From positions 62,001-126,000 of the forward strand of contig CAMDAD010000001.1 of the NCBI GenBank assembly GCA_945888515.1: DNA of 64,000 nt, read 5' to 3'. The notes below the pieces were generated by a model. It worked only from the letters and a program-made list of their open reading frames with translations, searched no databases and was not told where the DNA came from. This DNA is from Akkermansia muciniphila (GTDB lineage: Bacteria > Verrucomicrobiota > Verrucomicrobiia > Verrucomicrobiales > Akkermansiaceae). The position numbers and the translations under genes were made by a program. Shown here one piece after another: positions 1 to 64,000 of this stretch (its first letter is position 1; every line of letters begins with the position of its first letter).

Positions 1-320
1 TAGCTCAGGTCAGGTTCAAAGTGTTCGTCCAGTGGAGTGGGGACGCAGAGGATGATAGCGTCGCAGTCCCTAACACGTGAAAAGTCGCTGGTCGCATCCA
101 GCTTCCCAGATGAGCGGACTTGTGCGACCTGATCGGAGGGGATGTGTTTGATGTAACTCCGTCCAGCATAAAGGTGGTCAATCTTCGAGGAATCGATGTC
201 GATACCGATTGCCTGAAAACCAGCACGAGCATAGGCTAGGACAAGAGGTAGTCCAACGTAACCGAGACCGACGACGCCAATTACAGAGGATTTATTGTGG
301 ATGCGTGTAAGTGGAGACAT
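1..320 (-). CDS. Nucleotide-sugar dehydrogenase (WbpA/WecC-like UDP-HexNAc 6-dehydrogenase), N-terminal part, runs off left edge
   Basis: Not in the ORF track (no stop in window). Manual translation from ATG at 320: MSPLTRIHNKSSVIGVVGLGYVGLPLVLAYARAGFQAIGIDIDSSKIDHLYAGRSYIKHIPSDQVAQVRSSGKLDATSDFSRVRDCDAIILCVPTPLDEHFEPDLS; GLGYVGLPL Rossmann motif and CVPTPLDE. Confidence 0.93.
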   Translation of the reverse strand, partial: MSPLTRIHNKSSVIGVVGLGYVGLPLVLAYARAGFQAIGIDIDSSKIDHLYAGRSYIKHIPSDQVAQVRSSGKLDATSDFSRVRDCDAIILCVPTPLDEHFEPDLS

Positions 321-548
321 GATGGGTAATAGTAAGAAAAAAACTTTTAGACAGTATTACGTTATACAGAAGGCTATGTGGTTAACCTACACCACATCGT
401 CGCGTGTAGATTAAGAAAATCAATCGCGGAAAGCCCGTTATGACCTGTGATTCTACTTCGCTTTTAGCTACGAAGGGACGCCTTACTGCTTTGCTAAATC
501 TACGAATTACTAGGGAGTGAAAAGCCTATAACGTTATCAATTAAAATT

Positions 549-698
549 TTCTCTACGCTGCCGCTCTTGGTCGATTTTGCGAGTCAAAAGCAAAAAACCT
601 TTCGTGACGTGGCTTCTGTCGTAAGGTGCGGGTGAGGCACGAGAGAAGAAAAGCAGATTTGCGTGAAAAGTTCAATTTAAAATGAACAAAAATGAAAA
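549..698 (-). repeat. Leader repeat copy 1 (~150 bp) with GTTCA-N8-TGAAC palindrome and ops-like core
   Basis: About 10 differences by hand count against 9287-9436; lies upstream of the minus-strand sugar dehydrogenase starting at 320. Confidence 0.9.
551..566 (-). promoter_or_regulatory. ops-like element (GAGCGGCAGCGTAGAG)
   Basis: Minus-strand CGACCAAGAGCGGCAGCGTAGAG aligns with CGACCAAGGGCGGTAGCGTAGG upstream of glf and resembles the E. coli ops core GGCGGTAGCGT. Confidence 0.5.
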
Positions 699-746
699 AG
701 ATGTGGAGGCGTCACTGGTTCTTTGACTGGAAAGCTGAGAAACTGG

Positions 747-788
747 CCTCTGACCTCTGACCTCTGACCTCTGACCTCTGAGCTCTGA
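747..788. repeat. 7-bp tandem array (CCTCTGA)n, ~6 units
   Basis: Direct reading. Confidence 0.95.
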
Positions 789-856
789 CTCCTGATTGAT
801 GATTTTGGATTTTCGAATGGGGAAGGGTGATTTCTGGTAGGGACGATCACGCCGTG

Positions 857-892
857 GATGTCCTGCAGGCGCAAGTGTGGATCACGCGACAT
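857..892 (-). pseudogene. HepT (HEPN toxin) N-terminal remnant
   Basis: ATG at 892 overlaps the MntA stop at 882 by 11 bp; MSRDPHLRLQDI resembles HepT N-termini and then runs into an interspersed repeat. Confidence 0.5.
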
Positions 893-1178
893 GCAACAAG
901 TCGGGCTGGATGGCATCGAGAAAGCGCGGTTTGCAGGCGCTGCGCGATAGCAAGTCGACCTTGGTTCCGAGACGGTCTTCGAGTTCGAACTTCAATCCCA
1001 TGAAGTTGTCGAATCCCGGAGGGGATGTAAACTCAACCAACAGGTCGATGTCACTGTCGGGACGGGAATCGCCGCGCGCATGAGAACCAAAGATCCAAAG
1101 GTTCTTGACGCCATGTTTTTGGATGACAGGCCATAAGTTCCTGAGGTCTCGGGCAAGATCTTTTGGTTCTGTTTTCAT
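882..1178 (-). CDS. MNT-domain nucleotidyltransferase (MntA-like antitoxin)
   Basis: 98 aa with FGSHARGDSRPDSDIDLLVEF (GSxxRG...DxD). Confidence 0.85.
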   Translation of the reverse strand: MKTEPKDLARDLRNLWPVIQKHGVKNLWIFGSHARGDSRPDSDIDLLVEFTSPPGFDNFMGLKFELEDRLGTKVDLLSRSACKPRFLDAIQPDLLHVA

Positions 1179-1505
1179 GAATTGAAGTTATGGGCCGTGA
1201 GGAGAGTTTGCAATAGAGGAAGTGGGAAGGAGGAGGAAGGGGAAGGAGTCCGGGTAGGGATGATCCCTCCGTGGACGTCCGTGGTTCTTAGCGGATGGGG
1301 AATCGCAACGTAAGAGAAAGATTTAGCCTCCTACGTCGCTTCGCTTCCACCTTCGCCAGAGGCTATGGCGGACTCGATGAAGGGCTTGCGCGGCGGAAGA
1401 AGGTATCTTGGGCGGACCGAGCCGAGTTTGATTCGGGTTCGCCTCACGCACCCTCAGGGCTTCGCCCCAAGTCCAAAACGACTACAGGCCTTCGTCGTTT
1501 TTGCC

Positions 1506-1838
1506 CTACCCGATGGCTGATTCCGCATCTTGGCAAGAAGGATTGCGAAGGCGATGGTCCAATGCGTGTTCGAAGCTGACGAGTTCGCGGATCAGGGCGT
1601 TATATCTGCTGTGCGCCTGTTTGCCCTCGGACGAGAGAAGATGATAGAGATCGAGTTCGGCATGGATGTCGTGCTCCGTTGAAGCTTCGAGGAATCCCGC
1701 GCGCGCCAGACGCCGCCGCGCCATACGCACGAGGCATGAGCCGATGGTGTGGCGCTTGTCATGATAATCACGCAAACCCTCCCCGATGCGTTCCGCACCA
1801 GGTAAGCCCGCGATGAGTTGCTGATGGAATCGATTCAT
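1506..1838 (-). CDS. Hypothetical 110-aa protein, putative partner of the NTase at 1835-2362
   Basis: ATGA-type overlap with the upstream NTase; contains RELVSFEH (RX6H-like), so HEPN-like only tentatively. Confidence 0.55.
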   Translation of the reverse strand: MNRFHQQLIAGLPGAERIGEGLRDYHDKRHTIGSCLVRMARRRLARAGFLEASTEHDIHAELDLYHLLSSEGKQAHSRYNALIRELVSFEHALDHRLRNPSCQDAESAIG

Positions 1839-2362
1839 GTCCCGGCGCCGCAGAAGATTTCAACGACATCACGGAAACTCTGCGGATCAAGCGCAGGGTA
1901 GCGGATGAGCAAGGGTTCGATTTGATCGAACAGCCCGAGAAGCGTCTTTTTCCGGATCAGGCCATCACGAAGCATGGCATCCACATCCGCCAGATCACGG
2001 GAGTGTCCACGCTCCAGTTTGGAGAGCGCCTGGCTGTAGGGATCGTAGTGGGAAAAGTCGACTTGGCCATGGCGGGCGATAAAAAGGCTTCTTTCCCGCC
2101 AGTTGGGTAGCTCGGGAATGAAATCGGAGGGGCAGGCCAGCTCGATGTTCAATGAGAGTTCATTTTTGATTATGGCGATTGACTCGAAATAGCCGGATGG
2201 TTCCGGATCGGCTTTCATGTCCACATCCACAGTCATGGGTCTCCACCCGTGCAGGAGAGCGGTCGCGCCACCGGTAAGGTAGATGTGGCCGGTTCCAGTG
2301 GTTCTTCGACCCATAGCGACCATGAAGTCGTTAAGGCGGGCGATATCAACAGGAGGTCGCAT
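1835..2362 (-). CDS. DUF6036/AbiEii-like nucleotidyltransferase
   Basis: LTGGATALLHGWRPMTVDVDMK NTase signature. Confidence 0.7.
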   Translation of the reverse strand: MRPPVDIARLNDFMVAMGRRTTGTGHIYLTGGATALLHGWRPMTVDVDMKADPEPSGYFESIAIIKNELSLNIELACPSDFIPELPNWRERSLFIARHGQVDFSHYDPYSQALSKLERGHSRDLADVDAMLRDGLIRKKTLLGLFDQIEPLLIRYPALDPQSFRDVVEIFCGAGT

Positions 2363-2409
2363 GGGAAACGGGGATCGGAAATGAAGAGGAGAATTTCGGA
2401 GGACGGGAG

Positions 2410-2513
2410 TCGGAGGTCAGAGGACGGAGGTCAGAGGACGGAGGTCAGAGGTCAGAGGTCAGAGGTCAGAGGTCAGAGGTCAGAGGTCAGAGGTCAGAGG
2501 TCAGAGGTCAGAG
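2410..2513. repeat. 7-bp tandem array (AGAGGTC)n with GGACGGA variants at the left
   Basis: Direct reading; about 14 units. Confidence 0.95.
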
Positions 2514-3088
2514 ATGATATTTCTGACGAAAGGAATGGCGCGTTGGAAAGCTTCCTTTAGTTCAGGGATGTCTTGAGGTATTTTTACCGAGACAAATGCA
2601 GTTTCGATCTCAGTGATTGTGACTTTATCAGTGTTTGCTAGGAACCGGATATCCTCCATGTCCAGTTCATCGTTGCCTCGCATCATCTTGGTGAGGATAA
2701 GGTCGATGACGTGGGGACGGAACAATTTCAAGAAGCGGGTTTCAATGGAATGGATGGGAACGATGTTCCGTTCCCAATCGGGACGAAGGAAGACCTGGTC
2801 TTCAGCGAAGAGATGCGTGATGTAGAGACCTTTGGGGGAGAGGATCTGATTCGTCCGTTCAATGGCATCCCAAAATTGTGCGTCATTGGTGAGTGATGGG
2901 AGTTGAGAGAGACTGATGATGGCGTCCACGTCCTGAGTGGATTGGAATGCTGCCGGTGGTTGATCAAAGCCAAGACATAAGGCGGATCGACCGTAGAGCA
3001 CCAAAGGAACCTCATGATCGAGTTCTTGGTCGAGGGTGAGAAGGATTTCTGCCGGATTGTTGGGTATCATGACGTTGGGCGTATCCAC
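2501..3088 (-). CDS. DUF6036-like nucleotidyltransferase
   Basis: 195 aa, VPLVLYGRSALCLGF...TQDVDAIISL; stop codon lies in the heptamer array. Confidence 0.65.
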   Translation of the reverse strand: MDTPNVMIPNNPAEILLTLDQELDHEVPLVLYGRSALCLGFDQPPAAFQSTQDVDAIISLSQLPSLTNDAQFWDAIERTNQILSPKGLYITHLFAEDQVFLRPDWERNIVPIHSIETRFLKLFRPHVIDLILTKMMRGNDELDMEDIRFLANTDKVTITEIETAFVSVKIPQDIPELKEAFQRAIPFVRNIISDL

Positions 3089-3618
3089 TGTGAGCGGTTT
3101 GCACGACCCGTGCGATCAAGACCGGACATCGCGACAAAGCGCGAGGGATGGGGTAATACATCAGGTGGAGTGAACTGTGATTGGGGCAGATGCTCGAGCA
3201 ATGTTGACCAAAACAGGTTGTTGGGTTCCACCTTGGAAGCGCACTCGGCAATATAACGAACCACTAATTCACATCGCTCATGGCGTGCGAGTCGATAGAT
3301 ATCAAGGGGCGAAATGTTTTCCGCACCTAGCATGGCTGCTGCCATTCGGAGACGAGTAAGCGAGTAGGGGAGAGCTGGAGACATCAGGGCGATGGCCAGT
3401 TCTTCGTTTGTAAAAAACTTGGGATCATAAGCCGTTATGGCTGATTTTGCATAGGGATCATCTTCGGATCGATGGGTTTGTCCGAAATAACGAAGACCTC
3501 TGGTAATGGCGATTTCCTCGAGATCTTCCGGTGAGCTTACACCAAGGCGTTTCGCTTTCTGCAGGAGAGGCGAAAGGTGAGTGCTGGTGCCGAGACGATT
3601 TGCGAGAGTGGGGGGCAC
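3067..3618 (-). CDS. Hypothetical protein overlapping and upstream of the NTase (possible TA partner)
   Basis: 183 aa; 22-bp overlap with 2501-3088. Confidence 0.55.
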   Translation of the reverse strand: MPPTLANRLGTSTHLSPLLQKAKRLGVSSPEDLEEIAITRGLRYFGQTHRSEDDPYAKSAITAYDPKFFTNEELAIALMSPALPYSLTRLRMAAAMLGAENISPLDIYRLARHERCELVVRYIAECASKVEPNNLFWSTLLEHLPQSQFTPPDVLPHPSRFVAMSGLDRTGRANRSQWIRPTS

Positions 3619-3880
3619 GGGGTAAATGCTGAAAAGCTGAAATGAAGAGGAAGATGAAGAGGGAGAGGTCTAAAAGTCGAAGGTCGGAGGTCGGATTGAG
3701 GATTTTTGATTTGAAGAAGGGTAGGGCGCGATCCAGCTCGTGGCCCCAGCTTTCCGGACGATGCGGGGAAACCCGTGAATCAGCGCCGTGGGGTGCACTT
3801 CGGCTCCCTGTCATCGGCACCAAATGCGTCCTGCGAGGCGGAGCGTGCTGAGAGCGAGGGCTTTCATGGTTCGCGGGTTC

Positions 3881-4300
3881 TCAAAGATAACGTGACTTGA
3901 ACTCGCGGACGAGGAAGACCGCCTCACCTAGCGCCGCGTTGGTCTTGCGGAAGCGGAGGAGCTGGTCGGGCAAATCTGGATCGGTGTCCGCGCGCCGTGC
4001 GAAGCGGGCCACACATCTATCATACAGTTGGCGGTCGTATCGGTTTTGCTCCTCGATGGCGCGTAATGCTTCGGAATCGGGTTGGGTGGCATTGCTGGGA
4101 TGGCGTCCGACTTTTCTCCTGAGATAATAGGGTGTTTTCCAACCGAGATCACGGGCCAAAAGAAGGAGGCCTTCGTCGAAGCGTTCGCTGGGGATGATAG
4201 CGGCTAAGAGCGTTTCGAGATACGCTAGGGCGAGGGTGAAAGTTTTTTCGGTAACCACGCCGTGGTGGAAATCCCCTGCTCCGGCCAACATTTGGGTCAT
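3881..4300 (-). pseudogene. C-terminal remnant of a carbohydrate sulfotransferase-like gene
   Basis: ERFDEGLLLLARDLGWKTPYYLRRKVGR...IEEQNRYDRQLYDRCVARFA resembles sulfotransferase C-termini; no P-loop N-terminal part upstream. Confidence 0.5.
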
Positions 4301-4379
4301 GCCATCGGAAAGCTAGTTGGAAAGGCCGGAGGCGACGTATTAGGCGAAGATGGCGATGCGGCTCGGTGTTTCGTTTCGC

Positions 4380-4799
4380 CTAATCATGATCGGACCAATC
4401 ATTGATCGATTGGGAGAATACCCTGAAATCCTGAATTTTGTGATGGATGATCTCGAATACCCGGTGCCAGTCCACATGATCGTAGGCGTGGACAGAGAGA
4501 TTTCGGAAACCGACTGCCTTGCGAAGCGCGATTCCTACGCTTTCCGGGATGATACTTTGCGCAACAAGCGAGGTGAACACCTCGCCCATGGTTTGAGGTG
4601 GCGGCGCATCGAGGTCGGCGAGGACATGGGCGCCGATGTCCACACATAGTTGGACTGCGCGTTCGAGATTGACGCTGAGAATGTCCTGAAGATCGATGTT
4701 GGATACCAGTTCGTCGACGGTGGGGGGCCGTTTGGCCTCGATCCGTAGGACGCAGCGGGTGAGAGAGTCGAGTTTTCTCGAAATGATGTCACGATCCAT
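4380..4799 (-). CDS. HepT-like HEPN toxin (DUF86)
   Basis: RNLSVHAYD = RX4HXY catalytic motif; starts inside the 3' end of the MntA gene. Confidence 0.85.
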   Translation of the reverse strand: MDRDIISRKLDSLTRCVLRIEAKRPPTVDELVSNIDLQDILSVNLERAVQLCVDIGAHVLADLDAPPPQTMGEVFTSLVAQSIIPESVGIALRKAVGFRNLSVHAYDHVDWHRVFEIIHHKIQDFRVFSQSINDWSDHD

Positions 4800-5184
4800 G
4801 AAGCGTGCTGGTGAAGCGTTTGAGACGGGTGGCGAACATGGCATTCAGGGCGGGCTCGAAGTCTTCTTGCCAGGCGAGCAGTCGCTCGGTCAGGGTGCCG
4901 ATGATTCCGGGGCGCTTGGAGAAGAGAATCTTGCCGGAGCGGAGGATTTGCCTGAGCAAAGCTCCATCGGACGAAGACAGATCGACGAGATCGACAGGCC
5001 GGCCCGTGGCGAGGGCGATTTGGTCCGAAAGGCCCTGGACTGCTTGATGATCGAGCGGATGCCTTGGATAGACGGCCACATCGATGTCGCTATCCGGTTT
5101 GGCATTTCCTGAAACCGTGGAGCCGAAGACCATTGCCAGTTCGAGATCCGGATTATTGGCGAGAAATGCGAGATCGTCCTTCAT
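4789..5184 (-). CDS. MntA-like nucleotidyltransferase antitoxin
   Basis: MKDDLAFLANNPDLELAMVFGSTVSGNAKPDSDIDVAVYPRH; ORF is open upstream through a HepT-like remnant. Confidence 0.85.
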   Translation of the reverse strand: MKDDLAFLANNPDLELAMVFGSTVSGNAKPDSDIDVAVYPRHPLDHQAVQGLSDQIALATGRPVDLVDLSSSDGALLRQILRSGKILFSKRPGIIGTLTERLLAWQEDFEPALNAMFATRLKRFTSTLHGS

Positions 5185-5298
5185 GCCTTGGAATGATGAT
5201 ACGCCGAGCCTCACCGGATCGTCGAGGTGTTCCTCGGCGATGCGTTCCGCACAGCGCGGGATGATGGCCGCCTTGTTGATGGAAATGTCGTCGTTCAT
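5185..5298 (-). pseudogene. HepT N-terminal remnant, in frame with the downstream MntA
   Basis: MNDDISINKAAIIPRCAERIAEEHLDDP resembles HepT N-termini (INKAAIIERC...REEY..DP) and then switches to an MNT N-terminus. Confidence 0.6.
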
Positions 5299-5438
5299 CG
5301 GGCGAGGACCGGGTGCCTTTCTTCCTTGATGCGGCGTAGTCGGAGAGTGTGCGCATCTCGCACTCGCGGACGGCGGGAAGGTCATCGACGAGCAAGCGTT
5401 CGCCCGTGCGGAGAGTTTCCTTGGCTATGACGGTGGAT
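5299..5438 (-). pseudogene. MntA C-terminal remnant
   Basis: STVIAKETLRTGERLLVDDLPAVRECEMRTLSDYAAS; same motif as STVLAKEVFRTG in the MntA at 8725-9195. Confidence 0.55.
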
Positions 5439-5440
5439 TG

Positions 5441-5467
5441 CGGAGGTCGGAGGTCGGAGGTCGGAGA
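5441..5467. repeat. Short heptamer array (CGGAGGT)n
   Basis: Direct reading, 3-4 units, at the junction of two gene remnants. Confidence 0.9.
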
Positions 5468-5562
5468 GTAGGATCGCCAAGGTCTTTCCACCCACGAAGC
5501 CATGGATTTCCTGAACCGCAGTAAGAATGTCGTGGCGGAGCGACTGGATTTTATGCTGCATA
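5460..5562 (-). pseudogene. HepT N-terminal remnant truncated at the heptamer array
   Basis: MQHKIQSLRHDILTAVQEIHGFVGGKTLAILLSD then LRPPTS from the heptamers. Confidence 0.65.
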
Positions 5563-5889
5563 AATCGATTGCTTGGTTGCGTCGATTTCCTGCTGGAAAA
5601 ATGGATTGTGAATGGCACGAGCGGAGACCAGATCGACTTTGCGACCGAGCAGTAATTCGAGAGCTTCGTTGAAGTCGAAGAATTGCGCGAAGGCGCTTTG
5701 TCCGTGAGAGCGGTCAAAGACGACAAGGAAGTCCACGTCGCTGTGCGGGCCGAAGTTTTTCCCGAGGATGGAGCCAAAGACATGAAGACTCATGACATGG
5801 TGGGCTTTGCAGAGTTTTTGAATCTCGACGAGGTGTTGCTGAAGAAGAGGTTGCATGGAAGTCGGAGCTCGGAGGTCGGAGTTCATCAA
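5551..5889 (-). CDS. MntA-like nucleotidyltransferase
   Basis: 112 aa, LHVFGSILGKNFGPHSDVDFLVVF. Confidence 0.85.
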   Translation of the reverse strand: MMNSDLRAPTSMQPLLQQHLVEIQKLCKAHHVMSLHVFGSILGKNFGPHSDVDFLVVFDRSHGQSAFAQFFDFNEALELLLGRKVDLVSARAIHNPFFQQEIDATKQSIYAA

Positions 5890-6266
5890 TCGTCAATCGA
5901 TCAGGTGGATTGACGATTGAGGACTTTTGATTTTTGATTTGAAGAAGGGTAGGGCGCGATCCGGCTCGGTTTGATTCGCGCGCCCCGCATGGCTGGCTCA
6001 ACCCTGCGGAGCACATCGCGTCCGCTCCTGTTCAAAAGGGTTCCGGGCCACGCGCTTTTTGCCGGGAGCGCTGGTGAAAGAGATGTGAACGGGTGGTCTA
6101 ATGAAAGCCGGAACGTCTTTTCTTTGGCTTGATCGTTCGCGTTCCTTTCGCCGGTTCTCCCGGCGGTGGAACCCTACCTTTCGTTCGCTGGTTCCTGCGG
6201 CCCGGGCTTCGCTAGGGCTATGCCAGGCGAGCTGGTGGAACCCTGCCTGATTAGGGCGCTAGCGCC

Positions 6267-6905
6267 TTACTTGAGGGTGCGGATGGCGGATAAGATTTTA
6301 TGCACGACCGCAGGCCAGGTGTCGTTGCGGAGCGAGATTGGATCGGGCTCGGCGTTGGCGTCGTCGAACCAGGCGAGACTTCGGATCACCATCATGAGGC
6401 TGGCGGGGCGATATTTCGCTTGGTAGTGGTCGATCAGGGTTTGGAGGGGTAAGTGATCGAGCAAGGTGGCAAGATCGTAAAAATCTTTTTTGCTGCCGCG
6501 GTTCGAGACGGCATTGAGTTTCATCGCCGCGACGTCTTGGAGTGACCATAATTTGATTCCTTGGATGAGGTCGTCATCGGCAAGCTTGGGGTAAGCATGT
6601 TTGAGAAACTCCACTTTGACGCCGTCGATGAAGAGTTGGAGGGTTCCTTCGGCCAGTCCGGTGATGGATTCAGGGCCGGTGCCAAGTTGGTGCGCCAAGG
6701 TGGCGGGCTCGAAGTGGGTGGTCGTGAAAAAGTCGAGATCGATTGAGAGCCGGTGTCCGAGTCGGAGAGCCAGGGAGGTTCCGCCGGCCAGCGCGAAGCC
6801 TGCGGTCGTGGTTTTTGACTGCAAGTCGGTGAGGACGTTGAGTAGATTCAGAGGAACGGCGGAGGTGTGGAGCATCGAAAAGCGGAGGAGGGTAGATCGA
6901 ACCAA
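6267..6905 (-). CDS. AbiEii/DUF1814-like nucleotidyltransferase toxin
   Basis: FALAGGTSLALRLGHRLSIDLDFF... KKDFYDLATLL. Confidence 0.85.
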   Translation of the reverse strand: MVRSTLLRFSMLHTSAVPLNLLNVLTDLQSKTTTAGFALAGGTSLALRLGHRLSIDLDFFTTTHFEPATLAHQLGTGPESITGLAEGTLQLFIDGVKVEFLKHAYPKLADDDLIQGIKLWSLQDVAAMKLNAVSNRGSKKDFYDLATLLDHLPLQTLIDHYQAKYRPASLMMVIRSLAWFDDANAEPDPISLRNDTWPAVVHKILSAIRTLK

Positions 6906-7117
6906 ACCTTGCAGAATGCGAGGGCGCGGGGTTGGAGCGAGCGGATGCCAGTGACGATTTCCGCCAAGCGGTCTTTGCCATAGTAACGGACCAGTGCCTG
7001 CCAGTCCGGCCAGTCGCCGTATTCAAGGACGCGGCGGGCGAGCCATGCGGCGTGTGTCTCAAAGTCGATGTCCTCGGCGCGAATGTCCCAGAAAAGATGC
7101 GGTGAGAGGGGGGGCAT
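6848..7117 (-). CDS. DUF6922-like partner of AbiEii NTase
   Basis: LFWDIRAEDIDFETHAAWLARRVLEYGDWPDWQALVRYYGKDRLAEIV; overlaps the AbiEii gene start. Confidence 0.75.
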   Translation of the reverse strand: MPPLSPHLFWDIRAEDIDFETHAAWLARRVLEYGDWPDWQALVRYYGKDRLAEIVTGIRSLQPRALAFCKVWFDLPSSAFRCSTPPPFL

Positions 7118-7122
7118 GGGGG

Positions 7123-7203
7123 GCGGAGGTCGGAGGTCGGAGGTCGGAGGTCGGAGGTCGGAGGTCGGAGGTCGGAGGTCGGAGGTCGGAGGTCGGAGGG
7201 CGG
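7123..7203. repeat. Heptamer array (GGAGGTC)n, ~11 units
   Basis: Direct reading. Confidence 0.97.
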
Positions 7204-7240
7204 GGAGGAAGAGGATTGAACCACTTGGTTTGGAATCTCT

Positions 7241-7579
7241 TTAGTTGCCGATGATGAGTGTCAATTGATGTTTCAGGGAGGGGATTTTTGATTTGACCAC
7301 GTCCCAAACGAGTTCTGGGTCTACGGAGTCGTAGCCATGAATGAGGCGGTTGCGGAGGCCGACGATGCGAGGTAGGTCGGTAATGATTTCTTGGAGAGAG
7401 TCGTCGTCTTTAGCTGCCGTGCCCAAGGCTTCACCGATGATTTCGAGTTGTCGTTCAACCGCGGAGCGTAAGAGTTGCGAAGCGAGGAAAGTATCGAGTG
7501 AGACTTCCTGCAGGAAGTCTTGAATCCGGGTGCACGCGGATTCGGCGTCTTCAAGCCGCTTGATGTTCCTTGGCATCAT
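7241..7579 (-). CDS. HepT HEPN toxin (DUF86)
   Basis: LRNRLIHGYDSVDPELVWDVV (RX4HXY). Confidence 0.9.
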   Translation of the reverse strand: MMPRNIKRLEDAESACTRIQDFLQEVSLDTFLASQLLRSAVERQLEIIGEALGTAAKDDDSLQEIITDLPRIVGLRNRLIHGYDSVDPELVWDVVKSKIPSLKHQLTLIIGN

Positions 7580-7877
7580 AGATGGGTAAGGCCTGCTGTT
7601 TGAGCGCTGCGGCGAAGCGGGGATTATGGATGGCTCCCGGTGTAAGAAGGTCCACTTTGCGGCCGAAAAGGGCTTCTAGGGATTGAACAAAATCCATGTA
7701 TCGATCTGCGTAGCCTGGTTCCCGAGTTGAGGAAAATTCAGCGATCAAATCCACATCGCTGGAGGAGGGATTGAAATCGCTACGAATGACAGAGCCGAAT
7801 GCATCTAGTCGCAGGACCTGATATTTCCTACAAAGATCTGCGATTTCGCGTGTGTGATCGGCAAGAATTGAGTTCAT
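7551..7877 (-). CDS. MntA-like nucleotidyltransferase antitoxin
   Basis: LDAFGSVIRSDFNPSSSDVDLIAEF; overlaps HepT. Confidence 0.9.
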   Translation of the reverse strand: MNSILADHTREIADLCRKYQVLRLDAFGSVIRSDFNPSSSDVDLIAEFSSTREPGYADRYMDFVQSLEALFGRKVDLLTPGAIHNPRFAAALKQQALPIYDAKEHQAA

Positions 7878-7882
7878 GGAAG

Positions 7883-7920
7883 AGGGCGGAGGGCGGAGGG
7901 CGGAGGGCGGAGGGCGGAGG
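7883..7920. repeat. Heptamer array (GGGCGGA)n, ~5 units
   Basis: Direct reading. Confidence 0.95.
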
Positions 7921-7965
7921 TTTGAGCGAACTTAGGATTTTACGACACTCAGAGCTGAGGCGATT

Positions 7966-8700
7966 TTATCCTTCAATGCCTTTTGAGCGTAGTCGGAGAT
8001 TTTTTTCTTCCCTAGCCTTAGCGAGTCGATTTCGGATCTCGTCAGCCGTTCGGAAGCCGATGAGATAATTGGCTTCGTTGGCGGTGAGGGCATCGGGTCG
8101 GATGCCGAAGATGTGCTCGATTTGGTTTTCATGGCGTGATTTTAACTTGGATAGGAGGCTTTGGGAAGGGTGAAACTCTTCGACACGTCCTGCGTTCACC
8201 AGCACGACGGTTCCAGCCACATTGCCTTCCCGCTCCTGGATATAATTGGCGAGTTCCGCAAGAGTGCCGCCCATGGTCGTCACGTCGTCAACAAGAACAT
8301 AATCTGCACCGGGGATGACGATTCCCTCAAAGTCGGGACGCGAAGCCATGCGCTCCATGGGATCCGCGCCGGTGTGGAAAACCCGGCTGATTTGCACGAT
8401 GTCGGTGTCGATTAACCCGCCGACGGCGGATGCACAGGCCGTGGCAAGCACCTGAGGAATGGCGTTGTCGCCTGTGGCTTCCCTAGCATGGGGGGCGACA
8501 TACCAGGCATCGGAAGGCAACTGACTTGAGATTTGAGCGATGAAAGAGAGGGCGACGTTCGAGACGAGATCCACGGCGGCTTCTGCGAATCCGGCTTTTG
8601 CCTGCGGGTAGAGTGGATGAGCCTTGAGCAAGGCATCTGTTCTCGCCGATGAGAAAGGTCGAACGATTCGCGATGGGAATGGGTGGGTCCGTACCGGCAT
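7966..8700 (-). CDS. Phosphoribosyltransferase-fold protein
   Basis: YVLVDDVTTMGGTLAELANYIQ (PRPP-binding loop); start uncertain. Confidence 0.7.
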   Translation of the reverse strand: MPVRTHPFPSRIVRPFSSARTDALLKAHPLYPQAKAGFAEAAVDLVSNVALSFIAQISSQLPSDAWYVAPHAREATGDNAIPQVLATACASAVGGLIDTDIVQISRVFHTGADPMERMASRPDFEGIVIPGADYVLVDDVTTMGGTLAELANYIQEREGNVAGTVVLVNAGRVEEFHPSQSLLSKLKSRHENQIEHIFGIRPDALTANEANYLIGFRTADEIRNRLAKAREEKNLRLRSKGIEG

Positions 8701-8724
8701 CGTTGGTGCAACAAAAGTGGTAGA

Positions 8725-9195
8725 TCAAATTCCGGCCCAGGAAAGGGATGTGGTGCGATCTGGCCTTTCGATCCTCGGGGTCTTGGAAATCATGCCGCAC
8801 TTGGGGAAGGACGAGACAGAGGTCGGAGGTCGGAGGTCGGAGGTCGGAGGTCGGAGGTCGGAGGTCGGAGGTCGGAGGTCGGGGTTCTGGATGTCGATCG
8901 GCGTGCCGGTCCGGAAGACTTCTTTTGCAAGAACGGTGCTTTCTTGGCTTAGATCGACTAGGTCGATATCGCGCCGGAGTTGCTCAGCCAGCCGGTTTGG
9001 GAGGTAAAAGCAAGTGACGGGGTCCGCGGCAACAGTGGGTAGGAAAGCGATATCGATGTCGCTCGAGGGATGTTCCGCAGGCCCGCCATACGAGCCGAAA
9101 AGGTAGATGGCCGCCGGAGCAAATGGCATCAAGGCATCCTTAACGAGCGAACATTGCGTATCGGTGAGAGGCATGGGAGTGAGGAAAATGGGCAC
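8725..9195 (-). CDS. MntA-like nucleotidyltransferase with heptamer-encoded C-terminal tail
   Basis: YLFGSYGGPAEHPSSDIDIAFL followed by (PPTSDLR)n encoded by the array at 8819-8883. Confidence 0.7.
   Translation of the reverse strand: MPIFLTPMPLTDTQCSLVKDALMPFAPAAIYLFGSYGGPAEHPSSDIDIAFLPTVAADPVTCFYLPNRLAEQLRRDIDLVDLSQESTVLAKEVFRTGTPIDIQNPDLRPPTSDLRPPTSDLRPPTSVSSFPKCGMISKTPRIERPDRTTSLSWAGI
8819..8883. repeat. Heptamer array (GGAGGTC)n, ~9 units, inside an ORF
   Basis: Direct reading. Confidence 0.97.
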
Positions 9196-9286
9196 GTAAC
9201 CCGAAAGATCGCAAGCGCTGGAACCAATGCGGAATGCGAAGGTCTGATCGTAAAAGAAATCCTAACGATTTTTTCCTGCGAAACAT

Positions 9287-9436
9287 TTCTCGACGCTGCC
9301 GCTCTTGGTCGATTTTGCGAGTCAGAAGCAAAAAACCTTTCGTGACGTGGGTTGGGTCGTGAGGTGCGGATGAGGCACGAGAGAAGAAAAGCAGATTTAC
9401 ACGAAAAGTTCAATTTAAAATGAACAAAAATGAAAA
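9287..9436 (-). repeat. Leader repeat copy 2
   Basis: Direct repeat of 549-698 in the same orientation; also followed by a heptamer array. Confidence 0.92.
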
Positions 9437-9458
9437 TTGTTCGGGAGTCGTCACTGGT

Positions 9459-9500
9459 CCTCTGACCTCTGACCTCTGACCTCTGACCTCTGACCTCCGA
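9459..9500. repeat. Heptamer array (CCTCTGA)n
   Basis: Direct reading. Confidence 0.95.
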
Positions 9501-9540
9501 CGTTCCGAATGACAGGGGTCAAGAGACAGGTAGCTTTCGC
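9492..9540. repeat. 49-bp direct repeat, copy 1 (gacctccgacgttccgaatgacaggggtcaagagacaggtagctttcgc)
   Basis: 2 differences from 10911-10959. Confidence 0.93.
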
Positions 9541-9884
9541 AATCGTATTTTTTGATTTTGGTAACTCATCAGGCAGCCGTTGAGTAATTCCGCAGAGAAT
9601 CGGTTCGCCATGTGTAGCAGCAATTTTTCGATGATATTGCTCTTGAGACCTTCTTCTCGTATCCGGATGACGGAGGGTTGATTCGCGCGCTGCCTTGCAA
9701 GAATCGAGTGAAAGTCGGCATCGAATGTCACGATGATGCGCTTCTTTCGCAGAGCATACGCCATAATATCCAGATCGATTGCCGCTGACATACCGATGTC
9801 CCCGACATGAATGGCATCGTGACCCGCATCACGTAACCGACTGCCTGTGCTTCGGGGAATGCCTTGATCAAGCAACCAGCGCAT
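9519..9884 (-). CDS. DUF5615 PIN-like toxin
   Basis: MRWLLDQGIPRSTGSRLRDAGHDAIHVGDIGM...IIVTFDADF. Confidence 0.85.
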   Translation of the reverse strand: MRWLLDQGIPRSTGSRLRDAGHDAIHVGDIGMSAAIDLDIMAYALRKKRIIVTFDADFHSILARQRANQPSVIRIREEGLKSNIIEKLLLHMANRFSAELLNGCLMSYQNQKIRLRKLPVS

Positions 9885-10110
9885 CGGGATCGAGCGTATA
9901 GATAGCGTCAGGGAGTTGGGATGCTGCGAAATGCAGGGCTTGGCGGATATCTTCGTCTTCGATTTCCGGATATTCTCTTAGGCGTTCCACGCGGTCTGTG
10001 TAAAGCGCTGCAATTTCGAGCGCCCGCCGCACGGTGATGCGGAGGTTTCTCAAACACGGCTGTCCATTCATGACTTCTGGGTTGACGGTAATTCGATCAA
10101 GAGATTTCAT
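9868..10110 (-). CDS. DUF433 antitoxin
   Basis: ITVNPEVMNGQPCLRNLRITVRRALEIAA; overlaps the DUF5615 gene. Confidence 0.87.
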   Translation of the reverse strand: MKSLDRITVNPEVMNGQPCLRNLRITVRRALEIAALYTDRVERLREYPEIEDEDIRQALHFAASQLPDAIYTLDPDALVA

Positions 10111-10268
10111 AGCTATAATGTGGAGTTGAATTTGTCGTTTGGCAAGGAATTGATTTTGATGATCAACATGCTCCTTTGACCGGAAAACGAAAAGGCTGAG
10201 ACTGCTTACTATACCTTTGACTCATTGGGCTTTTGACTTTTGCCTTTTTGTTATGTCTTATGAATCGC

Positions 10269-10726
10269 GTTATCTGCGCCTAAGGGCTTCTAACTCTTGC
10301 CGCAGTGGTTGCCAGTAGGCTTGGTCTTTCAAAATTTCTCCTTGGCGCTCTTCCTCTAGCAGTTGCTCCTGATTTTGCTCAAGAGCCGCTGCGAAGAGTG
10401 GTCGTTCGAGCAATTTTTGCATGGCTTCGTCGCGCTACGCATGGACGAGCTCCATGAGAATCATGGGGGTTCGACACTCACGCAGCCAGAAGTTGATTCG
10501 GATCGGGCTCGGTTGATGGCGATTTTGATACCAATTCGCCTCAACAAGCCTTTGAATCATCGGCCAGTCTTTCGCTCTTTGCGTTTTTTTGGTAGCGACG
10601 AGATTCGATATCGCGACTAAACTCCGCAGCTCCGTAAAACACGCAGGCTTGACCTCCTATGAGCAGGCAACGGACGCCATGCTTGCGCATCGAAGAAAGG
10701 ACTATCAGTGTCGGGTTCTGGTTCAA
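10269..10726 (-). pseudogene. Decayed DUF6036-like nucleotidyltransferase
   Basis: N-term GVRCLLIGGQACVFYGAAEFSRDIE then a frame break; separate downstream frames encode NFWLREC and RPLFAAALEQNQEQLLEEERQGEILKDQAYWQPLRQELEALRRR ending at 10269. Confidence 0.65.
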
Positions 10727-10910
10727 TGTTGCCTCCTAGTGAAAAAAAGATGTCCCACAGTTTCATCGACTCACGCCAACGCTCTTGAGGTGTCAAAAGA
10801 TACTACTCTAACCACTCGTCAGAAATGTCACACCTTTCATTCATAGCTTGTATGTCATACGAAATGGAATAGGAACAAAGGAAAACCTGAAAAATGAGAA
10901 ATTGTCCTGC

Positions 10911-10959
10911 GACCTCCGACGTTCCGAATGACAAGGATCAAGAGACAGGTAGCTTTCGC
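10911..10959. repeat. 49-bp direct repeat, copy 2
   Basis: See 9492-9540. Confidence 0.93.
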
Positions 10960-11108
10960 GTCACCCAATTTCTACGACTTCGACCGTGGCTTCTCGGTTG
11001 ATGAGGCAGTGAATTTTTTTTGCTGCATGGCGCATTTTTTGATGAATGTCATGGGTCGAAGGGTTTCCACAACGCAGCCAGACGATCATCGGTGGCGCTC
11101 CGCGTAGT

Positions 11109-11774
11109 TTATTCCAATCGGGGTCGTCCACCACAGTCCACCATACGCTTCCTAATCGCTTTGACGGCGAAAGATGTGATGATAATCACGGAGAACCCGA
11201 TGAGGAGCAGGCCGGTTTTTCCCTCGAAGATCGCACCGCCGGTTAATACGAAGCCGCAGACATAGAGGCCCGTGGTAGGGAGGGCGATGGCGAGAGAATA
11301 GCGGAGAGGCATGCCCAGCAAGCCTAACAAGTAATTCTGGGCACAGAGAGGGACGCCGGGGGTGAGTCGCAGAGCCGCAGCCAGTCGCCAATCGTGGGAG
11401 CCGGATTTCGACTTCCATTTTTCCCAGTGATCTCCCAGAAGGCGCTGAATGATTTTCCGGCCAACGCCAGCAGCCAGCCAGTGCGACCAGGTAATATTGA
11501 TGAGCACTGCGGCCAGCGAGAGGGCGCAGGCGAGAGGATTCGATCCCCAGACGACACCCGCGAGAATGAGTAGAGGCGACGCGGGAAAGGCGAAGCTCGG
11601 GAGGATGGCGATGGCGAGGAACAACGCGATCGGGTAGACACGGCACCATTCGAGCACGGGATCCTTGAGAGAAATCGCCTGCTGGATCCAACCGAAGTGC
11701 CATGCGATGCCCAGCACCGTCATCGCGACGAGGGCGAGTGCGGCGAAGAGGAGGCGGCGGCTGGGGGGAGGCAT
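11109..11774 (-). CDS. TVP38/TMEM64 (SNARE-associated) family membrane protein
   Basis: Multiple TM segments; LLILAGVVWG, RLTPGVPLCAQNYLLGL. Confidence 0.8.
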   Translation of the reverse strand: MPPPSRRLLFAALALVAMTVLGIAWHFGWIQQAISLKDPVLEWCRVYPIALFLAIAILPSFAFPASPLLILAGVVWGSNPLACALSLAAVLINITWSHWLAAGVGRKIIQRLLGDHWEKWKSKSGSHDWRLAAALRLTPGVPLCAQNYLLGLLGMPLRYSLAIALPTTGLYVCGFVLTGGAIFEGKTGLLLIGFSVIIITSFAVKAIRKRMVDCGGRPRLE

Positions 11775-11852
11775 GGTGAAGTTGGGGAGAATTTAGGTTG
11801 AGCGATGATTCGTGCTTGCTGTGGGGTGAGTCGCATGGGCAGCGGGTGAGGC

Positions 11853-12632
11853 TTACCGACTTACCGACTTACTCTCTTTCCTGAGATCGCGGAGGAGTTG
11901 GTAGGCGAAGATGCTGTTGTAAGTGAAGTAGCGTTTGAAAAGCCGCTTGGGCTCCATGAGGAGGCGGAAGAGCCACTCCATCCCGATTTTTTGGACGAAC
12001 CGAGGTGCCTGCCGCACTTCGCCAGCGTGAAAGGCGAAGGCCGCGCCGATCCCAAAGTATACGGCGGGGGGAAGAAGATGTTTGTGCGCAGCGATCCATT
12101 TTTCTTGTTTCGGGCAACCTAGGCCTACCCACACCAGATTGGCTCCGCTCTGGCGTATCATTTCAGCGATGCGTTCGCTCTCCCCCACTGGCCAGCTGCC
12201 GAATGGAGGTGAGTAAGAACCTGCGATGACGGAGTGCGTAAATTTTTCTCGGAAGTGCGATTGCAATTTTTGGAGTGTCTCATTTTTTCCTCCTAAAAAG
12301 TAGTGTCGATAGAGACTGTGTGCGGTATCAGTCCGCGCGAAAGTTTCCTGCATCAGGGTGGGACCATACACGCGATCAGTGAGGCGCTGGGCGACAGGGA
12401 GTTGGGCATTGAGCGCCCAAACGAGAGGCATGCCATCGGGACAAATCAGGTCGAACTCCCCCATCGCTCTGGCAAATTCCGGATCTTGATGAGTCAGGGC
12501 CGCCACGTGGGTGTTGGCTGCTTCTACGGCATAGGCGCGATCTTGTTTTTGAGCACGCTCTAGGATCCAATCGATGGCATCTTGGTAGTTCGTCACCGCG
12601 ATGGGAAGGCCGATGACAGGGAGCGAGAGCAT
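11853..12632 (-). CDS. WecG/TagA/CpsF family glycosyltransferase
   Basis: NTHVAALTHQDPEFARAMGEFDLICPDGMPLVWA; GLGCPKQEKWI. Confidence 0.92.
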   Translation of the reverse strand: MLSLPVIGLPIAVTNYQDAIDWILERAQKQDRAYAVEAANTHVAALTHQDPEFARAMGEFDLICPDGMPLVWALNAQLPVAQRLTDRVYGPTLMQETFARTDTAHSLYRHYFLGGKNETLQKLQSHFREKFTHSVIAGSYSPPFGSWPVGESERIAEMIRQSGANLVWVGLGCPKQEKWIAAHKHLLPPAVYFGIGAAFAFHAGEVRQAPRFVQKIGMEWLFRLLMEPKRLFKRYFTYNSIFAYQLLRDLRKESKSVSR

Positions 12633-12762
12633 GGGGCGCTGGGAAGGCTGGAAGAATTTTAAATTTGAGATTTTGGATTCTATAGGGAACCTTGCTCAGG
12701 CATCTGATAGGTTGATTGAGAACGAACGACGATTGTTTGATCGGCCGTCTTTTCCCGCAGCC

Positions 12763-13965
12763 TCAGATGGGACCACCACGGATCCATGAAGTGATCACGC
12801 GCACGACCTCATCGAGTTGCTGTTGCGTTAGCTCGGCGTAGATGGGGATGCTGAGAACTTCGGTGGCCAGGCGATGAGCGATTTCGCAGTCGCTGCGGCT
12901 CGCATCTGGGAGATGGGCGAAGCATTCCTGCTGATCCATGGTGAGTGGATAATAGACCTCGCAACCGATGCCTTTTTCCATCAGCTGCGCCTTGAGGGCA
13001 TCGCGCTGGCCCTCGCCGATGACGCGGAGGGTGTATTGATTCCAGATGTGCGTGTTGTGCGCGTAGGAGACGGGAAGGATGATCTTCGCATTTGTTTCGG
13101 CCAGCCAGTCGTTTTGTCGGGTGAAACATTGGCAGTGCGCGGGATCGGCGACGATGACACCGGGAAGCTCTGAAAATTTTTCCGTGTAATACGCGGCATT
13201 GCGCTGGCGTCCTGCGGTGAAGGAATCATATTCGGCCAGCTTGACTCGCAAGAGCGCGGCTTGGAGAGTGTCCATGCGGAAATTTCCGCCAACGACCGAG
13301 TGAAAGTATTTCGGCTGCATGCCGTGGTTTCGCATCATGCGGGCTTTTTCCGCGAGAGCATCGTCATGGGTGACGAGCAGTCCGCCATCGCCGAAACCAC
13401 CGAGATTTTTCGAGGGGAAAAAACTATAGGCACCGTAGTGGCCGATGGTGCCACAAGGTTTTCCTTTGGTGAGTGAGCCGATGGCTTGGGCGCAGTCCTC
13501 GATGACCCAGAGTTGGTGTTTGTCCGCGAGGGCCTGGATGGCATCCATGTCGGCGCTTTGACCGAACAAATGTACTGGCATGATCGCCTTGGTGCGCGAG
13601 GTGATTTTTGCGGCGGCTTTTTCGGCATCGATGTTGAAACAGATGGGACAAACATCGACAAACACCGGCGTGGCACCGGTGCGGGCTACGGAGCCGGCGG
13701 TGGCGAAGAACGTGAAACTGGGCAGGATGACTTCGTCGCCAGGACCGATGCCGAGGGCCATGAGGGCCATGACGAGGGCATCGGTGCCCGAGCTACATGC
13801 GATGGCATGCTTCACCTCTAGCATGGCGGCGCATTCTTGTTCGAACGCGAGCACATCGGGCCCCATGATGAACTGACCAGAGGCGAGCACGCGATCAAAG
13901 GCCTCTCGGAGTTTTTCCGTAAGCGGGTGATTTTGAGCGTTTACGTCGAGGAGCGGGACGGGCAT
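12763..13965 (-). CDS. DegT/DnrJ/EryC1/StrS sugar aminotransferase
   Basis: ACSSGTDALVMALMALGIGPGDEVILPSFTFFATA; likely start MPVPLLDVNAQN at 13965. Confidence 0.93.
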   Translation of the reverse strand: MPVPLLDVNAQNHPLTEKLREAFDRVLASGQFIMGPDVLAFEQECAAMLEVKHAIACSSGTDALVMALMALGIGPGDEVILPSFTFFATAGSVARTGATPVFVDVCPICFNIDAEKAAAKITSRTKAIMPVHLFGQSADMDAIQALADKHQLWVIEDCAQAIGSLTKGKPCGTIGHYGAYSFFPSKNLGGFGDGGLLVTHDDALAEKARMMRNHGMQPKYFHSVVGGNFRMDTLQAALLRVKLAEYDSFTAGRQRNAAYYTEKFSELPGVIVADPAHCQCFTRQNDWLAETNAKIILPVSYAHNTHIWNQYTLRVIGEGQRDALKAQLMEKGIGCEVYYPLTMDQQECFAHLPDASRSDCEIAHRLATEVLSIPIYAELTQQQLDEVVRVITSWIRGGPI

Positions 13966-14143
13966 GGTGTAGAATGCGGAAACGTAGAAGAAATGGGAAC
14001 GGCGAAATGACGCGACTGTTTTGCTTGAGGGAGCGCAGAGTTTTCGTCTGCTACTTCGTTTCTGAAATGACAATCGAAATTTCCATCGGCATTGGTGAGG
14101 CGCGCGTAAATCTCAGAAATTTTTTGTGAGAGTCGACGCTGTT

Positions 14144-15262
14144 TTATTCTCTCGGAGTTTGCACGGTATGCCCGTGTCGACGCAGCAACGCTGTCGCGCG
14201 GGCTTCCGCTAGGTCGTGCTGAACCATTTCGGCGCACATTTCCTCCACCGTGATTTCTGGTTGCCATCCCAGCTTTTCCTTTGCCTTCGTGGGATCGCCC
14301 AACAAAGTCTCGACTTCCGCGGGACGAAAGTAGCGCGAATCCACTCTGACAATCACTTGCCCTACCTGCAAGTCAGGCGACAGCGATGCGTCATGGATGG
14401 CAGCTATCGTAGCGATTTCATCGACGCCCTCACCACTGAAAGCGATTTCCAAGCCAGCCTCGGCGGCGGCCATGCGAACAAACTCGCGCACGGAAATTTG
14501 TTTGCCGGTGGCGATGACGAAGTCATCCGCCACTTCTTGTTGGAGCATCATCCACTGCATACGCACGTAGTCCTTGGCGTGGCCCCAATCGCGCAAGGAA
14601 TCGAGATTGCCCAAGTAGAGGCATTTTTCCAGGCCAGTCGCGATGTTCGCCATGGCGCGGGTGATTTTCCTGGTGACGAAGGTTTCCCCTCTTCGTGGAG
14701 ACTCGTGATTGAAAAGAATGCCATTGCACGCATACATGCCATATGCTTCGCGATAGTTTACCGTGATCCAGTAAGCATACATTTTTGCTACGGCATACGG
14801 TGAGCGTGGATGAAAAGGCGTCGTTTCCTTTTGAGGGATCTCTTGAACAAGGCCGTAGAGCTCGGATGTGGATGCTTGATAAAAACGAGTTTTCTTTTCA
14901 AGACCCAGGAAACGAATGGCTTCTAACAAACGCAGTGCACCCATCGCATCGACATCCGCCGTGTATTCAGGCACTTCAAACGAAACGGCGACGTGGGACT
15001 GAGCGCCTAAATTGTAAATTTCATCTGGCTGGATTTCACTCACCAAACGGATGAGATTCGAGCTATCCGTCAAGTCGCCGTAGTGGAGGCGAAAGCGACT
15101 ATTCTCGATCTGAGGATCCTCGTAAATGTGATCTACCCGCGCGGTATTAAACAGCGATGCACGCCGTTTGATGCCGTGTACTTCGTATCCTTTCTCGAGA
15201 AGAAATTCAGCGAGATAGGAACCGTCTTGTCCTGTAATGCCAGTGATGAGGGCTTTTTTCAT
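14144..15262 (-). CDS. gmd: GDP-mannose 4,6-dehydratase
   Basis: [46 protein letters not shown]. Confidence 0.96.
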
Positions 15263-16203
15263 GATTCAATACGTACTTTTCCTTGTTGCCATTCTTGGAG
15301 GAATGCTTGATAGGCCTCGGTTAATCCATGGCGCAAGGATGTTTTCGCCTGCCACCCGAGGGAGTGTCCCAGTGTCATATCAAGTAGTTTTCGGGGCGTG
15401 CCGTCGGGCTTGGTGGGATCGTTGAGAATCTGGCCAGTGAAGCCAATGATCTCGGCGATCAACTGTGTGAGTTCCCGAATGCTGATGTCTTTTCCGGTGC
15501 CAACGTTCACCCAGTCGGGCGGATCCGCATGCTCGATCAGATGGAAACAGGCTTCGGCGAGATCATCGACATAAAGAAATTCACGGCGAGGTGTGCCCGT
15601 GCCCCAGATGGTAATGGATTCGTGTTGCTGGACTTTCGCCTCGTGAATCCGACGGATCAGAGCAGGAACGACGTGGCTATTTTCCGCGTGATAGTTATCG
15701 CCTGGTCCATAAAGGTTGGTAGGCATGGCGGAGTGATAGAGAAGACCATACTGATGCCGGTAGGCTTGACAAAGTTTTAGGGCCGCAATTTTTGCGATCG
15801 CATAAGCTTCATTGGTTGGCTCCAGTGGAGAGGAAAGCAAACAACTCTCCGGCATCGGCTGCGGAGCGTGTTTGGGATAAATACAGGAACTGCCCAGATT
15901 CAGTAATCGTTGCACACCTGCACGGCGACTGGCCTCGATGAGATTCGTGGCAATCATCACATTCTCATAAAGAAACTCCGCCGGATACGTGTTGTTGGCA
16001 TGGATGCCACCGACTTTTGCGGCCGCGATCATGACCATTGCTGGTTGGTGATGTGCGAGAAACGAATTGACAGCCGATTGATCGAGAAGATTCAGTTCAT
16101 CACGCGTCGCCACGATGACCTCCAGATCTTGGCGCGACTGGGCCGCCCGGACGAGCGCGGAGCCTACCATTCCTCGATGACCTGCGATGTAGATTTTTTT
16201 CAT
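15259..16203 (-). CDS. fcl: GDP-L-fucose synthase
   Basis: [19 protein letters not shown]; overlaps gmd. Confidence 0.95.
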
Positions 16204-16244
16204 AGAGAATCAGAAATTCGGAAGATGAAATCGTGTGAGAGAAA

Positions 16245-17627
16245 CTAAGCTTGGCCGATGCAGTAAAGGCGGAAACCGATGTCGCGCATTCGTTCCGCGG
16301 GAAGGATGTTTCGCCCGTCGAAGGCGAAAGCGGGCTTGAGCATGTTTTGATGAATCGACACAAAATCAAGATCGCGGAATTCATCCCACTCCGTCAGCAC
16401 CACCATAGCGTGGGCTTGCTCGAGAGCCTCCATGGGATCAGAAACGAATTGCAGGTGGCTCTGTAAAATCGACTCCGGCACGCCGACGTAAGCGAGATCC
16501 GCTAGGATCATCGACGCGGGGACTTTCGGGTCATAGATGCTGACGCGGGCATTTTCCATCAACAGATCGCGCACCACGTAGATGGCCGCGGACTCTCGGG
16601 TGTCGTTAGTATCTTTTTTGAACGCGAATCCGAGAACGCCGATTTTTTTTCCTGAGACCGTGTTGAAGAGAGTGTGAACAATGCGTTGGGAAAAGCGCGA
16701 CTTTTGCCAATCGTTCATGCGGATCACCTCATTCCAATAGCGCGCCACTTCTGGCAGGCCGAAGTGTTCGCAGAGATAGACGAGGTTGAGAATGTCCTTC
16801 TGGAAACACGACCCACCGAAACCAACTGATGCTTTGAGGAATTTCGGACCGATGCGGGAATCATAACCGATCGCTTTTCCTACCTCATCGACACTGGCCC
16901 CGGTCTTTTCGCAGAGAGCGGAGATCGAATTGATCGAAGAGATGCGCTGGGCGAGGAAGGCATTGGCGACGAGCTTCGAGAGCTCCGAGGACCAGGTATT
17001 GGTGGTGATGATACGTTCGCGCGGGATCCAGTGAGCATAGACCTGCACGAGGCTTTCGATCGCGGCGAGACCTTCGGGCGTTTGCTCGCCGCCGATGAGA
17101 ATGCGATCGGGATTTTCCATGTCCGATACGGCAGTGCCTTCCGCAAGAAATTCCGGATTCGATAACACCTGGAATTGTCCGGATTCGGAATTCGACTCGA
17201 GGATGGTGCGCATCGCCTCCGCCGTGCGAACGGGAATCGTAGATTTCTCTACCACGATGGTCGCACCTTTCGCTTCCTCCGCAATCATGCGCGCGGCGGA
17301 CTCCACATAGCATAAGTCCGCTGCCCGGCCAGCACCGGCGCCGTAGGTTTTAGTCGGCGTGCCCACAGCGACAAAAACCATGTCCGCCTCGCGAATGGCA
17401 GCGCGGACTTCCGTGCGGAAAAATAAGTTGCGATCGCGGCAATCATTGACGAGCTCTAACAAGCCCGGCTCATACACAGGAAGCTCTTGTGAGTTCCATG
17501 CGGCAATGCGAGCCTCGTTGAGATCGACCACGGTAACCGTGATATCGGGGCATTTCGCGGCGATCATCGCCATCGTGGGACCGCCGACGTAGCCGGCACC
17601 GATGCAGCAGATTTTTTTGATTGTCAT
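16245..17627 (-). CDS. ugd: UDP-glucose 6-dehydrogenase, eukaryote-like
   Basis: [55 protein letters not shown] at 17627. Confidence 0.92.
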
Positions 17628-17661
17628 AAGTAGTTTCGCAGAGGGGCAAATCGAAGAGATT

Positions 17662-18216
17662 TCACAGAGAAAGTATTTTTTGCCAAATCGCAGTGAAGTG
17701 GCGCGTTTGCATTTGCTCTTGTAAAAATTCGTTGGTGGTAATGCTCGAATCGTGCTCCAGAAGATTCGCGATGTCGCGCAGATGCTTCTCCGATCCACCT
17801 TCTTGAAAGAATTCTATTTTGCGAAGGATCACGTATTCGATAGGAGCAAAAGAAACTTCAACATCAGCGACGGCAACTCGTACCGGTCTTCGCATCGCCC
17901 ACTGATGCAGCGCGTCATTACCGCAGAGATATACGTCTGCTTTCAGCATGCTATGCAGCGATATGATAGTGAAATGTCCGCGTTGTGATCGCACACACTC
18001 AGCTTCCATGACCTCGCGCGGTGGCAAATAAAAATTTTCCTCGGGAAATGCTTCACTGAGTTTTTGGAGCTGCGTTCTGTTCATTTCCAGGATCAAATCG
18101 ATATCATTGGTCAGTCGCGGCTCACCATAGGCCATGGTGGCGACCGAACCGGTTACGAGGTATCGCAGACCGCTTTTTTCCAGTGGTGCGATGAACGTTG
18201 AAATCAAGTCAATCAT
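17662..18216 (-). CDS. Nucleotidyltransferase (DUF6036-like), TA-type
   Basis: [29 protein letters not shown]. Confidence 0.8.
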
Positions 18217-18466
18217 GCATCAAATACAAAAGTCGTTGGGCTTCTTTTTCCAGTTGGAGTTCCGACCACTCTGGATGACGAAGGCGCAGCATGCCGATTT
18301 TCACTACTTTGGCGGTCTGGTAGAGAGCTTGAGAAATCCTGAGTTTTTCTTCCACCGTCAGCTTGCGCCGGGGATCCAACCGGGCAGCAAGAGGGATCGC
18401 CAATGGAGCATGATCAGTCATGGTATCACAATGAAAAAGTTTGATGTCATCGTGGATTACCCGCAT
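18209..18466 (-). CDS. Small partner of the NTase (85 aa)
   Basis: Overlaps the NTase start by 8 bp; LTVEEKLRISQALYQTAKVVKIGMLRLRHPEWSE. Confidence 0.65.
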   Translation of the reverse strand: MRVIHDDIKLFHCDTMTDHAPLAIPLAARLDPRRKLTVEEKLRISQALYQTAKVVKIGMLRLRHPEWSELQLEKEAQRLLYLMHD

Positions 18467-18487
18467 GGATGATCCCCCTCCACTGGT

Positions 18488-19429
18488 TCAGGAAATTTGG
18501 TCCCGGAAATAGGCAATCGTCTCGCGGATGCCGTCATCAAATGCCACGACCGGCTCCCAACCTAACAATTCTTTTGCCAGACGGATATCAGGCTTGCGGA
18601 CTTTCGGGTCATCGGGTGGCAGAGGTTTTTGATCGAGCACCAGAGGAATGCCAAATTGCTCCGAGACGGCCTCGGCGAATTGGCGGATGGTCATTTCATG
18701 CGGGTTGCCGCAATTGACCGGCAGATGGTAATCGCTCTGTGCCAATTTCCAGATGCCCGCGACAAGGTCGGAAACATAACAAAAGGATCGTGTTTGCGAA
18801 CCATCGCCGAAGATCGTCATCGGCTCTCCGCGCAAGGCCTGACCGATGAAGGCAGGAACAACGCGGCCATCATCGAGTCTCATCCGCGGACCGTAGGTAT
18901 TAAAAATACGAACAATTTTGGTATCGAGCCCATGCGCCCGATGATAAGCCATGGTGGCGGCTTCGGCATAGCGTTTCGCTTCATCATAGCAACTGCGCAC
19001 TCCGATCGAGTTCACATTGCCCCAGTAGCTTTCCGGTTGTGGATGAATTTCGGGATCGCCATACACCTCTGAGGTGGAGGCCACGAGGAACGTCGCACCT
19101 TTGCGCAAGGCAAGGTCGAGCGCGTTGTGAGTGGCATAGGATCCCGCCTTGAGCGTCTCGATAGGGATTTGCACGTAGTCGATCGGGCTGGCGGGAGACG
19201 CCATGTGAAAAATGTAATCGACCGGACCGTCTACATCGAAGGGCAAGGAGACATCTTGTTCGATGAATGAGAAATGCGAATGATCCGTTAGGTGCCCGAT
19301 GTTACGTGAGTGACCCGTTACGAAATTATCCAGAGCGATGACACGCAAGCCATCCGCGAGCAAGAGATCGATGAGATGCGAAGGCACAAATCCTGCCCCG
19401 CCGGTAACGACTGCTGTTTTTTGATTCAT
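18488..19429 (-). CDS. uxs: UDP-glucuronate decarboxylase (UDP-xylose synthase)
   Basis: [56 protein letters not shown]. Confidence 0.92.
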
Positions 19430-20610
19430 AGTGAGGAAGTGGAAGATGCTTGGTATTTCTGGATTAACTTTTCCGACTCGGTCAATGCCATCCCGGTCAC
19501 CTGATCCATGTTGTAGTAGCGGTAGGTGCCGAGGCGACCGATGAATGAGACGTTCGTCTCTTTTTCTGCGAGTTGGTGATAGCGTGCGTAAAGTTGTGCG
19601 GTGATGTCCGTTGGGACCGGATAGAACGGTTCTTTGTCCGGCGTCCAGTCCTCCGGAAACTCGCGGATCACTGTCGTGGCATCGATTTTCTGACCTGTCA
19701 CATGCTTGATCTCCACCGTGCGTGTATAGGGGACATCTAGGTCAGGATAATTCACTTGCAGCGCCGGCTGCCAGAACCCTTCTTTGCCGGAAATTTCCGC
19801 GCGCGCGCGCAATTCTTCGCCGCTATGCGTTTCGCGTTCGAAACGGAGGGAGCGATAGGGCAAGGATCCGTAACAGTGATCGTAATACTCGTCGATCGGT
19901 CCGGTGAAGATCATGTGCCGATACTCCCAGTTTTTTTGCTCATCTTTGTAGTCGACTCCTAAGCGAACTTCAAGGTTCGGCGAGTGGGCTATCATTTTTT
20001 CAAACAAGGCCGTGTAGCCGCGGAGTGGCATGGCTTGGAACGACTCCGTGAGGTAGCGGTCATCGCGATTCAAGCGGATGGGAATGCGACCGCAGACCGA
20101 TGCCTGCAACTCGCGAGGGTGACGTTTCCATTGCTTGAGCGTGTAGGGCTCGAAAAAGATGCGGTAAAAATCCCACCCCACTTGGCTCAGAATCACTTCC
20201 TCCGAATTTTGCGGATGCGCGATGTCTTGTTTGTGCGACTCAAGATATTCGCGCCACTCCGTCTCGGTGGACTCTCTTCCCAGCCATTCTTCAAAGGTAT
20301 TCAAATTGATCGGGAAACTCCAGAAGCGCTCTTGGGTAAAACTTTTGATTCGATAGGAAACCTCATGCCACTCAGTAAATTGCGAAAGGTATGCGACGAT
20401 GCGAGCGGAGTTGCTGCGAAAATAGTGAGGACCATACGGATGGATCAGCACTCCCGCTTGATCGTAACAATCATAGGCATTGCCGCCGATGTGATCTCGT
20501 TTATCGACCACCACACAACGGAATCCCGCTTGGCTCAGCCGCTCAGCAGCGACCAACCCGGAAAACCCCGCGCCTACGATCAAAAAATTAACTTGAGCTG
20601 AGGGTCCCAT
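19426..20610 (-). CDS. glf: UDP-galactopyranose mutase
   Basis: [42 protein letters not shown] at 20610 (TTG at 20628 also possible). Confidence 0.94.
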
Positions 20611-20633
20611 GAATCCGTGCGTGTTCAAAAAAA

Positions 20634-20649
20634 CCTACGCTACCGCCCT
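20634..20649 (-). promoter_or_regulatory. ops-like element AGGGCGGTAGCGTAGG upstream of glf
   Basis: Contains exact GGCGGTAGCGT on the transcribed-sense strand ~25 nt before the glf ATG. Confidence 0.65.
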
Positions 20650-20765
20650 TGGTCGCATGCCTATGTTGCGGCAAAACCTCTCGAAGAAATCGGAAGATGG
20701 ACGGAGATGGGAAATATCTCTGTGAACAAATTCGTTCGAAGCAACGGTATCCGCCGACCTATTTT

Positions 20766-20783
20766 GTTCAAGAAAAAATGAAC
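20766..20783. promoter_or_regulatory. GTTCA-N8-TGAAC palindrome (leader copy 3)
   Basis: gttcaagaaaaaatgaac; same architecture at 670-687 and 9408-9425. Confidence 0.55.
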
Positions 20784-20993
20784 AAACAACCCGTTTTTTT
20801 GGAGATTTGCCGCTCTCAAAAAAACCTAACGAGACCATGCTTTTCCTTGACAATCAAGAAATAACAATTTTCCCGCGACTGCGGAATACTGTGAGCCAGT
20901 CCTCAGGTGACAGGAAGCGATTGACCCCCTCATCCGTTTGGTTGCCGCGTGAAGACCCTGCCAGATGCGAGAGTCTCCTAACGCCACGATTTT

Positions 20994-22166
20994 TTACCAT
21001 TGAAACCCGATACCCAGATTCACGGAAAAACCGTCCAAATCTGCTTTTGCGGAGGAAACTTGATTCGATGCTTGGATACTGTCCGACAAATCAAAGCGAA
21101 CCTGCGAGAAGATTTTCCAGCTCTCATCCTCACCGATATCAAAGACCGAACCCACGGCGACATATAGACCGGGCAAAAACTTCGATTTTTGAGATTTTTG
21201 GTCGAAGTTTCCGACAACTTCATTTTGGTCGCGGACAGTCGTCTGCGAATTCATCGTTAGTTTGGCATAGTTCAACGCAAGACCTGCTTGCACATCGATG
21301 CCCTCTGCACGAAGAAGCCTACCCAGTTGTGACTGACTTGGCTCAATTCTGCGAACGATACCTCCGAGAGAAAAGGTTTGAAGATCCAGATCCACATTGG
21401 TGTTGGTGAATCCCGACAAGCCAGAGGAAGCGTCGGAAATTTGCCGATCAATCGGCAAGTTATCGAGCAATGGTCCTGGCGGCAGCGCCGGCCCCGAGTA
21501 AGGCGCTGATGGTGGCTGAATACCGTAAAGGAAAAACTCATCGGTGATCGATTGGCGATTTACGGATAAATTTTCGTTGTGCCCCGTATCCATGGGAATC
21601 CACGACCAGGAAATAACAAAACCTCTCTCTTGCCAGTAGCTGTTGGGATCAAAATCCAGCCACCTGCGCGCTTCAATATAGGGAAATGCCTCCTCATCCG
21701 ATCCTGTAGCGTGCCGGTATCCCGCGATTCCCGCTCCGCCGGACGCAGTCAGGTATAGGCTCTGGTTTCCTGGTGAATCCCATGGCTGACTCGAATCCCA
21801 CTGCTGGCTCGACTGCCTCACTTGACTCGCGTTTTCATAACCCCAATTTGTCGTAAGATTGAACTGAGAGCCGATGTTGACAAAACCATCATCATAGGTT
21901 CGGTTAGCCTCAGAATCAACCGCGCCAACGCCTGAGAACAAGGCCGATGAGTTTTGTTCAAGAGAACCTGGGGCGCCATTCAGGGTCATAGGCCCGGAAA
22001 TCAGGCCGACGTCAAAGCTCTGCCTGATCCCTAAACCACCGTGAATCTCCCATCGCGGGGACGAACCTTTGTCTCCCTCAAAAGTAATGACAGATTTCGA
22101 TTCAGCCTGAGCATGACTCATCATGAAACAATAGAGGACTGTCGACGACAAGAATTTCGTTTTCAT
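20994..22166 (-). CDS. Outer-membrane beta-barrel-type protein (hypothetical)
   Basis: Signal peptide-like N-term; C-term LDGFSVNLGIGFQW. Confidence 0.6.
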   Translation of the reverse strand: MKTKFLSSTVLYCFMMSHAQAESKSVITFEGDKGSSPRWEIHGGLGIRQSFDVGLISGPMTLNGAPGSLEQNSSALFSGVGAVDSEANRTYDDGFVNIGSQFNLTTNWGYENASQVRQSSQQWDSSQPWDSPGNQSLYLTASGGAGIAGYRHATGSDEEAFPYIEARRWLDFDPNSYWQERGFVISWSWIPMDTGHNENLSVNRQSITDEFFLYGIQPPSAPYSGPALPPGPLLDNLPIDRQISDASSGLSGFTNTNVDLDLQTFSLGGIVRRIEPSQSQLGRLLRAEGIDVQAGLALNYAKLTMNSQTTVRDQNEVVGNFDQKSQKSKFLPGLYVAVGSVFDIGEDESWKIFSQVRFDLSDSIQASNQVSSAKADLDGFSVNLGIGFQW

Positions 22167-22200
22167 AGTTTTTCTTTAAGGACTGTGTGGGGGGCTATGT

Positions 22201-25200
22201 TCAATTATCAAGAGGGGTGATGGGAAGTGCGATCACGCGATAGAATCGGGACGGAACATCTCGGGGATGGCTCATTGTTTTGGGCGCGCCGTTGTCAATC
22301 CATTGCGTCTTGTTCGCATTCGCAGTCACGGTGGGTGCAACACGAATCCATGTAGACAAGTCATGACTGTATTCCACGGCGTAGGAAGCACCTACCACCG
22401 AAGTCCATTCGATCAATGAGTCACCATTGAATAGCCTGATAAAGTTTACCGTAGGCGCATCGGTATTAGGAGCCTTGTTGGGCGGCAATGGCGTTGTCGT
22501 CGGTGGCACCAACGTATCCGTTGTGTAAACAGGATTCGGAAGAACCGCACCCTTACCGCCATTCGTGGAACTCAGTGGTTGATACAGCACCTCGATAGTG
22601 AAGGTAACAGAATCTCCATTTTCACCATTCTTGGATAAGATTCCGTCGTAACGTATTCCCCCACCCTGATCATTCGAATTGAACAGCGTAGCGCCTGGAA
22701 TCAACGTGACTTGAAAACGGAATCCATGAATCGCATGAGCATGCAAGTTCTCCGCTTCGATTTGCTGCTTGTAAAGTCCCGATTGACGGTCCAAGCGCAG
22801 TTCGGTCAGTGGGGTAAACTTGATTGCCTTGTAGCTCATCACATTGACAACAAAGAGCACTTGGTCCGGATCGATGCCAGGCGCGGTCGCCTCAACCACC
22901 ACCGGGTATTTGTTATCAGCACCGACCGCTGTATCATACACGGCAGGAACAACAAAAGCGAGATTGATTACGCCAGTGTCCACATAACTGCCTGCATCCA
23001 CTCCACCAACGACTCCGTAAGAACTGAATCCATTGAAATAGTCGCTGTAAGGAGAAATGACAGTAGTCCCTTCCATGACATAAAGCTCCACCACGCGATC
23101 CGGCACACGGGCCGTTCCTGCGTAGTCGCCACCGCCGGTATTGCTTGCCACCAGTTGGAAAATCTCCGTGCCTTCCTCGATGCCATCATTGACAAGCGCG
23201 ACACGAACTTGCAATTGACCACTTTCGGGAAGCGTAATGAATCCATCGACATAAGGCACCCACGATACTCCATCGAAGTATTCGATTCCAGGACCGTAGT
23301 CATTTTGTTTCGCTGTTGCCTCCTCGGTGCGGAGTGACACTTGCTGATTCGATGCTCCTGTGACGGTAAAGACAGCAAAACCGAGGCTCTCATGGACTGT
23401 AAGATCCGTAACGGTCAGAGGACGATCGTCGTCAAGAGGCTGCCCTGGCGGAAGAGCGGACACACCTGTCGTATTTTCCTCAGCAAAATAATTACCCGAA
23501 CCATTATCGAAAATGGTTCCCACACCCTCTTCCTGAGGACTTGGTTTACCGCCAGTATTTGTGGCTACGACACGGAATGTTTCGGGGCCGTCAGTTTTTA
23601 ACTCTTTCTCGGGAGACAGAGCCACGCGCACTAGCAACTTGCCAGTATTGTTCAGTTTGACGGGAACGCCTGATGAGTATACCACCCATTTACTACCATC
23701 GTAGTAGTGAAGGACTTCGAGTCCGCTGCTTTGTCCAGGACCATCCTGATCCGTCAGACTGAGCATGACTTGTTGACTAGCCGCGCCTATAACGGTGAAG
23801 ATAGCATACGGAGAACCTTCGTTGACGTCCACGACATCGATGCTCAGCACGCGGTCATCATCGAGGATGATGTTTTCGTCGAGTAGCTCCTGGGGAGTTG
23901 CGGGGTCGAGTGCGTCATCGATCCAGTAGTCGCCGGTGCCGTCGTCGTAGATGGTGCCGACTCCGTCTTCTTTGGCGCTCGCTTTACCGCCGGTGTTTGT
24001 TGCGACCAGACGGAAGGTTTCTGGTCCATCGACGTCGGTTTCTTGCTCGGGAGCAATCGCCACTCGCACACGCAGGCTTCCGGTGTTGTTCAGATTCACG
24101 ACATCACCTGTGTTGTAAACAACCCACTTCGTGCCGTCGTAGTATTGCAAGCCGGTAAGGTCTTTGCCGTCGGCGTTTTGATCTGCGAGGCTGAGTGTGA
24201 GTTGTTGGTTGGCTGCGCCGGTGATGGTGAACACGGCGAAAGGAGAACCTTCGTTGACGTCCACCACATCGATGCTCAGCACGCGGTCGTCATCGAGGAT
24301 GATGTTTTCATCGAGTAGTTCTTGGGGAGTTGCGGGGTCGAGTGCGTCATCGATCCAGTAGTCGCCGGTCCCGTCGTCGTAGATGGTGCCAACGCCGTCT
24401 TCTTTGGCGCTCGCTTTGCCGCCGGTGTTCGTTGCGACCAGACGGAACGTTTCCGGTCCATCGACGTCGGTTTCTTGCTCGGGAGCAATCGCCACTCGGA
24501 CACGCAGGCTTCCGGTGTTGTTCAGATTCACCACATCACCTGTGTTGTAAACGACCCATTTGGTGCCGTCGTAGTATTGCAAGCCGGTAAGATCTTTGCC
24601 GTCGGCGTTTTGATCCGCGAGGCTGAGTGTGAGTTTTTGGTTCGCCGCACCGGTGATGGTGAAGACAGCGAAAGTTGAGCCTTCGTTGACGTCCACCACA
24701 TCGATGCTCAGCACGCGGTCGTCATCGAGGATGATGTTTTCGTCGAGTAGTTCCTGGGGAGTCGCGGGGTCGAGAGCATCCTCGATCCAGTAGTCGCCGG
24801 TGCCGTCGTCGTAGATGGTGCCGACTCCGTCTTCTTTCGCACTGGCTTTACCGCCGGTGTTCGTTGCCACCAAACGGAACGTTTCGGGTCCATCGACGTC
24901 GGTTTCTTGCTCGGGAGCAATCGCCACTCGCACACGGAGAGTGCCGGTGTTGTTCAAGTTCACCACATTACCTGTGTTGTAAACGACCCACTTCGTGCCG
25001 TCGTAGTATTGCAACCCGGTAAGGTCTTTGCCGTCGGCGTTTTGATCCGCGAGGCTGAGTGTGAGTTGTTGATTGGCCGCGCCAGTGATGGTGAAGACAG
25101 CATACGGGGAACCTTCGTTGACGTCCACGACGTCGATGCTCAGCACGCGGTCGTCATCGAGGATGATGTTTTCGTCGAGTAGTTCCTGGGGAGTCGCGGG

Positions 25201-28200
25201 GTCGAGCGCGTCATCGATCCAGTAGTCGCCGGTGCCGTCGTCGTTGATCGTGCCAACGCCGTCTTCTTTGGCGCTCGCTTTGCCGCCGGTGTTCGTTGCC
25301 ACCAAGCGGAAGGTTTCGGGTCCATCGACGTCGGTTTCTTGCTCGGGAGCAATCGTCACTCGGACACGCAGGCTTCCGGTGTTGTTCAGATTCACGACGT
25401 CACCTGTGTTGTAAACAACCCACTTCGTGCCGTCGTAGTATTGCAAGCCGGTAAGGTCTTTGCCGTCGGCGTTTTGATCCGCGAGGCTGAGTGTGAGTTT
25501 TTGATTGGCCGCGCCGGTGATGGTGAAGACAGCGAAAGGTGAGCCTTCGTTGACGTCCACGACATCGATGCTCAGCACGCGGTCGTCATCGAGGATGATG
25601 TTTTCGTCGAGTAGCTCCTGGGGAGTCGCGGGGTCGAGTGCGTCATCGATCCAGTAATCGCCGGTGCCGTCGTCGTAGATCGTGCCGACGCCGTCTTCTT
25701 TGGCGCTCGCTTTGCCGCCGGTGTTCGTTGCGACCAAGCGGAAGGTTTCGGGTCCATCGACGTCGGTTTCTTGCTCGGGAGCAATCGCCACTCGCACACG
25801 GAGAGTGCCGGTGTTGTTCAAATTCACGACGTCACCTGTGTTGTAAACGACCCACTTCGTGCCGTCGTAGTATTGCAAGCCGGTAAGGTCTTTGCCGTCG
25901 GCGTTTTGATCCGCGAGGCTGAGTGTGAGTTGTTGATTGGCCGCGCCGGTGATGGTGAACACGGCGAAAGGAGAACCTTCGTTGACGTCCACCACATCGA
26001 TGCTCAGCACGCGGTCGTCATCGAGGATGATGTTTTCGTCGAGCAGTTCTTGGGGAGTAGCGGGGTCGAGAGCATCGTCGATCCAGTAGTCGCCGGTGCC
26101 GTCGTCGATAATCGTGCCGATGCCAGTTGCGGAAGTAATGCCCGGCTGAGTCGCCGTCAGCGTAAATGTCTCCGCATTTTCAAAATCCGTATCTTGCGTG
26201 ATCGCCACCCGCACCGATAAAACCCCTCCTGCGGGAAGCGCGACTTCGGAATTGGCCGTGTAATCCACCCAGATCAGACCGTTGAAATACTGCAACTGTG
26301 TTCCTAAGTCTGTGCCCAAGGTTGCATCACGATCTGTCGACGCGATCGTATTGCCGAGGGAAAGTGTCACCTTTTCACCTGCCACTCCACCCACTGCAAA
26401 CACCGCACGAGGCGACGCTTCGTTCACCGTCACGCTGGAGACCGTCAACCTGCGGTCATCATCCAAAACAGGATAACCCGCATCCGTGGGGAGACTCGGA
26501 GTGGATGTGTTGTTTTCTGTTAGGAAAATATCGCCAGTTCCGTCATCTTTGATTGTGCCGATACCCGTAGCTGATGTTCCCCCTGTGTTAGTGGCAATCA
26601 GAGTAAATGTCTCGGCGTTCTCAAAATCCGTATCCTGCGTGATCGCCACCCGAACCAACAAGACGCCGCCCACGGGAATCGTGACTTGCGCATTGGCGGT
26701 GTAATCCACCCAACTGACACCGTTGAAAATCTGCAACTGCGTGGCCAAATCCGTGCCCAGGGTCGCGTCACGATCCGTCGATGCACTGGTGTTACCCAAA
26801 GCGAGCGTCGCTTTCTGGCCTGCGGTTCCGCTCACTTCAAACACCGCGCGCGGCGATGCTTCGTTCACTGTCACACTAGAGACAGTGAGCGGCGGGTCAA
26901 CAACCGCGCCTGGACCCACCAAAAGCCATGTGCTCGTATCGGCTGTGTTCGTATTGTCAAAAGAACCGCCGGAAAGATCACTCGACGAGTTCTGATCGTG
27001 CCAGAGGAACTTGCTCTTGTCGAGAGAACTGGACTGCGATGACCATGCCCTGACTCCCGCACTCGCAAGGGCTGCAGTCAAACTCAATTTGCTTCGTGAA
27101 ATCGCGATCTCGAGTTGTCCACCGTTCACTCGAAACCAAGTGTCTTGCGAACTGAGAGACACATTCGTGTCATAGCCATCCCCTTTGGTCCCACTGCTGA
27201 TGTTTGAGGTAGTGATGCTAGAGCCGCCAACATCATTATTTGCATCTCGATAAAGCGAAAACCTAGACTGATTGTTAGTCCAAGCAGTCTGCGATAGAGT
27301 CCCATCTTCCTCGTGGAGATATTGCACCCAAAAGTCCGGACGGACATCCGTGGCTTTATCAACCTCAAGTTCGTAATAATAATAACCTTTATTGATGATC
27401 CCATTGACGGTCATCTTGAATATGATGAAATCGTCATTGTAGGTCAAATCTACTTGCTTGATGTCAAAGTTTCTCGGACCTCCGTTGGAAGTGTTACTGA
27501 ATAACAAGTTTTCATATACATCAGACGCGTAACTTTGCTCCGTGCCTGCGTTTCCAGGCAAATCAGAGGTAGCTTGCCCGTGGGCTGGGTTGGTTCCGTA
27601 TGATGAGAAAAAATAATCGGATTGGGTGCTTTGGGGCGTCCAAGTCGACGGTGGAGTCGCCGCTTCCACCGCAATCGGCATCCCGTCGATACTCAATACG
27701 CGATGGTCGGAGGGCGTAGAGGAACGAGCCATGGCGATTTGGGGAGTGAGCATCCGCTGGGTAAGCGCATGGGCGAAAGCTTTACCTTCGTCACCACAAG
27801 TGTCGGTCTGGTCGTTCAATCGACGATCGATCGCGTGACCCAATTCCTCCAGTATGACCGTTTCGAGCGCATCAGCCGAGGATCTTTCCGCCCACTGGCT
27901 GTTTATGTAGATTCTCTCCGTGTGCGAGTGGCTATCAGAAGCATAAGCCGCGAACAATCCGGCCATTTCCTCGTGTTTTCTGACGTCAAAATCCAGTGCA
28001 AAGCCCTTGCCGGCCATCAGATCGCTTCTCAACTCGGTGAGACGTTTCTCAAACAATTCGTGTGGTGTGCCTGTGTTGCCATAAATCTGCCTCAGCAGCT
28101 CAGAAAATTCTTCGTTGGCGGCCTTCTGGACTAAGAGACGATGAGTAACCTCAAGGGAATCGCACACCGCTTGACGTGACGCAGTTGAAACGCCTGCACC

Positions 28201-28356
28201 GATCACATTCATCGACCCAACGCGCATGGGAACAGCCCATGACTGCGAGCCATCCATGCGCCCATCGCGGGTTTTTTTCGCGAAAAACGCCATCGCCAGC
28301 GCTAGCCCTAGCAGGGCAAATAGACGAGTATACCAGTGGAAAACGATTAATTTCAT
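22201..28356 (-). CDS. Giant secreted Calx-beta-like repeat protein (2051 aa)
   Basis: Signal peptide, EELGHAIDRRLND near the N-term, tandem VLSIDVVDVNEGSPFAVFTITG repeats, C-term SYAVEYSHDLSTWIRV...FYRV. Confidence 0.85.
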   Translation of the reverse strand: MKLIVFHWYTRLFALLGLALAMAFFAKKTRDGRMDGSQSWAVPMRVGSMNVIGAGVSTASRQAVCDSLEVTHRLLVQKAANEEFSELLRQIYGNTGTPHELFEKRLTELRSDLMAGKGFALDFDVRKHEEMAGLFAAYASDSHSHTERIYINSQWAERSSADALETVILEELGHAIDRRLNDQTDTCGDEGKAFAHALTQRMLTPQIAMARSSTPSDHRVLSIDGMPIAVEAATPPSTWTPQSTQSDYFFSSYGTNPAHGQATSDLPGNAGTEQSYASDVYENLLFSNTSNGGPRNFDIKQVDLTYNDDFIIFKMTVNGIINKGYYYYELEVDKATDVRPDFWVQYLHEEDGTLSQTAWTNNQSRFSLYRDANNDVGGSSITTSNISSGTKGDGYDTNVSLSSQDTWFRVNGGQLEIAISRSKLSLTAALASAGVRAWSSQSSSLDKSKFLWHDQNSSSDLSGGSFDNTNTADTSTWLLVGPGAVVDPPLTVSSVTVNEASPRAVFEVSGTAGQKATLALGNTSASTDRDATLGTDLATQLQIFNGVSWVDYTANAQVTIPVGGVLLVRVAITQDTDFENAETFTLIATNTGGTSATGIGTIKDDGTGDIFLTENNTSTPSLPTDAGYPVLDDDRRLTVSSVTVNEASPRAVFAVGGVAGEKVTLSLGNTIASTDRDATLGTDLGTQLQYFNGLIWVDYTANSEVALPAGGVLSVRVAITQDTDFENAETFTLTATQPGITSATGIGTIIDDGTGDYWIDDALDPATPQELLDENIILDDDRVLSIDVVDVNEGSPFAVFTITGAANQQLTLSLADQNADGKDLTGLQYYDGTKWVVYNTGDVVNLNNTGTLRVRVAIAPEQETDVDGPETFRLVATNTGGKASAKEDGVGTIYDDGTGDYWIDDALDPATPQELLDENIILDDDRVLSIDVVDVNEGSPFAVFTITGAANQKLTLSLADQNADGKDLTGLQYYDGTKWVVYNTGDVVNLNNTGSLRVRVTIAPEQETDVDGPETFRLVATNTGGKASAKEDGVGTINDDGTGDYWIDDALDPATPQELLDENIILDDDRVLSIDVVDVNEGSPYAVFTITGAANQQLTLSLADQNADGKDLTGLQYYDGTKWVVYNTGNVVNLNNTGTLRVRVAIAPEQETDVDGPETFRLVATNTGGKASAKEDGVGTIYDDGTGDYWIEDALDPATPQELLDENIILDDDRVLSIDVVDVNEGSTFAVFTITGAANQKLTLSLADQNADGKDLTGLQYYDGTKWVVYNTGDVVNLNNTGSLRVRVAIAPEQETDVDGPETFRLVATNTGGKASAKEDGVGTIYDDGTGDYWIDDALDPATPQELLDENIILDDDRVLSIDVVDVNEGSPFAVFTITGAANQQLTLSLADQNADGKDLTGLQYYDGTKWVVYNTGDVVNLNNTGSLRVRVAIAPEQETDVDGPETFRLVATNTGGKASAKEDGVGTIYDDGTGDYWIDDALDPATPQELLDENIILDDDRVLSIDVVDVNEGSPYAIFTVIGAASQQVMLSLTDQDGPGQSSGLEVLHYYDGSKWVVYSSGVPVKLNNTGKLLVRVALSPEKELKTDGPETFRVVATNTGGKPSPQEEGVGTIFDNGSGNYFAEENTTGVSALPPGQPLDDDRPLTVTDLTVHESLGFAVFTVTGASNQQVSLRTEEATAKQNDYGPGIEYFDGVSWVPYVDGFITLPESGQLQVRVALVNDGIEEGTEIFQLVASNTGGGDYAGTARVPDRVVELYVMEGTTVISPYSDYFNGFSSYGVVGGVDAGSYVDTGVINLAFVVPAVYDTAVGADNKYPVVVEATAPGIDPDQVLFVVNVMSYKAIKFTPLTELRLDRQSGLYKQQIEAENLHAHAIHGFRFQVTLIPGATLFNSNDQGGGIRYDGILSKNGENGDSVTFTIEVLYQPLSSTNGGKGAVLPNPVYTTDTLVPPTTTPLPPNKAPNTDAPTVNFIRLFNGDSLIEWTSVVGASYAVEYSHDLSTWIRVAPTVTANANKTQWIDNGAPKTMSHPRDVPSRFYRVIALPITPLDN
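23838..26100 (-). repeat. 432-bp (144-aa) tandem coding repeats, ~5 near-identical units plus divergent flanking units
   Basis: DNA landmark (cagcacgcggtc) recurs at exact 432-bp spacing: 23844, 24276, 24708, 25140, 25572, 26004. Confidence 0.93.
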
Positions 28357-28589
28357 AAGTAGGGGTGAAAAAGTGTAGATTAGTAGAAGGATTCTACTTT
28401 GGGGTAAGGCGTGAAAGGGTAATTTTCCGTTTGCCGTCTTGTCAAGTCATTAATTTTTCGCTTCCGATAGTCTTAGTAGCATGAAAATGGCTTCGATTTG
28501 CCACGTTCGACGATTCAGAGCAGCTCTCGTTACCACAGTTCACCAGAACACCAAGAAGTAATCTTCGTGGGAATCAGTGGACGAAATGT

Positions 28590-29663
28590 TCAAATCGCCT
28601 CCGAAACTCCTTCCGCTGCCTCCCTGATCAAGCGCAGTTGCCCGCAAGCGGCTTCGATGTCATGTCCTTTCTCCAGGCGCAGGGTGGCGGTGACTCCAGC
28701 TTTCACAAGAATGTTACGAAATGCTTGGCAATGCGAGATTTCTGGTCGTTTCCACGGCAATCCCTCGACGGTATTGTAAGGGATGAGGTTCACCTTTGCT
28801 TGGAGAGACCGCGCATGAGTCGCCAGAATGCGTGCTTGCTCGAGGTCATCGTTGATCCCCTCAATCAATATATATTCGAGTGTCAAATGCTGTTTTTTTT
28901 GCGCATTCCACTCGTGCAGAGCCTCGAACAGTTGGGCAGTCGGATATTTTCGATTTACCGGCATGATCAGATCACGGACAGCGTCAGTGGCGCCGTGAAG
29001 CGAGATCGCCAAGCGGATCTGCCGCGGGTGACACGACAATTCGCGGATCTGTGGCACCAATCCCGACGTCGAAATTGTCAGGTGCCTTGCCCCCAGATTC
29101 AGTCCCCAAGGCGACGTGATCAGCTCGATCGCGCGAAGAAGATTTTTGCTATTAGCGAGCGGTTCGCCCATGCCCATGAAAACAAGGTTGTCGATGCGAT
29201 CCCCCGCAAGCATTTCTGTCTGCAAAACCTGCGCGGCGATCTCCGCGGCGCTTAGATTGCGTGTGAAGCCCGCCAGACCAGAGGCGCAGAACTTGCAACC
29301 GTAAGCACAGCCGACTTGGGACGAAACGCAAAGGGTGAGCCGGTCCGCCCGCCCACCATACAGCGCGGGGTTGGCAGGAATGAGAACACTCTCGATGTAG
29401 CGGCCATCGTGAAGCTTGTAGAGCATCTTGCGCGTGGTATCGATCGATCCCAGTTCGCGAGCTGGCGTCAATGGGTAGAGAGTGAAATTTTCGTCAAGGT
29501 AGGCGCGCAATGCTCTCGGCAGATTGCTCATCGCATCGATCGTGGCCGGGCGTTTTTTCCACACCCAATCGAGGATCTGATCCGCGCGATAGCCCGGATG
29601 TCCATGCTCCGTGAGATGGGCGACCAGTTCCTCTTTGGTGATTCCGAGTAGCGAAGGTTTCAT
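28590..29663 (-). CDS. rlmN: 23S rRNA (adenine2503-C2)-methyltransferase
   Basis: CKFCASGLAGFTRNLSAAEI; NLVFMGMGEPLAN. Confidence 0.95.
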   Translation of the reverse strand: MKPSLLGITKEELVAHLTEHGHPGYRADQILDWVWKKRPATIDAMSNLPRALRAYLDENFTLYPLTPARELGSIDTTRKMLYKLHDGRYIESVLIPANPALYGGRADRLTLCVSSQVGCAYGCKFCASGLAGFTRNLSAAEIAAQVLQTEMLAGDRIDNLVFMGMGEPLANSKNLLRAIELITSPWGLNLGARHLTISTSGLVPQIRELSCHPRQIRLAISLHGATDAVRDLIMPVNRKYPTAQLFEALHEWNAQKKQHLTLEYILIEGINDDLEQARILATHARSLQAKVNLIPYNTVEGLPWKRPEISHCQAFRNILVKAGVTATLRLEKGHDIEAACGQLRLIREAAEGVSEAI

Positions 29664-29673
29664 AAAAAATGTG

Positions 29674-30906
29674 TTAGCCTGCGTAGGCGAGCCGATGGCG
29701 GAGGACAGGATTACCATGCGCGGCGGGCTGGCAAAGATGATCGATCATGTGCTGCCAATGTTCCTGGCCCGATAGGATCTCCACCTCAATCCGCAGAAAC
29801 CAGACAGGAACTTCTGCCAACATACTGCGGGGATAACGCACGGCATCTTTTTCTGTTAATACGATCATATCCAGATCCCGCTCGAGGCAGCGCTGAGTGA
29901 ACTTTTCGATTTCACGACTGGAAAAACGGTGATGGTCCGAGAACCGCTTTTTGACATCCACACGTGCTCCTAGTTTTACGAGAGAGTTTTCAAAGTTTTC
30001 TGGTACTGCGATGCCCGACAAAGCCGCGATGTGTTTCCCTTGGAGATAATCGAGAGACTCCCGCTCGAATGTGGCGAGATTCTCGAGGTGCTTCGGCCCG
30101 TGGGTAGTGATGATGATCGGAGCGGTGGCATTGTAGCGGCGGATTTTTTTGATTAGGGCGCCATGATCCGAACCATCCGATTTTGTGAGAATGATGTAAT
30201 GGGCGCGAGAGAGATTGCCGCGAGGCTCGCGCAATGTTCCCGCTGGTAGCATCGCACCGGTGCCAAAGGGCGTATTCGCATCCACCAAACACAAATCCAA
30301 TCCGCGCGACATGCGCAGATATTGCATACCGTCATCGAGGATCAGCGTATCCGAACCCAGCTCCTCAATGGCAAAACGCGCGGACTTCACGCGGTCGCGA
30401 TCGACCAATACCGCCACGCCATCCAGATTTCTCGCTAGCATGAACGGCTCATCGCCGGCAAATTTCGAATCTAACAAAATTGCGCGTCCGGTAGAAACGA
30501 TCTTGGGCATCGCCTCCGCTTTGACTTTTTGCCCGGAAGGAGAAGTCCATTTTTGTGATTCTGCTAGGGCCTTGCTTTTATAGCCGCGTGAGAGAATCGC
30601 CACCTGCCGTCGCCGATCCCGAAGCGTGCGGGCGAGTAGCTCCACCACAGGGGTTTTTCCTGTGCCACCGACTGTGAGGTTGCCCACCGAAATCGTCAGC
30701 GTGCCCATGTGGTGACGCTCCTTATAGTCGTTTAGGAACAAAAATTTCCGCGTCTGTATGATCATGCGATAGATCCCCGAGAGAGCGCGCAAGGCACAGC
30801 GAGTGAGAAAAGCGCGGAATCCGCGCACGCGTCCGAAAATCACGTCAGAAGCCCAACGCTCAAATTCATCGATCATTTCCTTCACCAGCCCCATCGTTAC
30901 TTGCAT
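29674..30906 (-). CDS. lpxK: Tetraacyldisaccharide 4'-kinase
   Basis: TISVGNLTVGGTGKTPVVELLARTL; SRGYKSK. Confidence 0.94.
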   Translation of the reverse strand: MQVTMGLVKEMIDEFERWASDVIFGRVRGFRAFLTRCALRALSGIYRMIIQTRKFLFLNDYKERHHMGTLTISVGNLTVGGTGKTPVVELLARTLRDRRRQVAILSRGYKSKALAESQKWTSPSGQKVKAEAMPKIVSTGRAILLDSKFAGDEPFMLARNLDGVAVLVDRDRVKSARFAIEELGSDTLILDDGMQYLRMSRGLDLCLVDANTPFGTGAMLPAGTLREPRGNLSRAHYIILTKSDGSDHGALIKKIRRYNATAPIIITTHGPKHLENLATFERESLDYLQGKHIAALSGIAVPENFENSLVKLGARVDVKKRFSDHHRFSSREIEKFTQRCLERDLDMIVLTEKDAVRYPRSMLAEVPVWFLRIEVEILSGQEHWQHMIDHLCQPAAHGNPVLRHRLAYAG

Positions 30907-31085
30907 TGCCCATCATGAAAAGGCAAAATTGCGCGACGGACGGAACCACGGGGTCGACGCCTAACACGATTATCGCGGATTGGAACAAGACCGCCAACAA
31001 CCATGGCGCTTTCTCTCAGCGGTCTCGCCCCACCCAGCACCCTGAAAAAACTGGACTAGCTTGATTCTGTGGTGTTGAATTTGTC

Positions 31086-31871
31086 ATGACTCGACCCGAT
31101 GCCCGACACGCTGACCAATTACGCGAGGTTTCTTTTACTCCCAACGTAGCTCCCTACGCCCAAGGCTCGGTTTTAGTTTCCTTCGGTAATACCCGCGTGA
31201 TCTGTGCTTGCACCATCGAGGAAGACGTGCCTCGTTGGATGAAGCAACAAGGCGTGAAAGGCGGATGGCTGACAGCGGAATACTCCATGCTCCCCTACTC
31301 CACTCTTGAGCGCAAACAGCGTGACATCACCAAAGGCAAGATCGATGGGCGATCCTCCGAAATTCAGCGACTGATCGGCAGGGCCCTGCGCGCAGTGGTC
31401 GATCTGAAAAAAATTGGTCAACGCACCTTGTGGATCGACTGCGATGTGCTCCAGGCCGATGGCGGCACGCGTACGGCATCCATCACCGGTGCCTGTGTCG
31501 CCACCGCTATCGCCTGCAATCGCCTGATGGCAGCTGGAAAAATCAAGGATTTTCCGCTGACGCAACTCGTCGCCGCGGTATCGTGCGGCGTGTTTGAGAA
31601 CGTGCCGGTTCTCGACCTAAACTACCTCGAAGATAAAGCGGCTACCGTCGATTTCAACGTCGTCATGACGGAGAGAGGCAAGTTTGTCGAAGTTCAGGGC
31701 AGCGGTGAGGAAGCCGTTTTTTCCAGTGAGGAAATGGCAGCCATGCTCGACTTGGCGAAAACGGGAATCGCCGCATTGATCGATCGCCAAAAACAAGCCA
31801 TCCTCGCCGCCGATCGCGTGAAGCCAGACGCGCTCCAGGACCTAGCTCAAGCGTTTGGCACGGGACGTTAG
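31086..31871 (+). CDS. rph: Ribonuclease PH
   Basis: MTRPDARHADQLREVSFTPNVAPYAQGSVLVSFGNTRVICA. Confidence 0.96.
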   Translation: MTRPDARHADQLREVSFTPNVAPYAQGSVLVSFGNTRVICACTIEEDVPRWMKQQGVKGGWLTAEYSMLPYSTLERKQRDITKGKIDGRSSEIQRLIGRALRAVVDLKKIGQRTLWIDCDVLQADGGTRTASITGACVATAIACNRLMAAGKIKDFPLTQLVAAVSCGVFENVPVLDLNYLEDKAATVDFNVVMTERGKFVEVQGSGEEAVFSSEEMAAMLDLAKTGIAALIDRQKQAILAADRVKPDALQDLAQAFGTGR

Positions 31872-32071
31872 AGAGCGGATCAGGAGCTTGCATCTCAGGG
31901 AAGAGATTCTTTTGTTGCACGAGCACCTTCAAAAAGAAGAGCTTCATGAGCTTTGGCTCAACACACCGCAGCGCTTCAATGAGTGGTAAGACAAACCCCG
32001 CCAAAAAAGTTTCCCTGAATCACAGCGAAAGATTGCACATACGCGATCGCTTGTGCATGCTGGCCCCGCGC

Positions 32072-33001
32072 ATGAAACTCATCAGCGGAACAGCACACAG
32101 AAACCTTGCCGAACGAATCGCCGAAAACATCGGCACAACTCTCGCAAACGTTCATGTCACCGCTTTCCCCGATGGTGAGACCTTTGTGAAAATCAACGAA
32201 AATATCCGCGGCGATGATGTGTTCATCATTCAGCCTTCTTGCCCACCCACCAATCACAACATCATGGAGCTCCTGATCATGGTGGATGCCGCGCGTCGTG
32301 CCAGCGCCGGTCGCATCAATGCCGTGATGCCCTTTTTCGGCTACGCCCGCCAGGATCGAAAGGACCAGCCACGCGTTCCCATCACAGCCAAGCTCGTGGC
32401 AAATATGCTCACGGAAGCCGGTGTGGATCGACTCATCACCATGGACCTGCACGCCCCGCAGATTCAGGGATTTTTTGACATCCCCGTCGATCACCTCTAC
32501 GCCAAGCCCGCTCTCATCGGCTACTTGCGCGAGCAAAATGCCGGTGCCGATGGCAACCTCACTGTCGTGTCGCCGGACGTCGGCGGCGTGAAAATGGCAC
32601 GCGCCTACGCCGATGCCCTCGGGGCCGATCTCGCCATCGTCGCCAAGCACCGCGTCAGCGCTACCAAGGTCGAGGCAATGAACGTCATCGGCGAAGTCGA
32701 AGGCCGCGATGTATTGCTCGTCGATGACATGACCGAAACCGCCGGCACGCTTTGCGCCGCTGCAGAAATCCTTCAACGCCATGGCGCTCGGCGCATCTAC
32801 GCTGGAGTCTCTCATGCCGTTCTCACCGAAATGGGCCGCGAACGCATCGCCGCCTCCGCCATCGAGAAAGTCATCACCACTGACTCCGTCCCGATGGCCA
32901 CTGGCCCGAAAGTTCACGCCGTGGAAATCGCGCCCCTGCTGGCCGAAGCCATACGCCGCATCAACGGCGGCCAATCCGTGACCTCACTGTTCGAGGTCTG
33001 A
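32072..33001 (+). CDS. prs: Ribose-phosphate pyrophosphokinase
   Basis: MKLISGTAHRNLAERIAENIG; RQDRKDQPRVPITAKLVANML; likely start 32072 inside the 31946 ORF. Confidence 0.95.
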   Translation: MKLISGTAHRNLAERIAENIGTTLANVHVTAFPDGETFVKINENIRGDDVFIIQPSCPPTNHNIMELLIMVDAARRASAGRINAVMPFFGYARQDRKDQPRVPITAKLVANMLTEAGVDRLITMDLHAPQIQGFFDIPVDHLYAKPALIGYLREQNAGADGNLTVVSPDVGGVKMARAYADALGADLAIVAKHRVSATKVEAMNVIGEVEGRDVLLVDDMTETAGTLCAAAEILQRHGARRIYAGVSHAVLTEMGRERIAASAIEKVITTDSVPMATGPKVHAVEIAPLLAEAIRRINGGQSVTSLFEV

Positions 33002-33039
33002 GCGTGACGCAGACGTTACGGCTCATCGCCCCGTGAAAA

Positions 33040-34650
33040 TCACAACGGCTGCGCCAAGAACTCGAAGTCCTCGTTCCGGCTCTCTAACAACTTCATCAGC
33101 CAGGCATCGGAAAGAAAGACCACCCAGTGGCCCAACACATCGCGAGCCACCACACCGCCAGAGGGCACTTGCAGTTTCGGCTCGTCCTTGATGACCGAGC
33201 CGTCTTTGGCACGCACCCAGCGGATGCAATTCCAGGGCGATGACTCGACCCGACACGGCGCTCCGTATTCACTTTCCAAGCGATACTGCAACACCTCGAA
33301 CTGCAAAGGCCCCACAGCGCCTAACAAAGGCACGCGCTGCGAGCTACTGGGGATCTCAAAGGGCTGCGCCAATCCCTCTTTCAACAGCTGATCGAGACCT
33401 TCGCGAAAGCGCTTGAATTTTTCCGTGCCGATACATTGCACATAGCTGAAACACTCGGGCGCGAAACGTGGAATCTCATCGAAGTGCAGCTTCGGCTCCA
33501 TCGCTAGGGTATCGCCGATGTGAAAGTCGTAGTTACCAACAAGCGCGACCACGTCACCCGGATACGCGGTGTCCACCGTCTCACGATCCTGAGCGAAAAG
33601 CCGCTGACTATTCGACAGACGGATTTTTTTTCCCGTGCGTGTGTGGGTGACGTTCATGTCGCGCTCGAAGGCACCAGAAACAATGCGAATGTAGGCCGCG
33701 CGGTCGCGATGTTTCGGATTCATGTTCGCCTGGATCTTGAACACAAAGCCGGAAAACGTCGTCTCCTCGGGCAGCACCAAACGCTCCTGCGCCTGACGCG
33801 GAGAGGGCGGAGGTGCCAGCTTGAGGAATGCATCCAGCATGAACTGCACGCCGAAATTATTCATCGCCGAGCCAAAGAAAATCGGCATCTGCTTACCCGC
33901 AAGCACCTGCTCCATGTCGAGCGGCTCCGTGACCACATCCAGCAACTCGATGTCAGCGCGCGCCTGTGCCAGCACATCGCTGTCGACAGTGCCAGTCAAC
34001 GCATCATCATCGATGCCTCCGGTTTTCACCGGTGCACGATAGGCCCCGTGTGCCGTGCGCTCGAACAAATGCACCTCGCGTTTTTCCCGATCATAGATGC
34101 CACGGAAGCGCGGACCATCGCCGAGCGGCCAGTTGATCGGAGCGGGTGCCAAACCTAACACTTTTTCCAATTCATCGATCAGTTCCAACGGCGGACGCGA
34201 GGGGCGGTCGAGCTTATTGATAAAGACAAAAATCGGCACGCCACGCTTGCGACAGACCTCGAACAACTTCAGAGTCTGTGCTTCGATGCCCTTAGCGGCA
34301 TCCACTACCATCACCGCCGAGTCCACCGCTGTCAGCACCCGATAGGTGTCTTCCGAGAAGTCCTTGTGACCCGGCGTATCTAACAGATTCACGCAGCAAC
34401 CGCCGTATTCAAATTGTAGGACGGTCGAGGAAACGGAAATGCCCCGCTGCTTCTCCAACTCCATCCAGTCACTCGTCGTGCTGCGTTGCGAGGCCCGCGC
34501 CGTGACACTGCCAGCTAGCTGCAAGGCACCGCCGTAGAGTAGCAATTTCTCCGTCAAGGTGGTCTTGCCCGCATCTGGGTGGGAGATGATGGCAAAGGTC
34601 CGTCGGCGCGACGTTTCAAGAGCTTGCGGAGTGGAATCGGTGGCGGACAT
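33040..34650 (-). CDS. prfC: Peptide chain release factor 3
   Basis: RRRTFAIISHPDAGKTTLTEKLLLYGGAL; NKLDRPSRPPLELIDELE. Confidence 0.95.
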   Translation of the reverse strand: MSATDSTPQALETSRRRTFAIISHPDAGKTTLTEKLLLYGGALQLAGSVTARASQRSTTSDWMELEKQRGISVSSTVLQFEYGGCCVNLLDTPGHKDFSEDTYRVLTAVDSAVMVVDAAKGIEAQTLKLFEVCRKRGVPIFVFINKLDRPSRPPLELIDELEKVLGLAPAPINWPLGDGPRFRGIYDREKREVHLFERTAHGAYRAPVKTGGIDDDALTGTVDSDVLAQARADIELLDVVTEPLDMEQVLAGKQMPIFFGSAMNNFGVQFMLDAFLKLAPPPSPRQAQERLVLPEETTFSGFVFKIQANMNPKHRDRAAYIRIVSGAFERDMNVTHTRTGKKIRLSNSQRLFAQDRETVDTAYPGDVVALVGNYDFHIGDTLAMEPKLHFDEIPRFAPECFSYVQCIGTEKFKRFREGLDQLLKEGLAQPFEIPSSSQRVPLLGAVGPLQFEVLQYRLESEYGAPCRVESSPWNCIRWVRAKDGSVIKDEPKLQVPSGGVVARDVLGHWVVFLSDAWLMKLLESRNEDFEFLAQPL

Positions 34651-34737
34651 GGAAATAACGGCACAAAACCTGCGCAGCATCCTCCATCACTGGCAAGCCT
34701 TGATTTATCCATTCGCGGTAAAGCACGCTCTCCCGCT

Positions 34738-36957
34738 TCACTTTGGTGCAGTTGGTTCCAGCACCACGACCACCGTCGCGACACCCGTTGCGATGTTCGC
34801 ACAAATCTGCCAGGTTTTGTTTTCTGCGATCCACTCCATTTGCCAATCATCCACTGGCTGATCATTCACCCGCAGTTGATGAAGATCGGGTGTCTTCAAA
34901 CCCACCAAACGAACCGGCACATGGCCGAACCCGCCGGACAGTTCCACGCGCGCCTGTTGCGCGGCATCGACAGCGATGGTCAGGATTTCCCCATTGAGCC
35001 GCTCGCCTCTGACAACTTTCGCCGCGAAGGCCCGCCGATGCGCCTCGCGCAGCACCGGGCCCCAAGTATTCGCATCGCTCTGTAGCATCGATAAAAACGA
35101 TTGATCCGGTCCATAATACGCCGACGCATCCGACGGAAACACCACGAGCTCGATCTCGGCTTCCACAAAGTCGCCCGCTTGCAACACGCGCAAGCCGGGT
35201 GGCGGTGACAACTCCAGGCCGGTGCGATGATTGCCCGCGCCCCACTCCGAGCAAAAGGTTGAGAGATGCGGACCCACCGATTTCCCTCCCAGCACTGCAC
35301 GCCAAGAACGCACAATCAGCCCGCGACTCGCGGCAGCGCGTCCCTGTCGGAGATCTGCCGGATTCACCCCATGGATCGAGAGCCATGGCTGCACGCCCGT
35401 CATCGGCATCGCCACACGCTCGTAGCCACCACTCTTGTGCGGAGAAGTCCACTCTTCCCTCATACCGTTTTCATCACCGATGGCAATTTTTTGCGCGGGA
35501 GTCTCATTATAAAAATCCGCACCAAGCTGAAAAAACGCCATACGTCTCCAATGCATCGTTTTTTTTATATCATAGCGCAGCCGCAAAATGGTGCGTAAAT
35601 GATCATTCGCGGCGGGCACCAAGACATCGATCTGTGAGGTGATTTCCCCGCCACGACTCTCCTCCTCATAACGCACGTCCGTGAGACAGGGACCGTGCGA
35701 ACGCACCGTGCTGCGCGTGCCTTTCATCGGCTGATAGCGATTCTGCTCATCCATCCACAGGAGAAAATCGCCGCCGCCGCAGTTACCCGCCCAGCCCCAC
35801 GGCTTCGCATTCGGCTCACGGGCCAGGGTCATCAGGGGGCGCACATCGGTGATGAAACAACGCCGCTGCACACGGCCCGGCTCGAAGCAGATGCTCTCGC
35901 CGAAACTCCCGACCGCCACCTGATCCCAGAACTGATTGTGCCCCCAGCCGATCAAACTTAACTGCGCATGAGATGCCGCGCACACGCCGCCATAACGCGC
36001 ATAGACCATCTGTAAGGTGAAATCCCGCGTCGCTTTCGCCGGCACGCGCAACCACAGGCAACCGTGAAACCAGGTGCCTTCGTGAGGCAGGTGACCTTTT
36101 TCCGGACGCCGATGCCAGTTCTTGGAAATCTGCAGCAAATGCCCTGTGGGCCGTCCCTCCGCATCGCAAATCATCGGCGTGAAGCCCGTGATCGGCAAGT
36201 GCCGCTCTTGCATGAACATCACGCGCGCCACCGTCGGCGTATCGCCCTCATTGCGCACGCTGAAACGCCAGCGATCGCGCCGGTCCAAATGCTCTTGCGG
36301 ATAATACGTGCCCGCCGCATTGCTCCACGCTTTTTCGGGCAAACGCATCTGATGACACCCCAGCGACTCGTCACGCACCACGGGCAACTCGGAGGTGATG
36401 ATCGCGGTAGCTACCGCGCCCACCATTTCGACCGAGACGCTCTTGTTTCCCTCTGCTGATTTGTCACCGCATTGCAACCGCAGTTGTGCGGCGTCCTCAC
36501 ACAATAAACGAAACGCTACCCGATCGGGCCACACGGATATTTCCAAAGAGGCTTTCCCATCATAGGCGCGACCTTGCGCATCGGCAAATGTCAGACCATC
36601 GATCACCACGCGATGAAACCATTTACCGCATTCCACAAAACGCACCGGTTGGAAAAACTCATCCTTCGCCTCCGAGCGTCCGCTGCACTGGTAGCGCTGC
36701 CCGCCGACCATGAGCGAGCAATCCCACGTTTCATCTAACAGCCGCACATTCCGCGTATCGACGCGAAACTGCCTCGCGCCATAGCGGAAACACAAGATCT
36801 CACTCGCCGGAGCTTGATCGGAGTTCATGACCTTGGGGGCGCCATCCTGCCACCACATCTGCGTGCCGTCCTCGGATCGCGGCATCCAGTCGATCGGCGC
36901 CGCGCTGAGTCGCACCACACTTATCATTACCGCTATCGCCCGTGCCACCGACTTCAT
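34738..36957 (-). CDS. Large secreted hypothetical protein
   Basis: 739-aa ORF with N-terminal hydrophobic segment; family not recognised. Confidence 0.65.
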   Translation of the reverse strand: MKSVARAIAVMISVVRLSAAPIDWMPRSEDGTQMWWQDGAPKVMNSDQAPASEILCFRYGARQFRVDTRNVRLLDETWDCSLMVGGQRYQCSGRSEAKDEFFQPVRFVECGKWFHRVVIDGLTFADAQGRAYDGKASLEISVWPDRVAFRLLCEDAAQLRLQCGDKSAEGNKSVSVEMVGAVATAIITSELPVVRDESLGCHQMRLPEKAWSNAAGTYYPQEHLDRRDRWRFSVRNEGDTPTVARVMFMQERHLPITGFTPMICDAEGRPTGHLLQISKNWHRRPEKGHLPHEGTWFHGCLWLRVPAKATRDFTLQMVYARYGGVCAASHAQLSLIGWGHNQFWDQVAVGSFGESICFEPGRVQRRCFITDVRPLMTLAREPNAKPWGWAGNCGGGDFLLWMDEQNRYQPMKGTRSTVRSHGPCLTDVRYEEESRGGEITSQIDVLVPAANDHLRTILRLRYDIKKTMHWRRMAFFQLGADFYNETPAQKIAIGDENGMREEWTSPHKSGGYERVAMPMTGVQPWLSIHGVNPADLRQGRAAASRGLIVRSWRAVLGGKSVGPHLSTFCSEWGAGNHRTGLELSPPPGLRVLQAGDFVEAEIELVVFPSDASAYYGPDQSFLSMLQSDANTWGPVLREAHRRAFAAKVVRGERLNGEILTIAVDAAQQARVELSGGFGHVPVRLVGLKTPDLHQLRVNDQPVDDWQMEWIAENKTWQICANIATGVATVVVVLEPTAPK

Positions 36958-37028
36958 GCTTTTCCTTACGTGGCCGAGCGTGATTCCTTACATCGTCTGC
37001 TTGATTCCGCGCCGATTGCACCGTAGCG

Positions 37029-37571
37029 TTGGCCATGCCCATACACCCGTTCCTCCATCACCAGCCACAGATTCATGAAAGCTGTTTCATCGCCCCGAGC
37101 GCGGATGTGATCGGGCGCGTGACGCTGCATGAGATGAGCAGCGTTTGGTATCATGCCACCTTGCGCGGCGACATCAATGAAATCGTCATCGGCCCGCGTT
37201 CGAATGTGCAGGATAACGCGGTGATCCACCTCGCCGATGATTTCGGCTGCTATGTGGGCGAATTGGTGACGGTAGGCCACTCGGCCATCCTCCACGCCTG
37301 CACGGTGAAAGATGAAGTTCTTATCGGCATGGGCGCGATCATTCTCGATGGCGCGGTCATCGGCGAGCGTTCCATCATCGGCGCTGGCGCGCTGGTCACA
37401 GGCCACACCATCATTCCACCCGGCTCGCTCGTGTTAGGTTCGCCCGCCAAGGTTGTGAAAACTCTTTCGTTAGAAGAGCAGTCGAAAATCAAGGACTGGG
37501 CACTCAAGTATGTGAAAGGCTCACGACTCTATCTCGATCAGAGCGCACAAACCTTGCCGGCGGATACCTGA
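37029..37571 (+). CDS. Gamma carbonic anhydrase family (left-handed beta-helix) protein
   Basis: SVWYHATLRGDINEIVIGPRSNVQDNAVIH; IGMGAIILDGAVIG. Confidence 0.92.
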   Translation: MAMPIHPFLHHQPQIHESCFIAPSADVIGRVTLHEMSSVWYHATLRGDINEIVIGPRSNVQDNAVIHLADDFGCYVGELVTVGHSAILHACTVKDEVLIGMGAIILDGAVIGERSIIGAGALVTGHTIIPPGSLVLGSPAKVVKTLSLEEQSKIKDWALKYVKGSRLYLDQSAQTLPADT

Positions 37572-38638
37572 AACTGCGGCAGGCGCTGGCAGGCTTCGTT
37601 TTCCTGCAACCAGTCCAAGGACGTCGTGGTGATCCACTTCTGTGCCTGTGGTGGCAGCGCGCGCATCAGGGCGTTGCGACGGCTGGCATCGAGCTCACCG
37701 AAGATGTCATCTAACAAATAAACTGGCACGCGTTGCGCTTCTTGCTGCAACAGAGTGCCTTGCGCTAGCTTGAGCGCCAAAGCCAGCGTGCGCTGTTGAC
37801 CCTCGCTGGCAAATTCACTTGCCGACAAGCCGTTGAGTAAAAGCGTTAGATCATCACGATGCGGCCCCACGACCGACTGCCGGACGCGCCCTTCGCGATC
37901 GCGCGCTTGCGCCAGACTGTCCCGCATCGATGTGCTGCCCGCGCTGTGATAGCGCAGTGTCAACGACTCCCCGCCACCGCTGACCGCGTGATGCGATTCG
38001 TTCGCCCAAGTTTCCAGTCGCGCTATCATGCGTTCCCGCAACAGCGCCAGAGGCTCGCCGTGCGCGATCATCAGTTCCTCCACTGCTGCCAGTTGTCGTT
38101 CATCGATGTGGCGCTCTTTTAACAGAACGTTTTTCATTTTCAGCGCGCGACGGTAGCGCGACCAATGACTGCGGTATTCCGGATGCCATTGCACACCCAT
38201 GAAATCAAGATAGCGCCGCCGCGTCTCACCTGAACCGCGCACCAGCTCCAGGTCTTCATTGCCGATCCACACCACCAGACCACCGTCCTGCAGGTAGCTC
38301 GCGGAAGTGGCGCGCTCCTCGCCATTCACTTCACACAGCAAGCCGTCTTTTCCATAGCGCACCTTGCGCTCCATACCCCAGGCCTCCCCTGCCACGCCGC
38401 ATCCCGGTTGCGAAAATCGCACCATCGATCCCAGCTTGTGCGTGCGCGGTGATTGCAAGCGCAGCAGCACACACACCGCCTCCAGCAGTGAAGTTTTTCC
38501 CTGCGCATTCTGCCCGACCAATACACCGCCACTGTCCGGCATCTCTAATGCCAGCGCCTCCCAGCAACGGAAATTGACAATTCGCAACGTGCGCACCATG
38601 ACAGCAAAGGGGTAATCGCTCTGACGAGAAATTGCCAA
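37538..38638 (-). CDS. recF: DNA replication/repair protein RecF
   Basis: LRIVNFRCWEALALEMPDSGGVLVGQNAQGKTSLLEAV; LLDDIFGELDASRR. Confidence 0.9.
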   Translation of the reverse strand: MAISRQSDYPFAVMVRTLRIVNFRCWEALALEMPDSGGVLVGQNAQGKTSLLEAVCVLLRLQSPRTHKLGSMVRFSQPGCGVAGEAWGMERKVRYGKDGLLCEVNGEERATSASYLQDGGLVVWIGNEDLELVRGSGETRRRYLDFMGVQWHPEYRSHWSRYRRALKMKNVLLKERHIDERQLAAVEELMIAHGEPLALLRERMIARLETWANESHHAVSGGGESLTLRYHSAGSTSMRDSLAQARDREGRVRQSVVGPHRDDLTLLLNGLSASEFASEGQQRTLALALKLAQGTLLQQEAQRVPVYLLDDIFGELDASRRNALMRALPPQAQKWITTTSLDWLQENEACQRLPQFQVSAGKVCAL

Positions 38639-38666
38639 TCAAAAATAAATCACGCGGCTTGTCTCT

Positions 38667-40502
38667 TCAAGTGGCAATCATTTCCAGCATCACAGCAGAT
38701 AGAGGCGGCAGGGCAGGAACCACCACTCCCAGACGAGCGAGCTCGTCGCACTCACAACAACCTGTCCAAGCCGTGTCGAGCCGATCCGTTAGACTGACAT
38801 GCGGTCCGAGAGCGAGCCACTCTTGCACGTCCTCGGGAATGATCACACGCAAGTCGCCCAACGTTTGTTGCGGATGAAAATTCGCCATCACCAGAAACGC
38901 CTGCCCCGATCCCGCATCACGACGAAGGAAGGCATAGAGCCAATGCCCACTCGTCGATTCACCGTCCAGACGTCCGAAACGAGGGTTATCGCGATTGGCA
39001 AAATTCAGGCCATAGAAGTCACCGTCTTCGAAGGCGGGCTCGGACATCAAGCGCAGCAGTCGACCATACCAATCGCGCAACTCGGCTTGCTCCCGGCTCA
39101 ATCCCGCGCCATCGAAGGCACCGCCATTCATCCAAGCACACAAGGCGGGCAGCGACGTATAATCGAAAATCGTAGTGCGCGCGTTGTCATCGGTAAATCC
39201 GCTCGGCGCGCGCGCCTCCTCGCCGACTTCCTGACCATGATAGACCATCACAGGACCACGACCTAACGAAAACAGCACCGCGCACACTGGTTTACCGACT
39301 CGCATGCCATGACCGCCCCATTCGTTCGGGTGAGCGAGGCGCACCTCATCATGATTTTCGCCGTAGCGCAGGGAACGATGAAAGCGTGCGCCGGTGAAAA
39401 TGAACGCATCGAGATCATTGCACCACTTGCCTTCATCATAGATTCCCATCAGCAAGTCGTAAATGGGATCATCATAAACGGCATCAAATCCGGCATCCAA
39501 CAATGCTTCCAAGACAGGGCCATCGGTTAGTTTAGCAGGATCATTGTCATAGGCCTCTGCCATGAAATACACCTCCCCACGCTGATGCGCGCGCCGCAGC
39601 AACCAACGCCAGAACTCCATCGGAATCATGTGCGCCATGTCCACACGAAAACCATCCACACCCAGGTCTTGCCAGTATCCAATGATCGCATCCATCATGC
39701 GCCAGGTTTTCGGCACCTGATCGAGATCAGCATCCTCAGGCGGCAGATGAAACGTCGCGCGCCCAGTGGTGAAATCATGACCATAGTTCAGTTTCACCGT
39801 CTCATACCAATCATGCAACCCGGGCTGCCAGTGCACCACATTGTTGCCACTCACCCGCCCGTTCCACTCTTCATACCGCTCCACACCTTCGACCGCATGA
39901 GGCAACACCAATGGCGCTCCACCGCCGAGATGCCATGGCTTTAAATAGTAAAAATTGTTGCTTGGTAAGAAAAAGACGCTTGGATCATCTCCGTTACCAA
40001 AACTTAGATCCGGCCTCACATCGGAAGCATAGGAGCGTGCAACGTGATTGGGGACAAAATCGATCAGCACGCGAAATCCCCTAGCGTGGCAGCGATCGAG
40101 CAAATCCTGAAATTCCTCTAACCGACGCTCCGGATCGACCGCGTAATCGGGACTGACATCGAAGGTATCGCGAATCGCATACGGGCTCCCGGCGCGGCCT
40201 TTCACCAACTCCGGATGATCGGCGGGGCGGTTCGGATAGGACGTCGTCGAGGCCTGCTCCAGCACACCCGTGAGCCACAAATGGGTGAAGCCCATTTCCT
40301 TTAGCGAAGCTAGCGCTGCCTCATTGATATCGGCAAACTTCCCGCAGCCGTTTTCCTCCATGCTGCCATAAGGCTTCCGCGTGGCATTGGTATTACCAAA
40401 AGTCCGCACCAGCAATTGATAGATGCGCGGGCGTGGAGCGGAGTCGGCATTCATAAAATCAATCCTTCGATGATTTTGGATCAAAGGCATCGCGCAGGCC
40501 AT
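38667..40502 (-). CDS. Alpha-amylase family (GH13) glycosidase
   Basis: FRVLIDFVPNHVARSY; DGFRVDMAHMIPMEFW. Confidence 0.9.
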   Translation of the reverse strand: MACAMPLIQNHRRIDFMNADSAPRPRIYQLLVRTFGNTNATRKPYGSMEENGCGKFADINEAALASLKEMGFTHLWLTGVLEQASTTSYPNRPADHPELVKGRAGSPYAIRDTFDVSPDYAVDPERRLEEFQDLLDRCHARGFRVLIDFVPNHVARSYASDVRPDLSFGNGDDPSVFFLPSNNFYYLKPWHLGGGAPLVLPHAVEGVERYEEWNGRVSGNNVVHWQPGLHDWYETVKLNYGHDFTTGRATFHLPPEDADLDQVPKTWRMMDAIIGYWQDLGVDGFRVDMAHMIPMEFWRWLLRRAHQRGEVYFMAEAYDNDPAKLTDGPVLEALLDAGFDAVYDDPIYDLLMGIYDEGKWCNDLDAFIFTGARFHRSLRYGENHDEVRLAHPNEWGGHGMRVGKPVCAVLFSLGRGPVMVYHGQEVGEEARAPSGFTDDNARTTIFDYTSLPALCAWMNGGAFDGAGLSREQAELRDWYGRLLRLMSEPAFEDGDFYGLNFANRDNPRFGRLDGESTSGHWLYAFLRRDAGSGQAFLVMANFHPQQTLGDLRVIIPEDVQEWLALGPHVSLTDRLDTAWTGCCECDELARLGVVVPALPPLSAVMLEMIAT

Positions 40503-41430
40503 CGCCGATGAAATTCAGCGAGAGCAGGGTAAGGGAGAAAAAGACGCTGGGAAACACCAGACTCCAGGGATTGGTGAGCATCAAATCGGCACCACCTTGG
40601 ATCAGTACACCCCACGAACTATTCGGCGGTTTCAGGCCCAGCCCGAGAAAGGACAACACCGCCTCAAACAGCATGATACCCGGAATCGTCAGCGTGGTGT
40701 AAATGATGATGGGCCCCACACAATTCGGCAGGATGTGACGGAAGAGGATCTTAGTATGCGATAATCCCAACGAGCGCGCTGCTTCGACGAACTCCAGCTT
40801 TTTCACGCTGAGAACCTGCGCGCGCACGATGCGTGAAATCGTCAACCATGACAGCGCGCCGATGGCGATGAAGAGCGGTGCCATCGTCACCAAGGGCTCG
40901 ACAGCGGTTCTCACATCATTGATTTTCGCAGGCGTAGCATCCGCAGCAGTGAACAAATCCACCACCGATTGCGACCACTTGGCAGTTTGTTTTTCTAAGA
41001 CACGACCAAACAGAATCACCACGATCAAGAACGGCATGCCGTAAAGCACATCCACCATGCGCATCATCACAGCGTCCACCTTGTTGCCGACGTAACCAGA
41101 AATGGCACCATAGGTCACCCCGATCGTCGCCGCCACCAGAGTAGTCAGGACCGCCACAGCAATGGAGATGCGGCCACCATAAAAAACGCGGGAAAAAATA
41201 TCGCGGCCGAGGTTATCCGTGCCAAACCAGTAGTGCGTGCTGGGCGCGAGATTTTGATCCACGAGACTCTGCGCGTTTGGATCCTTGAGGATTGGCGTGA
41301 AAGGCAGCACGAGGCAACAGAGCACGATCAAGCCGAGACAATAGAGTCCTAACACCGCGGCCCGGTTTTTTTTCAAACGCTGCATCGCATCGGCGCGCAG
41401 GGAGGTTCCTTTCTGAATGACAAGAGACAT
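40459..41430 (-). CDS. oppC: Oligopeptide ABC transporter permease (OppC-like)
   Basis: HYWFGTDNLGRDIFSRVFYGGRISIAVA. Confidence 0.9.
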   Translation of the reverse strand: MSLVIQKGTSLRADAMQRLKKNRAAVLGLYCLGLIVLCCLVLPFTPILKDPNAQSLVDQNLAPSTHYWFGTDNLGRDIFSRVFYGGRISIAVAVLTTLVAATIGVTYGAISGYVGNKVDAVMMRMVDVLYGMPFLIVVILFGRVLEKQTAKWSQSVVDLFTAADATPAKINDVRTAVEPLVTMAPLFIAIGALSWLTISRIVRAQVLSVKKLEFVEAARSLGLSHTKILFRHILPNCVGPIIIYTTLTIPGIMLFEAVLSFLGLGLKPPNSSWGVLIQGGADLMLTNPWSLVFPSVFFSLTLLSLNFIGDGLRDAFDPKSSKD

Positions 41431-41441
41431 GGGAAAAGCGA

Positions 41442-42368
41442 TCAGGATTGCGCGCGCGCGCGCGGGTTAAGCCAGAGGATGAGGAAGTCGGAAAGAATGT
41501 TTCCCAGCACGACAAGACCGCCATAGAGCAGCACGATACCCATGATGACATTCACGTCATTCGTCTCGATGGCCTTGACGAAATGCCGCCCCAGCCCGGG
41601 AACCTGGAAGACCAACTCGATCACCAGAGAACCAGAAATGATCCCGGCAAACGCAGGACCCAGATAAGCGGCAGCGGGCACCAGCCCGCCGCGCAGACAG
41701 TGCTTGATCAGAATGCGATGCGTAGGCACCCCTTTCGCGCGCGCGGTGCGGACAAAGTCTTGCGATAGAACATCGAGCATGCCACTGCGCGTGAGGCGCG
41801 CCAAATACGCAGCATACACCATGCCCAGTGTGACCATAGGCAACAGCCACGTGATGACGTTGGTCGGCTCCCATCCCATCGCCGGCAGCAATTTCCACTG
41901 GCGGCCCACCAGCGCGGCAAGGATGGGCCCGACCACGAACGAAGGAAGGCACAGTCCCAGCATCGCCAAGGTCATGACGATGAAATCAACACTCATGTTT
42001 TTTTTCCATGCGGCGATGACCCCCGCCGGAATGCCCACCACCAAGGCAAGCATCATAGAAAGGCAACCGAGTTGGAAGGAGACGGGAAACGACTGCGCGA
42101 TTACGTCATTGACCGGTCGCCCGGACAGGCGTGTCGAGAGCCCAGCATCGCCCCGCATGAGATTTCCCAAACGCATGAAATACTGCTCGTGGACGGGCTT
42201 GTTGTAACCGTCACGCTCCATCATAAGTGCCTTGACATGCTCGGGCAGAGCTTTCTCGGAAACAAATGGTCCTCCGGGTAGGGCGCGGCACAGGAAGAAG
42301 GTGATCGTGAACAAAACGATCAGCACGACGATGCCCTGAAGCAGGCGGTGAAAGAGTTTCTGAAACAT
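41442..42368 (-). CDS. oppB: Oligopeptide ABC transporter permease (OppB-like)
   Basis: VLIVLFTITFFLCRALPGGPF; start MFQKLFHRL at 42368. Confidence 0.9.
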   Translation of the reverse strand: MFQKLFHRLLQGIVVLIVLFTITFFLCRALPGGPFVSEKALPEHVKALMMERDGYNKPVHEQYFMRLGNLMRGDAGLSTRLSGRPVNDVIAQSFPVSFQLGCLSMMLALVVGIPAGVIAAWKKNMSVDFIVMTLAMLGLCLPSFVVGPILAALVGRQWKLLPAMGWEPTNVITWLLPMVTLGMVYAAYLARLTRSGMLDVLSQDFVRTARAKGVPTHRILIKHCLRGGLVPAAAYLGPAFAGIISGSLVIELVFQVPGLGRHFVKAIETNDVNVIMGIVLLYGGLVVLGNILSDFLILWLNPRARAQS

Positions 42369-42373
42369 AACAA

Positions 42374-43981
42374 TCAATCGGTTTCTTCCAAGGAAATATC
42401 CTTCCACGGGTGGTTGTCTAACAACAAAGGATGCCAACCTTTGACAGAGGGATGATGCAGGTAATTTCGGGCTTGCCAGGCGAAAGGAAGAATGGGGCGC
42501 TCCTCCATCAACAGCTTTTCTGCCATTTCAAAAACGCGCATCCGCTGCGCAGGATCGGCGCTGTGGGCGGCTTCGGAGAGAAGTCGCTCATATTCCTCAC
42601 TATACCACCCCGTGTTGTTGTTGCCATTGCCCTTGGTCCACATCAGCAGGAATGTGGTCGGATCAAGGTAATCACCCACCCAGCCCGCAGAGGAAATATC
42701 ATAATCGAGCTTGTTTTGTGTATCGATGTAGGAAGCGAAATCCATCGTGCGGATATCCACGACGATGCCGAGGTGCTCTTTCCACATGGCCTGGATGGCC
42801 TCGGACAAATTACGACCACTACCACCAGAGATCAGGATCGAGTAACGAGGAAAACCCTTGCCTGCGGGATAACCGGCCTCAGCAAGGAGAGCGCGGGCTT
42901 TTTCCGGATCAAAGCAGATCACGGCCTCGGGACTGAATTCACCCAGCTTAGGACTGAAGGAAGTGGCGGGCTCGTAGCCCCGCTGGATCGTCTTACAGAT
43001 CGCCTCTCCATCGATCGCCATCGACAAGGCCTTGCGCACGCGCACGTCGTTCAAACCGGGTCGATTGATGTTGATACGCAGGAATTGTGATCCGATATAC
43101 GGCTCCATTTTCAGAGACTCGGGATGGTTCTGTTGCATGTAGGGAATCATATCCACCGGCACGCGGTAAGTGGTATGCAGCTGTCCAGCAAGAAAGGCGC
43201 GCGCTTCCGTGTAGGGATTTTCCACAGGAAGAAATCGGATGCCGTTGAGCTTCACGTTCGCTACGTCCCAATACTTCGGGTTTTTCGCGACCTCGATATG
43301 ATCGTTCAGCTGCCAAGACTTCAGGACGAAGGGTCCGTTGCAAACCAGATTGCCGACAGCCGTCCAAGGCGTGAACGGCTCGGTCATTTTACCGTGGGTA
43401 AGCACCGCGTGCTTGGGCACGGGAAACCAAGTGAAATGCCGCGTCACCCCGGGCAGATACGGCACTGGTTCTTTCATAGTGAGCTCCAGAGTGAATTCAT
43501 CGATCACCTTGACTCCCACTTCGCCAAATTCCTTGACCTCTCCCAGCTTATATTCCTCGGCATTTTTGATGAAATAGAGCATCTCGCAATAGGGAGAGGG
43601 AAACTCGGGATGCAGCATGCGATGGTAGGCGAAAGCGAAATCATGAGCCGTGAGAGAATTCCCATCAGACCACTTCGCATTGTGCCGCAGATGAAACACC
43701 CAACGGGTGAAGTCTTCATTGTGCTCCCACTTTTCCGCCACGCCCGGCATCATTTGCGTGTCGCTGGTCGGGTGGTCTGCCACCAGACCCTCGAACAAGG
43801 AAGAGAGCACTTTGTTTTCCACCACGCTTGTCACGAGTTGCAGATCGAGCGCCTTCGGCTCGCTGCTATTGCCCACGAGAAGAATTTGATCGCGATTCGC
43901 CTTCTGCACCTGTGTCTCGCGCTGACATGCCCACAAGAGAAATGCCAAGCCTAGTAACCAGAGTCTGCATAAGTTCATCAT
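42374..43981 (-). CDS. oppA: Oligopeptide-binding lipoprotein (OppA-like)
   Basis: Lipobox LGLAFLLWACQ; SEPKALDLQLVTSVVENKVLSSLFEGL. Confidence 0.9.
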   Translation of the reverse strand: MMNLCRLWLLGLAFLLWACQRETQVQKANRDQILLVGNSSEPKALDLQLVTSVVENKVLSSLFEGLVADHPTSDTQMMPGVAEKWEHNEDFTRWVFHLRHNAKWSDGNSLTAHDFAFAYHRMLHPEFPSPYCEMLYFIKNAEEYKLGEVKEFGEVGVKVIDEFTLELTMKEPVPYLPGVTRHFTWFPVPKHAVLTHGKMTEPFTPWTAVGNLVCNGPFVLKSWQLNDHIEVAKNPKYWDVANVKLNGIRFLPVENPYTEARAFLAGQLHTTYRVPVDMIPYMQQNHPESLKMEPYIGSQFLRININRPGLNDVRVRKALSMAIDGEAICKTIQRGYEPATSFSPKLGEFSPEAVICFDPEKARALLAEAGYPAGKGFPRYSILISGGSGRNLSEAIQAMWKEHLGIVVDIRTMDFASYIDTQNKLDYDISSAGWVGDYLDPTTFLLMWTKGNGNNNTGWYSEEYERLLSEAAHSADPAQRMRVFEMAEKLLMEERPILPFAWQARNYLHHPSVKGWHPLLLDNHPWKDISLEETD

Positions 43982-44067
43982 GTTCATTTGAAAGATGGTC
44001 AGGATACCCCCCTGATGCAAGTGGATAAGCGGCAAAATCAATGATTTGTGTCTCTTGACGCGGGATC

Positions 44068-45147
44068 TCAGAGCCATTTCTCAAAGACTTGGGACAACCT
44101 GCCGCTCTTCTCTAACATGAGCCGCCGCTCCGCTGGTAAGGTCGCAGCGCCAACCTCCGCATAGCCCATGCGGTCGCGGAAAAACACCACCGCGCGGTTC
44201 GTAAGGGCAAACACCCGCGGGATTTTTTTCTCCACCGCCATCTGCTCAGCATGCCGCACCAGATCCGCTCCGTAGCCGCGACCTTCGTGCGCCTGCTTGA
44301 CGTAGAGGCAGGCCACCTCAGCACATTGATCATGCGGATACTGATGCAGCGCCACGCAGCCCACCACGTTGTCATCGATCAGCATCACGCGATAGTCTCC
44401 GATACGACTCTCGATTTCCTCGTAATTTCGCGGTACTAAAAAACTCCGCCGCACCGAGCGACCGATCATGCCTAACAACTCCGGAATGTCCTCCGCCGCC
44501 AAGGCACGGATGAGACGGTAGCTGTCGGCGTGCACCATCGTGCCCACCCCTTCGTTGGAAAACAGTTCGTCCACCAACACGCCCTGCTGCAAACCATCTA
44601 ACACATGCACCCGCGGCACACCGCGTCCGCATGCGATCGCCGCTTGCTCAAGTAACTCAGCCCCCACCACATCCGGCCCCGCCGCCATCGCTGGCACATC
44701 AGCAGCACGCACCGCATGCACGGGTGCGCCATCCACAAGAATCCCTTTTTCCAGCAGCGCAATCAACTTGCTGGCGCCGAGAGCGATCACCAGATTGACC
44801 ACCGCCTCATCAAGCGCGCTGTGACCAGTGGCGTCCACCACAGGCACCTGACCGCGGCCGAGAATGTCGCGCGTCTCCTGCTGCAAGCGCGGGCTGTTGA
44901 TGGGCTCGCGCGCCATCGCCACTTTGATTTCGCACTCGAGACTCCAGTCATACAAATCCTTCACATCTCCGCCGAGCACCACGATCACCAGCTTCACCCC
45001 TACGTCCTCCAGCGATGCCAGATCCAACAAACATTCCGCTACCGCCGCCTCGGGCAATTTCCCAGCCTCGATCATCACCACGAAAAGTCGTCCGCGGAAT
45101 TGCGGGACATACTGCAACACAGCCCTCACGTCATTTTGCACAAGCAC
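44068..45147 (-). CDS. N-acetylglutamate synthase-like (degenerate amino-acid kinase + GNAT)
   Basis: Kinase-like N-term; GNAT C-term ACLYVKQAHEGRGYGADLVRHAE. Confidence 0.75.
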   Translation of the reverse strand: MLVQNDVRAVLQYVPQFRGRLFVVMIEAGKLPEAAVAECLLDLASLEDVGVKLVIVVLGGDVKDLYDWSLECEIKVAMAREPINSPRLQQETRDILGRGQVPVVDATGHSALDEAVVNLVIALGASKLIALLEKGILVDGAPVHAVRAADVPAMAAGPDVVGAELLEQAAIACGRGVPRVHVLDGLQQGVLVDELFSNEGVGTMVHADSYRLIRALAAEDIPELLGMIGRSVRRSFLVPRNYEEIESRIGDYRVMLIDDNVVGCVALHQYPHDQCAEVACLYVKQAHEGRGYGADLVRHAEQMAVEKKIPRVFALTNRAVVFFRDRMGYAEVGAATLPAERRLMLEKSGRLSQVFEKWL

Positions 45148-45193
45148 CTCCTGTCACAGCAACCGCCTCACGGCAAGCATGGATTTCAGCGCG

Positions 45194-46030
45194 TCAGATT
45201 CCGTCGGCTTGTTCCTTGCCCCCCTGACCACCCCGACCCTTGAGCAGCCACGAAAACGCGAACAAGGTCGCCTGAAACAGCACGATGCAAGCCGCGGGGG
45301 AGGCGTCGCTGTGAAAACTGATCATCACTCCCAGCACCGTGGAGCACAACGCCGTCGCGCTGGCAATCCACAGCATGCGATCAAAACGATCGCTCCACAA
45401 AAACGCCGTTGCCCCCGGCGTGATCAACATCGCTGTGACAAGAATGATTCCTACCGCTTTCAGCGAAACGACGATTGCCAGCGAGAGCAATGCCAGCAAT
45501 CCGTAGTGCAGCATCCGCACTGGCAGAGCCATCACCCGTGCCTGCGCGGGATCGAAGCACATGAGCAGAAAGTCCCGACGTTTCAGCAACAGCACCGATA
45601 GCACCACCGTGACCACGAGCACAATTTCTCGCCATTCTTGCAGTCCGATTCCTAGGATGTTTCCGAACAATATATGATCCAGATGCAACTCGGAGGGAAC
45701 CTTGCTAAACAACACCAGCCCCACCGCGAATAAGCCCGTGAACACCACTCCCATCGCCGTGTCCTCCTTAATGCGGCTGTTATTTTTGATCCAGCCCGTT
45801 CCCACCGCGCAGAGCAATCCCGAGAGAAAGGCACCGATCAACAAAGGCAGGCCAACCACATAGGCGAGAACAATTCCCGGCAACACCGCGTGCGATATGG
45901 CATCGCCCATCAGCGACCACCCACGCAAAATCAAAAAACACGACAACACCGCACTCATCACCGCGATCAACGAGCCGATCACCATCGCCGAGCGCAAAAA
46001 TTCGTATTGAAATGGCTCCAAAAAGTTCAT
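45194..46030 (-). CDS. Metal ABC transporter permease (Mn/Zn type)
   Basis: GWSLMGDAISHAVLPGIVLAYVVGLPLLIGAFLSGL. Confidence 0.92.
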   Translation of the reverse strand: MNFLEPFQYEFLRSAMVIGSLIAVMSAVLSCFLILRGWSLMGDAISHAVLPGIVLAYVVGLPLLIGAFLSGLLCAVGTGWIKNNSRIKEDTAMGVVFTGLFAVGLVLFSKVPSELHLDHILFGNILGIGLQEWREIVLVVTVVLSVLLLKRRDFLLMCFDPAQARVMALPVRMLHYGLLALLSLAIVVSLKAVGIILVTAMLITPGATAFLWSDRFDRMLWIASATALCSTVLGVMISFHSDASPAACIVLFQATLFAFSWLLKGRGGQGGKEQADGI

Positions 46031-46878
46031 GGTCGAGACTCCTTTCTCGCCTGCCTACGCTGCGCCAGAATCCCATGCTGCGGCGCCGCCACTAGACATA
46101 CTAAAAACACGATGGTTTGTAAAGTGACGATACATCCGCCCGTGCTACCATTGGCATAGTAGCTAGCATACGCACCGATCGCAGACGTGCTAACACCCAA
46201 GAACGCGGAAATTCCCATCATGCGAGAAAAACGATTGGTCAGCAAATACGCGGTCGCTCCCGGTGTGATAAGCATCGCCACCACCAGCAATGCACCCACA
46301 GTTAGCAACGCCGCCACAGCCGTAGCACTCAACAAAGTCAGCAACAATGTGTGCAGCCTCCCCGCACTCATCCCCATCGCCCGCGCCTGTTGCTGATCGA
46401 AGCAAAACAGCAACAGATCACGCCACTTGACCGCGAGGATCGCCAGTGCCAGTGCACTGATGATCACCACCTGCACGATGTCCGCGGATGCCATTCCCAG
46501 CACGTTGCCAAACACGATGCTCTTCAAATCAACGCGTGAGGGATACAAGGAGATCAACAACAAACCGAAGGCGAAAAATGTCGTGAAGACAATGCCCAGA
46601 ACGGCATCTTCCCGCAGCCGCGATTTTGCCTTAATCAAGGCCATGGCACCTGCCGCCAATAGACCAGAAACAAACGAGCCGAGCGCAAAAGGCAGCCCCA
46701 CAATGTAGGCGATCACTACGCCAGGCACCACCGCATGCGAGAGCGCGTCCCCCATCAGTGACCATCCTTTCAACGTAACGAATGCCGAGAGTAAACCACA
46801 CACACCCCCAATCAAAGCGCAGACCCAGATCGCCCGAATCATGTAGTCGTAATGAAAAGGTATGAGCCAATGATCCAT
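46027..46878 (-). CDS. Metal ABC transporter permease (Mn/Zn type)
   Basis: KGWSLMGDALSHAVVPGVVIAYIVGLPFALG. Confidence 0.92.
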   Translation of the reverse strand: MDHWLIPFHYDYMIRAIWVCALIGGVCGLLSAFVTLKGWSLMGDALSHAVVPGVVIAYIVGLPFALGSFVSGLLAAGAMALIKAKSRLREDAVLGIVFTTFFAFGLLLISLYPSRVDLKSIVFGNVLGMASADIVQVVIISALALAILAVKWRDLLLFCFDQQQARAMGMSAGRLHTLLLTLLSATAVAALLTVGALLVVAMLITPGATAYLLTNRFSRMMGISAFLGVSTSAIGAYASYYANGSTGGCIVTLQTIVFLVCLVAAPQHGILAQRRQARKESRP

Positions 46879-46884
46879 TTTGCT

Positions 46885-47781
46885 TTAGAGCTCCTCCTTG
46901 CGTTTCTTCAGCAAATCCTCGCGACCTTCGCGGTCCTTGTATTCGAGATGACCATCCTTGCCGAATACCAAGGGACGCTCGTCATCGGTGAGCACCTTGA
47001 CAGCACGGCCATCGTGCGACTGGATAGTAGATTCCTCAAAGTGGAAATGTCGTAACTGTCCGCCGAAGGCCAAAGTGAGATTTTGCTCGGTGAAAATGTC
47101 TTCTGTCCGACCGTAGGCGAGAACCTTGCGATTGATCAAGACCACCTGGTCACAGAACTCCGGCACCGAGCCGAGATTGTGCGTCGATACCAGAATCACG
47201 CATCCCTCAGACCGCAGCTCGCGCAGCAGAGTGATGATGGCATCCTCGGTCGTGACATCCACCCCAGTGAACGGCTCATCCAACAAAATCAATCGACCAC
47301 CTTGGGCCAGCGCCCGGGCGAGGAACACGCGTTTTTTTTGCCCTCCCGAGAGTTCGCCGATTTGGCGATCGCGGAACTCCCACATGCCAACGCGACGCAG
47401 GCTTTGTTCCACTGCCTGTCGATCCACGGCACGCGGAATGCGTAAAAAATTCATCGCTCCATAGCGCCCCATCATCACCACATCAAACACACTCACAGGA
47501 AATGACCAATCGACCTCCTCCGACTGCGGCACATAGGCGACAATATGATTTTTCAGCGCCTCCCGCACCGGCGCCTTATTGATGGCCACGGTTCCAGAAC
47601 TCGGCTTCACAAAGCCCATGATGCTTTTGAACAAAGTCGATTTGCCACTGCCATTCACGCCCACCAGCGCGCAGATCGTGCCGCCGCGCAGGGAAAACGT
47701 CGCACCATGGAGCGCGGCATGGCCATTGCCATAGATGACGGAGATGTCGTTGACGTCAAGTGTGATGGTTTCCTGGCTCAT
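46885..47781 (-). CDS. Metal ABC transporter ATP-binding protein
   Basis: [31 protein letters not shown]. Confidence 0.94.
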
Positions 47782-48698
47782 GGCTCTGGCAAAAATCCAT
47801 GGACGATGGTCTCTGCGTTCTGTTCTAACAAATCCAGATACGTGGGCACCGGACCATCGGCATCCGTTAGGGAATCGACATATAAAACACCACCATAGCG
47901 GGCACCCGTTTCCTGCGCTACCTGCCGCATCGGCTTATCGCTCACCGTGCTCTCAGAAAACACTACTGGAATCTTTTGTGATAATACCACATCGATCACC
48001 GCCTGCACCTGTTGCGGAGTGCCTTGGGCATCAGCATTGATGGGCCAGAGATACAGTGCCTGCATGCCATAATCGTGGCACAAGTAGGAAAACGCTCCCT
48101 CACTGGTGACGAGTTGTCGCTGTCCTGCTGGGATTTTTTCCAGACTTGCGCGCAACGGTCCATCCAGCGCGCGGATTCTTGTTTTATAGGACTCGGCATT
48201 TGCCCGATAGAGGCTCTCGTTCTTCGCATCCGCCTTCGCCAATGCCGCGCATATGTTATCCACATACATCAGCGCATGAGTCGGCGACATCCACGCATGC
48301 GGATTCGGCTTCCCATCATAGGGACCACCGCTGATGCTGATCGGCGCAATGCCGGAGGAGACAACCACGTTCGGCACATCGCCGAGATGCTGGTAAAATT
48401 TCTCGAACCACGCTTCGAGATTCATGCCGTTCGATAAAATCAAGTCCGCCTGCTGCGCACGCACGATGTCCTTCGGCGTCGGTTCATAGCCATGGATTTC
48501 GGCACCGGGTTTGGTCAGCGATTCCACTACTGCGGCGTCCCCCGCCACCTCCCGTGCCATATCAGCAATGATGGTAAAGGTAGTGAGCACGATCAACCGC
48601 TCGTCACCACGGCGCGCCGACTGTTTTTGACAGTATACCGACAACAAGGCAGTGATGATCAGGAAAAAGAAATGAATACGTCGCAGGAATGGCATCAT
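47778..48698 (-). CDS. Metal ABC transporter substrate-binding protein (TroA/MntA-type)
   Basis: [18 protein letters not shown]...[10 protein letters not shown]...[12 protein letters not shown]. Confidence 0.93.
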
Positions 48699-48810
48699 TT
48701 AGGAAAAAATTCGTCTTCGCGAAAGATTTTAGACGAGACTAACTTTCTCTTCAAGTACTATTTTTCCAAAGTCGCTTGTCAACTTTGTCGAAATCCCCTA
48801 AAAGCCGTCT

Positions 48811-49239
48811 GTGCCCAAATCCGCGTCTACGTCCATCGCTTCCCAGGATTATCTGGAGCAGATCTTTCACCTCATCGCCCTCAAGGGCTATGCGCGGTCG
48901 GTGGACATTGCCGCCAATCTTGGCGTCTCGCAGGCCAGTGTCTCGGCCATGCTCAAGCGCCTCGGCACTGATGGCTTGGTTGTGTATGAAAAATACCGTG
49001 GTGTGATCCTCACTCCTAAGGGCAGCGACCTCGCGCAGCACATCATCAAGCGCCACGAAGTCCTTACCCGACTGCTCCGTCACTTCGGACTGGATGAGGA
49101 AACGATCTATCGTGATGTCGAAGGCATGGAGCACCACATTTCCGCCCAAACTCTCAAGGCTTTCACTCTTCTCGCCAACGAACTCGACCAAAGCCCCGCA
49201 CTATGCCGCACGCTGAAGCGCAAGGTTCGCGGGAACTGA
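48811..49239 (+). CDS. mntR: DtxR/MntR-family metal-dependent regulator
   Basis: SQDYLEQIFHLIALKGYARSVDIAANLGVSQASVSAMLKRLGTDGLVVYEKYRGVILTPKG; divergent from the metal ABC operon. Confidence 0.9.
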   Translation: MPKSASTSIASQDYLEQIFHLIALKGYARSVDIAANLGVSQASVSAMLKRLGTDGLVVYEKYRGVILTPKGSDLAQHIIKRHEVLTRLLRHFGLDEETIYRDVEGMEHHISAQTLKAFTLLANELDQSPALCRTLKRKVRGN

Positions 49240-49301
49240 GAGCCCTAGCAGTCCCAGAAAACTCCTCGCAACTTTTCGCCCGCCGGAGGATTACCGTCAT
49301 C

Positions 49302-49511
49302 ATGAAATCAGGGCTTGCCTCTCTGACCTGTGTTTTCTCCCTACTCTCCGTCGCATCCGCCCGGGAGTCGATCACGCTCGATCTCAAGGTCGAGCAAACC
49401 GCTCGGCAGGCTCTGGCATTTCCCGCATCTACTCCCGGTCAAGATACCAAAGCGAGATCCAATACATCCACCAGCAAGGTCATCGCTACCCGGATCAAGC
49501 CACGACGCTGA
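49302..49511 (+). CDS. Small secreted hypothetical protein
   Basis: MKSGLASLTCVFSLLSVASARES signal peptide-like start. Confidence 0.35.
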   Translation: MKSGLASLTCVFSLLSVASARESITLDLKVEQTARQALAFPASTPGQDTKARSNTSTSKVIATRIKPRR

Positions 49512-49549
49512 TGGTGAAATTTTTCCGCGAAATTTCCGCGTCGTAACAC

Positions 49550-50077
49550 TCAGGGCGTGGCCTGATGGCGCACGCTCGCCAGGATCTGCTCGGCTTTTTT
49601 GCGCCGTTCCTCATTCGTTTCGAACACAATCTGGATCGTCCACAAGGTCTGCTCCTTGAGAAAATAGACGGACTCCACCGTCAGCGGCTTCGTTTCCACC
49701 TGCGCAGAAAATGACAAGCGCTGCGCCGGCAGATTGGACACCGTGACCCATGCCGTGCTCTGCATCGGCTTCGCAACACCGGGCCTGCGCCCCATCGCCG
49801 CTGCCGCTTGTTTGACAAAATTGTTCAACTCCATGGGCGTCCCTGGCATGTAATCCGTGCGGGCCACCGTGATTTCCATACCGTCCGCGACACAAATGTC
49901 ACTGCTCATCGCACGCACGGAATTGCTCACTGCAGTATCCGCCGTGCGCTGGTAACGGGTCGCGCTGCGGAATTCACCGTCGCAACGGAGTCGCACCTGA
50001 TGCACCGTATGATCGATCGGCTCCGACAGCGCCACCGTTGCGAACGATAACAAAAAGACAAGGACTTTACCAAACAT
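49550..50077 (-). CDS. Secreted hypothetical protein (175 aa)
   Basis: Signal peptide MFGKVLVFLLSFATVALSEP. Confidence 0.6.
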   Translation of the reverse strand: MFGKVLVFLLSFATVALSEPIDHTVHQVRLRCDGEFRSATRYQRTADTAVSNSVRAMSSDICVADGMEITVARTDYMPGTPMELNNFVKQAAAAMGRRPGVAKPMQSTAWVTVSNLPAQRLSFSAQVETKPLTVESVYFLKEQTLWTIQIVFETNEERRKKAEQILASVRHQATP

Positions 50078-50136
50078 GCAAATAAGCTAACAGATCACAG
50101 CTCATCGCACCACGGTAAAAATCATACCCACCGATC

Positions 50137-52173
50137 TCAAAACGGCTCATCCTCATCATCCCAGGAATTGCCCACTTTCCATTCCTCCACCATCGAAGCC
50201 GGGAAGTCGTTGAGAAAACGCGAGGGCTGTTGCATGACTTCGCCACTGTATGATTTCGGATTGATCATCGGATAGAGCAGGTAAAGCTGATCCTTGGCCC
50301 GTGTGATCGCTACGTAAAACAAACGGCGCTCTTCTTCTAGCATCGCATTGTCATCGGACTCGAGGATGCGCCCGTTGGGAAATTGCCCCTCGGCCAGCCA
50401 GATAAGAAATACGGCTTTCCATTCCAGGCCTTTGGATTGATGGATCGATGACAAAGTCACCTTCGCCTGCTCTTCCTCCTCCTGCGGCGCGTTCGGGTCA
50501 ACATCGGTATTGCTGAGCAGCGACATCTGCTCCAAGAAGAGCTCTATGTTATCAAAACCGCTGCTGAATTCCATCATCTTCTCAATGTCGCTGCGGCGGG
50601 CATCATAGTTGTCGAAGGTGACCTTCAGGTAATCATCATACATCCCCTCCAGCACGCTGTAAATCATGTCATAGGGCTTGGCAAAACCCTCTTCGCGCAC
50701 CATTTCATCGAGGATGTAGCCCACCTGCTTCCAGTCAGCCTCAGATTTTTTCGGCACTTTGATCTGGGAAAAAAACGAGGAGAATTTTTCTGGTGGTCGG
50801 TCTTTTTCTGCCCATCCCGTTTTCCACCAGGAATTCCACATTTTATCCGAAGTGGTGGCACCCACGCCTGGCAGCAGCTCGACCATTCGCTTGAACGCCA
50901 CCTCATCGCGGCGGTTGGTCACGAAACGCAGAAACGCGCTCACGTCCTTGATGTGTGCTTGTTCAAAAAATCGTAGACCGCTGGTGATCGCAAAGGGAAT
51001 GCCGCGCAGGGTCAGCTCCATTTGCACTTCCAGACTCTGGAAATGAGCGCGATACAAAATCGCAATCTCTTCCAGCGCGATTCCCTCCTCCTGCAATTCC
51101 ACAATGCGCTGCCCGACGAAGGAGGCCTGCATCGTGGGATCCTCCACCACCACCATCGCTGGCTTCATCAGACCGCCGGTCCGCTCGGCCCGTAGGTTCT
51201 TGTCAAAGCGCTCGGTGTTCGCGCGAATCGCTTCGTTCGAGAGATCCAAAATTTCCGGCACGCTGCGGTAGTTGGTCTCGATCGCATACGTGCGACACGG
51301 CCGTTGCTGGTGCGGAAACGCGAGGATGTTTTTCATGTTCGCCCCGCGCCAGGAATAGATCGACTGCGCGTCATCGCCCACCACCATCAGGCTGTTGCTC
51401 TCTCCTTCTAACAATTCGATTAGCTCACATTGCACGAGGTTCGTATCTTGAAATTCATCAACGAGAATATGGCGGAATTTTTTCCGATAGAGCGCCAGCA
51501 AATCCGCCCTTGTCCGCAGCAACTCCACGGTCTTGACCAGCAGGTCATCGAAATCCATCGAGTTCGTCTGTTGTTTTTTAGCGATGTATGCCACGCGTAT
51601 GGTCTCGATTTCCTCGAACCACTCCTCGAAATACTCGTAGCGCTCGCCGATAATGTCCTCCAGCGCTTGGCCGGTGTTCACCACCAGACTGAAAATCGAT
51701 GCCAACACGTCCGCTTTCGGGAAACGTTTTTTGTCCTGCTTGGAATCGCGTTTGCCGATGAGGGACTGGATCATCGACTTCTGGTCATCCCGATCCAGAA
51801 TGGTGAGCGAGCGGGTGAATCCAATCTCCTCCGCATGGCGACGGAGAATGCGGCTGCCGATCGAGTGAAAGGTCCCCGCCCACAGGTCCGAGGTATCCTG
51901 AGTCACCAGCTCGCGCACCCTGCCTATCATCTCGCGCGCGGCCTTATTCGTGAATGTCAGTAAAAGGATATGGCGGGCCTCCACCCCCTGATCCAAGAGC
52001 CACGCCACGCGATACGTGAGCGTACGAGTTTTCCCCGAACCGGCCCCCGCGATGACAAGCGCGCGGCCCTCCGGCGAACTCACGGCAGCGTATTGTTCGT
52101 CGTTCAGTTCCTTGCGGTAGTCGATGCCGGATGCCGCAACGCTCTTGCAGTGAATTTGGTATTCGCGCGCCAT
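50137..52173 (-). CDS. UvrD/PcrA-type ATP-dependent DNA helicase
   Basis: LNDEQYAAVSSPEGRALVIAGAGSGKTRTLTYRVAWLL. Confidence 0.94.
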   Translation of the reverse strand: MAREYQIHCKSVAASGIDYRKELNDEQYAAVSSPEGRALVIAGAGSGKTRTLTYRVAWLLDQGVEARHILLLTFTNKAAREMIGRVRELVTQDTSDLWAGTFHSIGSRILRRHAEEIGFTRSLTILDRDDQKSMIQSLIGKRDSKQDKKRFPKADVLASIFSLVVNTGQALEDIIGERYEYFEEWFEEIETIRVAYIAKKQQTNSMDFDDLLVKTVELLRTRADLLALYRKKFRHILVDEFQDTNLVQCELIELLEGESNSLMVVGDDAQSIYSWRGANMKNILAFPHQQRPCRTYAIETNYRSVPEILDLSNEAIRANTERFDKNLRAERTGGLMKPAMVVVEDPTMQASFVGQRIVELQEEGIALEEIAILYRAHFQSLEVQMELTLRGIPFAITSGLRFFEQAHIKDVSAFLRFVTNRRDEVAFKRMVELLPGVGATTSDKMWNSWWKTGWAEKDRPPEKFSSFFSQIKVPKKSEADWKQVGYILDEMVREEGFAKPYDMIYSVLEGMYDDYLKVTFDNYDARRSDIEKMMEFSSGFDNIELFLEQMSLLSNTDVDPNAPQEEEEQAKVTLSSIHQSKGLEWKAVFLIWLAEGQFPNGRILESDDNAMLEEERRLFYVAITRAKDQLYLLYPMINPKSYSGEVMQQPSRFLNDFPASMVEEWKVGNSWDDEDEPF

Positions 52174-52178
52174 GCCTC

Positions 52179-53876
52179 TTAGGAGTGATGCTCACGATCC
52201 AATGCATCCGCTTCCTCCACCGTAGCACCGCCATCCACACGCTTGGTAAACGAAATGAAACGGGAAAGCTCCGACCGCACGACCGGTAACAAAAGATACA
52301 CCCCGATCAAGTTGGGAATGCTCATCGCGAACAATGAGGCATCCGAGAAGTCGGTGGCATTCGCCATTGATGCAGAAGAGCCGACAACGATGATCAGGCA
52401 GAAAATCACCTTATAGATCCATGCCGTAATCGTTTTCTTTCCAAACAAGTATTGCCATGCTTGCAGGCCGTAGTAGCTCCAAGTGATGAGGGTGGAAAAC
52501 GCGAATAAAAACACGCACAAAAACAGAACATACTTGAAGGAGCTGTGTATCGTCTCGAAGGCGGCCGATGTCATCGCAATGCCCTCCTTATAACCAGTGC
52601 CCGATGTTCCGAGAGTGTAAGCATGCCCGTTGATCACGTAGTTCGCGGAATCGCCGTCGAAATTCATCGTCACGCAAAGCACGAGAGCCGTCATCGAGCA
52701 AATCACCACCGTATCAAGAAATGGCTCTAACAGAGCCACTACGCCTTCCGATGCTGGACGTCGGGTTTTCGCCGCCGCATGCGCGATCGGAGCCGATCCG
52801 ATGCCCGCTTCGTTCGAGAACGTCGCGCGTCGCATGCCCCAGATGAATGCCGCCACCAGGCCTCCGGTGATGGCCGCACGCGGTTCAAAAGCCTCGCGTA
52901 GGATCATTTGCAATGCGGGAACGATGTGAGAAGCATTGACCAGCAACACCAGCAGCGCGCTGACCACATAGAGGCCGCACATCAATGGAACCAATTTGTC
53001 CGTGACCTTGGCAATGCCTTGAATGCCGCCAATAATCACCAGCGCCGTCATGAAGGCCATGATGAGACCGAAAACCCATTGATTATCGAAAAAGAACGAT
53101 GACTCACCGCCCGTGATATTGATCAACTGGCTCGTCACTTGGTTGACCTGAAAAATATTACCTCCACCGAACGAAGCGAAAACGCAAAAGATAGCGAAGA
53201 AGAAAGCCAACACCATGCCTAACGGTTTTAAGCCGCGCTCGCTCAGACCACGGCGTAGGTAATACATCGGTCCACCGTGAACGTTGCCTTCGGTATCAAA
53301 GATCCGGTATTTCACGCCCAGCGTGCACTCGGCAAACTTCGTCGACATCCCGAGGAATCCGCTCAGGAACAACCAGAACGCCACCCCGGGACCGCCGCTG
53401 TGAATCCCAATCGCCACCCCCGCGATGTTACCCAGTCCCACCGTGCCAGAAACGGCTGCTGTCAGCGCCTGAAAGTGCGTCACCGATCCCGGATCGCTCG
53501 CCAAACTGTATTTTCCGCGCACCGTGCGTATCGCCAAGCCAAAGGCGCGGATATTGATGAACTTAAATACGATGGTCACGATCACGCCTGCCGAAGCCAA
53601 CCAAAAGATCACCCACAACGCCTCGTATCCGCCCACATGGATCGTGGAAAAAACCGCATTCACGAAAGGAGCTGTTACCTTGCCGAACCATTCGTCGATT
53701 TTCTGATCCATCGATTTCTCTACGACGGTCGCCGTTTCCTGAGCAAAGCCGCTACTAAGACTCAAAAAAAATAATACCATCATTCTAGTGAGCCATCCGC
53801 ACCATTTTCGCTGCTTTATACATTCCATACCTGAGCACACTGACAAACTCTGCCACCTGAGACAAGCAAGAAACAA
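52179..53876 (-). CDS. AGCS family sodium:alanine/glycine symporter
   Basis: TAAVSGTVGLGNIAGVAIGIHSGGPGVAFWL; start uncertain. Confidence 0.93.
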   Translation of the reverse strand: MFLACLRWQSLSVCSGMECIKQRKWCGWLTRMMVLFFLSLSSGFAQETATVVEKSMDQKIDEWFGKVTAPFVNAVFSTIHVGGYEALWVIFWLASAGVIVTIVFKFINIRAFGLAIRTVRGKYSLASDPGSVTHFQALTAAVSGTVGLGNIAGVAIGIHSGGPGVAFWLFLSGFLGMSTKFAECTLGVKYRIFDTEGNVHGGPMYYLRRGLSERGLKPLGMVLAFFFAIFCVFASFGGGNIFQVNQVTSQLINITGGESSFFFDNQWVFGLIMAFMTALVIIGGIQGIAKVTDKLVPLMCGLYVVSALLVLLVNASHIVPALQMILREAFEPRAAITGGLVAAFIWGMRRATFSNEAGIGSAPIAHAAAKTRRPASEGVVALLEPFLDTVVICSMTALVLCVTMNFDGDSANYVINGHAYTLGTSGTGYKEGIAMTSAAFETIHSSFKYVLFLCVFLFAFSTLITWSYYGLQAWQYLFGKKTITAWIYKVIFCLIIVVGSSASMANATDFSDASLFAMSIPNLIGVYLLLPVVRSELSRFISFTKRVDGGATVEEADALDREHHS

Positions 53877-53974
53877 ACATTCGCCCGATTAATGAAACGC
53901 TACGTTCACGGGAAAAATCCTCACTTGCGTCTTGGCTTGGGTCGATTACAGTGCGCTCGAAAGACAACGACCCT

Positions 53975-54346
53975 ATGAGCGAATCCACACCTAACATCAC
54001 TGCCTATCTGAAAACCTTCTGCGGCTGGAGCGAGGGCGTGCGCGCTGTGATGCGCAAGTACGATCTTCCCTTCGAAGAGAAAGACATCATCAAGAATCCC
54101 GCTTTCCGCTGGGAAATGGAAACCAAGAGCGGTCAGCCGCTTTCACCTTGCGTCGAGATCAATGGCCATATGCTCGCTGATATTTCCGGCGCGGAAGTGG
54201 AGACGTGGATGATCGAAAACGGGCTCGTGCAGGCGATCGATGCCGAGGCGGATGCGCCTATCAATTCGGCCTGCAGCGATGAACAGCACGCGGCGATGGC
54301 GCGCGCGCAGTTGCCGAAAATCTCGAAGATCAAACTTCTCGACTGA
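53975..54346 (+). CDS. Glutaredoxin family protein (CGWS)
   Basis: ITAYLKTFCGWSEGVRAVMRKYDLPFEEKDI. Confidence 0.75.
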   Translation: MSESTPNITAYLKTFCGWSEGVRAVMRKYDLPFEEKDIIKNPAFRWEMETKSGQPLSPCVEINGHMLADISGAEVETWMIENGLVQAIDAEADAPINSACSDEQHAAMARAQLPKISKIKLLD

Positions 54347-54349
54347 TTC

Positions 54350-54811
54350 TCACTGGGCTCCGGCCTTCTTGAGCTGCGCGATGGCTTCATCCAGCTTCTT
54401 GCGCAACGCCACGAGCGCTTCGTTGCGTTCTGCGATCGCTTGGTCGCGCTCTTTGATGGCCGCTTCCCACTGCACGATTTGCTGGCGCAGAGCATCGCGT
54501 TCGGCACTCGCCTGATCGCGCGCGGCCGTCGCCACGGTGAGTTCTTCACCTTGGACTTTGCTGAGCCGCGCGGCTTCGTCGGCAGACTTCTGCGTTTCCA
54601 TCAGCGCCTGTTTCAGCTCTGCCAAATCCTGTGCGAGCGACTCCGCGCGTTTCACGGCTTCATCGCGCTCTTCGCCCAAAGCATGGGCTTGGACTTGCAG
54701 CGTGCGATAGGCCTCGCGACGCTTCTCGCTTTGTGTCCACTGCAGCGCTACGATGCCTAACAGAATCGCACAGCCAATGGCATTGATCAGGGGAATCAGA
54801 GGTTGCTTCAT
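54350..54811 (-). CDS. Coiled-coil hypothetical protein
   Basis: N-term TM segment followed by heptad-rich helix; co-directional with exbD. Confidence 0.65.
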   Translation of the reverse strand: MKQPLIPLINAIGCAILLGIVALQWTQSEKRREAYRTLQVQAHALGEERDEAVKRAESLAQDLAELKQALMETQKSADEAARLSKVQGEELTVATAARDQASAERDALRQQIVQWEAAIKERDQAIAERNEALVALRKKLDEAIAQLKKAGAQ

Positions 54812-55233
54812 GGCTTCGGCGTTTTGCTTTCAAAACTCACGCGCTCAATGCCCGCCGCACGCACGGCATCGAGCAGACGCATCACTTGTTGGTGGCGGGC
54901 ATTCGCATGCGCGGCGATCAGGACATTCACTTCATCACGATTTTCCAGCACCGCCAATCGCTCGGTGACCTCAGTAGGCGTGAGGATTTCCTCTTTCAAG
55001 GTGATGACACCCTGCTCGTTGAGGGCGAAGTGATAGGGAGGAACGGATTTTTCCGAGAGAGCGGCCTGCGCATCAGGAAGCTCGATGGGCACGCGGCTGA
55101 GCTGCGTCATACTCAGACTGACCAGCATGAAACTGGCGAGCAGGAAAAACATGATATCGATCAGCGGCACGATCTCGATACGAGCGTCATCGTGGCCATC
55201 CTGGTCTTGGTTGGTGGAGAGTTTGACAGGCAT
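54808..55233 (-). CDS. exbD: ExbD/TolR family biopolymer transport protein
   Basis: ARIEIVPLIDIMFFLLASFMLVSLSM. Confidence 0.9.
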   Translation of the reverse strand: MPVKLSTNQDQDGHDDARIEIVPLIDIMFFLLASFMLVSLSMTQLSRVPIELPDAQAALSEKSVPPYHFALNEQGVITLKEEILTPTEVTERLAVLENRDEVNVLIAAHANARHQQVMRLLDAVRAAGIERVSFESKTPKP

Positions 55234-55238
55234 ATCGC

Positions 55239-55895
55239 TCAGGCACGCGGTGCTTTGAAATCGGCGAGATCATGGCCGTGCGACTTCGCCGCACCGGCGA
55301 GGAGTTCGCAGTGATTGATCCAGTGTTCCAGCTTTCCACGCAGCAAGGAGGTTTTCTTGCGGAAAAAATTGAAGGGCAGCAGGCAGAGAATCGCGATGCC
55401 CAGACCTGCAGCAGTGGCGATCAGCGCCTCGGCGATGCCGCCTGACACCTTGGTCACAGCGAGCTGATCGTTGCCGACAAAATTGAACGAGCCCATGATG
55501 CCGACCACCGTGCCGAGCAATCCGAGTAATGGCGCGAGTGTGATCACCGTGCTCAAAACCCACAGGCGAGCCTCGGATTTTTCCAACAAATTACTGGCAT
55601 GCAACTGCATCGCCGCAAGTGGGGACGTGGCCGCGTGCGACATGCCATCGCGCAGGTTTTCCAGAAATGGATCGGCTTGTTTGTGAGTGGTCTGCCAGAC
55701 CTGATCAAACTGCCCCAAGCCCAGTGCCTCGCGGACCGCCTCTTGTTGCGCTACATTGACGCGACCACGCAGACGCATCCACCAGATGATGCGGTCCAAG
55801 ATCACGCAGATCGCAAGGAAAAACAACAGCGCCATCGGCCACATAATGGGGCCGCCTTTTTCAAAATATTCAACGAGAATGTGCGAGAGTATCAT
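55239..55895 (-). CDS. exbB: MotA/TolQ/ExbB proton channel family protein
   Basis: LWVLSTVITLAPLLGLLGTVVGIMGSF. Confidence 0.92.
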   Translation of the reverse strand: MILSHILVEYFEKGGPIMWPMALLFFLAICVILDRIIWWMRLRGRVNVAQQEAVREALGLGQFDQVWQTTHKQADPFLENLRDGMSHAATSPLAAMQLHASNLLEKSEARLWVLSTVITLAPLLGLLGTVVGIMGSFNFVGNDQLAVTKVSGGIAEALIATAAGLGIAILCLLPFNFFRKKTSLLRGKLEHWINHCELLAGAAKSHGHDLADFKAPRA

Positions 55896-55900
55896 AGGAA

Positions 55901-56635
55901 TCAGTTGAGTCGGAAAACGATGGGAATTTTATAGCGCCGGGCCTCTCCTGCTGGAAATTTCCAGCGACTGCGAATGGTGGAGAGCGCCGCGTTGTTCAGT
56001 GAATCATACGCGCAAGGCGTCTTAACCCAAGCGCTGAGAACCTTGCCATCGACGCCGACGATGAACTCGACCAACACTGTGCCCTGATGATTGCTGCGTC
56101 TGGCCTGGAGCGGGTAACTGGGAGCGGGCTGGCGCCCCGCGCCGCTGCCGAAGGATAAAGTGGTCGCGTTGCTCGGTGGTCCGCCGCCCGTGGATTTCCC
56201 AGCAGTGGCAGGACGATTGTTGGCAGAAGAACTGCTCGAGGGCTTGGCCTGCGGCCGCGGCGTGCTGGGCGCGGCGACTTGCACTGCCGTTTTTTTGATC
56301 ACCGGTGCGGGCATTTCGGGAACATCTGGCAAGTCCTCCATCGGCGCCATTTCCGGCATGGGCGGCGGCGTGGGCAGCGTGGCGATCACAGGCACAACCG
56401 CCGGCTCGGCAGCCTCAGTGCTTTCCGAAGTCTGATTTTCCTCGGTCTGCGCGTCTTGCAGCGCCTCGGCGGGAGCGATGTCGATACTCGTCATCACGCT
56501 CAACGGTTGCGGTTTCACCACAAGAGCCACCGCCCATTCCTGCGGCAGGGAAAAGCCGACCATCGCCCCCAAACTCACACTCAACCAAGCGGCGAGCGTG
56601 ATCACATTCAGGGCGTAAAGAGCAGGTTTGGACAT
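55901..56635 (-). CDS. tonB: TonB-like energy transducer
   Basis: N-term TM, Pro-rich linker, C-term PSYPLQARRSNHQGTVLVEFIVGVDGKV. Confidence 0.9.
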   Translation of the reverse strand: MSKPALYALNVITLAAWLSVSLGAMVGFSLPQEWAVALVVKPQPLSVMTSIDIAPAEALQDAQTEENQTSESTEAAEPAVVPVIATLPTPPPMPEMAPMEDLPDVPEMPAPVIKKTAVQVAAPSTPRPQAKPSSSSSANNRPATAGKSTGGGPPSNATTLSFGSGAGRQPAPSYPLQARRSNHQGTVLVEFIVGVDGKVLSAWVKTPCAYDSLNNAALSTIRSRWKFPAGEARRYKIPIVFRLN

Positions 56636-56649
56636 GCGCAATGGCTATA

Positions 56650-56672
56650 TTATTGAGATTGATTCTCAATAA
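56650..56672. promoter_or_regulatory. Fur-box-like palindrome upstream of tonB-exbB-exbD
   Basis: ttattgagattgattctcaataa: near-perfect inverted repeat matching the TTGAGAATGATTCTCAA type, ~15 bp upstream of the tonB ATG. Confidence 0.75.
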
Positions 56673-56703
56673 CGCAAGAGAAAATTTTGAAAAAATCGCA
56701 AAT

Positions 56704-58107
56704 TTATTGCAATTCCACGGCATGAGCGATGCGCAATAGCTGCGCTTCTTGCAGGTGTGGCGTGATGATTTGCAGGCCGATGGGCAGTCCGCTCACAGGC
56801 AAGGGCACGGAAATAGCGGGCAGTCCAGCGAGGTTGACAGGGATGGTGCAGACATCGGCGAGGTAGTCTTCCAGCGGATTCGAGCACTCGCCCATTTTTC
56901 GAGCGGGGCTAGGTGCGACGGGAGAAACGATGGCATCGACCAGTTGAAAGGCCTGTTCGAAATCTCGACGGATCAGCGTCCTGACTTTTTGCGCTTTGTT
57001 GTAGTAGGCATCGTAGTAGCCCGAGGAAAGCACGTAGGTTCCTAACAGAATCCGGCGTTTTACCTCGGCGCCGAAGCCCTCTTCGCGCGATTGCTGATAG
57101 AGCGAAAGGATGTCCGCAGGATGCGCGGCGCGGTGACCGTAGCGCACGCCATCGAAGCGAGAGAGATTGGAAGACGCCTCCGCCGGTGCGATGATGTAGT
57201 AGGTGGCGACGGCGTATTCGGTATGCGGCAGGGAAATTTCCACAGCCGTGGCCCCTTGTTCTTCGAGTCGTGCGACGCCGGCCATGGTCGCCGCTTTCAC
57301 CGCCGGATCGAGTCCCTCGGCGAAGTATTCCTTGGGAATGCCGATGCGCAATCCCTTGACTCCCTGTTTCAACCCACTGAGATAGTCATCGACCGCCACT
57401 GGCAAGCTAGTCGAGTCTAAGGGATCGTGCCCGGCGATGGTTTGCAGCAGCAGCGCCGCATCTTCTACCGTGCGCGTCATCGGTCCGATCTGATCGAGCG
57501 ATGAGGCGAAAGCGACGAGACCGTAGCGCGAGACGAGGCCGTAAGAAGGCTTCAGCCCGACCACCCCGCAATGCGAAGCAGGCTGACGAATCGAGCCACC
57601 GGTATCGGAACCTAACGCGGCAGGCACAAAACGCGCTGCTACTGCCGCTGCCGAGCCACCAGAAGAACCGCCGGGAATGTGCCCGGGGGCAGCAGGATTA
57701 TTCGTTGCTTGCAGAGCGGAATTTTCCGTGGCCGAGCCCATCGCAAACTCGTCCATGTTCGTGCGGCCGAACAAGATCGCACCGGCAGCGCGCAGTTGCT
57801 TGATTACGCCGGCATCGTAGGGCGAGCGGTAATGTTCCGCGAGAAACTTCGATCCACAGGTGCAGGGCTCGTCCACAGCGTTGATGTTGTCCTTGATCGC
57901 GATGGGAATGCCACCCAGCGGCAGCGAGAGATCGGCCTTAGCCGCGGCGGCACGAATGCGATCGGCATCGAGCGAGAGAAACGCGCCTACCTCGCCCTCG
58001 TGAGCTGATGTTTGCGCCAGCAGGTCATCGACGATGTCGGTGGATGTAATGGCGCCGCGGCTGAGAAGATCGCGCAGGGCGGTGATAGAATGTTGGGACA
58101 AGCTCAT
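56704..58107 (-). CDS. gatA: Asp-tRNA(Asn)/Glu-tRNA(Gln) amidotransferase subunit A
   Basis: GIPIAIKDNINAVDEPCTCGSKFL; GSSGGSAAAVAARFVPAALGSDTGGSIRQPA. Confidence 0.96.
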   Translation of the reverse strand: MSLSQHSITALRDLLSRGAITSTDIVDDLLAQTSAHEGEVGAFLSLDADRIRAAAAKADLSLPLGGIPIAIKDNINAVDEPCTCGSKFLAEHYRSPYDAGVIKQLRAAGAILFGRTNMDEFAMGSATENSALQATNNPAAPGHIPGGSSGGSAAAVAARFVPAALGSDTGGSIRQPASHCGVVGLKPSYGLVSRYGLVAFASSLDQIGPMTRTVEDAALLLQTIAGHDPLDSTSLPVAVDDYLSGLKQGVKGLRIGIPKEYFAEGLDPAVKAATMAGVARLEEQGATAVEISLPHTEYAVATYYIIAPAEASSNLSRFDGVRYGHRAAHPADILSLYQQSREEGFGAEVKRRILLGTYVLSSGYYDAYYNKAQKVRTLIRRDFEQAFQLVDAIVSPVAPSPARKMGECSNPLEDYLADVCTIPVNLAGLPAISVPLPVSGLPIGLQIITPHLQEAQLLRIAHAVELQ

Positions 58108-58120
58108 GGAAAAAAAGATG

Positions 58121-58414
58121 TTAGGCATCGGCGACTACCTTGGGCACGCGAATCTGTTGTTGCGCCTGATCGGGAGCATTTTGCAGCAAGGCCTCTTGCG
58201 GCAGGCTCTGCCACGGCGTATCATCGCGCATCGGTGCCGCGATGGGTATGGGATAAGCGGTGGGTTCGATGCCGGAAACGTCCAGCGTGGAGAGTTGTTC
58301 AATGTGGCAGAGGATGGCATCGAGCTGCCCGGTGAAATGCTCCACTTCAGCGTCCGATAGCTCCAGACGCGCCAGAGTGGCGATGCGACGAACATCCATG
58401 TGAGGTTGCGACAT
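58121..58414 (-). CDS. gatC: Asp/Glu-tRNA amidotransferase subunit C
   Basis: VRRIATLARLELSDAEVEHFTGQLDAIL. Confidence 0.93.
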   Translation of the reverse strand: MSQPHMDVRRIATLARLELSDAEVEHFTGQLDAILCHIEQLSTLDVSGIEPTAYPIPIAAPMRDDTPWQSLPQEALLQNAPDQAQQQIRVPKVVADA

Positions 58415-58515
58415 GGGCGGACAGTAATGAATGCCTGCTCAAAACGCCACTGATTTCAGAGCGCTGCCTGATTTTTTCCATAGCGCAGAGACGCGGAATC
58501 GCAGATAGTGCGCGT

Positions 58516-59895
58516 GTGCAAGCACTCGCAGTTCTGAATATCGTCGGCCTCTCCACCAGTTGCCTGGGGTCCTCCACGCCGCGCCTCTGTGCATTCCGCG
58601 ATCGCCGTGGCGTGCAGTCCTTTCCTCCAGCCTTCCCCGCAGTGACCTGCACGGCGCAGAGCCACATGCTCACTGGCACCGATGCTTCTGGGCACGGCAT
58701 CGTCGCGAATGGTTGGCTGGATCGCGAGTCAGCCGAGGTGCGTTTCTGGAAACAAAGCAATCGACTCGTGCGCGGGGAAAAAATCTGGCACCGCCTGCAA
58801 CGTGAGCTACCCGGCTTCACCTGCGCGAATTTGTTCTGGTGGTATAACATGGCGACCGATGCCGACCTCGCGATCACACCGCGGCCACTCTATCTGGCCG
58901 ATGGCCGGAAATCCTTCGACATCCACACCCAGCCCATGGGCCTGCGCGAGACCATCAAGGCCGATCTCGGCGAGTTCCCTTTCCCCAGCTTTTGGGGTCC
59001 CGCGGCGGGCATTGCCTGCTCGGAGTGGATCGCCGCCTCCGCGCGCTGGATCTATCAGAAACACCAACCCTCGCTCAACCTCGTCTATCTGCCTCACCTC
59101 GACTACGGCTTACAAAAATACGGCCCTGGCGCTCCGGAAATGGCACAAGAGCTGACCGAGATCGATGCCGTAGCGGGCGAACTAATCGACTTTTACGAAC
59201 GACATGGCGTGCGCGTCCTCATCGTTTCGGAATACGGTATTTCACCCGTGAAACAGCCGGTTCACCTGAATCGCATCCTGCGCCAAGCCGGACTTCTCTC
59301 GATCAAAGACGAACTCGGACGCGACGGCCTAGACCTTTTTCAATCCGAGGCAATCGCCGTGGCCGATCACCAGGTCGCCCATGTTTATGTCAAATCTCCG
59401 GAAAAAATCGATGCCGTCAAAGCCCTACTCGCCACCGTTCCGGGCGTGGACAGGGTGGAGTATACACACGAACGTTGGAGTCCAGGCATCGCGCTTGAAC
59501 GCGCCGGCGACCTTATCGTCACTGCCGCACCCGATGCGTGGTTCACGTATTATTTCTGGAATGATGACAGACGTGCGCCCGACTACGCCCGCTGCGTCGA
59601 CATCCACCGCAAGCCTGGCTACGATCCCGCGGAACTCTTCCTCGATCCCACCCTGTGCTGCCCTAAGCTCACGATCGCCGCCTTTTTACTGAAGAAAAAA
59701 CTCGGTCTACGCGCGTTGATGGAGGTGATTCCGCTGGACGCCACTCTCGTCAAAGGCTCGCATGGTCGAGATCAAGTGCCTACGCAAGAGCAGGCCCTCG
59801 TTCTCGGTGCCAAACGAACCATTCACAAAGCCGAACAGATTTTCGACGAAATGCTAGAACACTTTCTGCCGAACGGGCGCAGCGGGTCTGAGTAA
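58516..59895 (+). CDS. Alkaline phosphatase/nucleotide pyrophosphatase superfamily protein
   Basis: FPAVTCTAQSHMLTGTDASGHGIVANGW; LVYLPHLDYGLQKYGP. Confidence 0.8.
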   Translation: MQALAVLNIVGLSTSCLGSSTPRLCAFRDRRGVQSFPPAFPAVTCTAQSHMLTGTDASGHGIVANGWLDRESAEVRFWKQSNRLVRGEKIWHRLQRELPGFTCANLFWWYNMATDADLAITPRPLYLADGRKSFDIHTQPMGLRETIKADLGEFPFPSFWGPAAGIACSEWIAASARWIYQKHQPSLNLVYLPHLDYGLQKYGPGAPEMAQELTEIDAVAGELIDFYERHGVRVLIVSEYGISPVKQPVHLNRILRQAGLLSIKDELGRDGLDLFQSEAIAVADHQVAHVYVKSPEKIDAVKALLATVPGVDRVEYTHERWSPGIALERAGDLIVTAAPDAWFTYYFWNDDRRAPDYARCVDIHRKPGYDPAELFLDPTLCCPKLTIAAFLLKKKLGLRALMEVIPLDATLVKGSHGRDQVPTQEQALVLGAKRTIHKAEQIFDEMLEHFLPNGRSGSE

Positions 59896-59946
59896 ATCAG
59901 AGCATGTCCCACATCCGCCCCACGGCGAGTCGCTTAGCGGAGGAGA

Positions 59947-62397
59947 TCAACCCACCACCTCTACGGTTTCCGCAGTAGTTTCTTCCATCTCGCGGTAATC
60001 GGCTTTGGTGATCTTTGCCCACCACAACACGAGCGCGGAGGCCACAAAAATCGAAGAGTAGGTGCCAACCATGATACCGATCAAAATCATGAGCGAGAAA
60101 TCGCGCATGGACTGACCGCCGAAAAGATAGAGAGCTCCCACCGAGAACAAGGTCGCTCCGGACGTAAGCACCGTTCGCGACAAAGTGGCGTTGATCGCCT
60201 CGTTCATGATGTCTTTCAGCGTGCCAGTGCTGAAGCGGAGTTGCTCGCGAATTCTATCGAAAATGATGACGGTATCGTTAATCGAATAACCAGCAATCGT
60301 TAGAATCGCTGCAATATGAATGAGCGAAAGCTGATTCCCGAAAATCACCACCAAACCGCAGCAGATGATCACGTCGTGGAACAAGGCGACGATGGCACCC
60401 ACCGCAAAGGACAGTCGGTAGCGCAAGCTGACATAGAGGAAAATCAACACCATGCCCATGAACAGGGCGATGGCGGAATCTCGCAGAAACTCCTCTCCCA
60501 GCAATGCAGAGACTTCTCCGCGGCTTGGTTTACCAATTTGAGAAAGTTCAGGAAACGCCTGAGTCATGGATGCTTCGATGAGCTCTACGTCCTCTTTGTC
60601 ACAACGTATGGTGAGCAAACGTCCCGTCACCAGATTCTTCTCCTCTTGTGGGGTCGCCGATTTTTTCAAAGAGAGTCCTTTGATCATTCGGTCCACTTCC
60701 GTGAACGGTAGACCCTCTTTTTCTCCGATGGTGTAGGTGATGATCGTTCCTCCGGTAAAGTCGATGCCCAGCGATTTTTCTTTTTTCACCGCATAGACAC
60801 CGAGCGAGGCGATCACCAAGCCGAAGGAAATCATGGCCGCTACACCGCGTTTGCCGAGGAAGTCAAAATTCGTGGCTTTCACGAGGTTGGCAAACTTGAA
60901 GGTTTTGATCATGTTCTTATCGATGAACCAGCGGAACAACACGCGTGTCACTAAGATCGAGGCGAACATTGATGCCACCAGACCGATGGTCAGAGTGATG
61001 GCGAAACCTTTCACTGTGCCACTGGCGCGCCAGAAGAGCACGATGGCCGTGATGAGCGAGGTGAAGTTCGAGTCAAAAATCGCCGTGAAGGCTTTTTCGT
61101 ATGCGAGTGCCAGGGCGTTTTTCAGCGATTTACCCGCGGCGATTTCCTCACGCAGACGTTCGTAGATCAGCACGTTCGCATCCACCGCCATGCCGATCGT
61201 CAGCACGATACCGGCGATACCAGGCAGCGAGAAAGCAAAGCCGAACATCGCCATGATACCGAAGAGCATGACCGTATTGATGACCAGACCGACCAAGGCC
61301 ACAAGACCCGCAAAGCGGTAGTAAAGCAGAATGAAAACAAACGTGGCTGCCAATCCGAGAAGGCCCGACATCACACCCTGCTTCACCACAGCGGCACCGA
61401 GCGTGGGCGAAACCGTGCGCTCTTCATCAATCTTGAGCGGGTTATTGATCGGGTTCATCAGGTTTTTCGCGAGGGAAACGGCTTCTCCCTCGGCATTCAA
61501 GCCGGTGATCTGGAACTGTTTACCCAGCGGCACTTGCTGCACCGTGGGAGCGCTGATGCAACGACCATCCAGCACGATGGCGATCTTATCGCGACCCTCC
61601 GCCATCGGCGATGTCAGGGCGATCATCTTGTCCTCACCTTCGCCATTGAGAGTGATGTCCACACGACCGCCGCCCATGGGATCGGGGGTGGCACGCACAA
61701 TGTTGTTGCCCTGCACGGCGGGACGGCGATTGAGAAGGATATTGCGGGTGAGTTCCTTCTCCTGGGGAGTGCCTTCTTCTACTTTGTAAACGAAGGGAAA
61801 CACCTTGTATCCGGGCTCGATGTGATCACCAGCAGCCACCTGATCGGCGAGTAGATCGGACTGCGGATGAACCTCGCGCAGTTCGAGCTTCGCGGCTTCC
61901 TGCAGCTTCTTACGAATGGCTTCCGAATCCTCCGGCTTCACGCCCGGCATTTGCACGACGAAACGATCCACGCCTTGACGGAAAATCACAGGCTCGGCGA
62001 TGCCCGATTCATTGAGGCGCTTTTCGATGATGACGATGGCATTGTCCGTATCCTCCTCCGTTACGGCGATCTTGTTGCCGTTTTCATCGTCGCGCGGCTG
62101 CACCTGCATGGTGAAAGATGAACCCCCGACAATATCGATCGCGCCCTTGAGTTTTTTCTCCAGAGGGAGCAAGGCGATGACGCAGAGCAAGGTGACCAGC
62201 ACCAGCAAGACAGAGCCGACATCGCGCTTGCGGCGCTCATGGTCCGTGGCGAAATACCAACCGAAAAGGATCAAGAGCAACAAGCCATAAGAGAACAAGG
62301 CCAGCGGCTCAGTCGTGACTTTTTCCATCCATGTGGGAAACGACAATTTGTTCAGCCAATCGGGCAACACAGCGAGAAGAGGAGGAAGGGACGTCAT
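59947..62397 (-). CDS. secDF: Fused protein translocase subunits SecD-SecF
   Basis: IGMAVDANVLIYERLREEI; GIDFTGGTIITYTIG; GYSINDTVIIFDRIRE. Confidence 0.95.
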   Translation of the reverse strand: MTSLPPLLAVLPDWLNKLSFPTWMEKVTTEPLALFSYGLLLLILFGWYFATDHERRKRDVGSVLLVLVTLLCVIALLPLEKKLKGAIDIVGGSSFTMQVQPRDDENGNKIAVTEEDTDNAIVIIEKRLNESGIAEPVIFRQGVDRFVVQMPGVKPEDSEAIRKKLQEAAKLELREVHPQSDLLADQVAAGDHIEPGYKVFPFVYKVEEGTPQEKELTRNILLNRRPAVQGNNIVRATPDPMGGGRVDITLNGEGEDKMIALTSPMAEGRDKIAIVLDGRCISAPTVQQVPLGKQFQITGLNAEGEAVSLAKNLMNPINNPLKIDEERTVSPTLGAAVVKQGVMSGLLGLAATFVFILLYYRFAGLVALVGLVINTVMLFGIMAMFGFAFSLPGIAGIVLTIGMAVDANVLIYERLREEIAAGKSLKNALALAYEKAFTAIFDSNFTSLITAIVLFWRASGTVKGFAITLTIGLVASMFASILVTRVLFRWFIDKNMIKTFKFANLVKATNFDFLGKRGVAAMISFGLVIASLGVYAVKKEKSLGIDFTGGTIITYTIGEKEGLPFTEVDRMIKGLSLKKSATPQEEKNLVTGRLLTIRCDKEDVELIEASMTQAFPELSQIGKPSRGEVSALLGEEFLRDSAIALFMGMVLIFLYVSLRYRLSFAVGAIVALFHDVIICCGLVVIFGNQLSLIHIAAILTIAGYSINDTVIIFDRIREQLRFSTGTLKDIMNEAINATLSRTVLTSGATLFSVGALYLFGGQSMRDFSLMILIGIMVGTYSSIFVASALVLWWAKITKADYREMEETTAETVEVVG

Positions 62398-62432
62398 GTG
62401 CATACGTGGGTAAAGTTCTGGAAAATGATCGA

Positions 62433-62756
62433 TCAAGCGTCTTTTTTCACCACCAAGGCGACGGCCGTTTTATCGAACTCGACCATGGTGCTATCCGCGA
62501 TTTTGATCACTACAGTTTTTTCCTTGATGTTATGGACTAGACCGTGAATGCCAGCAGTGGTCACGACCTTGTCGCCGGTCTGCATGGATTCGATGCGCTG
62601 TTGTAGTTCCTTGCGCTGGCGTTGTTGGGGGCGGATGAGCAGGAAGTAGAACATGACCACCATCAATCCCATCATCAGCAGGCCTTGGTAGCCGGGACCG
62701 GAGCTAGGAGCAGCGCCGCTGGTTTGAGCGAGAGTGGATAGAAAGGATGATATCAT
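62433..62756 (-). CDS. yajC: Preprotein translocase subunit YajC
   Basis: MMGLMVVMFYFLLIRPQQRQRKE. Confidence 0.93.
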   Translation of the reverse strand: MISSFLSTLAQTSGAAPSSGPGYQGLLMMGLMVVMFYFLLIRPQQRQRKELQQRIESMQTGDKVVTTAGIHGLVHNIKEKTVVIKIADSTMVEFDKTAVALVVKKDA

Positions 62757-63880
62757 GATTGTTTGAGGTAACGTTTGATGAAGGAATTCTTGAAAGACAC
62801 AAAGGTCCCGTTGGCGATGGCTTGGCGCGCATCGCTCACGAGGCGCAAATAGAAATGCAGATTATGGAAAGAAAGCAACCGTAAAGAGAGAATTTCTCCC
62901 GCACGGAACAGATGGCGGATGTAGGAGCGGGAAAAGCGGGCCACGTGAGGGTGGGCCGTTTCGCAGAGCGGACGAGGGTCGCGGGCGAAGGCGAGGTTCT
63001 TGATTTGGATCGGTCCATCGAGGGTAAAGGCGGTGCCGTGACGGGCCACGCGGGTGGGCATCACGCAGTCAAACATGTCCACCCCCCGGCCTATCATCTC
63101 CAAAATCTGCGGCGGCGTGCCCAGCCCCATCGCGTAGCGCGGCTTGTTTTCCGGCAAAAACGGCACCGCGTTGTCGATGGCGCGAAACATTTCCTCCTCC
63201 GGCTCGCCGACGCTCACCCCGCCGACCGCGTAGCCATCGAAGTCCATCGCCGCCAGCTCAGTGGCCGACTGCGCACGCAGATCCGCGTAGATGGAGCCCT
63301 GGACGATGCCGAAATGGTGCTGCCGTCCCGTGCCCGAGCGCGGCTCGTGCTGCGTCACCCAGTCCTTGCAGCGCCGGGCCCAGCGTGTGGTGAGGGCGAG
63401 CGACTCCGCTGCGTATTTTTCCTCGCAGGGATACGGCGGGCATTCATCAAACAGCATGGCGATGTCCGAGCCGATCGCCGCCTGGATCTCCATGCTGAGC
63501 TCGGGAGTGAGCATCATTTTCGAGCCATCGAGGTGGTTTTGAAACCGCACGCCGTCTTCGGTAATCTTGCGCAATTTCGCCAGTGACCAGACCTGGAAGC
63601 CGCCGGAGTCCGTGAGGATGGGCTTATCCCAGGAGGCGAACTGGTGCAGGCCGCCCATGTCCTTGATCAGCTCGTGCCCCGGGCGCAGCCAGAGGTGGTA
63701 GGTATTTCCCAGGATGATCTGCGCGCCGAGGGCATCGAGGTCATCGGGATGCAAGGTCTTCACCGAGCCCTGCGTGCCCACCGGCATGAAAATCGGCGTC
63801 TCCACCGTGCCATGCGGCAGATCAAGACGCCCCAAACGCGCTTTGGATTCGGGATCGGTCTGGAGCAGGGTAAACGGCAC
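62753..63880 (-). CDS. tgt: tRNA-guanine transglycosylase
   Basis: TPIFMPVGTQGSVKTLHPDDLDALGAQIILGNTYHLWLRPG. Confidence 0.96.
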   Translation of the reverse strand: MPFTLLQTDPESKARLGRLDLPHGTVETPIFMPVGTQGSVKTLHPDDLDALGAQIILGNTYHLWLRPGHELIKDMGGLHQFASWDKPILTDSGGFQVWSLAKLRKITEDGVRFQNHLDGSKMMLTPELSMEIQAAIGSDIAMLFDECPPYPCEEKYAAESLALTTRWARRCKDWVTQHEPRSGTGRQHHFGIVQGSIYADLRAQSATELAAMDFDGYAVGGVSVGEPEEEMFRAIDNAVPFLPENKPRYAMGLGTPPQILEMIGRGVDMFDCVMPTRVARHGTAFTLDGPIQIKNLAFARDPRPLCETAHPHVARFSRSYIRHLFRAGEILSLRLLSFHNLHFYLRLVSDARQAIANGTFVSFKNSFIKRYLKQS

Positions 63881-63940
63881 AGGCGGATGTAAGGGGAAAA
63901 TGCGGACAATGAAAAGCGGGATTTTGACGGGAGGTAGGAT

Positions 63941-64000
63941 ATGTATCCGTCATCACGATTTATGAAAGGAGGACAGCGCTTCCAGCCTGTCTCGGCAAAC
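63941..64000 (+). CDS. Possible 5' end of a gene running off the right edge
   Basis: ATG at 63941, open to window end (MYPSSRFMKGGQRFQPVSAN); divergent from tgt. Confidence 0.3.
   Translation, partial: MYPSSRFMKGGQRFQPVSAN

Follow-up and report, generated by a model that had tools for sequence, protein, structure and literature searches.

The question raised by this locus is whether the DNA in front of glf, the first gene of a polysaccharide operon in Akkermansia muciniphila, carries an element of the ops type known from E. coli, and which protein would act on it. All coordinates refer to the window, by which we mean the whole 64,000-nt stretch of DNA that was analysed (GCA_945888515.1, CAMDAD010000001.1), part of a genome of 3.36 Mb in total, and the features are collected in Table 1. 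Read on the minus strand, the glf leader runs TTGTTCATTTTTTCTTGAACAA ... GGTTTTGCCGCAACATAGGCATGCGACCAAGGGCGGTAGCGTAGGTTTTTTT, and the initial annotation, which had placed an ops-like leader with an exact GGCGGTAGCGT ahead of the gene, was correct in both strand and sequence (20647-20637). This 11-mer has one exact copy in the window, against 0.03 expected. The list of open reading frames places the start of glf at a TTG (20628); in same-genus orthologues, the start is the ATG at 20610, 26 bases past the motif. As set out below, we consider it highly probable that the element is transcribed as a 5' leader and recruits a specialised NusG paralogue.

Table 1. Features of the three leaders and of the glf operon (window coordinates)
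Feature	Position	Strand	Remarks
Dyad GTTCATTTTTTCTTGAAC	20766..20783	-	includes -35-like TTGAAC (20771-20766)
-10-like TACCGT	20744..20749	-	16 nt after TTGAAC
Hairpin + ops module GGUU-stem-loop-stem-NC-GACC-AAGGGCGGUAGCGU	20637..20678	-	R1 match 47.8 bits; covariation
ops core GGCGGTAGCGT	20637..20647	-	identical to positions 1-11 of E. coli ops
glf, UDP-galactopyranose mutase, first gene of operon	19426..20610	-	PF03275, TIGR00031 above cut-off; start by orthologues
NDP-sugar epimerase/dehydratase	18488..19429	-	
UDP-glucose/nucleotide-sugar dehydrogenase	16245..17798	-	
GDP-L-fucose synthase-like	15259..16203	-	
gmd, GDP-mannose 4,6-dehydratase	14144..15262	-	
DegT/DnrJ/EryC1/StrS sugar aminotransferase	12763..14073	-	
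WecG/TagA/CpsF glycosyltransferase	11853..12632	-	
Second leader copy	9281..9436	-	dyad 9425-9408, hairpin+ops 9337-9293; heads toxin-antitoxin-like island
Third leader copy	543..698	-	dyad 687-670, hairpin+ops 599-555; precedes second polysaccharide operon

The leader is a composite element, in which a GTTCATTTTNNNTTGAAC dyad is followed after ~90 nt by a covarying hairpin (GGTT-stem-loop-stem-NC-GACC) and then by AAGRGCGGYAGCGT. The dyad, which probably serves the leader as promoter or operator, has exactly three perfect matches genome-wide, all of them at the three leaders, and when leaders were compared side by side, most relatives were found to have the dyad with its TTGAAC 102-122 nt ahead of the ops core. 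The -10-like box takes the form TAnnnT in same-genus leaders, is weak and is not kept across the wider family, and a strict sigma-70 scan found no promoter. The third of the three common modules in the relatives' leaders, AAGGGCGGYAGCGT, directly abuts the 3' side of the hairpin, and the hairpin is present even at dyad-less loci that were found without requiring the dyad (e.g. L014, L023, L033 and L034). A terminator scan between ops and glf found none. A GTAGGTTTTTTT tract following the window's ops was considered as a terminator and rejected, as it is not kept in relatives.

Searching the whole genome for CGACCAAGRGCGGYAGCGTAG with up to 3 mismatches yielded three matches, all on the minus strand of the window (553-573, 9291-9311 and 20635-20655), and the reversed control under the same settings yielded none. 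The motif is intergenic, and the scatter through coding DNA against which the initial annotation had cautioned was not seen. The covariance model R1, which describes the hairpin and ops from 22 other loci with the window's three sites left out, scores these sites at 47.8, 42.8 and 42.5 bits, the next best match in the window reaching 9.2 bits. The second and third leader copies, neither of which the initial annotation had noticed, are 92% identical to each other over 156 nt. Between them lies a toxin-antitoxin-like island (1500-9900; MNT/Polbeta, HepT-like, AbiEii, DUF5615/PIN and DUF6036) that carries tandem repeats of the heptamer GAGGTCGGAGGTC. Elsewhere in the window, a 2051-aa open reading frame (22201-28356) contains about six tandem repeats of 432 nt that are 68-90% identical; it has no Pfam match that convinces and is perhaps a surface repeat protein.

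The leaders are associated with polysaccharide operons. Behind the leader at 555 lies an operon encoding a UDP-sugar dehydrogenase, a 2-epimerase, a Wzx-type flippase and glycosyltransferases, which extends beyond the window. When the downstream gene of a leader was taken as the longest open reading frame starting within 900 nt, a rule by which a few picks may be wrong, the 82 first genes obtained were mainly polysaccharide genes, including 21 NDP-sugar epimerases/dehydratases, 15 GLF, 7 DegT and 5 sugar transferases. The same set contains 5 APS kinases and 3 PAPS-reductase-like genes, all behind leaders of relatives. An adenylylsulfate-kinase-like gene (L005:106-699) is also found downstream of the NusG paralogue of the window's genome, and a link of these genes near leaders and paralogue to sulfated polysaccharides is possible.

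To what extent the resemblance to ops could be fortuitous is answered by the relatives. Across 97 genomes (the window's own and its relatives), about 50 motif sites were found when up to 2 mismatches were allowed, compared with 6 sites of the reversed control. R1 sites were detected in 68 of 97 relatives (E <= 0.01). Among 388 genomes sampled across the phylum, 43 carry R1 sites (E <= 0.001), and these belong to several other families of the same class as well as to families outside the class. When 84,980 species genomes were scanned for TTGAAC-gap-GACCAAGGGCGGYAGCG, 31 matches were obtained, 30 of which are in named Verrucomicrobiota; the remaining match, in a Pseudolabrys MAG (L091), is without dyad or hairpin and was judged to be chance. 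The names of these matches would by themselves point to Akkermansiaceae or neighbouring families for the window's organism. The motif is kept before orthologous glf genes and before other polysaccharide operons, as the initial annotation had led one to look for. The 11-mer alone is expected about once per genome, which would allow for a chance resemblance, but conservation already refutes it, and covariation, linkage and taxonomic restriction stand against it as well, such that we regard its likelihood as negligible. One relative (G056; L160 on C23 and L161 on C19) has arrays of ~130-nt repeats split by small open reading frames, resembling integron cassette arrays, in which ~640-nt repeated units bear the hairpin and ops module, with several equal-scoring copies in the genome. 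Carried on such cassettes, the leader could drive antiterminated transcription through the arrays.

The hairpin, which the initial annotation had missed, is nearly universal among these leaders, and its stem sequence is free apart from GGTT/GACC. With the arms anchored at GGTT and GACC only, 86% of inner-stem cells pair, compared to 57.6 +/- 2.1% when the 3' arms are exchanged between loci. In the covariation count, 93.4% of cells are paired (74.3 +/- 1.7 in shuffles), 45 double-change cells are present (12.9 shuffled), and the covariation score is 0.562 (0.170 shuffled), while slid control structures reach at most 52.9% paired. Column pair 7-22 alone appears as GC, AU, UA, UG, CG and GU. The energy of single-sequence folding is not unusual (z -0.60 and 0.08), and the case for the hairpin therefore rests on covariation. 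Since the last base of GACC precedes the presumed pause position by 14 nt, the hairpin would be expected to form at the RNA exit channel.

The initial annotation had further proposed that this lineage pairs the ops-like site with a NusG-family antiterminator and had suggested a search for a NusG paralogue. Besides the canonical NusG (on C2), the window's genome encodes one paralogue of 181 aa (G000 C14:3466-2927), which lies on another contig than the leaders and so would act in trans; it does not adjoin a leader. Against NCBIfam models it scores best with RfaH (TIGR01955, 75 bits), followed by UpxY (NF033644, 70.5), NusG (64.1) and LoaP (NF033641, 49), and it remains below all cut-offs tested (RfaH equivalog 144.5, UpxY 100 and LoaP 125 bits). 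The pairing of site and antiterminator is supported, by conservation and by the linked paralogues described below, but the paralogue is not an RfaH equivalog. RfaH is characterised by an autoinhibitory alpha-helical CTD that refolds; AlphaFold2 predicts an NGN domain and a beta-barrel CTD for the paralogue at locus L078, from a close relative (pLDDT 84.9, from a shallow alignment of 17 sequences). The highest query-normalised TM-score among the best structural matches of this prediction is to recruited RfaH (8phk, 0.60). In a tree of the NusG family, the genome's own copy groups with the linked paralogues in a single clade separate from canonical NusG (95/90); the branch of E. coli RfaH is long and its placement is uncertain.

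At about half of the loci examined, an orthologue 36-67% identical to the paralogue is encoded on the leader's strand and immediately precedes the leader, and the paralogue gene holds this position in 19 of the 30 named Verrucomicrobiota scan matches. The arrangement is seen in 24 of 86 paralogue-bearing relatives, whereas 0.013 would be expected by chance if each 4-Mb genome had two leaders. It recurs in genomes from other families, G127, G218 and G219 among them, and two of these genomes lie outside the class. In one family, divergent paralogues escaped the Pfam NusG model and were recovered with the A5 profile; the four apparent exceptions (G068, G083, G086 and G089) have such divergent paralogues, each directly upstream of a leader. 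Depending on the threshold, 28-37 paralogue-bearing relatives have no detectable leader. Of the ten relatives with canonical NusG only, nine are also without the leader, the exception being G032, and the co-occurrence of paralogue and leader has P = 0.006 or 0.0007 by threshold, values that are not corrected for relatedness. Small complete genomes of one genus of the same family (g3; G011, G035, G044 and G052) have canonical NusG only and no leader, which suggests joint loss of the two.

These patterns bear on two accounts that do without the paralogue. The leader could be a cis-regulatory RNA, such as a riboswitch or attenuator, with proximity to the paralogue reflecting co-location in polysaccharide loci; it is indeed a structured and conserved 5' leader, and in G032 it is present while no paralogue was detected. 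Nevertheless, so simple a hairpin leaves no room for a ligand pocket and is free in sequence outside GGTT/GACC, the paralogue is immediately upstream of leaders in many families, relatives without the paralogue are also without the leader, and the core equals E. coli ops, making this account improbable. Alternatively, the element might be a promoter and operator only, its dyad bound by a regulator and its downstream part serving as a pause or ribosome-loading sequence for canonical NusG. In some bacteria, NusG reads the non-template DNA of paused complexes, and the restriction of perfect dyads to the three leaders would fit such an account, but genomes with canonical NusG alone mostly lack the leader, and we consider it very improbable.

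Returning to recruitment of the paralogue, we would propose the following course of events. RNA polymerase would start near the dyad, the putative promoter, and make ~90 nt of leader; the nascent RNA would then fold the GGUU...GACC hairpin as the polymerase arrives at AAGGGCGGYAGCGT. There, the polymerase would pause, and the non-template GGCGGYAGC would expose a small loop of DNA in the manner of E. coli ops. The paralogue would recognise this loop, the hairpin or both, bind to the paused complex and stay on the polymerase as an antiterminator, rendering it processive through the long polysaccharide operon, with a possible additional role in aiding ribosome loading. This would be a third lineage, after those of E. 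coli RfaH and LoaP, with a defined covarying cis element and a probable cognate protein, often at the same locus. In Verrucomicrobiota, the leader also offers a tag by which polysaccharide operons can be located genome-wide.

How the paralogue might read the leader can be considered against the known contacts of RfaH. In E. coli ops, changes at G4, G5, A7 and G8 abolish RfaH recruitment and C3G and T6A lower it about threefold; the flipped T6 is held in a pocket of H20, R23, Q24 and R73, and the DNA contacts of RfaH are K10, H20, R23 and R73 (PMC5995543). At 23 loci found with R1, G2, C3, G4, G5, A7, G8 and C9 are invariant and position 6 is C, T or A, so that the bases of ops kept across phyla, and the freedom of T6, now become visible. 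Position 12 of the window's ops is A, where E. coli has the pause-promoting G12. Among 32 paralogues, K10 is replaced by Q in 26, R23 and R73 are replaced, and H20 is kept in 19. The freedom of T6 and the loss of its pocket would fit a shared loop that is read in a different way.

The loss of these contacts would suit a mode like that of LoaP in Bacillus, in which the RNA hairpin is the recruitment signal and the ops-like sequence only a pause giving time for binding; this is a sub-model of the recruitment explanation, and the confidence we place in the two overlaps. LoaP of Bacillus velezensis requires an RNA hairpin in its leader (PMC12691694), and a NusG paralogue with an RNA hairpin in the leader of long operons is common to both systems. 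The strong covariation of the present hairpin and its near universality among the leaders also speak for such a mode. In contrast to LoaP, however, the loops of the leader hairpins are not UNCG, no terminator was found in the leader between ops and glf, an ops core is present, and the paralogue scores far below the LoaP cut-off. Furthermore, the stem is free in sequence while GGGCGG-AGC is invariant, which places the sequence information in ops, and we find the hairpin-only mode doubtful. A reading to which we give slightly more weight, though still less than even odds, is that one monomorphic NusG paralogue in Verrucomicrobiota reads the RNA hairpin and the non-template DNA loop of ops together. 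Such a dual code, if true, would cross the LoaP mode with that of RfaH, the JUMPstart hairpin would gain a function, and ops-based recruitment would either predate the split of these phyla or have been transferred between them.

The JUMPstart RNA (RF01707) likewise has a stem directly 5' of GGGCGGUAGCGU, and CCA[A/G]GGGCGGTAGCGT is common to both (15 of 16 positions); in E. coli, the JUMPstart stem also abuts GGGCGGUAGCGUG. Searched with R1, the galF-rfbB JUMPstart of E. coli is found at 19.3 bits (E 1.5e-4). An Rfam search of the window site at the gathering threshold gave no match, and in a relaxed search the site reached 12.4 bits with RF01707, against a gathering score of 35 and scores of 60 and 55 for the E. 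coli sites; a miRNA match in the relaxed search was discarded as chance. Unlike JUMPstart, the leader has a GGUU/GACC stem with a 2-nt bulge, a longer variable stem and its own upstream dyad. With the present leader, the role of the JUMPstart hairpin becomes testable.

RfaH is on record for 23 of 117 phyla (~95% in Proteobacteria), and the E. coli protein was described as the sole representative with a known recruitment mode (PMC7593976). Within the openly accessible literature covered, no ops system was found to be described for Verrucomicrobiota, nor was any work found that connects Verrucomicrobia with both RfaH and ops or with antitermination of exopolysaccharide genes; papers that name RfaH along with Verrucomicrobia were off-topic. 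The system shares with RfaH/ops the GGCGGTAGCGT core in the leader of polysaccharide operons, the kept bases G4, G5, A7 and G8, and a NusG-family paralogue distinct from NusG. It differs in its phylum, in a paralogue ~25% identical to E. coli RfaH, under the RfaH cut-off and with K10, R23 and R73 not kept, in the free T6, in the predicted beta-barrel CTD, in a paralogue gene that often adjoins the target operon, and in having its own covarying hairpin abutting ops. Because defining features of both RfaH and RF01707 were tested and not found, we have not filed it as a member of either.

Two further systems are alike in gene arrangement. As with UpxY of Bacteroides, a NusG paralogue gene stands at the head of polysaccharide operons (in the relatives, not in the window's genome), but upxY lies downstream of its leader, whereas the paralogue gene here lies upstream. 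A 2026 preprint proposes monomorphic RfaH proteins encoded beside their operons (PMC13015549), and these monomorphic beta-RfaH proteins resemble the present paralogue in the predicted beta-barrel CTD and in a gene that adjoins the target operon; the text of the preprint is without Verrucomicrobiota, and the window's own copy is on another contig. Weighing these likenesses and differences, we conclude that the leader and its paralogue most likely constitute an RfaH/ops-like antitermination system, a variant within the NusG-paralogue leader systems.
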